NCBI RefSeq assembly: GCF_026151205.1
Contig: NC_087084.1
Location: forward strand, 9,112,894-9,176,893
Source: Bolinopsis microptera
Lineage: Eukaryota; Ctenophora; Tentaculata; Lobata; Bolinopsidae
Direction: 5' to 3'
Length of the DNA: 64,000 bases
A program made the translations under genes and the position numbers. This document shows, piece after piece, positions 1 through 64,000 of this stretch. The notes under the pieces are model-generated. The model was given only the letters and a program-made list of their open reading frames with translations. It was not told where the DNA came from and ran no database searches. Positions within the stretch are counted from its first letter, which is position 1; the number at the start of each line of letters is the position of its first letter.

Positions 1-120
1 AAATACTTTGAGATCATGAATACGATGTTGTAACATTGAAACGTTGAGTAATTCCTTTCTTATAGGAGCATTTTTCCTTGTCGCATCAAACGGGATCAAT
101 GCAAATTTACACAAGAATAC
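1..120. repeat. Dispersed repeat copy A (partial, at window edge)
   Basis: This stretch is clearly related to 52965-53090: both carry the series ATCA(T/C)GAATACGATGTTGT, ACATTGAAACG, AATTCCTTTC, TTCCTTGTCGCA and AAACGGGATCAATGCAAATTT in the same order and orientation. The copy starts at or before the window edge. No coding potential is visible. It is probably a fragment of an interspersed element; the family is not recognised. Confidence 0.75.
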
Positions 121-1080
121 ACTATTTTTATTGTGATAAGACCGCACTGGTCAAAGTTATATTCGATGATGCCGGAACTCAACTCAACCTAGTTTTACTT
201 TATTTGTTTTCTATTTTATTAGATTTTCATTAATTTTCACGATAGTGTTTAAGTGACATACCGTTATAGAACTCGTTAATATGTGACAGCAAGAATTCTA
301 GTTTACATTTTAACGACTTTTATGGTCCAATCAAAACCTTTCTTTATATTTTTGATAATTTCTTCCGTGAGTCTTATGACCGCACGTGCATATTGGGCAA
401 AGCTTATTCATGGAGAGACATTGCCAAAAGTCACAAACTGTTGTGGTGATTATGTTTGATTATTTTATTCGACTATAAAGGAGGGTGTCACCTAGTTTGA
501 CAGCTCACTGACATTTTGAAGTGACACCCTTGCCAAAATATTGATAAAAAGGGCGAACCTACCACTAGATAAAAAGGTATACCTAATATCATTATTCAGT
601 TCTTGTATTGAACTGCACTTTGCAGTAGTTGGCGTTTAGCCTCAATCACACTGGCCAATATAATAATAACGCTACCTAGCAGCCAGACCTATGATCTGAA
701 ACATAACTAGCTACCGATAAGATGAATATAATAAAACAAATATTTTAATAAAACAAATATTTCTTTTTACGGCACAATCAAACAATATCAATAATAAATA
801 AATCAGGGGAGGTTTGAAGAGGTTTCAAGTGCCGAAGGCCACTGCTTATCTTTAGGATTTGAGAGTGACCTGTGCTTGAAACCCCCTCAACCATCCACTA
901 CGTCAATACCTATACTTATTATACAAATATAGAAAAATATAATTATCTAAGCTAAAATTGCTTATTGGTCTAGTTTGGTGACATAGGAGAGCCCAGTTGA
1001 GTTTTAGTTTAGGTTTATGTTTTAAATCATAGTTTGAAAGGTTAGCCATGTTTCATGGCAGAGAGAGATATCATGTGTGC
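121..1080. other. Non-coding stretch with a dispersed repeat
   Basis: No gene is supported here. From about 712 to 910 lies a repeat that recurs inverted at about 12595-12740. Shared blocks include ACGGCACAA, AACAATATCAAT, AATAAATAAATCAG and GTGACCTGTGCTTGAA (first copy), followed by ACGTCAATA. Its start (GATAAGATGAATAT) also recurs near 2441, beside the LINE fragment. Confidence 0.6.
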
Positions 1081-1123
1081 AGAGCCGTACCGGATGTAGT
1101 ATTTGAGATATAATACAGATTAG

Positions 1124-2362
1124 TTACCATATATTAGGGTCACCTCGATTTTGGAGGGATAGCAAGTGCTTTTTAAGGTTAGATTTAATAATACCTGACG
1201 AGGCTGATAAGTCTGAATTTTTGGAAGAACCCGGGATTATTATCCCATCTACATTAGCATCACATATTTCGAATACATAGGGGATGAGATCATTCCATAT
1301 TTTCGTAGAGGTGTACAAAAAGTTCTGTTGGGAGATATCTAACCTCAGTAATGGGACAATCAGACGAAGTTTTTCATTTCTAGGACAGAACTTGAAAAGA
1401 TCTTTAATCGACTGGGGGACATCAAATTTAAGAATTTTGAATAGCCTCATAAATGTATGGTACATATGCAGATTCTCCAGGTTCATAATTTTCTGCTCAG
1501 TGAATAGCGGTTTAGTGTGTTCAAGACAGTAGTTCTTGCTAGCCATATGTTCGTTATAAGTTCTTGAACGTGCACAGGTTAAGTAGTATTCTTTATGATC
1601 AAAATTGGGAATGTTACCAAATAGCAGTCTTATACATCGTTTTTGAATTGCAAAGATTTTATTCAGTTTATGTTTAGGGATCCCACCCCAGCAACTTATA
1701 CAATAGCTAAGATGTGACATAAAAAGAGCATTGTATAGTTTCAAATATTCAGATTTGGGAATGAATTTGCAAATTTTCTTAATCGATACAATACTGGAGT
1801 TCAGCTTTAAAGATAAATGATTAAGATGTGGTTCCCAACATAGCTGTTCGTCTATTATCACCCCAAGAAACTTTGTACATTGAACTTTTTCTAGCTTTTT
1901 GCCATCTATTGAAATCGTTAGATTCCTGTTAAAGGGCCGTGTTCTAGCACAGGTCTGTGTTGCTCTTGACAAACCTGGCTGAAAATGCATAAAACAACTT
2001 TTCCCTGCATTTATATGTAACTTGTTAGACTCCATATAGTTACTGACTTGTTTCATGACATGATTAGCTTTTTCAAAAGCTTCCTGTGCTGAACGACCTA
2101 TCACAAAAATATTTGTATCATCAGCAAACAGGACGAATTCAGCCAAACTTGAGGAGCTCACAATATCATTAATATAAATCAGAAATAGTAGAGGTCCTAA
2201 CACTGACCCCTGGGGTACACCATACTCAACTGAACACTTGTCCGATTTTTCAGTTTGAAAAGAAGTTACTTGGCTACGGTTTGTTAGATAGCTAGCAAGA
2301 GTTTTTAGTGCAATACCTCTTACTCCATAGTGTTCAAGTTTATGCAGGATCACACACTTCTG
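1124..2362 (-). pseudogene. 5'-truncated non-LTR retrotransposon reverse transcriptase (CR1/jockey-like)
   Basis: The minus frame is open from a tandem repeat at 2364-2432 to a stop at 1124. The recognisable reverse transcriptase part begins at about 2362. Visible motifs are YGVPQGSVLGPLLF (RT motif before the palm), FADD in place of the usual YADD catalytic box, a K-F-LGVIIDE block typical of the LINE thumb, and the downstream HLSYCISCWGG motif of jockey/CR1/L2-type elements. The endonuclease and RT fingers are absent, so this is a 5'-truncated insertion, which is common for target-primed LINE copies. The remaining frame has no stop, so the copy is fairly young, but it cannot be autonomous. 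The first ~37 codons of the open frame come from the GTAACCAG tandem repeat, not from the element. Confidence 0.85.
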
Positions 2363-2363
2363 G

Positions 2364-2432
2364 TAACCAGGTAACCAGGTAACCAGGTAACCAGGTAACC
2401 AGGTAACCAAGTAACTGCAGGTAACCAGGTAA
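2364..2432. repeat. GTAACCAG 8-bp tandem repeat
   Basis: About eight copies of GTAACCAG (one degenerate, CTGCAG interrupted) abut the 5' truncation point of the LINE fragment. The adjacent word CAGAAGTGTGTGAT (minus strand) occurs both at the LINE junction near 2350 and again near 2570, a possible microhomology at the insertion junction. Confidence 0.85.
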
Positions 2433-2479
2433 CCAGCTAACGATAAGATGAATATTGAATATAATATCACACACTAGTT

Positions 2480-4231
2480 TCTGTGGAAGGCTTACGTCGG
2501 TCGCACTACTCGCTCTCTACGGCTTAGGACTGGAGAACATAGGGTCGAATTAAATTCCTCTAATATCACACACTTCTGCTTTATCAGGCCCATTTTATTA
2601 TTTAATCTCATAAACCTGAGTGAGCACGAGCCCTTTGACATTTGAGAACACAAGATAACCTGACCATCCCAAATGGTCATTGATAATACTACTAGTTCGG
2701 TCATTTATGCACATAATGGGCTCCAAACCTGCAAATTCCCTGCTACTTCTAAGACTTGGAACAGAAATATTTATTTTATCATGGGCGTAACCCAGGGGCC
2801 ACGCCTCAGGTCCAAGGGTATCTCAGCTTCTGAATATCTTAAAAACTTCTGGAAGGACTTGAGATAAGCCGAATCTGCATATTTATATACGAGTTATTAA
2901 TAAACATTTTGACTAAAACCTTGAATTTTCGAGAAAATCGCCATACACCATTTTGGGTGTGGCGGCGTGCCCAATTTTGATAATATATTTTGAAAACTTA
3001 TTATAACACTATAAATCTATAGCATTTATTGAGTATTATGTAATGGGATGGAAGTGCATAAACCAGATGTAGCCAGACCACACCCTGGCTCCATAATATG
3101 ATGGACGTGTTTTAATTCCAAATAAAAAGCTCAGATATATCAAATTTCGACTTTCATTGCTCTTACAATTCTGCGAATCCCTTTATTCCCAATATCTATG
3201 CATATTCTGGTTTTATAATATACTAAATTCGATCAGTATATTTAGTTCTAACTATAAACTATTGGTAAACAAAACAAATATGTGTCTGAATCTCTATAAG
3301 TTCTGATTATCATAGTCTAGGTGTCGTAAGTATTTGTAGGATGAGTCGTAAAATCATTGGAAAATCTCCAAGATAAAGAGTTTAGAGTATGGAATCAGAT
3401 TTACGATTGAATTATGGATTCAACTACTTATGAAGATATAGTCCAAAAGAATGCAAATCTTATTAAGAAGCAGATCTTGGCTATTTTTATTTCTCTTTTC
3501 AATGTTGGGACGGTGTTTTTGTGTACTCATAATAATTCATCTATTCTTAAGCCAGGACAGAATAATAACTCAGGGGCTTTGTAAAATGGGAATTATTAGA
3601 AATTAATTATCAATCAAATACATTACTCTTAATTTATCATTATAACTTTTATAATAGAACAAATCATGTATATTTATTTTATCACATGACTTTCCTTATA
3701 GACCAATACTTGATGCAATCGATCTGAAGTGTATTGACTCAAAAGTATGTTTCTGTTTTTAGCTACATTAAAATATTTAGAAATGTTCGAATTTTAAACC
3801 CATGCAAAAGCTTTACAGTTTTTAACGGTCACTCTTTTTCAAAAACGTTTTATTGAAGAAGAATTGATGGTGTTAGCGTAACCGAAAATTCAACTCGTTT
3901 ATAAAATTAGTCAAAAAAATACATCAAATTCGACCAAAATAAGTTGCTCAGAAAAATCAATCAATATTATGATCGCGGATTATTATTAGATTGCTACAAT
4001 CTTAATCGTAAATAATATACATTATGGGCCGGTCATTGAGTCCCCGGTAGAGTCAATTAGTCCAATCATCAGCACCTAGGAAGTTAGGATAGCCGCACAG
4101 TCATACACATCTTTCCGGCCACGGACCCCGGACCAGGCTCTGACAGACACACTTCCTTTCATCTCGAATCTCTATCAGCCTAAAAATATCTTGCACTGGC
4201 AATAAAAGATCTTCATCTCGGCTTTGCCTCA
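2480..4231. other. Intergenic, no gene seen
   Basis: AT-rich DNA downstream of the VWA gene (4232-7106, minus). I see no exon-like open frame with splice sites and no tandem array. It should contain the 3' UTR of the VWA gene in its upper few hundred bases; no poly(A) signal could be assigned with confidence. Confidence 0.5.
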
Positions 4232-7106
4232 TCAGTCGTAAAATTTGTCGTTCATCTCAGTGAGCCTGACAAACTCCATCATTTGCTCCGTGGAGGATGA
4301 AGCCAGACAGTTAACGATCACAGTGCGGCCCTTCATGAGGAATTTAGGCGCGTTGACGGTAACAGAGTATGAGGCAGAGTAGCCTGCGGGAAGTAGGACT
4401 GGGTTGCTCCTCACCATCTTGGAACGTTTCAAGGAGGGGTGTTTCAGTTTGGGGTCACCTACTTCAATCTCGTAGTTCTCCGAATTGGAGCACACCAAAG
4501 TGAAGACATCGTCGACTGGACTGTTGTTGCTTAGCTCGAAAGTGAGGCTGGTTTTGGTTTTTGGGAAAAGAGCGTAGTAGTTTCTGACCTGAGTGATACG
4601 GAAGCAGGAGGAAGTGGGGTAGAAGATAGCCGTGGAAAGACGCTGGAACTTGGAGCCCCTGAGGATGTCACCCTCCAGAAGGACCCTGAAACCGTCAGTT
4701 CCCATGTTGGCAGGCAGGTGGAGTCTTACTGTGTAGGTGTTACTCGAGCCACGTGAGGCTTGTAGACGTGTGGTCATGTGGATGTAGTTTCCCGACAGTC
4801 CCACTATCTTGGCAACCAATGTTTCCGGCACAACTTGTGATCCTTGGTTGAGCTTTATTACGAGGTACTCTTCAACTTGGAGACATGGGACATAGTTGGC
4901 GTTTTGAGATCCAGCCACGTCATCAACGAAGTAAGCATCAAAGGATAGAGTGTATTTGCCCATACTAGCGACTGAATATGAGAACTCAGTGGCATCAGTT
5001 GGATAGGCCAGAGTCCAATTGCCAACACAAGGACACTTCGTGGATTTAACATTGAATATCACACCATTATCAGCTACCGACTTGGTCTGCTCGTAGTTGG
5101 AGTCAGCACATAGGGTTGGATCTCCGTTCAGAGGTCTCAGAAGCTCTACTTGCTCGGCGAGTTCTTTGGGCGATATAGCGACGGATACCTTGAAGTTCTC
5201 GATCAGCTCATCAATCTGGATGTTCTTTTTTGAGGAGTGACCGTTGACAATGTTGTCTTCTGTGTCACGTTTGTGCACGCTTGACCTTCTGCTTTGAGTG
5301 ACATATGGACCGAAACCCTGACCTATCTTAGAGTTGGTCTCATACGAATCTTCTCCCACTACCAGTGAGCTGCTCTCGAAGGCTCCATGTACCGTGTCCG
5401 TTATGTTATACACAGCGTTATCTCTGACCAGAAGGCAGAACCCACCCGTTTGTTGGGCGATCTTGGCGTAGTGAGGGTCAATGTTGGTCCTGCAGCTGTC
5501 GAAGAGTATGAAGAAGGCAGATGCTTTACAGAATTGGAAGGATCGGATGATGTTGTAGGAGAGTCGTTTACAGTCCTTGCTTCCTGCATCGGTGAAAATG
5601 TACATCGCTGCGTTACCTGCGAGGAGATGTTATTTAAAGATCTTCAAACATTGGAGAACAAAGTTGTGATGAGTTTATAAGCGTTAAGCTATCTCTCATT
5701 CTGACTATCCGTAGCTATGTTTTCAGAGATTAGTCCGAAGTCAACAATCAACGTTTTACTGCGCTTAATCCAAATTGAAATGCCTTACCTTTTCTAATAA
5801 AGTTAGGGTTATACATTGCTCGGAGCATGCCCAGACACGTCTTTTCCTCACAGTCACCACCAATCTTAGCTTCCAGACTGTCAAGGTGAGTCATAAGTCC
5901 GTCCTTAGTGTTGAAAACCTGCGAACAAAACGATCAAATATTTATGTAAATTGTATAACAGTATTCCATGTATAACGCAGGGGACAGAGAAAAAAAATCC
6001 TTGAAACAAAAGATATCATTGTGTCATGTGTGTGTCTGTGTCTGTGTCATTGTGTCATGATAACTTTAAAATTCAATAATAAGCTTCGTACTCCGGGTAA
6101 GGAACATACCCGAGTTTGTCCAATGTTAGGATCAGAGAAAGTGGTGACAATATACGTGGCATCAACTTCGGACCGGGTCTGTTCCACCAGCAGTTGTCTG
6201 ATGTACCTTTTCACGTGCCCTAAATCGTTGGCCATACTGCTTGAAGAGTCAATAACGAAAGCCATCGTCACCTGAAGGAAATTTGGATTGAGTAAAATGT
6301 ACTAGCTGGACAACAAGCAAATAAAAGACAAATAAAAGATTTAAGTGTTCCACCGCCCAAGTTTAGTTGTAAGGTCGTACATAAAATTTAAAATAATTAA
6401 ATCTCACCTTTCTTTTTAGATGAAGCAGCTGGTTGAAGTTTTGACTTCCCATAGTCCTCCTAAATTCCAGGAACAAATCAGCAGGATCCCAGATATCAAT
6501 AGTATCACCGGCGGGCTGGGTATCCAAATCATTATATCCAACACTCCTTCTTCTTCGGGTATGGAAGTTTTCCAGCGCACTGGCAGCGCGTCCGAAACCT
6601 TCCTGCGCAACAAGATAGCTGCCGAACTGAAACGCCGCCGTGGAGACGTTGAAGAACTTGATGGCATCCTCACGGGTTTTTTCGTTGATAGATGTCATCT
6701 GGACATACTCCAGGAAGTTAGCCATATCCAGGAAGTTGTTCTCCTCCGGGACTTCTTTGGCATCGTTAGGTGTAGTGTCGTCTCTGTTACATCGCTCTAC
6801 TTGGAATCTGTTTTGTTCTGGTATCTTTTCATAGAAGTCCGCGTGTGCTTTGTTCAGGAGGTTCCTGGTTTCACTACGTGGACTGAGGACACAAATATTT
6901 ATTGAGAGGGATATTTAAAACATTATGAGCTGGAAAAATACTTTTATCTTATTAATATGTTCAATGAGAATAAAAAAGAACAGTTACAAAAAAATTTGTC
7001 TCACGTTAGTGTAAATTATAAAGATTATTTTATTATTTGCTTACCTAAATAATTGGAGAGATGAAACCACTTCGAGAGTGATGAGAAGAGTAAGCAGCAA
7101 CTTCAT
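4232..7106 (-). CDS. Secreted hemicentin-like VWA domain protein (5 exons, complete)
   Basis: Exons (minus): 7045-7106, 6408-6882, 6110-6271, 5789-5918, 4232-5616. All junctions are GT...AG and the total of 2,214 nt is exactly 738 codons, giving 737 aa. It starts with a signal peptide (MKLLLTLLITLEVVSS, uncharged core). Residues about 21-133 look like a propeptide ending in a furin-type RRRR site (130-133). A VWA domain follows from about 180, with a complete MIDAS start D-S-S-S-S-M (187-192), a GGDCEE block as in hemicentins, and YIFTDAGSKD. About 430-737 is a beta-rich C-terminal region with NWTLAYP-type hemicentin similarity and no membrane segment. By family this is a secreted, metal-binding matrix or adhesion protein. 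It lacks the Ig repeats of full hemicentins. It lies on the same strand as the giant Cys-rich gene, but its own signal peptide and the incompatible intron phase (giant exon 55 ends in phase 1, exon 2 here needs phase 2) argue that it is separate. VWA7-like is an alternative label. Confidence 0.9.
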
Positions 7107-8725
7107 CGTTTATCTATAAGCAGTCAAATAATGTTTAGAGCATATTGCACAATCTCAGATAAGGAAGAAATTGAAATAAACGAATCTTCTACTTCTAGTG
7201 CTGTATTGCAATTCAAGAATGCATGAACCGTGCGACTGAGCAAAAATAGGGGAGCAAACATACTGAATTTCCTCGAATATAAGATTAAGGAAAGAATCAC
7301 GACTAATAAAAACGTTTAAAAAGCTGATATGGATAGGAATCGTATTACCAATACAAGGTATTCAAGATAATAAGGTTCGGTGGAATCAAAGATTCTGATT
7401 TTTCTTAAAATTTAATATAGCAACAAAGAAAAGTGCCCAAATGAAAAAGCAAATATCAATTAATAAAGACTGCTGAGTTTTAGTATATCCTTGGTAGTAT
7501 CCACCACAGGGAAGATTAACTTGAAGAAAACCGAATTAAATCAATACAGAATAAAGCCTTGACCTGCCGCTCTCCATCAGGCAGAGAATTAGAATAGGCC
7601 GAAAGTTCTCGAACAAGTAAGAATTTCCGAGCCTCAAAACCTAACAAAATGAAGCCGGCACTTGTCTTTCGCGGTCAGTCTCCGGCTAAGAAACTGCCTA
7701 AATTTGTCTAGTAGGTTAAATTAGGGGACTTATTATTAGTCTCGGTTAAAAGAACACCGGAGGTTGATTCACACCAGACATCCTCTGCCGCCAAACTAAA
7801 CCCACCAAAAACTACTCAACAAAACGGCCAACTTGGTTTTTATAGCAGTCGAAACCTGCTGCACAATCACCGAGCGCTCACGGAAGCAAACCCGAGAAAT
7901 CAACTAACGGAGTCACGGCGACTCCCTTCTCTTTGTAACCCTGCACCGCTAACCCGCTCGAGTCAGGGCCGTGAACAGTACCTGAGCACCCTCTGTAATC
8001 TGATTATATGTCATGCGGCGGAGGGTGATAACGAGTATTATATGTGTAGGCTATTTTTGTGAGATCTCCTTCCCGATAATTATCCGACTTCCGGGGGGGG
8101 TGTTGTGACGTCACGAGGTGTGACGTCACGAGAGAGACAGAGCTGTGGTGTTGTGACAGTTGGTCAGGGTAAGCCACAGAGAGGGTGCTTAACGTTCTTA
8201 TCGGAGTTATTATTACGGGATTATTAGATAAAGATGGTAACAACTCCGTCATTATCCAGGATTAGAAGTAAGTTATCGTGATGAGTTGATTAATGACGGG
8301 GACGTTTGTCACAGTGAGTCGTAGTGTTTCTAAAAATAGATCGTTACACATCGCAGCCTGACGGATCTAATGACCAGAGATTACCTGTGTTTGTTGTATC
8401 GGTAAAAACGGATACACCGACAAAAGAAAATTAAAAAATATAACGCGAATAGACTAGAATTACGGGCATGCACGGGACGAGATTTTAGATTGAGGAATAC
8501 TAGGATATCATTTGGAGTTTCTGAAGAATTTCTCATGGTTCCGATGTGCACAAAAAGTATTTTTATTTTAGATTACTGAAACGTTATGTTCCGACTTCAC
8601 CTTAGGCAGCTTGCTGAATCTCCTTGACTCAAACCCTTTTGGAGCCACTGATTTTCAAGCCAGGCTCCGTAAAAAAACTTATTTCATCAACAATTATTAT
8701 AACAAAATAAATTTTCTGCGGGGGT
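7107..8725. other. Upstream region of the VWA gene, no gene seen
   Basis: This holds the presumed promoter side of the minus-strand VWA gene and the far 3' side of the giant gene. The open frames here have no family features or credible splice sites. Around 8095-8130 there are short repeats of TGACGTCACGA, a palindromic CRE-like word. I see no further GCC2/GCC3-type exon. Confidence 0.5.
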
Positions 8726-10169
8726 TTAAGGGGACATACACCAAAAGCTTTTATGCCCTGGCCCTGCTGTTAACGTCATATTAAGAAAGTATACATAAAA
8801 ACAATAAGATTTGATACATTAAAAATTATTTTTGAGGACCCGCACTTTCGAAAAAATAAATATTTTCTTTTTCGAAATTTTTGGAAATTTTGAGAAGTCT
8901 GTCACTGTAATACCGATATTTCGGTCATTTTAAAAGTCATTTTAAAAGTCATTTTAAAAGTCTTTTGGCTGATTTTGTTACTGAAGATTACTTACAATCC
9001 GTACAAGAAGCCCTTCAAAGGATTTTATAATTAAAATATAGATGACGAAGTTACAGACCAAACAAGGTCGAGAGAAGCAAAATTGAAATTTTTGTAAAAA
9101 TCAAAGTTGTATATTTTACCATTCACCCAGGTCATAAGATATCGCTTCAAAAATTCTTGTGAGTGTAGCTGATGATCATATCCAACTTTTTGGAACAGGA
9201 TTTCTCTCAATTTTGAGTTTTAAGGTATGAAATGTGGCCTCAAACGACTTAGTAAAATTCATCGTAAAAAGGGTCAAACATGGCAGATTTAAGGCTTAAA
9301 ATGCCTATAACTCAAAAAGTATCAGTTTTTTTGAAATAATTTTTACAGAATCGTAATCAGCTTGAGAAGACGAATCTTTTAGTACCAAATAGGTGATTTT
9401 AGAAGACAAATTGTCTGAAATAATTTTCTAGCTCGAACACAAGGGTCCCCCCTTGTATAAATTTTGTACAAATTGTACACATTTTTTTACAAATTTTGTG
9501 TCCTAAACTATTATAAATTTGGTACTAAAAGATTCGTCTTACCAAGCTGATTACGATCCTGTAAAAATTATTTCAAAAAAACTGATACTTTTTGAGTTAC
9601 AGGCATTTTAAGCCTTAAATCTGCCATGTTTGGCCCTTTTTACGATGAATTTTACTAAGTCGTTTGAGGCCACATTTCATACCTTAAAACTCAAAATTGA
9701 GAGAAATCCTGTTCCAAAAAGTTGGATATGATCATCAGCTACACTCACAAGAATTTTTGAAGCGATATCTTATGACCTGGGTGAATGGTAAAATATACAA
9801 CTTTGATTTTTACAAAAATTTCAATTTTGCTTCTCTCGACCTTGTTTGGTCTGTAACTTCGTCATCTATATTTTAATTATAAAATCCTTTGAAGGGCTTC
9901 ATGTACGGATTGTAAGTAATCTTCAGTAACAAAATCAGCCAAAAGACTTTTAAAATGACTTTTAAAATGACCGAAATATCGGTATTACAGTGACAGACTT
10001 CTCAAAATTTCCAAAAATTTCGAAAAAGAAAATATTTATTTTTTCGAAAGTGCGGGTCCTCAAAAATAATTTTTAATGTATCAAATCTTATTGTTTTTAT
10101 GTATACTTTCTTAATATGACGTTAACAGCAGGGCCAGGGCATAAAAGCTTTTGGTGTATGTCCCCTTAA
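8726..10169. mobile_element. 1.44-kb TTAA-flanked foldback element
   Basis: The left arm 8726-9390 is the reverse complement of 9517-10169, running almost without break, with ~126 bp of diverged centre. The ends read TTAAGGGGACATACACC and GGTGTATGTCCCCTTAA. The 12-bp difference in arm length is explained by one extra copy of GTCATTTTAAAA in the left arm (three versus two). There is no transposase frame. TTAA at both ends fits piggyBac-type targeting, but TTA-type (Harbinger) targeting cannot be excluded because the end is itself a palindrome. The arms are so similar that the element is young or corrected by gene conversion. Confidence 0.8.
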
Positions 10170-10353
10170 CCGGTTGGTACACATACTTTATTAACACTTA
10201 ACAGGTTTTTAAGTTGGTATTTCAAGTACAGTCATAATTTCGTCATATCACTTTTTCCAGGACACATCCGGTCTTAGAATTCGTCGTCACGTGATTCTGT
10301 ATTTGTGTAACAACTGGTCGGTTTCAGCCACATGAATTGGTTTGAGTGATGAG

Positions 10354-13300
10354 TCACGTGATTTCTGTTAAACTGCACTGACCTGCTGCACACTTGCCAG
10401 TCAGTTTAGTAGGGTCGCTCTGATCACAATAGAACCCAGCAATACAGTCAGTACACTGGTTAGATTGGGAGAGACCGGAGCTGGTTCCGTAGGTTCCCGC
10501 TGGACAGGCGTGTTCGTTCGGATTAGAGGTCCCGGCTGGACACCAGTACCTGAGGGGAGGTAGTGCGGTTATTTACTTGATTCACGATGCCAATCCTTCG
10601 CAGCTCGGCGAGGCCCAGTGCTACATGATTCTCGCCGATCTACTGTGAGAATCATCAGTTGATGCGCGGCGCGGCCCAGTAGTGCATCACGCTACAAATT
10701 ATTTACTTGTCTTCATCAATAATTTATAATATATTTAACATATTTCTCATTATTGGGCGAGAAAACTTCAGGACACTATATTTCGAATGTACTTGCTCTA
10801 GAATTAGCACAATGGACCTTGTTTAACCTTGTTTTAAGGCAGATGTTGACAATACTTGATAATTAAATTGAAAGGCCGAAAATATGAGAAATTTAAATTT
10901 TAAGTTGGTAACAGATTATGTAATATAATTTACCTCATCGGTCCTAATCAGATTCTTACCTCATTTTACCTCATTTTACCTCATATTATCTCATATTACC
11001 TCATAATCATATTACCTCATATTACCTCAATATATCATCGGTCCTAATCTTTCCTTATTTTAAGATACTGGATACGTCAACTTGTTTATAATTCATCAAT
11101 TTGGTATTATCAAATCAGCAATTTTCCCAGGGTTTTCAACATAACGTCTAAGAATATGAAATATCCCATCTGAGGACTTATGTCATAATTGACTCATTGT
11201 AAATCGCTGCTTCAGTATAATTGATCGTCGTGTAAGTCAGATAAGGAACGGTTATCTTGGTATGAAAACCCGATGACTTTGTGAAGTTCACATTCTGTTT
11301 CACAAGGCTCATTTTGGTCAAAATTTACTTCGCACTGGTTAAAATTATTTCATAATTCTCGTTCTACCGACCTTTACTGTTACCCCTCTATTATACCAAT
11401 CGTAAGTAGAAGAATAAGAGAAATCAGGGCCAATTATAACAAAAATTGAAGAATTTATATATGAAATAGTTATAGAATCGCTAATCAACTAATCGTCTAA
11501 ATAGCTAATCAGTAATTAGTAATTACATAGCTAATTAGTAATCAACTCACCCAACGGGACAGTCGGTTGCAATGCTAAGAGTGTCAAGATTATTCTGGGT
11601 ACAGTACTGTCCAGCTTCACATTCATCACATTCCACTTTACCTTTAGCACTGGCCCACGTGCCGTCTTTACACAGGACACCTGGAGTGGAGGGTTGATTA
11701 CTGGTGAGGAAGTGATAGAGATTTTTGAATGAGAGGCTTCTTTCATTGCCGAAGATCACTGATATTAACATATGTTGTAAATGGGTCTGGCAGTGGCAGC
11801 TGTTGGTAATCTATTGGAAAAATGTTTTTCTGCAGCTGTAAACATCTAAAGTCGAGTATTTTGCAGTAACCATTTATGCAGTACAATATCGTATTCGAAT
11901 CAATTTACACAAGTTTGGCCCCTTTCTAAAAATTTGAAGTACGAGACAAACAGTGGCGTAACGAAAGGCCCTGCTGACCCCGCTGTGCAGGGGGGCGCCG
12001 TCTTAGGGGGGCGCCAAATCGTCGTTTGAATGTGGGACAATTTCGAAAAACTTAACTTAAGTACTAGCAAAACTGCGCGTTTTGCTCTAGATACACACTT
12101 TTTTAGAGATTTTACCGGCGTATTCTTTAAAATCACCTAATTTGTTCAATTTTAGGGAGGGGCACCAAAAGGGGAGGGGACGCCAACAGGGGGGCGCTTT
12201 TTTCGGCAGGGGGGCGCCAACAGGCAACGTTACGCCACTGGAGACAAACATTAATTTCTACAGTCGCGCAAAATTTCTAGAAATTGTGTCAAATTCTTGG
12301 AATTTTGTTTACCCAAAACTCGACAAATTTCAGGGAATTAGCATAAAAACCAAACTTTACTCCTGCTGACTTCAAATCAATCGGAGGGTTTAAAATTTTC
12401 CAAAATACAGAATTTGAATATAAAATTGATCAAAATTTTCATATCTAAAATGGTTGCTCGGTTAATCGTCAGATCTGAACTTTGAGCCGTCAGTATTGAT
12501 AGAAGACAAATTCTGATGCTTTTTTTGAGTATGTAAGTGCTCGAAGTGCTCATAATGTATGCTTTTAATTAATGTTGCGATCTATCTAACGTTTATATTG
12601 CATTCAAATGGCATCTTGAGTGCATATTGACGTGCTGGATTCAAGCACAGGTCGCTTTCAAATCCAGCGATAAGGAGTGCCTCTGCTGATTTATTTATCA
12701 TTGATATTGTTAGGTTGTGCCGTAAAAACGAATAATTGTGCCGTAAAATGGATAATTGTTTTATTAATTGAGCATAATGAGTGTAACTGTAAGATCGCAC
12801 GAAATACGAATTTTGTGCTAAAAACGCACATTATATAATGTAAATTAGCATAATTGGCGCAAGATCATATTGAGGTACAACTAAGCAGGGCCCTGACGAG
12901 ATAATCAAATGGTCTCATGCTTTTCCTCATTGACTTTCATTTTGTAAACACTGTTTCTTACTTTTGAAGAGTCTGCGATGTATTTACTGAGTATAATAAG
13001 ATAATAGCCACGTCTATCACTGTCTCACTCACAATAAGAACTCACTGCCGATTAGCCATCATGTAATATTATAAACAGGACATCTTCACTGTGGATCACT
13101 TTCACTATAGAACTACATATCAGATGATAAGAATCACTTTCATTTTCATTATACACCATTGCTTAATAAGATAATAGGAATCACATTATACTTTCTCTCT
13201 AAGAGAACGCCACCCAGACTGTGTAAGTGTGTAGCACCTCACTGTACTTGGACCAATTTCATTGTCATTCAAAACAGGGTAGCCTGCCGCGAAAGAGGTA

Positions 13301-16300
13301 AACTTACACTGTTCTACTCCATATTGATATACACGTTCATAAGCAAAACGCTTATGAGCCGAGCAGCTCGCGCGGAGAGTATAAGAGTATAAGAGTATAA
13401 GTATGACAGAGAGGTAGGATTTAATGTCCGCGGCTGCTGAAGTTCAGTTACAAAAAACCTGGAAAACTGGAAGTATCTAAATTACAGTTTACATCCCAGC
13501 CTTGGATAGATTTTTGGGAATAGAATCCAGATTTACTTCTAGATATTCATTTTTGGGATATTCAACCTTACTATTTTTACTACGATATATCCAGCAATTT
13601 ATTAACCGACCGAAGTTCGAAACACCGTCAGCCAGCAAACTACAAGAAATCTACAAGAAATCTTACGAGTTTATTGTTGGCTCTCCTCATGGGATTTTTA
13701 GCTCGATCAACAAATTGAATAATAATAACTTTGATATGCCATATAAGTTAATTATCGCAACAATATATTGAAACCATATCTACTGATTTGTTCCTTTACT
13801 AGTTTACTACGATGGGACAGAGAACAAGAAATGCGGCCGCTTTTCTTTTGTGGATGGCCGCTCAATTTCCCGATCCGTGATGGCGTATTTTATCATATTC
13901 CATACAAGCATACAACCTGGGGACCCCAGTCTTTACAGTTTATAAACATGCAGATATGGCGGAGTGACAGGCCGAGCGCCGCCCAATTAATATAATTCCA
14001 TATTGAATTTGAAGATCGTGTATATTTCTAAATTCTATGTAATCATATGTTTATTGTCTATGCAACCTGAGTCCTGACACCCGACACGGATCTGTGCAAA
14101 ATAGTAATAGTAACTTAAAATAATAATATTATGCTATCAATTAGTGCCTAGTGCACGGTCGCAGAGCTACCATATACAAAAAAAACCTCGTTCGCTAACC
14201 CTTGTCCTTGACTCTTTTAGTTTACTTTGTTCTTTACTGTAAATAAAACATCACCACTTTGCTTGTGGATCACTTTCACTTTCATTATACACAATTGTAC
14301 TTCAAGATAATAGGAATCACATTCTACTTTCCATCTACAAGTACAAATCAGTCTGCTCCAAAGGTCGTGTACAATGCTGTCCTTTCTCAAATCGCTTCAA
14401 AATTTCCATATGTAAAACTTTTCTTTGATTCAAAGAGCTGGCGGAGATAAAGACACAAAATCTACATAAAGCAGGTAAAGAATGTGCTTCACAAAGTTCC
14501 AACAGTAGGAGGCTAGGGTACTCTGTAGTTCTGTCACTTGAGCAACAGGTTGGCTTATATTACTATCACGGGCTCAATCCTAACTCCCATCATATTCCTA
14601 GAGCTATTAAATTTTCTTACTATGGAGTGTGGTCTATTCCTTTCCCTTAAATCTAATCTTCTTATCCAATACTGGATATTCGAAGTGTAATTCTAAATGC
14701 AAATCCTCAACATAAGATCTCACGTTTAAGAACAGATAATGTACAATAGTACAAGGTGTGATTTGCCATACTCTGATTAATATCGAGTCTGTGATTTTCG
14801 TAAAATCACGTCCCCACTCACCAGTCCCCACGAATGAAACTGCTTCCTCGAGATGAGTTTTTACTGAGCCTGTGCAGTGTTCACTGATATCCTGGCCTAT
14901 ACACTAAAACCTTGATTATCTGGAATTCTTGGGGTAAATTTGGGATAATTTATCCCACTAAATCAGGGATTTGATTTACATTAAACATAGAAATAACTAT
15001 AGATATAATAAAATCGAGTTTTAACTACATAACGACTAACGTTATTCGTCACCTTTACTTAACGTTAGCCTTCGCCAAAGTTAATTTATTGATATCGCAT
15101 TCTAACGTGAGTATAATTAACATAAGAGACTGATCTCTAATAATTATTTTTAAAAAAATATATATATATGGTTAGTAAATATTATGGATTGAAGATCAGA
15201 ATTAGATGTTAAAAATGCAATTAAAATGGCTATAAGCCGGCTGTTACCGTAACCACCGGCTAATTTTATAAGCCGGTTAATGACCGGTCGGCGTTGTACC
15301 CATTTGATTTATGTTCATCATGAGCACGCAAAAATGCTTTATTGGTAGCTTCAGATTAGCCTTATCAGGGAAAAATTATTGTAGTAATATTGAATGGAGT
15401 TGGGTTAAAAACATATAAGTGATACGATAGTTTAACTTGTAGAAGCTTTCATTAAACATGTGTTAATCGTCGTCAATCGTTGTAGTAATATGTTCAAATC
15501 CTTGATATACCCCCCTAGTAAGTTAAATTCATGCCGTGTGCCTGGTCAAAAAGGTTCAACTCAAGAGAGCTGCCATCGCATCTTCATAATGTACCAGTTA
15601 TTCAAATTAGTAAGGGTACGAGGTGAGTGAGGGCCCTAGATTAAGGATCACTTTCTAGTTTCCCTTTCTCTCTTCTCTATACCTGAGCTCGTTATGAGAG
15701 GCCACGAGTCTCTCTTAATGAAATATTCATGGCCTTTAAGAACATTATGCCCCTTTAACCTTTCGTTACGAGGGTCAAAATCTAGGTCCAGAGGAGAGAG
15801 GATTTTAGCATAATCACCATCACAATGGTTAGACCTTTATACTTAGTTTGGGTTCGTTAGGTCGGACCGTTTAAGTTGGACGGGTATTGGCGCCTTGATA
15901 CCACTTACATATATTCATGAAGTATTACTGTTACCCAACGGGCGACAGGTTCAACTTCATAACTCTACCATTTCAACTTTGTTAGTTTGAAGGAACGGAG
16001 GGTCCGAATTTTAGAAGTTTAACTTGAGGTCGATAAATAACAATTTCGTTTGTTACATTAAGAATGTTGAAGTCAGTGGATCTTTCTTGCACAGGAACAT
16101 ATTAAAGTTAATGAGTTCCATTATGTTTATTTTTGTTTTAGAAAATAGCCCCTTGCAGCTTTTTGTAATTTAAATATTGAAGTTAAGACAAGTAAAAATT
16201 GATTGTAACTTCAATAATTAAATTAGACTTTCATGTAACTGTTTTTGATAAGTTATGTTTAAATAGATCTTAAGGCTGAGCGTGAGTTTGAGACGAATTT

Positions 16301-19300
16301 AGCTTTCATTTTAGACTTCACGTCTCCCGAAATAAAACTGCGAACAAAGTGAAACAAGGAACTAAGTAAACTGTAAAACCAAATTTTCGTCACGCATTGG
16401 ACTTTATCAAGGTTACACTGAAAAGGGGAGGTTTGATCTCTGAACCAGAGAGTGTTGGTAATTGGGTTAGGAAAGTAAACATACATGCGACAAAGATCAG
16501 GGTTACCATTAGGAAGAAAATTTCAGCAAAATTTATAGAAAAGGGGTGTACACATCCATGCGAGAAAAATCGGGTTACCAATAAGAAAAAATCACAACAG
16601 AGAAAGTTTACAACCCTCGGATCAGCGTAGTAAAAGTGTACTAGAAATTAGTCTGTAAAACCGTTTCCACACATGTTATTGATTTTAGGTTTAGTGTGTT
16701 CTATTGCTAAGCCTTCTCTTATAAAGGTATCTAAGGTATCCTTACATTGTTCTGATATGCTAAATTCGTAGTTTTCGAAGAATTTTGCTAAGTCTCTTTT
16801 TCCCGATATGGGAGTGTAGTGTGGGTCGTCTGCTCTGCGGTGTTCAGCAGCGTGGTATCCTAGTGTGGTCCTGCTGTTGTTGAGTCGGAAGCTAGACTCG
16901 TGTTCGTAGATTCGACCTCTAATAGGTCGTCTTGAAGCTCCTATGTACAGATCTCCGCATTTCTTACATTTTGCTTTGTACACGTAGTGTCGGGTGGTAC
17001 AGTTGAGATCTGCCTTGCAGAGTTCGCACTCGCATATCTCGTCTTTAGATGGTGTGCTGATGATGCTCCTGACAGCTTTCCCCGCCTGTGTCACTACTCT
17101 GGCGTTTATTCCCAGTTGCTTGATCGATGAGTTGACTCTCCTGGTAAAGCTCTCGTTAATGTACGGTATCTTCAGGATAAGGTCGGGTTCTGGCCGGGGT
17201 TCTCGTGGGGTCGAGCTTGTTAGTACTTCTAGTCTCTCTAGAGCTTGTAACATGTGTTTTGTCACGACTTCTTTGGGATATCCGGAGTTTACGATCAGGT
17301 GAGTTTTCAGTTTTTCGAGGTATGCCCAGCTGTCATCCTTGTATTTGCAGTTGAGAACTATCCGCCTAGTCTCCGACCTGATGATGTTTGTTTTGGTGAC
17401 TAGACTACAGTGTGAGTCGTAATGCAAATATCTTCCAGAAGCCGTAGGTTTTTGGTAGTGAGTGAAAGATATTTCATTGTTCTCTTTTAGCTCAATGGTG
17501 AGATCAAGGAAAATGAGCTTTCTATCTTCTTGAAGTTCGCTGGTGAAGTTTACATAGGCCCAAACAGAGTTCAGATTGGCTTTGAATTCCTCGAAGTCTT
17601 CGGCGCTTGACTTCCAGAGTAACCAGGCGTCGTCAACGTACGTGGAAAGGCACTCCGGCTTGTGGGTACTCTTTTCTGCTGCTATATTGTAGGTGTAGTC
17701 GACGATGATTTCTGCGTATGCGCCTGAACTATGGGACCCAGTGCCGATACCCTGTTTTTGTAGGTAGTATTTGTCGCCTGCTTTGATGTAAGTGTGGTGT
17801 AGGACAAATTCGAGCATGGAGACAATATGTGAGGGCGAAAATCCGTACAGGTTAATATTTTCTTTGTAATCTTCAATGTACGATAGTATGACTTGTAAAG
17901 CTCTCTCGTCAGTGGGTAGAGTAGGGTACATGTTCTCCACATCAAGGGATGCTTGGAAACTGACACTACTGGTTACGGTGATGTTGTCAGGATAAGTGTT
18001 GCGGAGCTTAGTGAGAAAATCTTTTGTACTTTTGACTCGGTCCGAGTCAAAAGTACAAAAGATTTTCTCACTAAGCTCCGCAACACTTATCCTGACAACA
18101 TCACCGTAACCAGTAGTGTCAGTTTCCAAGCATCCCTTGATGTGGAGAACATGTACCCTACTCTACCCACTGACGAGAGAGCTTTACAAGTCATACTATC
18201 GTACATTGAAGATTACAAAGAAAATATTAACCTGTACGGATTTTCGCCCTCACATATTGTCTCCATGCTCGAATTTGTCCTACACCACACTTACATCAAA
18301 GCAGGCGACAAATACTACCTACAAAAACAGGGTATCGGCACTGGGTCCCATAGTTCAGGCGCATACGCAGAAATCATCGTCGACTACACCTACAATATAG
18401 CAGCAGAAAAGAGTACCCACAAGCCGGAGTGCCTTTCCACGTACGTTGACGACGCCTGGTTACTCTGGAAGTCAAGCGCCGAAGACTTCGAGGAATTCAA
18501 AGCCAATCTGAACTCTGTTTGGGCCTATGTAAACTTCACCAGCGAACTTCAAGAAGATAGAAAGCTCATTTTCCTTGATCTCACCATTGAGCTAAAAGAG
18601 AACAATGAAATATCTTTCACTCACTACCAAAAACCTACGGCTTCTGGAAGATATTTGCATTACGACTCACACTGTAGTCTAGTCACCAAAACAAACATCA
18701 TCAGGTCGGAGACTAGGCGGATAGTTCTCAACTGCAAATACAAGGATGACAGCTGGGCATACCTCGAAAAACTGAAAACTCACCTGATCGTAAACTCCGG
18801 ATATCCCAAAGAAGTCGTGACAAAACACATGTTACAAGCTCTAGAGAGACTAGAAGTACTAACAAGCTCGACCCCACGAGAACCCCGGCCAGAACCCGAC
18901 CTTATCCTGAAGATACCGTACATTAACGAGAGCTTTACCAGGAGAGTCAACTCATCGATCAAGCAACTGGGAATAAACGCCAGAGTAGTGACACAGGCGG
19001 GGAAAGCTGTCAGGAGCATCATCAGCACACCATCTAAAGACGAGATATGCGAGTGCGAACTCTGCAAGGCAGATCTCAACTGTACCACCCGACACTACGT
19101 GTACAAAGCAAAATGTAAGAAATGCGGAGATCTGTACATAGGAGCTTCAAGACGACCTATTAGAGGTCGAATCTACGAACACGAGTCTAGCTTCCGACTC
19201 AACAACAGCAGGACCACACTAGGATACCACGCTGCTGAACACCGCAGAGCAGACGACCCACACTACACTCCCATATCGGGAAAAAGAGACTTAGCAAAAT

Positions 19301-22300
19301 TCTTCGAAAACTACGAATTTAGCATATCAGAACAATGTAAGGATACCTTAGATACCTTTATAAGAGAAGGCTTAGCAATAGAACACACTAAACCTAAAAT
19401 CAATAACATGTGTGGAAACGGTTTTACAGACTAATTTCTAGTACACTTTTACTACGCTGATCCGAGGGTTGTAAACTTTCTCTGTTGTGATTTTTTCTTA
19501 TTGGTAACCCGATTTTTCTCGCATGGATGTGTACACCCCTTTTCTATAAATTTTGCTGAAATTTTCTTCCTAATGGTAACCCTGATCTTTGTCGCATGTA
19601 TGTTTACTTTCCTAACCCAATTACCAACACTCTCTGGTTCAGAGATCAAACCTCCCCTTTTCAGTGTAACCTTGATAAAGTCCAATGCGTGACGAAAATT
19701 TGGTTTTACAGTTTACTTAGTTCCTTGTTTCACTTTGTTCGCAGTTTTATTTCGGGAGACGTGAAGTCTAAAATGAAAGCTAAGTTATGTTTAAAAAAAT
19801 AATAAAACAATTCCACTTTAGCTTATCGTCAAAGCAGAAATATGAAGGTTTTAGTGATCCTGATAGGAGTCTTCTCAGCTGTCTGTAAGTAATGTTTATT
19901 TTTAGGGAATAGAATATCGTGTGCTTGGCTAATTTCTTTCTGTTAACGAGTGCCACCGTATGATCACAGGGGTCCAGGGCAGTTCGGCGTAAGACTCTAC
20001 GGAGTGAGACTATAACCCTAACCCTAACCCTAACCCTAACCCTAACCCTAAACCTAACCCTAACCCTAACCCTAACCCTAACCCTAACCCTAACCCTAAC
20101 CCGCCGGAGAGTCTTACGCCGTAGAGTCCGGACCCCATCGGAAGTTAACCAATTAAGGGTTTGGTAAAATAATACTACTGCTTTGTTAGGCAATCAAACA
20201 GACTGTTGCTACGTTTGAATAAGATCAGAGACTTAAAAGATAAATAGTACAATACAAATTTGAGAATAAACAACGTAAACAGTAAACACCCACAGCGGCG
20301 GAAGAAATGAAGTGTAATGGCGCTGATGGCGCCACTGCCGAGGCCTGCGATGACGGAGTTGTCGCATGTACATCGTGAGTTACAAATTTTCCTTTTTATA
20401 ATACAATTAAATATTTCTAATTTCAGAATTAAATACGGGAAAATTATAAAAAAATTACTTCCATTCTGGTGGTTTTAGATACACTCGAGAGTCGAGACCG
20501 AGTCATTGATGAATTTTTTATGAAAATCTTTTCAAAATTTACATACAATATAACATGTGGCGCAAAATAAAATCAAAATATAACTGATTGCGATCTCTAA
20601 AGGACAGATGTATGTGAATTTCAAAGGGAAACCAGAACGCAGTAAAATTGTAATCGAAACCACACCGCACAAGCCTAGTCCCTGGTAAATGAAAATCAAT
20701 CAAATAATATGTTGATAAAAAATCATATCCCATCAGTCCTTCTCGGAGCTTACGATCTTATTGTTCCTTATAACATGAACTCGCTGAGGCTCCAATTCCC
20801 GTTTCTGCTTAACTTCAAGAACTAACTTCCTGAAGGCAGCTCTCTGCTCGGCTGATCGGTCGGGGCTGATGTACACTGAGTCATACCCCTCCACTTCTCT
20901 TAGTTTTCTCGCTTTGCTCAACACTCGCCGCACATGATCTGAGCCGCTGAGAGTGAACTTGATAGGTTTAACGGCTGGTCCTCCATCTGATACAGTTCTC
21001 CCCATCCTACAGCAAGAAACGATTCGAGGTTTCTCATCTATGTTTTCTAGTACCTCAAGCACTCTCTTTTCCAGGATTTCTTCACTCTTTTCTGGTAGAC
21101 CGTAGATGACCAGATTTTGACTACGATCCTCTTCCTCGGAGGCACTTTTCATAGCAGCTTTCATTTTCTTAGGCGCTAGCGCCTTGCTGCATGAATTCTT
21201 CACAACTGACGACCAGGCTTTGAGTTCGCTTTTCACTGTCGTCTGAACAGAGGTCAAATCCTCACTTTTCTTCTCAAGCAATTGTCCTTGCAGTTTAATC
21301 ACAGTGTTCTGATCTGCAATCTTTTCGTCCTTCAGTTGGTCGATTTCATCTTGTAGTTTGGTGGCTGAAAACAACAGCGGTGAACAATAACTGTCGAGAA
21401 TGTCGATAAAAGTTTCCATCCAATCACACAGTATAGCCTTGGTGATCTGAGGCTTGTTGAGCGTTTCTTTACGTAACACATTCGATTTCTGAACACCTGC
21501 CGCTTGACGCATATCGTTGAGTAGCATAATCTGAGCACCCAAAATCTGTTCAGCATACATTGATCTGAATTTGAGTGTAGAGTAATTCATCGCTATTTCA
21601 TTGTCAAGATTCTCCAAGTATTTGTTAACCATGATGTACAATGTACACGCAGGGCCAGTTTAATATACACGAGTATATTATCTGCTACACAGTGAGAGCT
21701 GTTTAAACCGACGCAAAAGCAATTAACTGATAAGTCACATCTCACATCTAGTTAAAAAATGAACTTACAATATTTTGACTACTTTGACGTGACTTTCAAC
21801 GGGTGTCCAAACCCACATCGAATCCAACTCCTTCCATGTTTTACATTCAGCATACTATTACTAACTTCAATACACCAATTCAAAATCCACCATTCCCTCA
21901 GTCCAGTGTGGTCGGAGTACGGAGGTATGAGTGCTCAAGCGTACGGGTGTGGAGCGTGCCCTGCTGACAGTACTGCGACATGTGCCCAATGCGATGCCAA
22001 AGCAGACGAAGGATGCAACGTAAAAGTAGCAGCTCCAGGTAAATCTGAATTCGCAATGGAGACATAAAGACATAATAAATCAAATTTTGAACTATATGAC
22101 CTTTGATACATAAAATGCATATTAAATTTTGCATATCTGACATTTGTTTGTTGAGGGTCGATAAGTAATAATAACAAATTTAACGAACAGGTCAAATATT
22201 GCTTGCTAATTGGAACATAATTTGGCGCATTTCTCTTGATCTTGTTCCCCATTCCTGCTTCCCTTTCGTCTTATTCCTTATCTGGGGACCCTATAGGCTA

Positions 22301-25300
22301 TAATGTTCATAAACATACGAAGAATAAAGATGTGGTGGAATGACAGGCTGAGCGCCGCTCAGTAACTTATTCCTTGCAGTGTGAACAGGACTCTAAGTGT
22401 CTAATGCTGAACGACTGTTAAACTCCATCCCCACCTCTTGCAAGGCACACGCCACACATAGCTGCCTCCACCCCGCCAACGATAGTGTCACTGTTTGCCC
22501 TAACTTCACCTCCACTTTGCGTGGTGGGCCTTGTCCCCTCTTTTATTCTGTGCTCCCCAGATTAGCTATAACATTACTGTTACACTGATTATTATATACT
22601 GACACCCACCAACCTTCAGCTGATGCACAAACATTCGAGTGTTTCGACTACAGCTTGGTAAAAGAAGCATTGGTTGCATCCAAAACAGCGACAACTTGTA
22701 ACGCTAACAAAGCCACTGCCATCAAATGCAACAGGTACGTGACTAGAAATTCAGCAAATGGCGAATAATCTCGTTTTAATTATCAAGCTAAATGCAAATT
22801 CATTTCATGAATGCCATGATCGTCTCTCCGAAAGAGGAGATGGCACTCATTATGTACTTAGTCGATTGAAAAACTTAACCGCACAATATTTCAGTCCCGG
22901 AACCGCAGCGGTAGCAAAAACCTACAAAGTGGCCAACAAAGGCTGCGGAGGGTGTACTGAAGCAGCGATTAAAGACAAAACATGTTCGGAGTGCTGCAAG
23001 ACCAAATGCAATTCTGCGTCAACTCTCGCGTTTGTTTTGGCGCCCCTCTTGGCAGTTATCTTCCATGTACTGTAAATAGCCAGGAACAGGAACCGCATAT
23101 GACATATTATCTGGAACAGACTGTCATCATTTAGTGCTTTACTTTCAATTTCAAAGATTATGATTTCTTCCGACAGCTGCATTTTTCAAGTTCGATGAAT
23201 ATTTACAATGCCAATTCGTTTGTCAAAGATTTTTGACTTTTCTCATAAATGAAATAAATAGTCTTATTTATAAAAAAAACATTACCTATGATAATTAATA
23301 AATATAAATATTTTAAAGTTAATTATAGTGAGGAAACAACATTTCATAAGTAACAAACATAAAATAACACTTTGAATGAAAAATATCAACGATGTGACAA
23401 GTACAGAGGGTGCTCATTGCTCCAATTTGCATTTACGTCCTTACTGGTGTTGGTGCCGCCTTAGCTCTCGGAAAATGGTTCTTTTTAGCCGCCCGAATTG
23501 TCCCAGGTTTTGCCATTGTAATTTGTCCTCACATTCCATTTATGTACGTAGCTGAAGTGGCAAGTTCTGAATTCAAATAATTCGCTGTGCTATCCATGGC
23601 AGTCAGGATGCCTGTTATAAAGCTGTTTGTGTTAGGGACAGTATTCCAGCGGTGGTACAAATGTTTGTTTCTATTGACCCCTGTTGGCCAGTGTATGTTC
23701 AATATCTTCCAAGCTTCCGTAGATGTTTCCTGGAGCTGGTATCATTTGGGTCGCATAGACATGCGGTTAATTAGCAAGAGGAATCTTTGGTTTCTCAAGC
23801 CAGACCTTGCTAAATGTCTCTAGACATGCGGTTAATTAGCAAGAAGAATCTTTGATTTCTCAAGCCAGACCTTGCTAAATGTCTCTAGACAATAGAATTC
23901 GGTTAATTAGCAAGAGGAATCTTTGATTTCTCAAGCCAGACCTTGCTAAATGTCTCTAGACAATAGACATGCGGTTAATTAGCAAGAGTAATCTTTGATT
24001 TCTCAAGCCAGACCTTGCTAAATGTCTCTAGACATGCGGTTAATTAGCAAGAAGAATCTTTGATTTCTCAAGCCAGACCTTGCTAAATGTCTCTACACAT
24101 GCGGTTAATTAGCAAGAAGAATCTTTGATTTCTCATAGACATGCGGTTAATTAGCAAGAGTAATCTTTGATTTCTCAAGCCAGACCTTGCTAAATGTCTC
24201 TAGACATGCGGTTAATTAGCAAGAGAATCTTTGATTTCTCAAGCCAGACCTTGCTAAATGTCTCTACACATGCGGTTAATTAGCAAGAAGAATCTTTGAT
24301 TTCTCAAGCCAGACCTTGCTAAATGTCTCTAGACATGCGGTTAATTAGCAAGAGGAATCTTTGCTTTCTCAAGCCAGACCTTGCTAAATGTCTCTACACA
24401 TGCGGTTAATTAGCAAGAAGAATCTTTGATTTCTCAAGCCAGACCTTGCTAAATGTCTCTAGACATGCGGTTAATTAGCAAGAGGAATCTTTGGTTTCTC
24501 AAGCCAGACCTTGCTAAATGTCTCTAGACATGCGGTTAATTAGCAAGAAGAATCTTTGATTTCTCAAGCCAGACCTTGCTAAATGTCTCTAGACATGCGG
24601 TTAATTAGCAAGAGGAATCTTTGGTTTCTCAAGCCAGACCTTGCTAAATGTCTCTAGACATGCGGTTAATTAGCAAGAGGAATCTTTGCTTTCTCAAGCC
24701 AGACTTTGCTAAATGTCTCTAGACATGCGGTTAATTAGCAAGAAGAATCTTTGGTTTCTCAAGCCAGACCTTGCTAAATGTCTCTAGACATGCGGTTAAT
24801 TAGCAAGAAGAATCTTTGGTTTCTCAAGCCAGACCTTGCTAAATGTCTCTAGACATGCGGTTAATTAGCAAGAGGAATCTTTGGTTTCTCAAGCCAGACC
24901 TTGCTAAATGTCTCTAGACATGCGGTTAAATACCTCCAGGACTCATTACTTTGCATAGAGCACCGCTATCATCATCCACACCCGGACAAGCAAGAAATGG
25001 GCCTACAGACAAACGGCTTTTTGTTTGTTTTCTTCTTTTCAAGATGGCTGCACTATCTCATTTCTTTGAACGAGTACTGGCTGTTAACAGTTAGCAGCGC
25101 TAGTAAGTAATTGATCTCACTTGGGATGTTTATTCGTTCGCTTCAAAAATCCTCTGTATCTATCATTTCGGGTGTATCACTATTCATTACCATTTACCAT
25201 GTTAACATAGAAAGTTTTTGAATTTATTAGCTTTGAGATAAATTAATGGCCAGATTTATCAATTTCTATCCATTTTATTTCATTGCCATAACAGATAAAG

Positions 25301-28300
25301 TAATCTTGTCACACAAATAAGAGAAGGTCCACACTTCGACAGAAACATTGTGGACTAGCTATTGAGTATTGTAAATTTAAGCTTTCAAATGAAAGTGAAA
25401 CGTTTTTCAAGTAATATACAGATTTTCATTGTTTCTTTGAGTGTACTAATTCGTGAGTCGATGTCAAAAAGTTTTCAATCCACTATGCTCGATTAGAGTG
25501 GTAGATCGAAAGACAAAGCACTTTTCCAATAAAAAAGAAGCTACAGACTTCAACATTACAAACCAGCTATTGTAAATTTATACTTCTAAACTGAAAGCGA
25601 AACATGTTTCAAGTAATATGCTGATTTTCAGTGTTTCTTTGAACCTCGTAATTCGTGAATTCGTTCGAAAAGTTTTCTATCCACTATGCTCGATTAGAGT
25701 GGTAGATCGAAAGACTCTGAACTTTTCCAATAACAAAAGAAGCTACAGACTTCAACAGAAACACTTAAATCACTACGGACCAGGTATGTCATATTGTAAG
25801 TTTAAGCTTTCAAATAAAAGCGTAACGCTTTTAAGTAATATACAGGTTTTTAACTGCTTCTTTGAGGTTCGTGCCTACTTATTCGTGAATAAGGAGTACC
25901 AGAGAAAGGTTGCAACTGCAGAGATCGTGCTAGCTGCCTCCTGGAAGGACAATATCTTGTAAGATGATTTATCAACCAGGAGGACAACGTGCAAATAGTG
26001 TTGAAGTAACTGAGAAGAAATTGAGTTTCGGACATTGTCAGAGTGTTAAAAACTCAAAATATCGACTGAGTAATGAGTATCGAACTGACTATCTGGAAAC
26101 TCAGGGAGTGTGATAATGTGATATTAAAAATTTAAAAGTACTCAAAATCTAGCACGTTGTTTCAATGTGAGTTATTAATATTATTTACCTATTTTGAAAC
26201 ATATTTGAATAAATTGTAGAAGTGCTATGGCTTAAATTCTACCTCTGCAGGGTATATCATTAGCAATCAACTAACAGCATCCATGTACAGGGTAAACTAA
26301 AACTGAGTCGTTTTTTAACCGATGCTTCCCTGACTCTAATCTAGTAAACCTAGTCTCGGACTAATATAGAGGTTGCGTATCGGCGGTGGAGGTAGACACA
26401 TATTTGGTCGCTTAGGGTTAGGGTTAGGGTTAGGGTTAGGGTTAGGGTTAGGGTTAGGGTTAGGGGTCCGGGACTCTACGGCGTAAGACTCTACGACGTA
26501 AGACTCTAAACCTAACCCTAACCCGCCGTAGAGTCTCACGCTGTAGAGTCTTACGCCGTCCGGACCCCGGTGCACCTTGATCATGGCGAACTTTCCCAAT
26601 ATCTGCTGACTTCAGTCGGGTATTATAATAGTGTTACTTAAAGTAATAATTTACCAAACAAGTTCCTCTATTTCGGGTTAAATTCATCATTCAATTAAAT
26701 TTCATGAAAGTTTATGTTACAATAACTTAGATTTCGAGAAGCACTCAGCATTGGGTCAAGATATATTTATTATTTCTAACGAATCTTATGCTCATGACGA
26801 TTGTTCTTTGTCGTGAAACTTTCAGTAGACGAAGTTCGTTGTTTTACTTCGTTAGAATTTGAATTAAGCAGAGCATTAGTTGAAGAAGAACCGCACCGAT
26901 AGATTTTAACATAATACAATATAATATATTGTGTATCAAATATGTAAGAGCATATTGTAGATGCGGAGTGTAAAAGTAAATAGTCCTTAGCTGGCGAATC
27001 TATTGTCTATTTGTCTCATATTATATGGAACGTTTGTTCAAACTGTGAAATTAAATTTCAGTTTCTCTTTGAATAAAGTAATTCAAGAGTCCGCAATTTG
27101 ACTGTCCTCATGGAAATGATTCCTAGTCACAATACTGAATAATATGCACACTGCATAGCATAAAGAAAGAAAATGTAAACATATAGAAAGAGAATGTAAA
27201 CTTTACCGACTACAAAAAAGCAAAGTGCTCAAACAGAAACATTTGGAACCTGCTAATGTGTATCGCGAACATGTTAAAACTTAACAAGGAGCAATTTTTG
27301 TAGCTGATGTTTATTGATTCCAGTTTGTCGGTGGATGGTTTTAACAACTTCGATATTATGATTTTATTGTAGATAAGAAATAATACGACTCTTAATTAAT
27401 TAGCTAAACGTCAAACTCAAAGCAGAAGAATGAAGGTTTTCTTGATCCTGATGGGAGTCTTCTCAGTTGTCTGTAAGTAATGTTTATTTTTTAGAGAATC
27501 GAACATCGTGTGCTTGGCTAATTTCTTTCTGTTAACGAGTGCCACCGTATGATAACTTAATAATATAATGCTGTTACGTTTAAAAGATTTTAAAGATAAA
27601 TAGTACAATACAAATTTGAGAATAAACAACGTAAACAGTAAACACCCACAGCGGCGGCAGTCAAAAAGTGCAATGGTGTTGATGGCGTCACTCCCGAGGA
27701 CTGCGCGACCGAAGATGTCGCATGTACATCGTGAGTTGCAACTTTTCCTTTGTTGTGTTTTTAATATAATTAAATATTTTTAATTTCAGAATTGAATACT
27801 GGAAAATTTAAAAAAAATTACTTCCATTCTGGTCGTTTTAGATACACTCGAGTCATTGATGAATAGTCACATCTCACATCTAGTTAACAAATGAACTTAC
27901 AATATTTTGACTACTTTGATGTGACTTTCAATGGATGACCAAACCCACATCGAACCCAACTCTTTCCATGTTTTACATTCAGCATACTATTACTAACTTT
28001 AATACACCAATCTAAAACCCACTATTCCCTCAGTCCAAAGTTTGCAGAGTACGGAGGTCTGAGTACTCAAGCGTACGGGTGTGGAGAGTGCCCTGCTAAC
28101 AGTGCTACGACATGTGCCCAATGCGTTGCCACAGCAGACACCGGATGTAACACAAAAGTGGCACTAAGTAAATACATTTGCGATTATATACATTCCAAAT
28201 CAAATTTTGATCCGCGGCTCAATAAGAGTATCGAGTAAACATGTTTAACAGAATATTATTATTATCAGTCCTGCTTTGAAAATAAAAGTCCGTGTCGAGG

Positions 28301-31300
28301 CAGTGAACAAATTCAAATCACCCAGCTGGGCTTGAACACTCCATTTCGCAACCTCCATAAATTTGTATGAACCCAACATTTCGCTGTAAAAACAAACCTT
28401 CAGCGGGGAAGCTTACATTTCTGTGTTACAAATACGAATATACTGCATCAAAATGGAAAAAAGTAGCAGCTCCAGTGACTTGCCACGCTAACAGTGGTAC
28501 CGCTGTCAAGTGCAACAGGTACGGAGATAATGATTCACAGCAAATAACGAATATTTAAACTATCACTCATCAATTGATAATAAGTGATAGTTCGTGGATA
28601 ACTGACAATAGCTAAATATTTAAGCTCTTAGTTTTCAATTTGACGTTTGCATAGCTCCTAACTTTAAATTGCTCAGTTTCATTAACAATACTGAATAAGA
28701 AAATCTACAAATTTAAATCATTGGTACAAAGTGTGCATTCAACCGGAGAACTTAATGATCACCATTCATTATTTCAGTCCTGGAAAGAGTGCAGACAGTA
28801 CCTACACCGTGCCCCACAACGGCTGTGGACCTTGTGATGCAACAGCGAAGACAGCAAATAAATGTTCGGACTGCACCACAGCCAAATGCAATTCTGCGTC
28901 AACTCTCGCGTTTGTTTTGGCGCCCCTCTTGGCAGTTATCTTCCATGCATTCTAAATAGCCCGAAACAGGAACAGTACATTTGAAACTGCTTTCATCTGT
29001 TAGTACTTTATTTTAAATTTCAATTTGTCCGAAGGAAAAAACTTTTTTTCCCGACAGCTTCGATGTTTTTGTTCGTTGGATTTAAAAAAGCCAATTTCTT
29101 GTTAATAATTTTTCAATTTTTCTCAAGAATGACAAAGGTTTACTTTTAAAAGACATGTTTAGGGTAACATGTACCTTAAATACCTATTCGAATACCATTT
29201 TTGTTTTAAATTTACTCGCATATACCCTAAGCAGTTTATATTTATCAACTGATTATGGAGTGAATGAAATTAGACGGCAAACTCTTCTAGAAAGAGCTTA
29301 ATATTAGTCATAACTATTAATCATATCTTTTATTATCATTATATTTCCCAAAAAATTCAGTTAAAAATAACCATGATGTTTGATTTTGTCAACAATTATA
29401 AAAGTGATACACCCTGTATAGTGTATACAACACCAAAAATGTATAAGTTGTTCACCAATTTTCCACAGACTTTGGAACCCATAAGCCCTTGAACCACAAA
29501 AACGGGGAACATTTGTGTTTCCCTTAATCACTACTGATTTAAAAAGAACTGAGAAGTGACCACTGACCTGCAGAAGAACCAGTTGGGCAGTAGTGACCCA
29601 GAGGACAAAGTTCGGGGTCTTCTTGTATAGAACTGCGGTTGTGCATTGGTTTATATTATAACTGGCTGATCTTTATCAAATTATAATTCAGCTATCAGTA
29701 TTTTAAACCATGAAATAAGTAACTTATCAGATGGAATAGAAGATAAAGAATTAAATTTGCACTCTTTTCAACATTCGCCTGGGTAAATATATAAGCCTCG
29801 CTGTTGTACGCCCACTGTCAATACCTTAATCAATTAATTATCAGGCCAATTACATAATTAGCAGATAATCTAATTTCAATAATGTCAATTACCCGGTAAC
29901 GCAGAAGTATCCTTCTTTACACTGATCTGTTGGTTCTGTTAATCCTGTACTGCTGCAGTATTTTCCTGGAGGTAAGGAGGTCAGACACTTAGCGACATTG
30001 TAATATAACTACAGGTAACTAACTAAGTAAATAAGTAAATAAGTAACTAAGTAACTAAGTAGCTTAGTAACTAAGTAACTAAATACCTAACCTTCAGTAC
30101 ACGGAGTACAATCCTCAGTTCTGGTAAGTTTAGTAGTGCTGGAGAAGGTCCCGGTCGGACAGTCCTCCGGGACACTGCTCCCTGTCTCGCAGAATGAACC
30201 TGCTGGACACTCGTGTTGGGTAGGTGTACTGGCTCCCCCATCACAGTAGTACCTTGGAGCAGTTAAATAAATAAATAAAGTAAGTCAAATTAAACTCAAC
30301 TCAGTAACTTATAAATACACCGTATAAACTAATTAAAAACTAATTAAATGACTAATTAAACAACCCACCCTGCTTCACAATCGTGGTCTCTGTTGTACTC
30401 AGCTTGCTGGGTATCAGGACAGTAGTACCCTCTCTCACACGGAATAGCTTCCGGAGATCCCTCCGGACAGTATGAACCCTCCGTACACGGACCTCCTGTG
30501 TCTCCTGACAGGGGAGTGTGAGGGTTACTCTGGTTTAGTTACATTGGAAATGTGGTTAGGGGGGCCGGGGGGAACAGCTCTTTATATATTCCAATTCTGA
30601 TTAAATAGGAGGAAAAACAAACCCTTGAGAGGAGTACTGGAGGAGCTACCCCCAGTGCAGAACCACCCTTCCTTGCAGGGCCCGTTAGGACTGCTCTGTC
30701 TCTCACTGCACCATTGTCCAGGTTCACAGGGCTTACAAGAGCTCACGCTGGTGGAGCCCTGGTCTGGGTTGTAGGTTCCTGAGGGTGGTAAATATCACGT
30801 GACGTGTTGTAAATATCACGTGACGTATTGTAATTATATCACGTGACCTGGTTCAAGACTTTAAGTTTTGCGATGCGATGGAGATGTTCAGCAATAATCC
30901 TGCTTTAGATTGAAAACTTTGAGTTATTCACTCGATTCCCCGATTATGCCTTTTTGCCTTTTTGCTTTTTTCTGCTGTATTTAATCTTTATTCTAAGAAA
31001 CTTCCATCGATCAGTAAAATTAATAAGAGAGAAGAACTTGCTAACCATGTGTACAGGGAGTCTGCTCCGAACTTCCCTCCGGACAATAGTTGCCAGCTTC
31101 ACAAGGGTTCTCATCATAAGTAGCTGCCTGGGTTTTACACACGTACCCCTCGACACATTCCTTACATTCCGTCTGGATGGGGGTTATTTTAGGAGATAAC
31201 TTACTGGTTGGTGGTTAGTTAGTGAGTTAGGTAAGGAGTTATTGAAAACGAATAGATTGATTAATCTATGAGTTATGTATGAGAATTAATTAACGGATAA

Positions 31301-34300
31301 GCGAAAAAACGAAACAAATTAATTAAAGAGTTAAGAAATATTTGCGGAGATCATTTCTCATATTTTGAACAATAACATTATTAATAAAATTAAAAATTAA
31401 CAATTGTATTATTAATAAAATTAAAAATAATGCAGACTCACGGATCCGGGAGTATCAGAGTAAGTACCAGCATCACACGGCACCTGGTTCACTGATCCCT
31501 TACCACACTTGTAGCCCGCCTGACACTGTCCACCTGTACCTGGTAAAGGGAGATCCAGGTCAGAAACCTTTCAACTCAGGGGATAGCCGGATAGGGTCGT
31601 ATTTTATTAACTTAACCGATCTTAGATAAGACGCCAAGTATTGGCAAACAGGAGAACCAATATGGAGAGAGGGATGAGAGATCATGACAGTTATTGATAT
31701 CTCCTAAATTGTGATCTCCCATTTTCTTATAACCTATAGTTATTTTAGGTAAAAGTTTTAAAGAGTAATACAGTAAACTAACCTGAGCTGGAGAAGGAAG
31801 GTGTAGCACTGTTAACACCGGATGTGCAGTAATAGCCCGGCTCACATTGACCTACAGGGGCTGTTAACCCTGGCTCGTCACAGAACCATCCACCTGTGGG
31901 ACATGTTGAGTGAGCACGTGGTATCGTGTGTTAGCACGTGGTATAGTGTGTTTAGCACGTGGTATTGTGTGTTAGCACGTGGTATAGTGTGTTAGCACGT
32001 GGTATAGTGTGTTAGCACGTGGTATAGTGTGTTTAGCACGTGGTATAGTGTGTTTAGCACGTGGTATTGTGTGTTAGCACGTGGTATAGTGTGTTAGCAC
32101 GTGGTATATTGTGATTAGCACGTGGTATAGTGTGTTAGCACGTGGTATATTGTGATTAGCACGTGGTATTGTGTGTTAGCACGTGGCATTGTGTGTTAGC
32201 ACGTGGTATAGTGTGTTTAGCACGTGGTATATCGTGTGTCCAGCACGTGATACCAAGATAACTGTTATCAACTGCATTATGTTTAATATCAAAATACAAT
32301 TTCAAGTTATTATTAATTAACGATTCGATGTTGAAATAAGGTCCATTTTCTCACCATCGCAAGGAGTACAATCCTCCTCACCAGCTAGATCAGTTTTGTT
32401 AGAATAGGTCCCTGCTGGACACTGCATCAGGTTTGTATTTTCTCCTGTCCCACCTGAAACACAAGGAAATATTTTCATTGATTATTGATAGTGTATAGTG
32501 GCCAACTCTCAATGGTAACAGATGAGCTGTCAACAATCTCTGACATTAAGTTAAAGCCCAGATTCTCATATCACGTTAAATAAGAACCTTGCCAAACCAT
32601 CAAAGTGAAATTTAGCACTTTTTTCCTCAATCATTTTGCAATGGGCACACCACTATTAGGAAGCCCATAATACCTGGACAGAAGTGACCAGTTTTACAAG
32701 GGAGCTGTTCTTCAGATCCTGTTGGGCAGAGTCTACCAGCTCCACATTCCGCACAGTCAGCTTCTCTCGGCTGAGGATGGAGAGGTTATCAAGCAAGTTT
32801 TTTTATTTTATTAAAAAAAAGAGAATAAAAGCAAGTTGGTGGGACAAGTTACTTTTATGTTTATGTTAGGACGAGTAGGTTATAGGGGTACACTTGGAAA
32901 ATTATCGGTTAAGAATGGCTACCAATAGCCGTATATTGGCCGTACAGAATAAGCACTTAACCGCTCAATTTCCAAATATTTATTCAACATTTTTTCACCA
33001 AATTAAAAGTTGAACCACGTATAATGTTGGAGATAAAAAAGTCTCACTTAACCTAAAGTTTATTTTGTAAAATTAATTGATGAAGCACGTATCCTGACCG
33101 TTCAATACCAATTAAATACCGATTAAATATCAATTAAATACCAATTAAATACCAATTAAATACCAACCTGGTCCTGATAAGATCCGTCAGGGCAGGGTAC
33201 TTGTTGAGGTGAAGTTCCCTCACAGTAGTTCCCAGCGGTACACTCCTCCTGGCACTGCACTGAACTCTCAGCTGGGGGAGAAAGGAGTGTGAATAGGTGG
33301 AAAATAGTAACGTCATCTTCGGCGAAACAAGATAAACTGGGATAAACTCAACAAAATTATGAGACGTACGTCACCTACTGTAAAACCAAAAACACTGGGA
33401 CTCAACAAAAGTATATACCCTCCTCCCCTGTCAGCAGTGAGTTACTGTAGTTACAAAGGTAAACTCACCCGGACAATAACAGCCAGGTTCACAGTCCCCA
33501 CTGGTGGAGCTCTTGCCTCCCTCGCAGTACTTGCCGGCCGGACACGGATCACACTCTGAGCTGCTCTTCAGACCTGGGGTAAGGGGTTAGAGATGTCACG
33601 TGATTAGTCCCGTGATCAGTAGACACTGAATACAGCCGAGTTTTTACTTTTAATCATGTTGAGTAGACGGTTCAAAATTTGTAGTTAAAAACAATCTAAC
33701 GAGAGTATAGTTCTACGTTCTTCGGTTTATCCAAAATCAAATATATCAAAATCTAAGACAAATTGATTAACAATACGTGTACAGCATTTGGACAACATAC
33801 CTCGTTTAGCAGAGAATGTTCCGGGCGGACACTCTTGTTGATCTTTGCCGGCTTCACAATAATGTCCTGTAGTGGAAAGTAGCGAGTTAATAAATTAAAT
33901 TTAGTTAATAAATTACCAATACCGATATTACATCGCTGGTGATTATATTGATGAACCAAGACTGGATTAATCGGTAAACGGGGAAAGTAAGTTGAAAACT
34001 GCGAATAATTCAATTGTCAGTATAACCAGACATCTGAATGTCTACAAAAGTAAGCAAGTGAAAACACCACTGACAGACCTGCATCACACGGCCGCCCCAC
34101 AACATCCTCGTTAGGGGTAGGCACCGTGTTCTTGGAGACACAGTAATACCCGGCACTGCAGTCTCCTGCTGGCTGAGTTAGACCTGGGTAGAGGGTGTTA
34201 GTTAGGAGGGTGTTAGTTCGGAAGGTGTTAGTTAGGAAGGTGTTAGTTGGGAAGGTGTTAGAGGACAGATGTGTTAGTTATTGATTGGGAGCTTGAAAAG

Positions 34301-37300
34301 GATAAGTACTGTAGAAGGGGGTTGTTAACTAAGTTAACTAGATAAGGAGTTGTTTGTAACTAGTTACATAGCAGTTAGTAAAAGTGTGCAGAAATAACTA
34401 ACCAACGAAAAGTTAGTTTCAAAAGAAGCAAATCTTTAAATAGTTAAGTTACCTAGTGCGTTGCAGAACTTGCCGACATCACAGTCCACACAGTCGTCAA
34501 CTGATTCCCCTCCCTCTGTACCAAGATACGTGCCTGAGAGTAACAAGTTACGTTATTTGGTCACATCTGATTGTTTCACATCTCCAATATGATAACAATT
34601 TAAGAAATGCTCCAATACAATTTGAAGTGCAGACCAAAGGACAGCGCCGATTCACTGGTTCACTGACATTCCTACATAACCTAGGAGACAACATACCAAG
34701 AGGACAGGAAGTAGGGATGGTGGTACCAGCCAGACAGTAGGATCCCGGGGGACAGGGTTTGTTTCCTAGAGCATCAGCTGGTGGATCAGCCTGCTTCGCT
34801 CCTGGAGATTGTTTACTGATTAATTAAGTTGAGATATTGGTTTTAAAGGAGAAAGAATGAAGAGAAATGGCTCGGATTCTAACTCCACGTTGAGACAGCA
34901 TGCTTTACAAAAATACAAATTCCACATATTATCTTAGTAAAAACCTTGCTTGCAGTAGGACCCAGCCAGACAGTTCCCAGAGTCTGTAGTTTTGCCTGGT
35001 GTATCACAGTATTTACCCGCCGGACATAACGTGCAGTCTTCTGCCGCTGTAAGTTGGGTTGCCAGCGACTTGGTTCCAGCAGGACATTTCTGGAACGGAG
35101 GAAAACGTTTTATGAAGATGTTGTGATATCATTTATCAACAATATAATTATGCCAGTTTTTAGAATAATTAATTTACACCGTTAAAAGTGAGCTGATTAT
35201 TATATACGATAATCTCAACTCTCAAGCTATTTAAATGGACTGTTTATCTAAATACTTTAATAACTACATCGTATACGTGCTGGACTGACCGTTGGTTTCT
35301 TGACAAATCATTGGCTCTATCATTATTATATTACGACAAAAAATCATCATTACAACAAAATATAATCATTACAAAAATGATCACATTGTAAAGTAAAGTA
35401 TTACCTGAGAAAGGGTGTTGCCGCCCCCACAGTAGTGACCAGCAGGACAGTCAGCAGGTATTAACACCCCAGGCTCACAGTACTTTCCGGCCGGACACTC
35501 AACACATTCCGTCTGTCCGGTTTGTTCTTGGAATGTGCCTCCCTCACATGGCACAGGCTTATCTTGTCCCTGAGATACGGACTCGGAGTGAGTTCATGTC
35601 ACGTGCCATTGTGCGGGTCCAGGTATAACTTCACGTGTATAACTTCACGTGATTTGATAACAATGCTAATTATTTCGCGTTCAATATATATATATATTCC
35701 AGTTGCTTTTAGAACAATTTTATCTCAGATAACGATGTTTAATAAAATGATGCAAAGACTTATTTCGAAGATCTAATCAACACCGACTTTTAATGTGTAG
35801 GAGTACAGCTACAAAATATATATATAATACCCTCGCCAGATAAATCTTTCTTTTTATGAAATTCTGACCCATACGTTTTCGTCGATAAACGTTTTATCGA
35901 TAAATCGATAAAAACTGAGAGTTTTAAAACTGGAATATGGAACTATAACTGACCTGAGGACATTTAGAACCGGGTTCGCAGGGGAATGAGTTCTGTTGGT
36001 CTGTACCAGCTGGACAGTAGTAACCTTCCGGACACACGTGGTTATCTTCGTCAACCTGGTTTAGCAGATAGTAAGGTCATCTTGTTTGTGTCATTTTCAC
36101 CATTAATGATTGGAATTTTAGAATTAATGGCGACAACACAATGTGGTGTGTAGCTAACGACGACTGACCGAATAAACAGGTAGAATAACCTGAGTTATTA
36201 CGTGACCAATTCATCACGTGGCAAATTCATCACGTGACCGACTAAACAGGTAAACTAACCTGAGTTTGACCAGGTAGAGGACAATAGAAGCCTGCTTGAC
36301 ATGGTGTACACTGAGTCTCAGCAGAAAGTCCCTTGTCAGATGAGAACTTACCAGCAGGACAGGGCGCTGGTGTAGCTCCAGTTCCTTCCGGGCAGTAGTT
36401 TCCTGGGGAACAGTCACTTAATATTGTTCAAATCACAAGATACCTCCCTTCACAGCTCACTCAGTGCTATATCATAACACCTATGTCCTTATCATTAGAA
36501 AAAGGGTGAAGCCTAGTAAATCGTCAACAGGATTGAAGGAGATAATCGGGTGTTTGGTAGTGTGGCCGTACAATTTTAGCGAGTATTTTTTGATTTAACG
36601 TAGAAAAATAATAACTAAAATGTTTTACACATCTTTCAGATTCAGACACATGGCTATTTTTGGATTAACTCTTTAGAGTCAAATCTTAAACAATCTGAGC
36701 TAGAATAAAATACGATGAAGAGTCGTGTATATTGATTTTCAGTTTTGATTCTTAAGTTCTTTTTTCATTATATTTTATATTTTGAATTTCGAGATGTTTA
36801 ATTTTTTTGATGGCTTATAATTTCTTAATTCGCATTCAAATAATGACACATAAATCATCATAGATTGATAAAAAGGATTTTTTAAAACATTACACCAGAT
36901 ATTGTACACAATTAATACATAACAAGATTAATAACAAAATCTAATATTATTTAAAGAATATCGTTAGTTGGGCCGCTGTGGCTTTTAAAATGTATACCTT
37001 GCCGGGGCCATTCAGTTTAGCTAAAACTGATAACTGTTCGTCATTTTGATTTCAAATAACAACACATATTTCACATATTTCGAATAACAACACAATCATA
37101 TTTTACACATTATTGTCCGTTTTCAAGATGTATGCAAACTGTCCGTGTTTTCTCCAATCTCCGTTCCGTCCAGACAGGATTCAGACCAGCTACTCGTTGA
37201 ACTTGTGGTATTTCAAAAGGTGCTCTAGAAGATCATCGTCGAGAATTCCCCTGACTAACTCCCACTGGCTGCACGTTCCGGCTTCCACTAAAACGTCACC

Positions 37301-40300
37301 ATTTCTTTTGGCGTTAAGGAAATCCGACCATTCCAGGACGACGTTCTGGTTGAGGTTCAGGTCTAGCTCACCACATCTTCCGCGCTCATACAAGTTGCCG
37401 ACTTCTTCACTGGATAATTTCTTATCAAGCACCACCAGGTTGTATAGGTCGCCACTAAAAGCCTGGGGCCCCTGAAATCCTCCTCCCCGTTTGTCCTGGT
37501 CCTGACCAAGGACAAGAACACCTCCAGCCTTAAGTTTACGACCTGAGGTTGTAGCTTTGTTGGCGACTTCCACTCCGTTTACATATATCCGTCTGGTGGC
37601 TGAGGCGAGGTCCCAGCTTTGGCAATAGTGGCTCCAGACATCAGATTCTAGGTTTGAAGCAGAATCTCCTAAGTCATCCTGAAACAGTGAATCAAAACTG
37701 GCACCATTATTGCTGATCGTTATCTCGTTATCATCAGAGGAAGCAACCTGGTAGCTAAACCAAACACCATAAGTGTTTCCATTATTCCTGGGTCTAACCC
37801 AGGTACAGATTGTGAAGGATGTCTCCATACCCTGGAAATCAGGGTCGTCCAAGATTACATAGTTACTAACCGAGGGGGTGGAAGAGAACCTCATGACTTC
37901 CCCAAGAGAAACTACCGGGTCTATAACTAGGAGGAGTAGGGTCACTAGCATCACGGTGATCTTCATTATTGGGATATCTTTCGAGGGACTGTTACAGACA
38001 CGGATAAGCGTAAATTGACGATCGAACAAAGAACTAAGGTGATTGGTTAAGTCTGCTCAACTTATAAACTGACCTGCTGTCAAGAAAAAATCCAAAAGTC
38101 AAAAGTAACGAACCCATACATCATAAATTTTATCCATACTGTAGACGATTATGGCGTCTAATCCATGGGTTGCAACGAAACTTTAAGGTGTTTTTTGACG
38201 ACGATCAGTACTCAGAAATTAGAATATTTATATCCCCTATTCATTACACAACTGACTCTAACCCACTACTAGCTTTTTATACTTTAACATTGAACATCTG
38301 ACAATTTTCATCATAAGATTTAGGACTTCTTCAGAAAATGCAGGCAATAAATCTCAAACTATAAATGTGCAACATATATTATCTGTTATTGGCGCCAATA
38401 CTATGTGGATAAGTTTTATAGTTAAAATAAGTTAACATCGCACGAGCACTTCTATTTCTAACGAATCAGCAATGATAGGAGTTCCTACCAAGCTGAGGAT
38501 AGACAGATATATCTTATCAGCAAACCCCACTTACTCACTTAGTGTCACAATGTTATAAATTATTGGGATTATTGTAGTATTATAAATTATCATAATATTA
38601 TATGATGGGACCATGTATATAATAAATTATTATAATATTATGCTGTCAGTATAACATAAGATTGAGATATTTTGGCATTCAATTACTTAACAAGTATTTG
38701 GTAGTGTGCTGTGGCCGTACAATTTTAGCAGGTATTTTTTAATTTAACGTAGAAAATTAATAACTAACATTTTTACACATCTTTCAGATTCAGACACATG
38801 GCTATTTTTGGATTAATTCTCCAGATTCAAATTTTAAACAATCCGAGCTAGAATTAAATACGATGAAGAGTCGTGTATATTGATTTTCAGTTTTGATTCT
38901 TAAGTTCTTTTTTCATTATTATATTTTGAATTTCGAGATGTTTAATTTTTTTGATGGCTTATAATTTCTTAATTCGCATTCAAATAATGACACATAAATC
39001 ATCATAGATTGATAAAAAGGATTTTTTAAAACATTACACCAGATATTGTACACAATTAATACATAACAAGATTAATAACAAAATCTAATATTATTTAAAG
39101 AATATCGTTAGTTGGGCCGCTGTGGCTTTTAAAATGTATACCATGCCGGGGCCATTCATTTTAAATAAAAATGATGACTGTTCGTCATTTTGATTTCAAA
39201 TATCAACACATATTTCACATATTTCGAATAACAGCACGATCATATTTGACACATTATTGTCCGTTTTCAAGTTTCATGCAAACTGTCCGTGTTTTCTTAA
39301 ATATCCGTTCTGTCCAGACAGGATTCAGACCAACTACTCGTTGAACTTGTGGAATTTCAAAAGGTGCTCTAGAAGATCATCGTCGAGAATTCCCCTGACT
39401 AACTCCCACTGGCTGCACGTTCCGGCTTCCACTAAAACGTCACCATTTCTTTTGGCGTTAAGGAAATCCGACCATTCCAGGACGACGTTCTGGTTGAGGT
39501 TCAGGTCTAGCTCACCACATCTTCCGCGCTCATACAAGTTGCCGACTTCTTCACTGGATAATTTCTTGTCAAGCACCACCAGGTTGTATAGGTCGCCACT
39601 AAAAGCCTGCTCCGCAGCAAATCCTCCTCCCGGACTGTCCTGGTCCTGACCAAGGACAAGAACTCCTCCAGCCTTTAATTTACGACCTGAGGTTGTAGCT
39701 TTGTTGGCGACTTCCACTCCGTTTACATAGATCCGTCTGGTGGCTGAGGTGAGGTCCCAGCTTTGGCAATAGTGGCTCCAGACATCAGATTCTAGATTTG
39801 AAGCAGAATCTGCTAAGTTGTCGCTAAACAGTCTATCCCAACTGGCACCATCATTGCTGAACGTTATCTCGTTATCATCAGAGGAAGCAACCTGGTAACT
39901 AAACCAAACACCATAAGTGTTTCCATTATTCCTGGGTCTAACCCATGCACATATTGTGAAGGATGTCTCCATACCCTGGAAATCAGGGTTGTCCAAGATT
40001 ACATAGTTACTAACCGAGGGGGTGGAAGAGAACCTCATGACTTCCCCAAGAGAAACTACTGGGTCTATAACTATACTAAGAGGAGTAGGGTTACTAGCAT
40101 CATGGTGTTCTTCATTTTGAGATATCTTTCGAGGGACTGCTACAGACACGGATGAGCTTAAATTGACGATCTAACAAAGAACTAAGGTTATTGGTTAAGT
40201 CTGCTCAACTTATAAGCTGACCTGCTGTCAAGAAAAAATCCAAAAGTCAAAAGTAACGAACCCATACACCATAAATTGTATCCATACTGTAGACGATTAT

Positions 40301-41991
40301 GGCTTCCAATCCATGCGGGTTGCACCGAAACTTTAAGGTATCTTTGACGACGATCAGTACTCAGAAATTATAATATTTATATCCCTTATTCACTGCACTA
40401 CTGACTCTAACCCGCTATTCGCTTTTTATACTTTAACATTGAACATCTGACAATTTCATCATAAGATTTGGGAGTTCTTCGCCTAAATCTCAAACTATAA
40501 ATAAAATGTGCAACATATATTTATGTTAATTATCTGTTATTGGCGCTAATACGAGCACTTCTAACGAATCAGCAGTGCTAGGAGTTCCTACCCAGCTGGG
40601 GATAGACAGATATATCTTATCAGCAAACCCCACTTTGTGACACAAACAATGCCATAAATTATTATAATATTATAAATTATTATAATACCCTAAATTATTA
40701 TAATATGTACTATTTCGTCTTAATATACACTTTCACAAGCCAAGTTACATAGGTCGGTATAATTGCGGTGCTCCAGTGGAACAACAAAGTCAAAGCAACA
40801 GACCAGCTTATTCTAAACCATTCAACTTCCAGCATTTGGTAGTATTTTACATAAATGACATATTTTACATAAATGACATATTTTACATACGTTTCATATG
40901 TTATAATTTACATAATATGTTACCTGCGGTACACTCGTTAGAGTCAGGTTCGTCAGTGCCAGCAGGACAATAGTACTTAGCAGGGCAGATATCGTCATCA
41001 GTAACCTTGCTCATTCCTGCTGTCTGAGGAAAGGATGGGTTAGTTGACAGACAAGAAACAGGCAGATTTGAAACAGACGGGCGGGCAGACGAAGGAAATT
41101 ACTGACACACAAGAACCAGACCTACACAGATCTCGGAGAGATCACGGACACAGACTGTTCGGCTAACTAAAAAACCACAAAATCGATGCATATTAACAAG
41201 AGTAATTAAAGAAATATAACCTCGTGGACAAAACAGACGGATAAACACTAACCTGGCAGAAGTATCTGGCAGGGCAGGGTTGTTGAGTCTCACTTCCTCG
41301 GGGGCAGATGTGACCAGGGGTACACTGACCCCCCGTATCTCCAGTAGGAGGGGTGCCACTCATAGCACCACCCGTACAGTAGTACCCGGCCTCGCACTCC
41401 TCTGAGTTACACGTTTAGTTAGTTAATTAAGTTAGTTGGTTAGTTCGGTTAGTTAACTCGGAGGAATCTATCGGATTTAATATTAAAGGTGATCGTTCAA
41501 GAATGTAAAAATTGTTTGTTGTGTTTTTTAATTGGAATTTGGAAATGCTAGCTCGCATTCCATAAAAATCAAAACAAACCAGTTGGACCGTCCAGCCCTG
41601 TGGTAGCACAGAAGTACCCCGCTGTACAGGGTTTACACGCATCAGCAGTGGCCCCCTTGGGATCAGGGTTGAACGTTCCTTGGTCGCACTTTGTAGCTGT
41701 TGCTTGACCTGACATAGGGAGAATTATTGGTTACATGTGTGAGGTTAGAGTAGTGGTTTCAACAAAAAGAAAAGTTTTTGTTGTACTGGAATTTTTATAA
41801 TGCTGTTCAATACAGAAGGTCAAATAAAGAACCATGGATAAAGGAGGAAAATGGATATAATAATAATGTATAATAATAATATTAAACACTCACTTGATCC
41901 TTCGGCACACCAGTGACCGAGCTTACATTCGCTGTTCTGGTAGTCTGTAGCTCCCACCTCACACGTGTAACCTACGAACAGCAAATTAGTA

Positions 41992-42040
<49 letters not shown>

Positions 42041-42051
42041 GCCAGCCAGCC

Positions 42052-42116
<65 letters not shown>

Positions 42117-42123
42117 GCCAGCC

Positions 42124-42176
<53 letters not shown>

Positions 42177-45100
42177 AACAAACAAACAAACAAACAAACA
42201 AACAAACAAACAAACAAACAAACAAACAAACAAACAAACAAACAAACAAACAAACAAACAAACAAACAAACAAACAAACAAACAAACAAACAAACAAACA
42301 AACAAACAAACAAACAAACAAACAAACAAACAAACAAACAAACAAACAAACAAACAAACATTACCTGCATGGCACTGTTGACAGGATGCCTGAGCTTGTT
42401 TATTATTGTAGGTCCCTGCTTCACACTCGGTAGACTTCTCGCTCCCAGTCGGACAGTAAGTTCCCAACCCGCAAGAGTTCCCTGTAATTGTTATTGAGCA
42501 ACTATATTTACTTAAATAATTTACATAATTATATTTACTGAACTTATCTTGTTTTAATTATCATTTAACATATAGGTTAATCAATCAACAAAGATTTAGT
42601 TTTCAATTTTATTGGGAACATAATTAGTTAAAATTTCAAAAACACACCCGTGTTTCCGTCCGTGGGGTTCTTCTGAGTGGCTTTACTGGTACAATAGTAA
42701 CCAGCCTGGCATTCACCAGCAGGTGCTAAAAGTCCTGAAGTGTCGCAGTAATGCCCTGCCGTGCAGTCCGTACAACCTGCAATTTAATTACATTTACTGA
42801 TTATTTAACTGAATAATTTGTTAAATGATGTAGTTGATTTAATAAATGATAGTTTTTCCCGACTTAACACGCCATATATAATATTTACTTTACCTTACGG
42901 TCAGATCTAAGTCGTTAAGTATTTTAGGCTCCAACCATTGAAAGAGCATTACTTAAAAAAAAACAATCACACTGATTAATTCTCACACTCAACAACCAGC
43001 TGACAACCCAATAAACCTACCATCCTGATCGATGAGGCCCGGTTTAGCTCCGAACGTTCCCCTCTCACACGGTACCCAGTCAATACCAGTCTCCTCCGGA
43101 CAGAAGTAACCTTGTGGGCACTCTTTTGGTTCTATCTGGAAAATAAAAAAGGGCATTTTCGTGTCAAATACGGTTTTAAGGTTGCGGTTTTTTAGATCTT
43201 TAAAAAATATAATATCGTGTTAAATTTGAGGTTATGTTTGTATATTGCTATGAAGTCATGGACAAGTAAGCTGGAATAATCAGGATATAATAGAGTAATA
43301 GTAATATAATAGTAATATATTATAATTAATGGTAGCAATATAATATAAGTAGTAATATAGTATAAGTAATATAATATAAGGACTCCCTACAATTAACTTC
43401 CACATTTGTTCATGAAACGATAAAAGGAATTTATGCCGTACAAGTGCGTTACGACTGTAATACCTTAATAGTTAAATTATGCTACAAACTTAAGGTTTAT
43501 TAATAGACAATTTGATCAATTAAATGAATTCCATGAATTTAATGACTTTGATGACTTGGGTGATTTTAATGATTTTAACGATTTTTATTAATTTAACAAA
43601 TTTAACGAATTAAGAATATTGAAATCTAAGCTGAATGAAATGAACATTAGTGGTTACCCCTGTAGTGTAGGTGAATGAGGCTTTGTGGAAGTTGATCTGA
43701 AATATTTAATCCACTTTTTAAAATGTTCGTGAGAAAATAGGAAGTTGACACTATAGTTATCGGATGAGACCCAATTCAAATTGAAAGAACACTGAACAGT
43801 TTGATCAAATCTTGACTATCAAAAATCAAACTGAGTTACCGTGGATCACGGTCGCTATATTACATTTTAATTGTTAAATCTGCATGTAAAAAGTCGTTTC
43901 AATAGAACGACATTCGTTTTAAAATAAAAAGCGGAGTTATCATATCATTTAGTTACAAGTCAGTTAAATACCTTCTCATCGCAATAAAATCCGGCAGGAC
44001 AGTCGATACAGCTCTCAGCTTTAGTGGCATTATTGTAAGTACCATCCGAACAGTCCAGTGGTCGAGTGGAACCAGCCGGACAGTAGGTTCCTTCCGGACA
44101 TGGTCCCCCGATATCAGCTGCTGTATCCGACCTGGGCGTGTGGAGTGGGGTAAGAGACATTCACAAACTTTGCTAACAATTAACTTCTTAAAAATACAAA
44201 TATACAGTAGAAAATCTCCTAATCAGTCAGAAAACAAGTGATGTATTTAACGTGATACGACTGGCTTATCGAACGTTATATCAGTAACAAGTCACGTGAT
44301 ATACATAACGTGAGAAACCCACCCAGGGTTAGGACCAGTATTCTTGGTGTTACAATAATAACCAGCATCACAGTCCTCCCCACCAGTCTCATCTCCTACT
44401 CCGCAGTACTTTCCTCCCGGGCAGGGGAAACAGTCTGTGTCAGAGTTTCCCTCCTGGTCCATGTAGCTGCCAGCTGGACAGTTGTACGGGGTCGAGGTGC
44501 CCTCTGAGGAGGGGGAGGGGTTTATACTTCTTGAATCTTGGTTTAGTAAAACGAGTTTATAATAAGCTATAATCTCGATGGTACATACATTTGGTAAAAT
44601 GGTTTATTTTCCCTGTTCAGTACCTTAAGTACTTAAATAACTAGATTGCTCATTTTTGTATGCCCATGATTGATAGTATAAGTCTGATAACTGGATAATA
44701 GTAGTTTATTTTATTCAGGTACTACGGAAATGTTCCCCTCTGTCTTAATACTTTAATAGGAGAGTATTCCAATTATGTGAAAAATGGACTCACGTGTACA
44801 GTATTTTCCCACAGGGCAGATATTCCCAGTGTTCCCGTCGTCAGGTTGCGAGAACTCAGCTCCAGAAGTACAGTAGTACTGAGGAGCGCATTGTCCAGAC
44901 ACCTTGTCTAGACCCGGCTTTACACAGTAACTGGGTGGGAGATGGGAGGTCAGGATGGGACATGGTGGGGTAGCATAGGAAATAGTGGGACATAGTGAAA
45001 GATAGTGGGGTAGAAAGGGGAAGAGGGGGGCAGGGTGAGGTAGCCAAGATTCATTAAATTATAAAATTATGAGCTGAGTATTGAGAAAATGGCAAATGTT

Positions 45101-48100
45101 GATATCCGCAGTATCAGAGTAAACTCCAAACAAAAACTACTGACTGGCCAGCAGTACACGGAGTACAATCGTCTAGTTCATGTCCCAGTTCATCAGTACG
45201 GAATGTACCCGCCGGACACAGCTTGGGAGTTCCGGACTGCTCCGGACAGTATCGTCCGACAGGGCAGCTCTTGTGGGTAGCCTGTACAGGGGCAGATAAC
45301 TAAAACAACTTTGTTTTTATGTACAGAAACAATGTACATGTATTTTGTACAATGTACATGTATTTTGTACAATGCACATGTATTTTGTTAATGTATATGT
45401 ATTTTGTCATAATTAAGTTTGAAGCAGTTTGAGATTTGAAAATCCCACAAAAAATGACGAAATCTCAGAGTACATGTTACTAACATTGGTAGCGCCTCCG
45501 TCACAGTAGTAACCAGCAGAGCACTTCATTGTAGGTTCAGAAGTTCCCTCTTCACAGTAGAAACCCTCTGGACATGACAAACATTCGTCCTCGTTTTGAA
45601 GTCCTGATAAGGAGGTGGTGACGTCATCATGAAATTTTAGTGACGTCTGACGTCATCGTGACGGAATTTTAAATGTGGTAATACAGTCTGTATAAGAAGG
45701 TCTAAGTGCCTAAAAATAGCAAGATAACTATAATTTATCAAAACAAAGGTAGACATCGACGTAAATCAATGACGTCACAACTTATTGATGACGTCATTAA
45801 ACCTCGAGTGTTGCTGTAAGTGCCGGCTGGACAGGGGTATTCCTGGTATGGTCCGGTCTGCTCTGGGCAGTAGTAACCTGGACAGAGGGGCAATATTAGT
45901 GGTACTGGTTATAGCTCACTGATTCTTGTCTCTATACATTGATTAGAGGATTAGTAACCGTTCGGTTATCTCACAATTACATGAATTTAATTACATATAA
46001 CTGATAATGATTATTCCATGATTATACCCCGTAACTACACAATCATCACTCCGACCCACGTGACTATATAAATTCGTCAGTCCGACCCACGTGACAATAT
46101 ACATACCCTCAGGACAGATGGTGTAAGTGCTGGTACCCCTCCCCGGGCAATAGTTAGTAGCATCACACGGTAAGCACTCCTCCTTGCTGTAGTCCTGTTG
46201 GAAGTGGCCGGGTGGGCAGCTGGTCATGTTAGTGGAACCTGGGTGTAAGGAGGTGATTGTTATGGAATTGAGGTGGTTGGAGGTATTGTGGACAGGATGG
46301 AGACGAGATTACTAAGTGTGATAAGGTCATGTGAAGATGAGGGTGAAGTTTCGGTTGTAAGAAACGAGTACTACAGGTCAGGGATATTATTTGCCAGAAA
46401 GCTAGACCAATATGGTTGCAGGATGTTAATCGGTAAAGACCCTGGGAACTTGTTCTATAGACTACAGAGAAGATTGTCCCACCCTAGGGTTATAATGAAT
46501 CTTATTAGGGTATGAGCTGTAATTTAGGTTAAGAAGTTGGCAGTTGTAACTAACCTGGTTCACAGAAGTGCCCAGGTTTACACTCGTACTGATAAGGAGA
46601 ACCTGAGGTCTGTTTCTCCGGGCAGTAAAACCCGGCCATACAGTCACCTGTTATCTGAAGGAGGAGAGTGTCTGAGAGTCCTTAAAATAAAATTATTGAT
46701 GTGTAATAATTTTGAATGTTGTATTGGAGATGTTAAACATCAATAAAATTACGAGACACTACGTGCTCTTGCGCTCTAGCCTAGTAATAAACCCGGGTTC
46801 TGATCAATACTGCTACGAAGGTAGTCCTGTGCAGCGGTCAGAAATAATTATTGATTAATATTTAATAATAATTAACAAAGTTTAAGAAGAGTTACTTGAG
46901 TGGTATCCTGGCAGTAAGAACCAGCTGGACAAGGCTCACAATCATCCACTGTCTCCGCACCTTCAGTGTTCCTGAGGTAGAAATTAAATGAGACGATAAT
47001 GGTGCTATAATGAGGAGGTAATAGGAAGTTAATGAGGTATAATTAATATTTAATCAATTAATCAGCAATGTAATTGTTAAGTTACCTGTAAGTACCCTCA
47101 GGACAGACAGCAGGTTCAGTAGTGCCCTCACCACAGTACTTCCCTTTGGGACACTTCATGTTATCAGGGTTTATAACAGATGCTCCAGAGGTACAGTAGT
47201 ATCCTGTGAGTGGGATTTGAGGGGAGATTGTGGTGGCTTGTTATTATTACTCCTGGATCTGGCTACAATCCCGCTTGGTTGTGAGAAATTGTGAAATTTT
47301 TCAACGCAATTGTTTGTAAAGATTCTATTTTCGGTTTTATCTAAGTCTGGTAGGTTATAAAACTATTACTTCATTTGTGTTTGACAATGTGTTCAACTCC
47401 ACATATTCCATAAAAGTAACCCACAAACTAACATAAGTAGTCCACTTTTTGAATTGCCGATGAATATTTTCCTATCTGTTATCAACAAGGCTTCAGATCT
47501 GACAGTAGAATCCTAACTTTAACAGCGAGTCAATGATATCCGAAAGTAGTGGAGTTTTGACTTTTTGTGCGTCAACCAGACCGTAGAAGCCAACCTTTAC
47601 CTTTCATCACCCATTAAAGATATTCTGCGTATCAATAGCGGCTGTTTAAGAAATGCGTACAAGATAGTTATTTATTGAACTTATAAAGCACTGGCGATGT
47701 AACATGTAAAAACCAAAATATATACTCGCGCTTCTTAGAAAGGGGTCGTGCTGGGGTTTCAAGGTTTGGGCGTGACAAAGTTAACTATATCGATTTATGA
47801 ATGATTCGTCGTTCTATTCTATTGATTCTGGAAGTTAATACAGTTAAAAAGCACTGTCATTTGATACTTAAACCGAAAAAACGAAATACCACTAACAAAT
47901 TGGTAAAAAAGGGGGTGGACTTTTCAAATGTCACAGGATTGAGGATGTGTGCCTTTGCCAATTTGATATTAAGAAGTCGATTTAAGAGTCCATTTAGTAT
48001 AATTATGAATAGAAAATCCTTAAATTTTCACGATCAACCAGAATTGTAACCAGATACTCGACTACAACGAGGTTATATTAGAAATCAGATCGTTCTCGAC

Positions 48101-51100
48101 TGCTTTAAATTAATAAAAAAGACTAAAACCAAAAACAGCAATTTCAACTACCTTACTCGGGAATATTATGACTGGGATAAAGTGGTGGGTTTTGGAAAAT
48201 TCCGCCATATTTTTCCCGGTCATTAATTTTCCCAGTCATAAATTACCCGCTATAATGTTCCCGAGTAAGGTAAACTAATAGTAATACATTTTGATGCTTG
48301 GTGGGTTTTGGAACATTCCGCCATATTTTTCCCGGTCATTAATTTTCCCAGTCATAAATTAACCCGCTATAATATTCCCGAGTAAGGTAGTGTACTCAAT
48401 TTCACATTGAGAATATCAATATCACCCTGTACCTGCAGCACATTGCTGGTCAGGGTTCTCCAGCCCAACAGAGGTACAAGCCCACCCTGGACTACACGGT
48501 GCCGGAGCACTGGATCCGGAGTTACAGAAGGATCCTGCCGGACACTCCCCTCCAGTCTCGCTGTCAGGAGTAGGGGCCTTAGATGTTGCTCCTAGCGTAC
48601 AGTAGTAGCTGTGGAGGTGGGGTTTTAGTTCAGGGTCGGAGAAGACATAGGGGAACAACTTCCGAATGTAATGCTAACAATGTAAGCAAATTCACATATC
48701 ATATTTTCAGGATATGTGATCACCAGAATATCATATCCTGAATAACCACAAAACTGAATAACGTTTGATAATGATAAAACTAAAATATTATGCATTTATA
48801 TAACTAAAACTACACTACTGACCCAGGATCACAGTCTTGAGGGCTGGTGGTGCCCTGTTCCCTGCAATACTGTCCCGGGGGACACGACTGACACACGCTG
48901 CTGTTCACTGCACGTGTCTGCGCGCTGTAGGTACCAATAGGGCACAGCTCTGGCTCAGAGTTTCCTGGGTGCAATTTATCGGTTTAGCTTAATTATAGAA
49001 ATCTAAATTTAGTCTCTTTATGATAGTGAAGATAGACTATCGTCATCAACTGTCACTTAATCTACCTCTAAATAATCAATATTTTTGATAATGTTTCAAA
49101 TTGACAAATTAACAAATAAAATAATCAACAGATTATCAAATTATCAAATAACAAATTAACATATTATCTAATTAACTCACCTCCAGTACAGTAACCACCA
49201 GGAGTACACTCAGATTTAACACCACTCTCCTCTCCTCCCAGACACAGGTAACCAGCCTCACATTCTGTAGATAATATGTTGGGTTAGTTGGGATAATAAG
49301 TATTAATTCCTAATATCAACAAAGGTACGATGTACATTCATAGAAATTGTTATCCCTCCAAGGTCATCATTAGGGATATGGGAGGGGGAACTAGCAACCG
49401 TCCAAGTCTAATCTTACCTACAGAAAAGTTTAAATTTCACGGAATTTAAATTTAAATTCCGATCAACAGGTGCTCAATTTAAAATAAAAAAGCTTAACTA
49501 AGTAAGCAACATTAAAACAAGTGAAACTATCAACCTTTGCACTCTGAAAGACCTTTAGTCTGGCTATAGAACCCAGGCTCGCATCTCTCTCCAACTCCCT
49601 TCTTACAGTAGAACCCGGCATCACATTCCCTACCTTCTCCTGATATATTATTATTAAGATATAATAAATTTAGTGTTATGTTATGAAAAACAAACATCAA
49701 ATCATATCACAGTTAATTATTGATCTATAGTGCTCGAAACCCTCATAATATGAACTATGAAGTCGCACGTACAGATAAGCGCACGTGCAGTTACCTTTGT
49801 TGTTCTTGCCGTCAGGTCGGGGAGTGTCTACACCAGACTCACAGTAGAACCCATCCTCACACACGTCAGTGGGGGCGGGTAGACCTGTAGACTCACAGTA
49901 GTGACCTGGAGGCGAGATATGTAAGGATTAGGCACAGGATAAACGTAAGATTCATACTTCACAGTTAGCTTTATCTCTTTTGATTTACTTAGACTGAGAC
50001 GCAGTTTGAAGATCGCTCTAAAATAACTAATAAAACTTTATGGTTAGAAACTTGTAGAGAAACTAGAAAGATGGAATAGTTATGATTACCGGATGTGCAA
50101 GGAAGACACTTATCCTTGGTTCCAGCACCAAGTTCAGGGTTGTAAGTTCCGGTAGGACATCGGACACCTCCTGCACTTCCTATACCCTGAGTAATGTGGG
50201 GTCAGAACGTGGGGTCAGAAAGTGGGGTCAAAACGTAAGGTGAAAGGTTACAACAAGTCTATACTAGACTAAATTTCAAGAAACTCAGTCCTTTAGTGTT
50301 GGAACTGTAAATGAATCTTCCAAATCGCTGAACTTTTATCCGATACAAAAATGTAAAAGCATGTACATAGTTCGAACCTTGGTGCAATACTGTCCCTTAG
50401 GACAGGGATCGGGAGTGACAGTCCCGGTGCCACTACACATCTTAGTTTGAGGACATTCCAAACAAATACTTGCTTCTTTCTCTCCCATATACTTGCCATC
50501 CTGCAGGGTAACAATATTAGTAGTGGTGTTAGAACGTACAGAACAGGTGCACACTACTGTGGAAGGGTGTTGTAGTACTGGGTAATGGTTAAATGGCTAA
50601 ACTCTGAGTATTCGAAGAGAACCCTACTTTGAAGTACCCTGACACTCACTTTAACATGGACACGAAGGCGGAGCTAAACACCGTCCTAAACGATGAAATA
50701 GTAATGAACTTGTAACATCACACAATTTGGCTCATTATCACTAACCGGACAGGGTACATGATTAGGACTCTCTCCAGGACAGTAGCTACCAGCCGGACAA
50801 GAGTTCTGGGTATTAGAGGAGGACCCAGCAGGACAGTAGTATCCGTCCTTGCAGTTTCCTGTCTCTTTCGTCTCTCCTCCTGAAGACAGATACTTTTAAA
50901 GATGTTTCCTTGTGTTGAAGTAGCAATAATTGATGTATGAGTGCGGAATAAAATATATCCTTGTGTTTGAAAAGTGATAGTGAAGTAGTTACCTGAGCAG
51001 TAGAACCCGGCCGTACAAGGATCACACTCGTCAGCTGCTGTCAGTCCTCTTTTGTTCGAGAACTTACCCGCCGGACACGGCTCCTACGTGAAGAAAAGCT

Positions 51101-54100
51101 TGTTAATTTTAGATGTTCAGAAACAGTTAAAAATATGTCGTGTCAAACAAAGATTATATTTTTAAACTTGTTGTATTATGCTATATAGTATATGCTCTCG
51201 TTAGACTCTGACGATGCTTTTACAGATATTCAGTAAGAATAAAAATATCACATTATAATTCTCAATTCTTAACGGGTAAGAGATAACCAGTTTCACTCAG
51301 ATACGTCCTCAAAACACAAGTTAACAACTATATTAATTGCAGCAAGGTGTTAAATAACACTGACCTCAATGGTAGTTCCTAGCTGACAGAAATGTCCCGC
51401 TCGGCACTTCATGGAGTCTGATACTTCAGACACTCCGGCGGTACACATGTAACCTGATCAGATGGTAGCACTGTTATTTATTTAAAAAAAGGAAAGAACG
51501 AGAAATAGCTTCCAAGTCCTATGTTAAGTAAGCTGTATCGCTCATCTTAATGGCGAGAAATCAAGAATGTCGAAGATACTTTCGCCATAGCAGAAAATAA
51601 ACTACGCTAAATTTCGCACCTTAACGACGAAAATTCATCATTCTGTAGATGAATCTCGCCTCCAATAAATCACTGAAATCTTAAAAAACCCCCAAAAATC
51701 CCATAAAAAAAGACGTACCAGCGGGACACTTAACAACAGGTGTCTCCAGCCCAGCTTCATTGCAAAGGAACCCAACACTGCACTTAACACAGTGACTGGA
51801 GAGAGACTTCCCTGTCAGGGAGTTGTAGGTTCCTTGTGCACACTTGTCTCCTACTGATGAACCTGGAGTTGGTGGGATCACGTGAGAGGTGGTTATTTGT
51901 AGTGATTTAAGATTAGCAGTTGATATCTCTGATAACAATACTAGAGGTCCTCATGGTTTTTCTACTGAATATGATTATACCAAACATGGATAATTAGTAA
52001 GGAATAATTAGTAATAATAATTAGTAAGGAATAAGATATAAAATAGCACGTACCACTAGGACAGTATCTACCCACAGGACAAGGTCCCCCACAAGCATCA
52101 CCCACACCGGGCTCCCCTTTAGAGCACCCTCCCTGACACACAAACCCAGCTGTGCACTCCTTCAGGGTTTCTTCTGTGGTCCCCGCGTTGGGACAGAACT
52201 TACCTGTGGAGAGCGGGTGTTCAGTTGCTGTTTTTGGCAAAATATTTAACTGTAATTATTGTCATTTTAGGGGTTTGTATTAGGAGTTTATTATAGTGCT
52301 TTGTATTTATATTAAAACTGTATATATAATGCTATATATAGCATTAGCTAGACTACAATCTTAGAGCTGGTATAGTTTTATTTGTTTACATGTTTTAAAG
52401 AACTAAGACATAAAACACAGTTAACGTACCCGCAGGACAAGGTCCACAGTCGTCCTCACTGTGTAATCCAGTAGTTGCTCCGTACTTTCCTGCAGAGGGA
52501 GTCACGTGTACAGAGATTTTAGTGATTTATGTTATTGATTGGTAACGGACCTGATCAGTGATCAATGACTGTAAAGTGTAAATTACGAGTTTCTATAATG
52601 ATCTGAGTAGTAATCGAGTGGTAATTGGGAGGTAATTGGGTGGTAACTGAGTGGTCATTAAGTGGTGATTAAAATGGGACTAACCACTAGGGCACAAGTG
52701 TTCCTCTCCAGCTGCAGTTCCTTTAGGACAGAAGGAACCTAGCGGACACTCCTTCACCTGATCTCCTGTATCCTGATTTTAAAAATGTATTTTTTAAAGA
52801 AATCTTTATTAAATAAGATTAAAATGTTAAATGATGACGGATGACCTGAGACGGTTACTAAAATTAACAGGGAAATAAACAGTATAAACGCTCACCATTT
52901 TAATACTTTCAACACTACTATTATATATTTAAATACTAATCTAGTAGTGTTATATATTACAAATAATTTCAGATCACGAATACGATGTTGTCACATTGAA
53001 ACGACTGGTAATTCCTTTCCTGATATGAGCCATTTCCTTGTCGCAACAAACGGGATCAATGCAAATTTTGCCCAAGAAACATAACAACTATGCGACTAAT
53101 AAATAATGTTCCTATCCGGATATTACCATGGAGTCACAGTAGGATCCAGAGGGGCACTCCACACAGCTAGTCTGTCCTGCTTCCAACTGGTAGGTACCAG
53201 CTTCACATCTCTCTGGGTCACCCTTACCTCCAACACACCTGAACAGTTTAGTGGTAATTGTGTGGTAATTGAGCGGTAATTGTGTGGTAATTGAGTTGTA
53301 ATTGAGTGGCAACTACCTCCATCACACCTGAGCGTAAACCAATAACCAGTTTAGTGATCACTGGTGAAACAGAACTGTTGTATGACGCACGGGGTATCAA
53401 ACCAGGGGAGACTTTTGAGGGTCTTAGTGACCTATTAGTGACCTACTATTAGAGGATGTTGTAGGTCGTAGGATAGGAAAGGGGGTACTAGATCCCAATT
53501 TGGAATCTAGTGTCTTGAGTTGGTGACTGGTGTGACGGAAGTTTATGATGGTGTAACATTGGAAAGACAGTGTTTGGAAATATAATAAGTGATCTATGTA
53601 ATACAATTATCTCTCTCAAAATTAGATAAGTGGCCAGGGATATGGATTTTTAATTGACGCCACCCGGATGATGATTCCCGACTCTTTTAAGATCGTACAG
53701 AGTTGAAACCGTGGATTCCAATTAATATTAAGAAGCCAGCCATCTAGTAGTTTCTAAATTGCTTTGTTGCGAAGCAATCCTTTATGTATACAGCCGACCA
53801 AAAGGGAGGATTCTGACTAAAGTTGTGTTTACACATAAGTCCGACAAATTTATATAAAAAATCGAATTCACGGAATCATGTCAGTTTAACTAATTTTGAT
53901 ATTGGTTATTAATATTGAAATGGAATTTCATGTTATTCAGATTGATGTTCGCAGCTTGAATCACGAATTCGTGTGCATCTACGTTATATGATTTGATTGA
54001 AAGCCCCTCGTCAGGGGATTGTCTCTAATGGACCAATTTATTGTTTACATCATAATAAGTTAAAAATAAAGACCCCAATGGGCACTCCTGAAAACATAAC

Positions 54101-57100
54101 TAATAGAAAATATATCAAAACTAAATAGAAAAACTGAGGTCAAATGTATAGTAATAAAATCGCAACAAACTGCAAATAATGGAAAATAAATTTTGAATTC
54201 GTTATTTAATGGCACGCAGCAGATTATAAAAAATGTAATAAAAGTAAAGCAAAAATTTTGTTTAAAAAACACATTTACAAAGGGGTTTGAGTTATTAATT
54301 AATTTAACTATACGACAAACAGATTATTTTAAAAATTTACAGATTATAAACATAGCATTGATTTGGTTTGGTATAAAAGTGATAGAAAACAAATTTAAAA
54401 ACTCAATTCTGGACGTTGGATTTAGCCCCAATTAGCAGCAAAAACAATTAGGAATTTCTGTTTCTAGTGGACCTACGGAGGCCACCGATTTCGTGGATGA
54501 GAAATTTACTCGTGGACCACTAATTTACATTATTATCCCCCTTCTGCAGCTTCAGTATTGTTATCTTGGATTGTGATTTGAACGCCTTCAGCGATTGGCC
54601 TGACACTGAATTGAATGCTTCGTCTATCGATGCGTCTACAAATAGGAGTGGGCCATTGAAGAATATTGAATTTCTATGTGTGGCAGTATTGCAGTCATTG
54701 AACCATTCATAGTTAGCTTCAGTGATAGCTTCTGAGTTTCGAGACGGCACATTTTCGTGCATAGTTTTTGCGACGGGAGGAGGGAGCTGATTAGGGAAAT
54801 AGAAAATTGTATTAATGAAAATTAGCGAATTAGATAAGATTATGCTGTGTATAGTTAGGATCAAGTAGTTGCTGAATAAAAACTTGGTACCAGTAGGAGG
54901 TGTCCCATCTTTATAAAAATAATTAACAAATTCTGGCATTACGGCTCTAATACCTTTCTTTTGTTGACAGAATAAACACTCAATTTTGGTCTTGGACGTG
55001 AAACCCCAGACCAAGGAGCAGTAGTTTAGGTGTGGTTGAATAAAACTGTGGTAGATTTGAATTCTAACTTCTAAGGGAATGTATGATTTGATTTTGTACA
55101 ATATGCCAACAAATCGGGCCATTTTACACTTTAGAGCTTTTATGTGAGATAACCAAGTTAATTTTTCATCAAGAATCACACCTAAGAACTTAGCTTCGTT
55201 CAAGCGCAAGATATTTACGTTGTTTATGATAACTGGGAAGAGATTAGGTATCTTCTATCGGGAAAATAGCATATAATTTGTTTTTTTGAGATTAACAATT
55301 AATCCATTGACATTTGACATAATATGTTGTTACCGGATATTATAATGTTGGCATCATCTGCATATAAAACGAACTTTGTTAGTGTGCTTATGCCAGGTAA
55401 GTCGTTAATATATAGGTCAAAGAGTAGAGGACCTAGGATGCTGCCTTGTGGTACTCCATACTTCATATCCCTGCACGAGGAGTCAGCGCCATTAATACTA
55501 ACATATTGTTTTCTATTCGTAAGGTATGACTTAAACCATTTATTAGCGATGCCTCTTATACCGTAATGATTAAGCTTGTGTAGAAGTATATCGTGATCTA
55601 CTATCTCAAAAGCCTTAGAAAAGTCAATGAGGAGGAGAAGAGAAATTTGCTTGTTATGTAATGAGCTAATAAGAGTATTTTGCGCATCCAAAAGTGCATG
55701 TTCACAAGATCTACCTGCCCTAAATCCATACTGTCGTTCATATAAACTTGAATTTTGATTCAAGAATTATACAAGTCTAGCATGCATAACTTTTTCGTAA
55801 ATTTAGGAAAAAGCTGCCAGTAATGAGAGCCGTTTTTGTGTATAGGAACAACTCTAGCAACTTTAAGTGCCTGTGGGAACACTCAATCTTCTTCAGCGAC
55901 TGTGAGATTGTTCCAGTAAGTGCATTAACAAATTTAACATCTTCAGATGCTAGTTTGAGTGCAAAGATTTTAGTATCTTTGGAATTTTTGTTTTTCAACT
56001 TTTTGACAATATCATAAATTTCCCAGTTACTTATAGCTGGCCTAATGAAGATTGCCGTTTTCGTCTACGAGTTTATTAATTCCAGTATTCTTTTTGGTTC
56101 TATTAAGAACAATATTGATCATCTGCCATTGCATGAGTTATCGCTGTGCTCTTCGAAATACTTTTTGTAATACTTGCGTTTTGCTGTTTGCATTATTCTT
56201 GTGCTCTTAACAGAACTTTTTCATCTTATCATACTTAGTTTTATTCTGAATATTGGGTTCTTTGAAATAATCTAAATAAAGTAAATTTTAACGATTAAAG
56301 GAGTCTTCAAGCCATGGTATGATCCAAGGCTTTGGGTCGAGCCTTTTTGTGTTTTCTGCGAGTTCGTTTATTGTTAAGGGGGTAGGCGGTGTTGTGGTCA
56401 GTGTAAATTTTATCAACTTTTTCGTAACGCGTTTCTGCACATAATTTAAACCATCAAGCTCCCATGATTCATCATGTATCAACCTTTTAAATTTTTAAAT
56501 TTTTAAATTTTTCGTTGTTGGCCTTATTAAACATCATATATATTCATGTTTTTTATCGGTCTGAGTACATTTACCAAGTATGGGTTCAAAAGGTCGTGCA
56601 GCTCAGTCGGAAGATGGAGCGAGGGAAAGGCGTACATATGTACCCAAATGATCAGATAAGTCGAGTGCCAATACACTAAAACTTATAATTTTTCAACTTT
56701 GTTGCTATATTCATGATCAATCAGGGTGGCACTGTGGTCCGGTCAGTTATGCGAGTAGGTCGGGACTCGGGATATAATCTGTGTGAAACCGTAGGAAGGG
56801 GCAGTGTCAATCAAATTTTGGGATTTTTCATCACATTCATGCATTCGTGGTTTATTAAATTAATGTTAAAGTCACCCGCTTGAACAATCTGCTTTCTCCC
56901 GTGAGATCTTAATTTTGATAGGATCTCGTCGAAACTTTCGATAAACTTGGAAGAATTGCTGGAATATATGTAAACATTGAATATATAATATCCAATAATA
57001 CAGTCCACAGTGTATCTGTCTTAGGAGACTTTTAAAAATACCCAAAAACACGTGGTCCAGGAAATAAAGCGCCATAATATTATACATGTCAAAATTGTAT

Positions 57101-57471
57101 TAACTTGTATCTCGGTGCTACTTTCGATGTTATTTCCTCTTTTAGTGTTAAACCAGTTACCAGAAGTATGTGTTTAATGAGAAACAGATTTTTCCTAATT
57201 TGTGATATAAGTTTGCTATACTCCGGCTATTCTATAACTAGGGTCATTTAACTAGGGCCGTATAACTAGGGCCATTTCGTCGAATTCCATCTATGATATG
57301 ATTATTACATTATCATTATGATTATGATGAATGAATAAAATATTATTATGATTTTTGATTGGACTCATCCAATGACAAAAGTGCTATCGACGAGAAATTG
57401 AATGACACCAACAAGGTCCTCATTATTATAAATTACCAGGAGAACCCATCAATCTTAATAATCTCAAGAAC

Positions 57472-57553
<82 letters not shown>

Positions 57554-60500
57554 GGAAATTTCCGAACGGTTATATAAAAAACGGTAAGAGTTCCGGGACT
57601 GGTTTTTTCGGTATAGTGCCGACAAAACTCTGACGAAGCCCATAGGCAATTTTTTTTAAATCGGCCGGTGGTAAGTGGCTTAATTGATGGTTTTGTATTA
57701 TTAATGCATCATTATGGAGTGAGCCACTAAATTGGCTCACTTTTTCTTCCTCTTCGCTCTCTCTTCCATTACTGCATATTATGTAGATTGTAGCGTTGGT
57801 AATTAGGTTAGCTCCGCAAGTGATATTAGGAGTGTAGGGCACTGATTGCAGTCTGTTTGAACTGTAGAGAGAGTTCATACTTTCATACGACAATGTTTAT
57901 GCGTGTAATACTATAAGCTTATTAGGGGGGGGGGGGGGGGGGGAGCCACTCATTGCAGTCTGTTTTTTTACTTTCATACGACAATGTAATGCATGTTTTC
58001 TAATATAAGGCGGGTGTGGTGCGAAGTTAATAAGGATTAATTTCTAAAACGATTTAAAGCGGTTTAAGACGGGAGTGATGAGGTGTAATAGTCGTGGTAC
58101 AGATACTATTGGATGCGTGAGGGAACTCCTAATAGAATTGCTCACCTAATGCGGGTTTTGACTCAGCGGGTAATTACTCCTACCCTTTTTAACTGTGGCA
58201 GTGAAATCCCGGCCGAAGGCCGGGTTACACTAGTTAACTAATATACGCAAATTAGTAAGCAAATGTACACACACAGTCGAAGTTCTCTTGTCGAACTTCA
58301 GTACGTGTCGAGCTAGAGTCCGGGAAGCGTACCATTCTAGTTCGTCTGAGTGGAACTTTAGGGTTTGTTGAACTACAGTACCTACCTACATCTTTAACAG
58401 TAACACGACTCCTGTCCGACAGCACTATTTTGAATTTTCTTGTGTTTGAGGTGATATTTCAAATTTAGCACATAGAAATTCGCCCAAACTTACACAGATT
58501 ATCCGTCCTATTACCATTATACTTTATGGAAAGTTTCAAGAAAATCGCACGGTAGGATCTTACAGAAACTATTGTCCGAAAAACCTAATTTCGGAGTCGG
58601 ACAAGAGTCGCCCAATCGTCTTTTGCTCATTCTCCAACCTTTAGGAACATTCACATTAATACCAGGAAGTAGTTTTAGCAGTTATAAAACACCGATGTTG
58701 CTTCGGCATTAAACGTTTAGTTTGTTGACCCGTTGGTACCTGGAACGGACCAATAATTGAATAATTACCCCCCCCCCCCCCCAAAAGTTTCGAGACGGGT
58801 CCTAGTTTTAAGACGATTGCTCTGGCGTGGAATGTTTAACTTGTTAACCCTTTGTTTTACTTTCTACAACGTATTATATCATGGTTTGTCGGCAATCTAT
58901 TTCGGCAAAACCCATTATATTATATATTATGTAGTCTGTAGTGGCAGATTCCCAAGAAACGTAAGTTCTGGTAACTATTATTAGGGAAAAAAATATAAAT
59001 ATGCATCATAGAGAAATATTCACGCCAGTGAAATGAAATTCTTGTACTTGTACTTTCTTCAACAAAGTTTACTTTCTTTTATTTTTGTTTCTCTACTTAT
59101 ACGAGAACGTTCTACCACATCAGCTAACGTGCACGTATCCTCATACTCGTACGTGGATAACGAATCAGTTTTGAGCTAGTAACCTAAGTGAAATTCAAGA
59201 GTTCAAGGTGTTACCGATATGGTATTCAAAGGGGGGGTTCAAGTTTCAACCTGATTTTTTGTGAAACCTGTTTCAAAAAATTTCATGCAAAATATTGAAA
59301 ACTGATCTATTAATTTCGATTTTGGGGAGATAAGTTTCGATAATAATGCAAACCTAGGTATGGCCATATGAGTTCAGGGAAACACTAGCTACAAATAGAG
59401 CACCCATAAGCTGGGTTTAGAGCATTTCGACGTGATTTGGAATAATTGAGTAATTGGATTGCACTGCGGACGGCGCCAGAAGTCCTTAACCCCTTCCCCG
59501 CCCCCCCCCCCCCCCCCCCAACAAAAAGTTTGGTGACAGGTCCTACTTTGCTGGGAAACTGCTATCTCGAAAACAAGTTTCACAAAAATCAGGGTGAACC
59601 CCCCCTTAAATGTTGTACGTGTGCATATTTAATCTATTTATAGTATGATGGACAGCTTAGATCGGTGACCTCTCACCTAGAAGTCCTTTAATATTAGTAC
59701 ATTAACGGACTGGTGTTAGATTCAGCGGGCAGTTTCGGGACCTTGTCTGAAATTGTTTTAACTTTCTTGCGCTTTTACATTCTTGTGCTTTTACTTTCTT
59801 TTACTTAACCTTTCTTTTACTCTTGTTTTCCTACTTTTCCTGAAATTGTTTTAACTTTAAGTTTGTCTTTTAAATTCTTATACTCTTGCTTTCTTAAACT
59901 TTTACTTTTCTTTCCCTACTTTTCGAGATCGTTCAACGTTCTACCTCATCAAGCAACGTACGTGTCTTTAATCTTTATACTCGTACGTGGAACTTGATCT
60001 GTATACTCGTACGTGTCATGTCTCGACAAAAATTGTATAGAAACAGAGTGTTGTAAATCAATTATGTCTTATAACATCATGACGTATAACATCATATGAA
60101 TATGTAGGTTCATGGTCTTAATGATTACACAATCTCATACCCAGAAATTATTATTAACCTTAATCTTGGATTCCTTACACTTACAGAAACTTACGATTTG
60201 CTGGGTTGCTGTCCTACCTGAATGCTTGTATAATGTATAATGTATAGTTGTACTGATGTTGTGACTTCTAGCAAGCTGAACATTCTCGAAGAAGGTCCAC
60301 TTCAGAGAGGAGGGTGTTACCAGAGTTACCAGAATAACCATAGTTACCAGAGTTACTTCCAAGAAAGTTATTATCTTCCGATAATTATCTTTCTGAGAAA
60401 CATTAGCTCCATCGATAAAGCTGTTTATACAAGCTATGCTCGATCAACATTGCGATCAGAACATAAAGACCAACACATTCCCATGAGGACTTTGGCTGTA

Positions 60501-63500
60501 CATTCTCATAGCTTCATAGTCAAACTTTAATATTTCAAAAACTTGTGTAGGTACTATTGAGTGATAACTCGTTTGATCGTTTGTTATTTATCTAGAAGGT
60601 GAACCATGGAGAGAAAACACCAGAACGCATTTATCGACTACGCTACACGTCTAGGATATTCCAAGTCTTTAGCAGTCAAGGCTATCGTCCGACGAGGTGG
60701 AGGCGGTAAGTTTTAAAAGTTTACACTCTTAAAACATGCTTTATAATATGCAGTCATCAATATTTATTTAAGGCCACCAGGGTGGGGGGACAAAGTATAA
60801 AAAGATGAGAAAGATGAGACGTAAATATCAGATTTTTAACGGCACTATTAAAGAGTTAAAGTATTAAAACGGGACCGTAACATAGAAACCATGTTTAGGG
60901 AACATTTTGGTAGATTAAGACTTTGCCAAACATTTTGTTTCATCCCAGGAACAACGATGAATGATCTGCTACACACGTTAATACAGTTGGTAGATGAAGA
61001 GAAGAGGAAACAGACTTTAGTTCGGTGCAGAAGCAACTGAAACAGACTTTAGTTGGTGCAGAAGCAACTGAAACAGACTTTAGTTCGGTGCAGAAGCAAC
61101 TGAAACAGACTTTATTTCGGTGCAGAAGCAACTGAAACAGACTTTAGTTCGGTGCAGAAGCAACTGAAACAGACTTTAGTTCGGTGCAGAAGCAACTGAA
61201 ACAAACTTTAGTTCGGTGCAGAATCAACTGAAACAGACTTTAGTTCGGTGCAGAATCAACTGAAACAGACTTTAGTTCGGTGCAGAAGCAACTGAAACAG
61301 ACTTTAGTTCGGTGCAGAAGCAACTGAAACAGACTTTAGTTCGGTGCAGAAGCAACTGAAACAAACTTTAGTTCGGTGCAGAATCAACTGAAACAGACTT
61401 TAGTTCGGTGCAGAATCAACTGAAACAGACTTTAGTTCGGTGCAGAAGCAACTGAAACAAACTTTAGTTCGGTGCAGAAGCAACTGAAACAGACTTTAGT
61501 TCGGTGCAGAAGCAACTGAAACAGACTTTAGTTCGGTGCAGAAGCAACTGAAACAGACTTTATTTCGGTGCAGAATCAACTGAAACAGACTTTAGTTCGG
61601 TGCAGAAGCAACTGAAACAAACTTTAGTTCGGTGCAGAATCAACTGAAACAGACTTTAGTTCGGTGCAGAATCAACTGAAACAGACTTTAGTTCGGTGCA
61701 GAAGCAACTGAAACAAACTTTAGTTCGGTGCAGAATCAACTGAAACAGACTTTAGTTCGGTGCAGAATCAACTGAAACAGACTTTAGTTCGGTGCAGAAG
61801 CAACTGAAACAAACTTTAGTTCGGTGCAGAAGCAACTGAAACAGACTTTAGTTCGGTGCAGAAGCAACTGAAACAGACTTTAGTTCGGTGCAGAAGCAAC
61901 TGAAACAGACTTTATTTCGGTGCAGAAGCAACTGAAACAGACTTTAGTTCGGTGCAGAATCAACTGAAACAGACTTTAGTTCGGTGCAGAATCAACTGAA
62001 ACAAACTTTAGTTCGGTGCAGAAGCAACTGAAACAGACTTTAGTTCGGTGCAGAAGCAACTGAAACAGACTTTATTTCGGTGCAGAAGCAACTGAAACAG
62101 ACTTTAGTTCGGTGCAGAAGCAACTGAAACAGACTTTAGTTCGGTGCAGAAGCAACTGAAACAAACTTTAGTTCGGTGCAGAATCAACTGAAACAGACTT
62201 TAGTTCGGTGCAGAATCAACTGAAACAGACTTTAGTTCGGTGCAGAAGCAACTGAAACAAACTTTAGTTCGGTGCAGAAGCAACTGAAACAGACTTTAGT
62301 TCGGTGCAGAAGCAACTGAAACAGACTTTAGTTCGGTGCAGAAGCAACTGAAACAGACTTTATTTCGGTGCAGAATCAACTGAAACAAACTTTAGTTCGG
62401 TGCAGAAGCAACTGAAACAGACTTTATTTCGGTGCAGAATCAACTGAAACAGGCTTGTATTCGTTGGAGCGGCTACTGAAACAGACTTTAGCTCGGCGCA
62501 GAAGCAACTGAAACAGACTTATATTCGATGGAGCGGTTACTGAAACAGACTTTAGTTCGATACAGAAGTGCAACTGAAACATACTTTTTTTAAATTGATA
62601 CAGCAGCAATTGAAACAGTCGTTTGTTCGATGGAGCAGCAATTGAAATATACTTTTATTTTGTGAGAATGGTGAATTGTACTGGAAGTATACTTTTATTT
62701 TGTGAGAATGGTAAATTGTACTGGAAATATACTTTTATTTTGTGGGGATGGTAAATTGTACTGGAAATATACTTTTATTTTGTGAGGATGTTAAATTGTA
62801 CTGGAAATATACTTTTATTTTCTGAGGATAGTAAATTGTACTGGAAATCAGAGTTGTATTGTTTCAAATTAATTTAAACATCAACATGTCACCAACAGAT
62901 TCAACATGAGATCTAGTAAATTTAGGTCAGGCAAATTGTACCCCGGTATAAAGGTTAAGTTTGAGAACTAGATGAGTGTTACTTCGACCTAGCTAGACGG
63001 TACGTAACGCGTAGCATAATCAATAACGTAACGCGTTATAACATGCTAATACCTTCGCACTTTGAGTGCAATGCCCGATAATTGAGTGCAATGCCCGATA
63101 ATCCCCTACGCGCAGCAGGGAAAAAGAAAATCGCGATTATTTTGCCCAAAAATCGCGATACCGCGATTTTTGACAGACTATACATAAGACATTAGTATAC
63201 ATAAAATTTGTCGCAAAGAATGGGAAAAATCGCGATCCCGTACATGCCGCGATTTCCTTTTGTCCCTGACGCGCAGTGGAGGGCGAGCGCAGCACGAAAA
63301 CAGTGGGGAGGTATTATCTGTTATAACGTCAATTATATTGTGGTATAAGCGAAGTATAATGAGTGTTACTTCGACCCAGCTACACGGTACGTAACGCGTC
63401 ACATAATCGATAACGTAACGCGTTATATTATGGTATAAAGAAGGTTACTTACTTGTAACCAGGTTCACAGGGGAACAGACTTCCTTCTGATTGGCCAGCC

Positions 63501-63544
63501 GGACAGAAATGTCCCTCCGGACACGGATACTTCTCTCCGTCCGT
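10354..63544 (-). CDS. Giant Cys-rich GCC2/GCC3 (ephrin-receptor-like) repeat protein, 55 exons visible, 5' incomplete
   Basis: Fifty-five exons were placed on the minus strand by AG and GT boundaries; coordinates are given in the exon-block entries. Each exon encodes one or two units with the pattern CPAG-x-Y/F-C, of the ephrin-receptor-like GCC2/GCC3 type. All 54 junction phases match, although the introns mix phases 0, 1 and 2, and the exons sum to 6,391 nt (2,130 codons plus one base) without a stop. The protein is therefore one continuous extracellular Cys-rich repeat rod. No signal peptide is seen, because the N-terminus lies beyond the window, and no membrane segment is seen. If exon 55 (10383-10549) is not spliced further, it reads through the GTCAGT donor-like site and stops at 10354. 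Otherwise at least one exon is missing. Several other genes lie in its introns. Function is unknown; matrix or adhesion roles are inferred from the repeat type only. Confidence 0.85.
10383..11680 (-). CDS. Giant gene exons 54-55
   Basis: Exons 11551-11680 (130 nt, phase 1 in, phase 2 out; includes [10 protein letters not shown]) and 10383-10549 (167 nt, phase 2 in, phase 1 out; includes [15 protein letters not shown] and CIAGFYC). Exon 54 needs one base of carried G, exactly what exon 53 at 29568 supplies, so the two join across a ~17.9-kb intron containing both Ly6-like genes. The joined reading is SSAG-VLCKDG. An alternative is that exons 54-55 belong to a separate paralogous gene; matching phase alone does not exclude that. 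Confidence 0.75.
10560..11040. repeat. Intron with short repeats
   Basis: In the intron between exons 54 and 55. Around 10605-10690 two GC-rich blocks (GGCCCAGTGCTACATGATTC and the related GGCCCAGTAGTGCATCACGC) form a diverged direct repeat. Around 10956-11035 there are about seven copies of a TTACCTCATA-like 10-bp unit. Confidence 0.6.
11943..12248. mobile_element. hAT-type MITE with 8-bp target duplication
   Basis: Element 11951-12240 (290 bp) has terminal inverted repeats CAGTGGCGTAACG and CGTTACGCCACTG. It is flanked by a perfect 8-bp direct repeat GAGACAAA (11943-11950 and 12241-12248). The CAGTGGCG end and 8-bp duplication are standard for hAT transposons. There is no transposase. Internal GGGGGGCGCC words are repeated in inverted pairs. 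It lies in the large intron of the giant gene. Confidence 0.92.
12249..16248. other. Intronic non-coding DNA with dispersed repeats
   Basis: No gene supported. 12595-12740 is an inverted copy of the repeat at 712-910. 13134-13205 and 14268-14340 share TTTCATTATACAC and AAGATAATAGGAATCACATT, so they are two copies of one repeat. 13915-14010 shares GGGGACCC, CATAAACAT (diverged) and TGACAGGC(C/T)GAGCGCCGC with 22283-22370. GAGTATAAGAGTATAAG is a short tandem near 13377. Open frames here show no family features. Confidence 0.6.
16648..18031 (-). CDS. Penelope-like RT plus GIY-YIG endonuclease, left arm (5'-truncated)
   Basis: The element reading starts near V-K-S-T-K-D-F just past the palindrome axis and runs to a stop at 16648. 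It contains RT motif A ([12 protein letters not shown]), a [10 protein letters not shown] block, the catalytic YVDD box, and a C-terminal GIY-YIG endonuclease ([18 protein letters not shown]) after a CELC/CKKC Cys cluster. This order, RT then GIY-YIG, defines Penelope-like elements. RT regions before motif A are missing. The open frame extends upstream to 18129, but its first ~29 codons ([10 protein letters not shown]...) are the antisense of the opposite arm, an artefact of the junction. Confidence 0.92.
18051..19434 (+). CDS. Penelope-like RT plus GIY-YIG endonuclease, right arm (5'-truncated)
   Basis: Mirror copy of the left-arm gene with identical protein sequence across the element-derived part. 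The only difference between the two full open frames (17953-19434 and 16648-18129) is Asp versus Val at the codon spanning the palindrome centre. Same domains: motif A SLDVENMY, catalytic YVDD, Cys cluster, GIY-YIG. The reading frame is intact from the truncation to the stop codon, so activity was lost by truncation, not by point mutation. Confidence 0.92.
19842..23075 (+). CDS. Ly6/uPAR-like GPI-anchored surface protein, copy 1 (5 exons)
   Basis: Exons 19842-19884, 20296-20374, 21902-22038, 22620-22734, 22895-23075, total 555 nt, 184 aa. All junctions are GT...AG and in phase. Signal peptide [15 protein letters not shown]; then two Cys-rich modules, each ending in a C-x(2)-C...C pattern. The second closes with CCKTKCN, the Ly6/three-finger signature, followed by a hydrophobic tail ([20 protein letters not shown]) expected to be replaced by a GPI anchor. 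So it is probably a surface protein with two three-finger-type domains, although the first module is divergent. An AATAAA at 23253-23258 may be the poly(A) signal. It lies inside an intron of the giant gene, on the opposite strand. The introns are swollen by insertions absent from copy 2. The partner is unknown. Confidence 0.88.
19969..20136. mobile_element. Foldback element carrying telomere-like repeats, copy 1
   Basis: In intron 1 of Ly6-like copy 1. The ends GGGGTCC...GGCGTAAGACTCTACGG and ...CTTACGCCGTAGAGTCCGG-ACCCC are inverted repeats around ~15 tandem CCCTAA units (20013-20101). The matching intron of copy 2 (27473-27651) keeps the flanking sequence (TTAACGAGTGCCACCGTATGAT) but lacks the element, which shows it is an insertion. 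It is not a chromosome end. Confidence 0.82.
20514..21735 (-). mobile_element. ORF1-only non-LTR element inserted in Ly6 copy 1 intron 2
   Basis: By comparison with the compact intron 2 of Ly6 copy 2 (27731-28033), about 1.22 kb is extra here, between GAGTCATTGATGAA and AAGTCACATCTCACATC. The extra DNA holds one intact minus-strand frame (20733-21641), a ~190-bp tail, and a short A run at its 3' end (20514-20519 read on the minus strand). No endonuclease or RT is present. This resembles HAL1-type half-LINEs, which keep only ORF1. Confidence 0.7.
20733..21641 (-). CDS. LINE ORF1-type protein (coiled coil plus RRM-like)
   Basis: An intact frame of 302 aa. Residues about 95-130 are a heptad-like charged helix. 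The central [14 protein letters not shown] and the following [34 protein letters not shown] and [10 protein letters not shown] blocks are the pattern of LINE ORF1 RNA-binding (RRM-like) proteins of CR1/L1-type elements. By family it coats element RNA and acts as a chaperone. Its stop overlaps an ATG as TGATG, opening a 64-codon frame (20539-20733), a layout some LINEs use for ORF2 reinitiation; here ORF2 is missing. The usual 5' truncation of LINEs would lose ORF1 first, so ORF1-only retention is unusual. Confidence 0.75.
   Translation of the reverse strand: MYIMVNKYLENLDNEIAMNYSTLKFRSMYAEQILGAQIMLLNDMRQAAGVQKSNVLRKETLNKPQITKAILCDWMETFIDILDSYCSPLLFSATKLQDEIDQLKDEKIADQNTVIKLQGQLLEKKSEDLTSVQTTVKSELKAWSSVVKNSCSKALAPKKMKAAMKSASEEEDRSQNLVIYGLPEKSEEILEKRVLEVLENIDEKPRIVSCCRMGRTVSDGGPAVKPIKFTLSGSDHVRRVLSKARKLREVEGYDSVYISPDRSAEQRAAFRKLVLEVKQKRELEPQRVHVIRNNKIVSSEKD
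23755..24932. repeat. 65-bp satellite array, ~18-19 copies
   Basis: Unit start TAGACATGCGGTTAATTAGC, then AAGAGGAATCTTTGATTTCT, CAAGCCAGACCTTGCTAAAT, GTCTC. Each unit contains TTAGCAAG and CTTGCTAA, which can pair as a stem, and each junction contains the palindrome TGTCTCTAGACA. Copies differ by a few bases, and one is truncated near 24130. It is between the two Ly6-like genes. Confidence 0.95.
25380..25965. repeat. ~200-220-bp tandem repeat, three copies
   Basis: Period set by AAGTAATATA/AAGTAATATG words at about 25409, 25611 and 25833. The first two copies share a strictly conserved core of about 37 bases containing CCACTATGCTCGATTAGAG, GTGGTAGATCGAAAGAC, while flanking parts have diverged. 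The core itself has CCACT...AGTGG inverted ends. No coding role recognised. Confidence 0.7.
26412..26568. mobile_element. Foldback element with telomere-like repeats, copy 2
   Basis: About eight-nine TTAGGG units (26412-26465) run into GGGGTCCGGGACTCTACGGC, then CTACGACGTAAGACTC, two AACCCT units, and CTTACGCCGTCCGGACCCC. It shares its end sequence and internal telomere repeats with 19969-20136, so both belong to one family in which the telomere motif is part of the element. It is upstream of Ly6-like copy 2. Confidence 0.8.
26570..27429. other. Upstream region of Ly6-like copy 2
   Basis: AT-rich; no gene seen. The last ~25 bases (CGTCAAA...AAAGCAGAA before the ATG) match the region just upstream of Ly6 copy 1, so they are probably shared 5' UTR. 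No TATA box can be assigned with confidence. Confidence 0.5.
27430..28955 (+). CDS. Ly6/uPAR-like GPI-anchored surface protein, copy 2 (5 exons)
   Basis: Exons 27430-27472, 27652-27730, 28034-28167, 28404-28518, 28778-28955, total 549 nt, 182 aa. Same exon phases as copy 1. Signal peptide [15 protein letters not shown], two Cys-rich modules, and a hydrophobic C-terminus [20 protein letters not shown] for a GPI anchor. The final module ends CTTAKCN; copy 1 has CCKTKCN, so the paired Cys of the Ly6 signature is lost here (a Thr occupies one Cys). The signal and anchor parts are close to copy 1, but the second module differs strongly. Compact introns make this the ancestral-looking copy of the pair. 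Confidence 0.88.
28956..29567. other. 3' region of Ly6-like copy 2
   Basis: AT-rich non-coding DNA between the Ly6 copy 2 stop and the end of giant-gene exon 53. The first ~120 bp resemble the 3' UTR of copy 1 (CAGGAAC, CTGTCATC/CTTTCATC, TTAGTGCTTTA/TTAGTACTTTA, CGACAGCT). Confidence 0.55.
29568..32770 (-). CDS. Giant gene exons 44-53
   Basis: Exons in transcript order: 32674-32770, 32355-32453, 31783-31893, 31442-31539, 31046-31172, 30623-30778, 30369-30504, 30092-30252, 29893-29965, 29568-29632. Each is bounded by AG and GT and is in phase with its neighbours. Typical units are [40 protein letters not shown] and [10 protein letters not shown]. Exon 53 ends in phase 1 (TCT GCA G) and fits exon 54 at 11551-11680. 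Confidence 0.9.
30000..30091. repeat. TAACTAAG/TAAATAAG tandem repeat in intron
   Basis: About ten copies of an 8-bp unit (TAACTAAG and variants) next to exon 51 of the giant gene. Confidence 0.8.
31909..32245. repeat. 20-21-bp minisatellite with an E-box in each unit
   Basis: About 17 copies of (T)TAGCACGTGGTATAGTGTG in the intron between exons 45 and 46. Each unit contains CACGTG, the core bHLH (E-box) site. Units are nearly identical, differing mainly by a one-base length change and TATA/TATT/CATT variants. Confidence 0.95.
33105..33167. repeat. AATTAAATACC 11-bp tandem repeat
   Basis: Five copies with small changes directly beside the 5' donor of exon 43 (33168-33271). Confidence 0.8.
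33168..36402 (-). CDS. Giant gene exons 34-43
   Basis: Exons in transcript order: 36260-36402, 35954-36055, 35405-35569, 34945-35089, 34697-34801, 34453-34533, 34079-34183, 33801-33866, 33469-33573, 33168-33271. All splice phases agree. Typical units are [48 protein letters not shown] and CTAGNYC. Exon 34 accepts phase 1 from exon 33 at 40924-41023, so the pentraxin genes between them lie within an intron. Confidence 0.9.
34183..34265. repeat. GGGTGTTAGTTAGGA-type 17-18-bp tandem repeat
   Basis: Four to five units of GGTGTTAGTT(A/G/C)GGAA in the intron just upstream of exon 40. Confidence 0.8.
37190..37966 (-). CDS. Pentraxin-like secreted lectin, copy 1 (single exon)
   Basis: 258 aa from the ATG at 37964-37966, chosen because it gives a clean signal peptide ([20 protein letters not shown]); an in-frame ATG at 38029 would add 21 polar residues. 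The single domain is a jelly-roll lectin fold of pentraxin type: [10 protein letters not shown], the HYCQSWD form of the H-x-C-x-S-W pentraxin signature, and LVLGQDQD...[13 protein letters not shown], the position of the calcium-binding loop in CRP/SAP. The last ~45 residues are an extension with a Cys and an acidic [10 protein letters not shown] helix. By family it binds ligand in a calcium-dependent way and may oligomerise. It is nested in an intron of the giant gene, same strand. Confidence 0.9.
   Translation of the reverse strand: MKITVMLVTLLLLVIDPVVSLGEVMRFSSTPSVSNYVILDDPDFQGMETSFTICTWVRPRNNGNTYGVWFSYQVASSDDNEITISNNGASFDSLFQDDLGDSASNLESDVWSHYCQSWDLASATRRIYVNGVEVANKATTSGRKLKAGGVLVLGQDQDKRGGGFQGPQAFSGDLYNLVVLDKKLSSEEVGNLYERGRCGELDLNLNQNVVLEWSDFLNAKRNGDVLVEAGTCSQWELVRGILDDDLLEHLLKYHKFNE
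39334..40115 (-). pseudogene. Pentraxin-like copy 2 with a broken signal peptide
   Basis: Tandem copy of the 37190 gene; the lectin domain is intact and very similar (differences cluster at [12 protein letters not shown] and at [12 protein letters not shown] near the calcium loop). The start equivalent to copy 1 (ATG 40113-40115) is followed by a good signal peptide but hits TAG at 40071-40073, because about 5 bp (ACTAT on the plus strand) are inserted relative to copy 1. The domain is then in another frame, open back to an ATG at 40149 that gives no signal sequence. So either it is a recent pseudogene, or the product is cytosolic, or an alternative upstream exon supplies the leader. Confidence 0.85.
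40924..45877 (-). CDS. Giant gene exons 21-33
   Basis: Exons in transcript order: 45803-45877, 45485-45603, 45145-45281, 44794-44930, 44323-44503, 43972-44131, 43021-43135, 42648-42776, 42365-42481, 41894-41971, 41580-41708, 41253-41401, 40924-41023. Phases agree at each junction. Typical units are [72 protein letters not shown] and CTAGHYC. Exon 29 and exon 30 are separated by a CAGA/CAAA microsatellite. Confidence 0.9.
41994..42360. repeat. CAGA/CAAA tetranucleotide microsatellite
   Basis: About 45 CAGA units with CAGC interruptions (41994-42172) followed by about 46 pure CAAA units (42173-42360), occupying almost the whole intron between exons 29 and 30. It creates long open frames of FVCL, SVCL or DRQT repeats in several frames; these are not proteins. 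Confidence 0.97.
43136..43971. other. Intron 26 of the giant gene, no gene seen
   Basis: AT-rich with simple AATATAAGTAATATA stretches near 43290-43380 and AATTTAATGACTTTGATGA-like words near 43535-43600. No exon-like CPAG frame found. Confidence 0.6.
46107..50186 (-). CDS. Giant gene exons 11-20
   Basis: Exons in transcript order: 50090-50186, 49795-49905, 49535-49639, 49181-49264, 48823-48964, 48433-48608, 47086-47203, 46896-46971, 46555-46654, 46107-46238. All junction phases agree. Typical units are [80 protein letters not shown] and CMAGFYCPE. The larger intron 16/17 (47204-48432) contains a MITE. Confidence 0.9.
48149..48390. mobile_element. Tc1/mariner-type MITE with nested internal duplication
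   Basis: Ends CCTTACTCGGGAATATTA and TAATATTCCCGAGTAAGG are perfect inverted repeats bounded by TA on each side (48149-48150 and 48389-48390), the duplication used by Tc1/mariner. Inside, the block from GGTGGGTTTTGGAA through TTCCCGAGTAAGGTA occurs twice (to 48273 and to 48390), so an extra 3' end is embedded in the element. No transposase. In intron 16 of the giant gene. Confidence 0.85.
50378..53238 (-). CDS. Giant gene exons 2-10
   Basis: Exons in transcript order: 53127-53238, 52685-52772, 52430-52489, 52054-52203, 51719-51862, 51365-51453, 50993-51083, 50746-50879, 50378-50500. All phases agree. Typical units are [65 protein letters not shown] and CPKGQYC. Exon 2 starts by completing a Lys codon begun in exon 1 (63453-63544). 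Confidence 0.9.
52965..53090. repeat. Dispersed repeat copy B
   Basis: Same orientation as copy A at 1-120 (shared TACGATGTTGT, AAACGGGATCAATGCAAATTT). Here it is within the intron between exons 2 and 3 of the giant gene, only ~40 bp from exon 2. Confidence 0.75.
53239..54519. other. Intron 1 proximal part, no gene seen
   Basis: Contains a GTGGTAATTGAGT-type short tandem near 53250-53315 and AT-rich DNA. Open frames here lack any recognised feature. The last portion adjoins the 3' end of a degenerate LINE. Confidence 0.5.
54520..57090 (-). pseudogene. Degenerate full-length CR1/jockey-like LINE ORF2
   Basis: Pieces of one ORF2 appear in the right order in different frames. Endonuclease remnant 56811-57087 ([10 protein letters not shown], the D-x-N motif of AP-type endonucleases); linker 56288-56482; RT fingers 55777-55998; RT palm 55299-55763 with [34 protein letters not shown] and an intact catalytic YADD; a further frame-shifted piece 55215-55320; thumb and C-terminus 54520-55209 ([24 protein letters not shown]). 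Several frameshifts make it inactive. It is in the giant gene intron, same strand. It is related to, but a different family from, the RT fragment at 1124-2362. Confidence 0.85.
57091..60605. other. Repeat-rich intronic DNA, no gene supported
   Basis: Holds a (GT)n run at 57475-57551, a 17-20-base poly-G at 57926-57943 and poly-C runs at 58768-58782 and 59501-59519. Two ~50-bp blocks (TTGCAGTCTGTTT...TTTCATACGACAATGT) form a direct repeat near 57845 and 57952. The poly-C runs are each followed by AAAAGTTT(C/G)G-GAC-GGTCCTA, so they mark two copies of one element. ACTCGTACGTGG words recur near 59145, 59982 and 60006. The longest open frame (57570-57893 minus, 107 codons) shows no recognisable family. 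Confidence 0.6.
57475..57551. repeat. (GT)n microsatellite
   Basis: About 38 uninterrupted GT units. It generates artefactual VCVC and HTHT open frames. Confidence 0.98.
60606..61040 (+). pseudogene. Two-exon UBA-like fragment of the N4BP1/KHNYN/ZC3H12 type
   Basis: Exon 60606-60705 starts with ATG and ends at a GTAAG donor in phase 1; exon 60949-61040 follows a TTTCATCCCAG acceptor and completes the codon, giving 63 aa with a stop at 61038. The reading [20 protein letters not shown], then [20 protein letters not shown], matches the layout of the small helical UBA-like N-terminal module found in NYN-domain RNases and N4BP1 (F-x-x-K/R-LGYS...L...NDLLxELI). No NYN nuclease domain follows. The exon runs directly into a 32-bp minisatellite whose unit equals the last codons of this exon, so the gene is probably a fragment cut off by array expansion. 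Family assignment is by eye; moderate to low certainty. Confidence 0.45.
61010..62460. repeat. 32-bp minisatellite, ~45 copies, with higher-order structure
   Basis: Unit TTTAGTTCGGTGCAGAAGCA, ACTGAAACAGAC. Diagnostic variants (AGAATC for AGAAGC, AAACAAAC for AAACAGAC, TTTATTTCGG) recur in fixed order; AAACAAAC marks are often 96 bp (three units) apart, so three-unit and longer blocks were duplicated together. The first unit coincides with the end of the UBA-like exon. Degenerate units continue to about 62640. Confidence 0.95.
62645..62855. repeat. 40-bp tandem repeat, five copies
   Basis: Unit ATACTTTTATTTTGTGAGAA, TGGTAAATTGTACTGGAAAT. It follows directly on the decayed end of the 32-bp array. 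Confidence 0.92.
62958..63438. repeat. ~80-bp direct repeats about 397 bp apart
   Basis: 62958-63040 and 63355-63435 share GAGTGTTACTTCGACC, ACGGTACGTAACGCGT and ATAACGTAACGCGTTATA. The hAT MITE lies between them. It may be an old element with short terminal direct repeats or a local duplication. Confidence 0.75.
63108..63276. mobile_element. hAT-type MITE with 8-bp target duplication
   Basis: Element 63116-63268 (153 bp) begins CAGGGAAAAAGAAAATCGCG and ends CGCGATTTCCTTTTGTCCCTG in inverted orientation (imperfect). It is flanked by the perfect 8-bp direct repeat ACGCGCAG (63108-63115 and 63269-63276). Internal ATCGCGAT words are repeated. It is a non-coding hAT derivative of a different family from the one at 11951. 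Confidence 0.9.
63453..63544 (-). CDS. Giant gene exon 1 of the visible series
   Basis: 92 nt bounded by ATTTCAG and GTAAGT. It enters in phase 0 and leaves in phase 2, with [10 protein letters not shown] and PCEPGY units. The split Lys codon is completed by exon 2 at 53127-53238 across a ~10.2-kb intron. No start codon or signal peptide is present, so further 5' exons must lie to the right of the window. Confidence 0.88.
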
Positions 63545-63820
63545 CTGAAATTATGATAATATAATTAGGTGATTAACTAATTATTAGATAATTATTAGAT
63601 TATTATTAGATAATTGTTTTATGAACTCGACTTTATTTTTGGTGTGGATCCGACGAAATGATGAAAAACAATTATGAACCGTGAAATCACTTTACACCAA
63701 TTGCAGCAGTAATCGTTCAAATTTAAGAATTGCTTTAACAATAACAGCTTTACCACAAACTTCATAGAACAAATAAATAGAACAAATAACGACCGATGGT
63801 GCGAAAAAGTGCGGTATTAC

Positions 63821-63987
63821 TATTAGGCTAAGATGAGAAGTACAGGACTAGTCGTACTTTTCAATTTGACGGTGTCATACGTACTTTTACATTTTTAAGT
63901 ACGTGGTCCTAGTCGTAATTTTAAATTGACGTATTTAATACGTATTTTATCCACCGTACGGGTCCAATCTTCTCATCTAAGGTAATA
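63821..63987. mobile_element. Probable small foldback MITE
   Basis: TATTAGGCTAAGATGAGAAG at 63821-63840 and its imperfect reverse complement CTTCTCATCTAAGGTAATA at 63969-63987 bracket an internally palindromic stretch (TAGTCGTA-TTTT-AATTTGACG on both sides). No target duplication is certain. Upstream intron of the giant gene. Confidence 0.55.
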
Positions 63988-64000
63988 GGTCAATAGTGCG

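Follow-up and report, generated by a model that had tools for sequence, protein, structure and literature searches.

The palindrome in the window

The 64,000-nt stretch of Bolinopsis microptera DNA analysed here (the window) contains an inverted repeat whose arms, each of 1,745 nt (16296-18040 and 18042-19786), are 100% complementary and have 1 nt between them, which gives a palindrome with a full length of 3,491 bp. Its parts, some of them assigned to a Penelope-like element (PLE), are the following:

16249-16263, no strand: left target-site duplication, TAAGTTATGTTTAAA, a direct-repeat match that is part of a longer match
16264-16297, minus strand: tail (extension), at the sole outer end that has one; in the family, a 38-nt sequence
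16298-18041, minus strand: left arm, a 5'-truncated PLE copy with its 3' end outward, unit positions ~1422-3164
16648-18041, minus strand: left-arm reading frame, truncated, with part of the RT and a C-terminal GIY-YIG-like region
18041, no strand: a lone T, on which the symmetry is centred
18042-19784, plus strand: right arm, a 5'-truncated PLE copy with its tail-less 3' end outward, unit positions ~1423-3164
18042-19434, plus strand: right-arm reading frame, truncated, with a subthreshold Pfam GIY-YIG match
19781-19795, no strand: right target-site duplication, TAAGTTATGTTTAAA, of which the initial 3 bases are also compatible with the element end

Aligned with each other, the arms have 0 differences at 1,741 compared positions, and the nearest other copy differs from them at 6 of 1,740. 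The element surplus lies on the left only, at about 16264-16297 (34 nt, or 37 counting an ambiguous AAA), and the tail-bearing arm exceeds the other in length by 1 nt. The triplets at the outer junctions, AAA on the left and TAA on the right, are compatible with element and target alike. An earlier note on this DNA had described two copies truncated at the centre, near-identical arms that it proposed to align, a 15-bp target duplication and an extension of ~35 bp on one side, and all of these were borne out. Its perfect palindrome with zero spacer stands as to the perfection of the arms but not as to the spacer, which consists of the T at 18041.

Chance is ruled out as an explanation, because a perfect 1.7-kb inverted repeat is bounded by a 15-bp repeat, and the palindrome is confirmed as a real feature at the level of the assembled sequence. 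The best reading is that of two identical shortened Penelope-type copies forming a mirror image that comes from one insertion, the single integration event that the earlier note had rightly supposed.

The element and its family

Judged by its sequence features, the element in the window is a PLE, as had been claimed. The family to which it belongs (family 1) has tandem or partially tandem units giving pseudo-LTRs, since the copies L029, L021 and L042 continue beyond the end of one unit into the unit that follows, together with a 38-nt tail, short target-site duplications, frequent 5' truncation and inverted copies, all of them traits of PLEs. The tail is the stretch between two 3' end positions and corresponds to codons 5-17 of the L029 reading frame; as in other PLEs, where it measures 30-40 nt, it is optional, sits at a 3' end and comes from the first part of the reading frame. 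A search of the genome with its pattern gave 32 matches, against 0 for the pattern read backwards.

The tandem copy L029 has an uninterrupted frame of 954 codons, which matched no Pfam RT model and in which motifs such as YVDD are those that we take to be of the RT. The family protein is 26-30% identical to those of further families in the genome. The GIY-YIG model PF01541 reached E=0.00036 and 21.2 bits in the window arm, and E=0.0092 and 16.7 bits in L029, both below its cut-off of 22.6, and a search of solved structures returned no meaningful match for the protein of either this family or family B, a second and distant PLE family. Hammerhead ribozymes in the pLTR are frequent in PLEs, even though they are not defining. 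None was matched when the window was scanned with Rfam at gathering scores, nor with E up to 10 in positions 16000-20000 of the window, in 2200-6200 of L029 and at the L029 tandem junction, and on these four scans the idea that a hammerhead sets the tail boundary was rejected. MicroRNA-hairpin models with low E-values at the palindrome centre were also rejected, all of them being below gathering scores.

Head-to-head pairs in the genome

The genome searched amounts to 264.65 Mb, including 13 contigs of 15-26 Mb; TTAGGG arrays are present in it. Karyotypes of 13 are given for the ctenophores Mnemiopsis and Hormiphora. The palindrome had been put forward as a clean example; it is not an isolated one, since 26 of the 42 family-1 loci examined are head-to-head pairs (the other 16 being single-arm copies) and family B forms pairs too. 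All 26 share the same orientation, minus then plus with the 3' ends outward, and the flanking direct repeats of 23 outscore all 208 mismatched-flank controls, those of L041, L044 and L045 being no better than such controls.

Exactly one tail of ~38 nt is found in 25 of the 26 family-1 pairs, the exception being L011, which has no tail and one outer end cut short. Six pairs (L023, L025, L030, L032, L044 and L045) were detected solely via the tail pattern; leaving them aside, the rule holds in 19 of 20, and independent ends at the most favourable 50% would give at least 19 one-tailed pairs out of 20 with a probability of 2e-5. In family B, each of the 10 pairs sequenced combines a single tail with a duplication of 13-15 bp, and a cluster on C3 (7159956-7168119) shows two tails and three 3' ends. 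In a third PLE family, the 40 matches that were scored contained no pair, a further 236 candidates being unscored.

The two arms of an insertion also share their minority alleles. In family 1 there are 52 sites of agreement to 6 informative sites of disagreement, whereas 400 control comparisons of different loci gave 136 agreements and 633 disagreements; the corresponding figures in family B are 67:2 against 305:1210 (180 comparisons). The 5' ends are likewise coupled, lying no more than 20 nt apart in 11 of 26 family-1 pairs (3.0 expected after re-pairing, p ~2e-5) and in 7 of 10 family-B pairs (0.79 expected, p ~1e-5). Taken alone, the 14 short family-1 pairs have no such excess (7 vs 5.1 expected), and some short pairs differ more between their arms than from the nearest other locus, namely L014 (8/222), L015 (5/119) and L025 (4/119). 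The ends are more than 20 nt apart in 15/26 family-1 and 3/10 family-B pairs, so that a shared RNA 5' end alone would be insufficient. There is a truncation hotspot at unit positions 3037-3060, for which RNA folding of four 3'-end stretches of 134-224 nt offered no explanation.

At the arm junction, 14 of the 26 family-1 pairs have a microhomology of 1-3 nt, which the window pair lacks. The centre loop is 1 nt in the window, 0 nt in L017 and 3-16 nt in seven near-symmetric family-B pairs. Of 35 pairs, 17 have the tail on their shorter arm (12/25 in family 1, 5/10 in family B), and in 15 of these 17 the arms differ in length by more than 3 nt. Counted the other way, the tail-bearing arm of family 1 is longer in 12 pairs, shorter in 12 and equal in one, and family B divides 5 to 5; the idea that one polymerase lags the other for steric reasons, which predicts a tail arm that is always shorter, was rejected on these counts.

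Proposed mechanism of insertion

PLEs are relatives of telomerase, and the literature offers differing explanations for the inverted copies they leave. In the dozens of pairs that two distant families provide, the tails, alleles and end points form a fossil record of the reaction, and this record speaks for a pair of primers sharing a single RNA. A loose description, that of an optional tail on one inverted copy, becomes a rule whose cases can be counted and which is open to testing in vitro and in further genomes. To judge by the related copies, pairs seem to arise when one RNA is copied from both ends of the cut DNA.

The feature in the window is probably one PLE insertion made by bidirectional target-primed reverse transcription, with two start sites and joined cDNAs. 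The element protein, probably acting as a dimer, would make staggered cuts, ~15 bp apart, in the two target strands, and the two freed 3' ends would each prime cDNA synthesis. The syntheses would begin at two neighbouring RNA sites ~38 nt apart, and the use of each site only once would leave a tail at one outer end and none at the other. Both cDNAs would copy the same RNA toward its 5' end, presumably a single molecule (less likely two RNAs of one source), which in the window was perhaps broken near unit position 1422/1423. The last step in this presumed order of events would be the joining of the cDNA 3' ends, which in the window, where it took place without microhomology, would give a perfect palindrome with a one-base centre. 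Counting against this reading are the single-arm copies, L011, the three pairs with weak flanking repeats, the C3 cluster of family B, the lack of pairs among the scored matches of the third family, the pairs whose 5' ends lie far apart and the short pairs with diverged arms.

A wider proposal, whose chances we put at about even, is that some PLEs integrate by an obligatory asymmetric use of two primers on one RNA, with two protomers placed at two start sites ~38 nt apart. Each site would serve once per two-ended insertion and both syntheses would run toward the same RNA 5' end, palindromic dimers being the standard product rather than an accident.

Alternative explanations

The same bidirectional reaction could have used two separate RNAs of the same source, their 5' ends arising from shared stops or breaks. 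Cis-preference would give both RNAs the same alleles, and the truncation hotspot is in keeping with such stops; however, the coupling of 5' ends within insertions exceeds that obtained from pooled ends, and an extra rule would be needed for one tail per insertion, which makes this reading unlikely.

Fold-back or self-priming, where a tailed cDNA from one target end would fold, copy itself back and have the copy joined to the other target end, is rather improbable. It does predict identical arms and near-symmetric centres, the loops of the seven near-symmetric family-B pairs would leave room for a hairpin, and in the window it is the longer arm that carries the tail. Hairpin primers, however, need more than a 0-1-nt loop, and those of the window and L017 are too tight. 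Moreover, the shorter arm, as the would-be copy, should contain no sequence missing from the longer one, which is violated in the 17 of 35 pairs with a tail on that arm, and nothing would halt the copied strand at the second start site. Such tails speak against fold-back copying as a general route to pairs, and imply that each outer end requires a start of its own on an RNA template. A pair of cDNAs that were primed on one RNA and linked centrally fits better than the template switch on the opposite strand proposed earlier, which in its fold-back sense fails for the pairs as a class, even though the joining step itself may be a template jump.

Gene conversion between the arms of a palindrome is an established process, and identity alone cannot discriminate it from the other readings. 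That it erased former differences between the inverted arms is nevertheless very unlikely, since it leaves the matching 5' ends and the tail rule unexplained, and some pairs (L014, L015) have diverged. The recent origin suggested for the palindrome is plausible from the identity of its arms and the few differences to the nearest copy, yet conversion between the arms could also keep them identical. An assembly fold-back artefact at the centre is next to negligible, even though the arms are perfect, the palindrome is known from the assembly alone and the family-B pair L051 sits on a 59-kb contig, because it would mirror the flanks, which are unmirrored and bear the duplication and the one-sided tail, and 25 more family-1 and nine family-B pairs, many of them asymmetric, lie on contigs of 15-26 Mb.

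Comparison with known systems

In the twin priming of L1, a second primer anneals inside the RNA and produces a 5' inversion. The pairs share with it that two target ends prime on the element RNA and that the cDNAs are joined in inverted orientation; whereas the second priming of L1 is internal, both outer ends of the PLE pairs are 3' end sites. Penelope of Drosophila virilis forms partial tandems and shares these and a tail with family 1, a likeness at the level of description. Its tail, of 30-40 bp, occurs in a fraction of the copies (as cited in PMC11167929).

For the Penelope families of Adineta vaga, the portion of Arkhipova et al. 2013 (PMC3846280) used here describes inverted pLTRs, one of which may carry a 31-bp tail, target duplications of 8-10 bp, palindromes at inverted junctions and partial tandems. 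The mechanism preferred there, an idea related to fold-back, is self-priming with antisense RNA as the template, whereas the shorter-arm tails found here argue for two RNA-templated starts. A rule of one tail per insertion does not appear in the titles and abstract openings covered, although older Penelope papers may note it, and the consulted portion of PMC12910113 has nothing on pair structure.

The closest comparison is with the Poseidon PLE of Anolis carolinensis (PAc), for which cutting and extension on both strands, with two adjacent start sites, were obtained in vitro (Frangieh et al. 2024, PMC11167929). The two start sites were used without a difference between the strands, which counts against the mechanism proposed here. 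PAc has a hammerhead ribozyme, unlike family 1, where none was found, and the main text gives neither counts of head-to-head pairs nor a one-tail rule (PMC11167929). Like family 1, PAc has tandem units and a tail located between two adjacent start sites of reverse transcription near the start of the reading frame (PMC11167929).

The palindromic Penelope-like element (PLE) pair

The window feature is an unusually symmetric instance among the inverted copies already known for PLEs, as are their tails and target duplications (PMC11167929, PMC3846280). Its two 5'-truncated copies form head-to-head arms of 1,745 nt each (16296-18040 and 18042-19786), which inverted-repeat analysis found to be 100% complementary, in line with the perfect palindrome proposed in the earlier note. 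The near-abutting arrangement also held, but the claimed zero spacer did not, since a single T occupies the centre. The 15-bp direct repeat TAAGTTATGTTTAAA (16249-16263 and 19781-19795) bounds the pair as had been described, and the one-sided extension, put at about 35 bp, was recovered as ~34-37 nt of additional element sequence on the left only. The near-identity expected of the arms proved complete upon alignment (0 differences over 1,741 positions), compared with 6 differences over 1,740 positions between an arm and its nearest other copy. A simple assembly fold-back would mirror the flanks, whereas the sequence outside this pair has no mirror symmetry.

Head-to-head pairs across the genome

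The window arm, searched against the 264.65-Mb genome, matches at least 59 places (58 candidates, 40 scored), many of which are abutting minus-plus pairs. We fetched 41 loci through the arm or the tail pattern and mapped them together with the window (n = 42) on a 3,202-nt reference unit taken from a single tandem copy, L029. This copy has a frame of 954 codons without interruption (ATG at L029:2872), whose product has a GIY-YIG match scoring under the curated Pfam cut-off, with 0 matches to reverse transcriptase models in the Pfam scan. The 42 loci of this family, family 1, comprise 26 head-to-head pairs and 16 single-arm copies, two of the loci (L034 and L035) having a common flank and probably being duplicates. 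The palindrome in the window is one of the 26 pairs. The 3' ends face outward in all 26 pairs, and each is flanked by a 10-19-nt direct repeat carrying no more than one mismatch, part of the repeated bases being common to the element end. In 23 pairs this repeat outscores every one of 208 controls in which flanks of different loci were paired; those of L041, L044, and L045 do not exceed the best control.

One tail per pair

In tandem copies, a 38-nt tail bridges the 3' end of one unit and the start of the next, corresponding to codons 5-17 of the 954-codon frame. In the Anolis PLE, for which cutting and extension of both target strands are described, the tail spans the interval separating two neighbouring reverse-transcription start sites, and the position of the tail at the frame start in family 1 agrees with that element (PMC11167929). 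Exactly one tail is present in 25 of the 26 pairs (14 left, 11 right), or in 19 of 20 without L023, L025, L030, L032, L044, and L045, which were recovered solely by the tail search and for which a zero-tail outcome was impossible. The exception, L011, has no tail, and one of its outer ends is cut short at unit position 3006. Of the 16 single-arm copies, 15 (all but L034) could be scored: four carry a tail at the 3' end (L018, L019, L037, and L043, with L037 recovered solely by the tail search) and 11 are tail-less.

A shared source for both arms

Both arms of one insertion derive from the same source, since non-majority alleles agree within insertions and disagree between loci. Within the 26 pairs, the two arms share such an allele at 52 sites, against 6 disagreements, counted at those sites where both alleles are present elsewhere; arms from different loci give 136 agreements versus 633 disagreements (400 comparisons). 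The 6 disagreements are two single-base indels, one difference at a junction, and three on one site (3089), and 70 more arm differences are private to a single arm. L040 is an instructive case: its arms start nearly 1 kb apart (1731 versus about 2690), yet are identical in 465/465 locally aligned bases. Mapping them on the unit as far as the junction gives a single substitution plus a single insertion over 480 positions, and the best other locus shows 96% identity. In L014, L015, and L025 the between-arm differences exceed those from the nearest other locus, which could reflect post-insertion decay or different templates. In the literature examined, we found neither a count of one tail per two-ended PLE insertion nor allele or end-point evidence for a shared PLE template.

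Inner ends and junctions

The positions of the two inner ends of a pair are coupled. They lie at most 20 nt apart in 11 of 26 pairs, compared with 3.0 expected by random re-pairing (p about 2e-5), and in 4 of the 11 pairs with both arms reaching upstream of 3030, compared with 0.38 (p 2e-4 to 1e-3); these p-values assume independent sites and loci, which is not fully true, and the ratios carry more weight than the precise figures. Taken by themselves, the 14 short pairs give no significant excess (7 versus 5.1). The most closely matched ends are those of the window (1422/1423) and L017 (3001/3001). Microhomology at the 26 junctions amounts to 2 nt in ten, 1 or 3 nt in four, and 4 or 6 nt in two, while one junction lacks it and insertions of 1-14 nt occupy the other nine (the L040 junction and the L042 coordinate were set by hand).

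In L030, L032, and L038 the inner ends are exactly 13 nt apart. A 5'-truncation hotspot at unit positions 3037-3060 (L028, L012, L031, L019, and others) accounts for numerous pairs and single copies that retain just about 120-160 nt of the PLE 3' end. L019 shows an apparent inverted copy of target flank between target duplication and arm (about 1540-1553), a pattern that resembles replacement of the missing arm by copied target DNA.

Other PLE families

Family B, with about 26% protein identity to family 1, behaves like it. L051, on contig C30, has 2,579-nt arms with zero differences around a 4-nt centre; its target duplication is 13 bp long, and it carries a single 38-nt tail. With nine further pairs, chosen for having both arms visible in the 3'-end search (a sample, 40 of 335 candidates being scored) and being short enough to fetch, all 10 sequenced pairs carry precisely one tail each and have a target duplication of 13-15 bp. 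Inner ends lie at most 20 nt apart in 7 of 10 (0.79 expected), and arm alleles agree at 67 sites versus 2 disagreements, against 305 versus 1,210 between loci (180 comparisons), presence of an allele in one other locus sufficing for it to count. Five more insertions, known from search tables alone, have one outer tail each, one of them duplicating a fetched pair and three having been recognised by the tail. A cluster on contig C3 (7159956-7168119) has two tails and three 3' ends.

A third, apparently recent family, whose scored copies are about 100% identical over a 203-bp 3' end, gave no abutting inverted partner among 40 scored matches of 276 candidates; partners may lie among the other 236. 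Its two copies read in sequence, L050 and L052, have a single orientation and 11-12-bp flanking repeats. One-tail head-to-head pairing may not be universal among PLE families.

Fold-back copying or two primed cDNAs

The main rival is fold-back copying, where a single cDNA primes on itself and one arm is copied from the other. It would account for arm identity as well as for small loops, and loops of 3-16 nt, as in family B, are compatible with it. However, a copied arm cannot hold a tail absent from its template, and 12 of 25 family-1 and 5 of 10 family-B pairs carry the tail on their shorter arm, by a margin above 3 nt in 15 of these 17. This argument does not apply to the window pair, whose tail arm is longer by one base; there, the centre is a one-base loop, too small for a hairpin primer. 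We therefore favour two primed cDNAs on a shared RNA template, which may be a single molecule or a pair of RNAs made from the same source. Each cDNA would be primed separately and copy the shared RNA, and the two ends would then be joined.

Other features of the window

20013-20102: interstitial telomere-repeat array, TAACCC x15, starting about 220 bp from the PLE pair
26412-26465: interstitial telomere-repeat array, TTAGGG x9, 6.4 kb from the first array
37190-38029 and 39334-40149, minus strand: two similar reading frames within a direct duplication
61007-62587: 32-bp satellite array, about 49 copies

Inverted GACTCTAC/GTAGAGTC units lie around the first telomere-repeat array and adjoin the second. 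The direct duplication (36561-38388 / 38710-40528) has 93% DNA identity. A 1.44-kb fold-back element at 8726-10169 is a near-complete palindrome that shares 93% identity with its reverse complement; its ends are GGGGACATACACC, and TTAA is present at each border.
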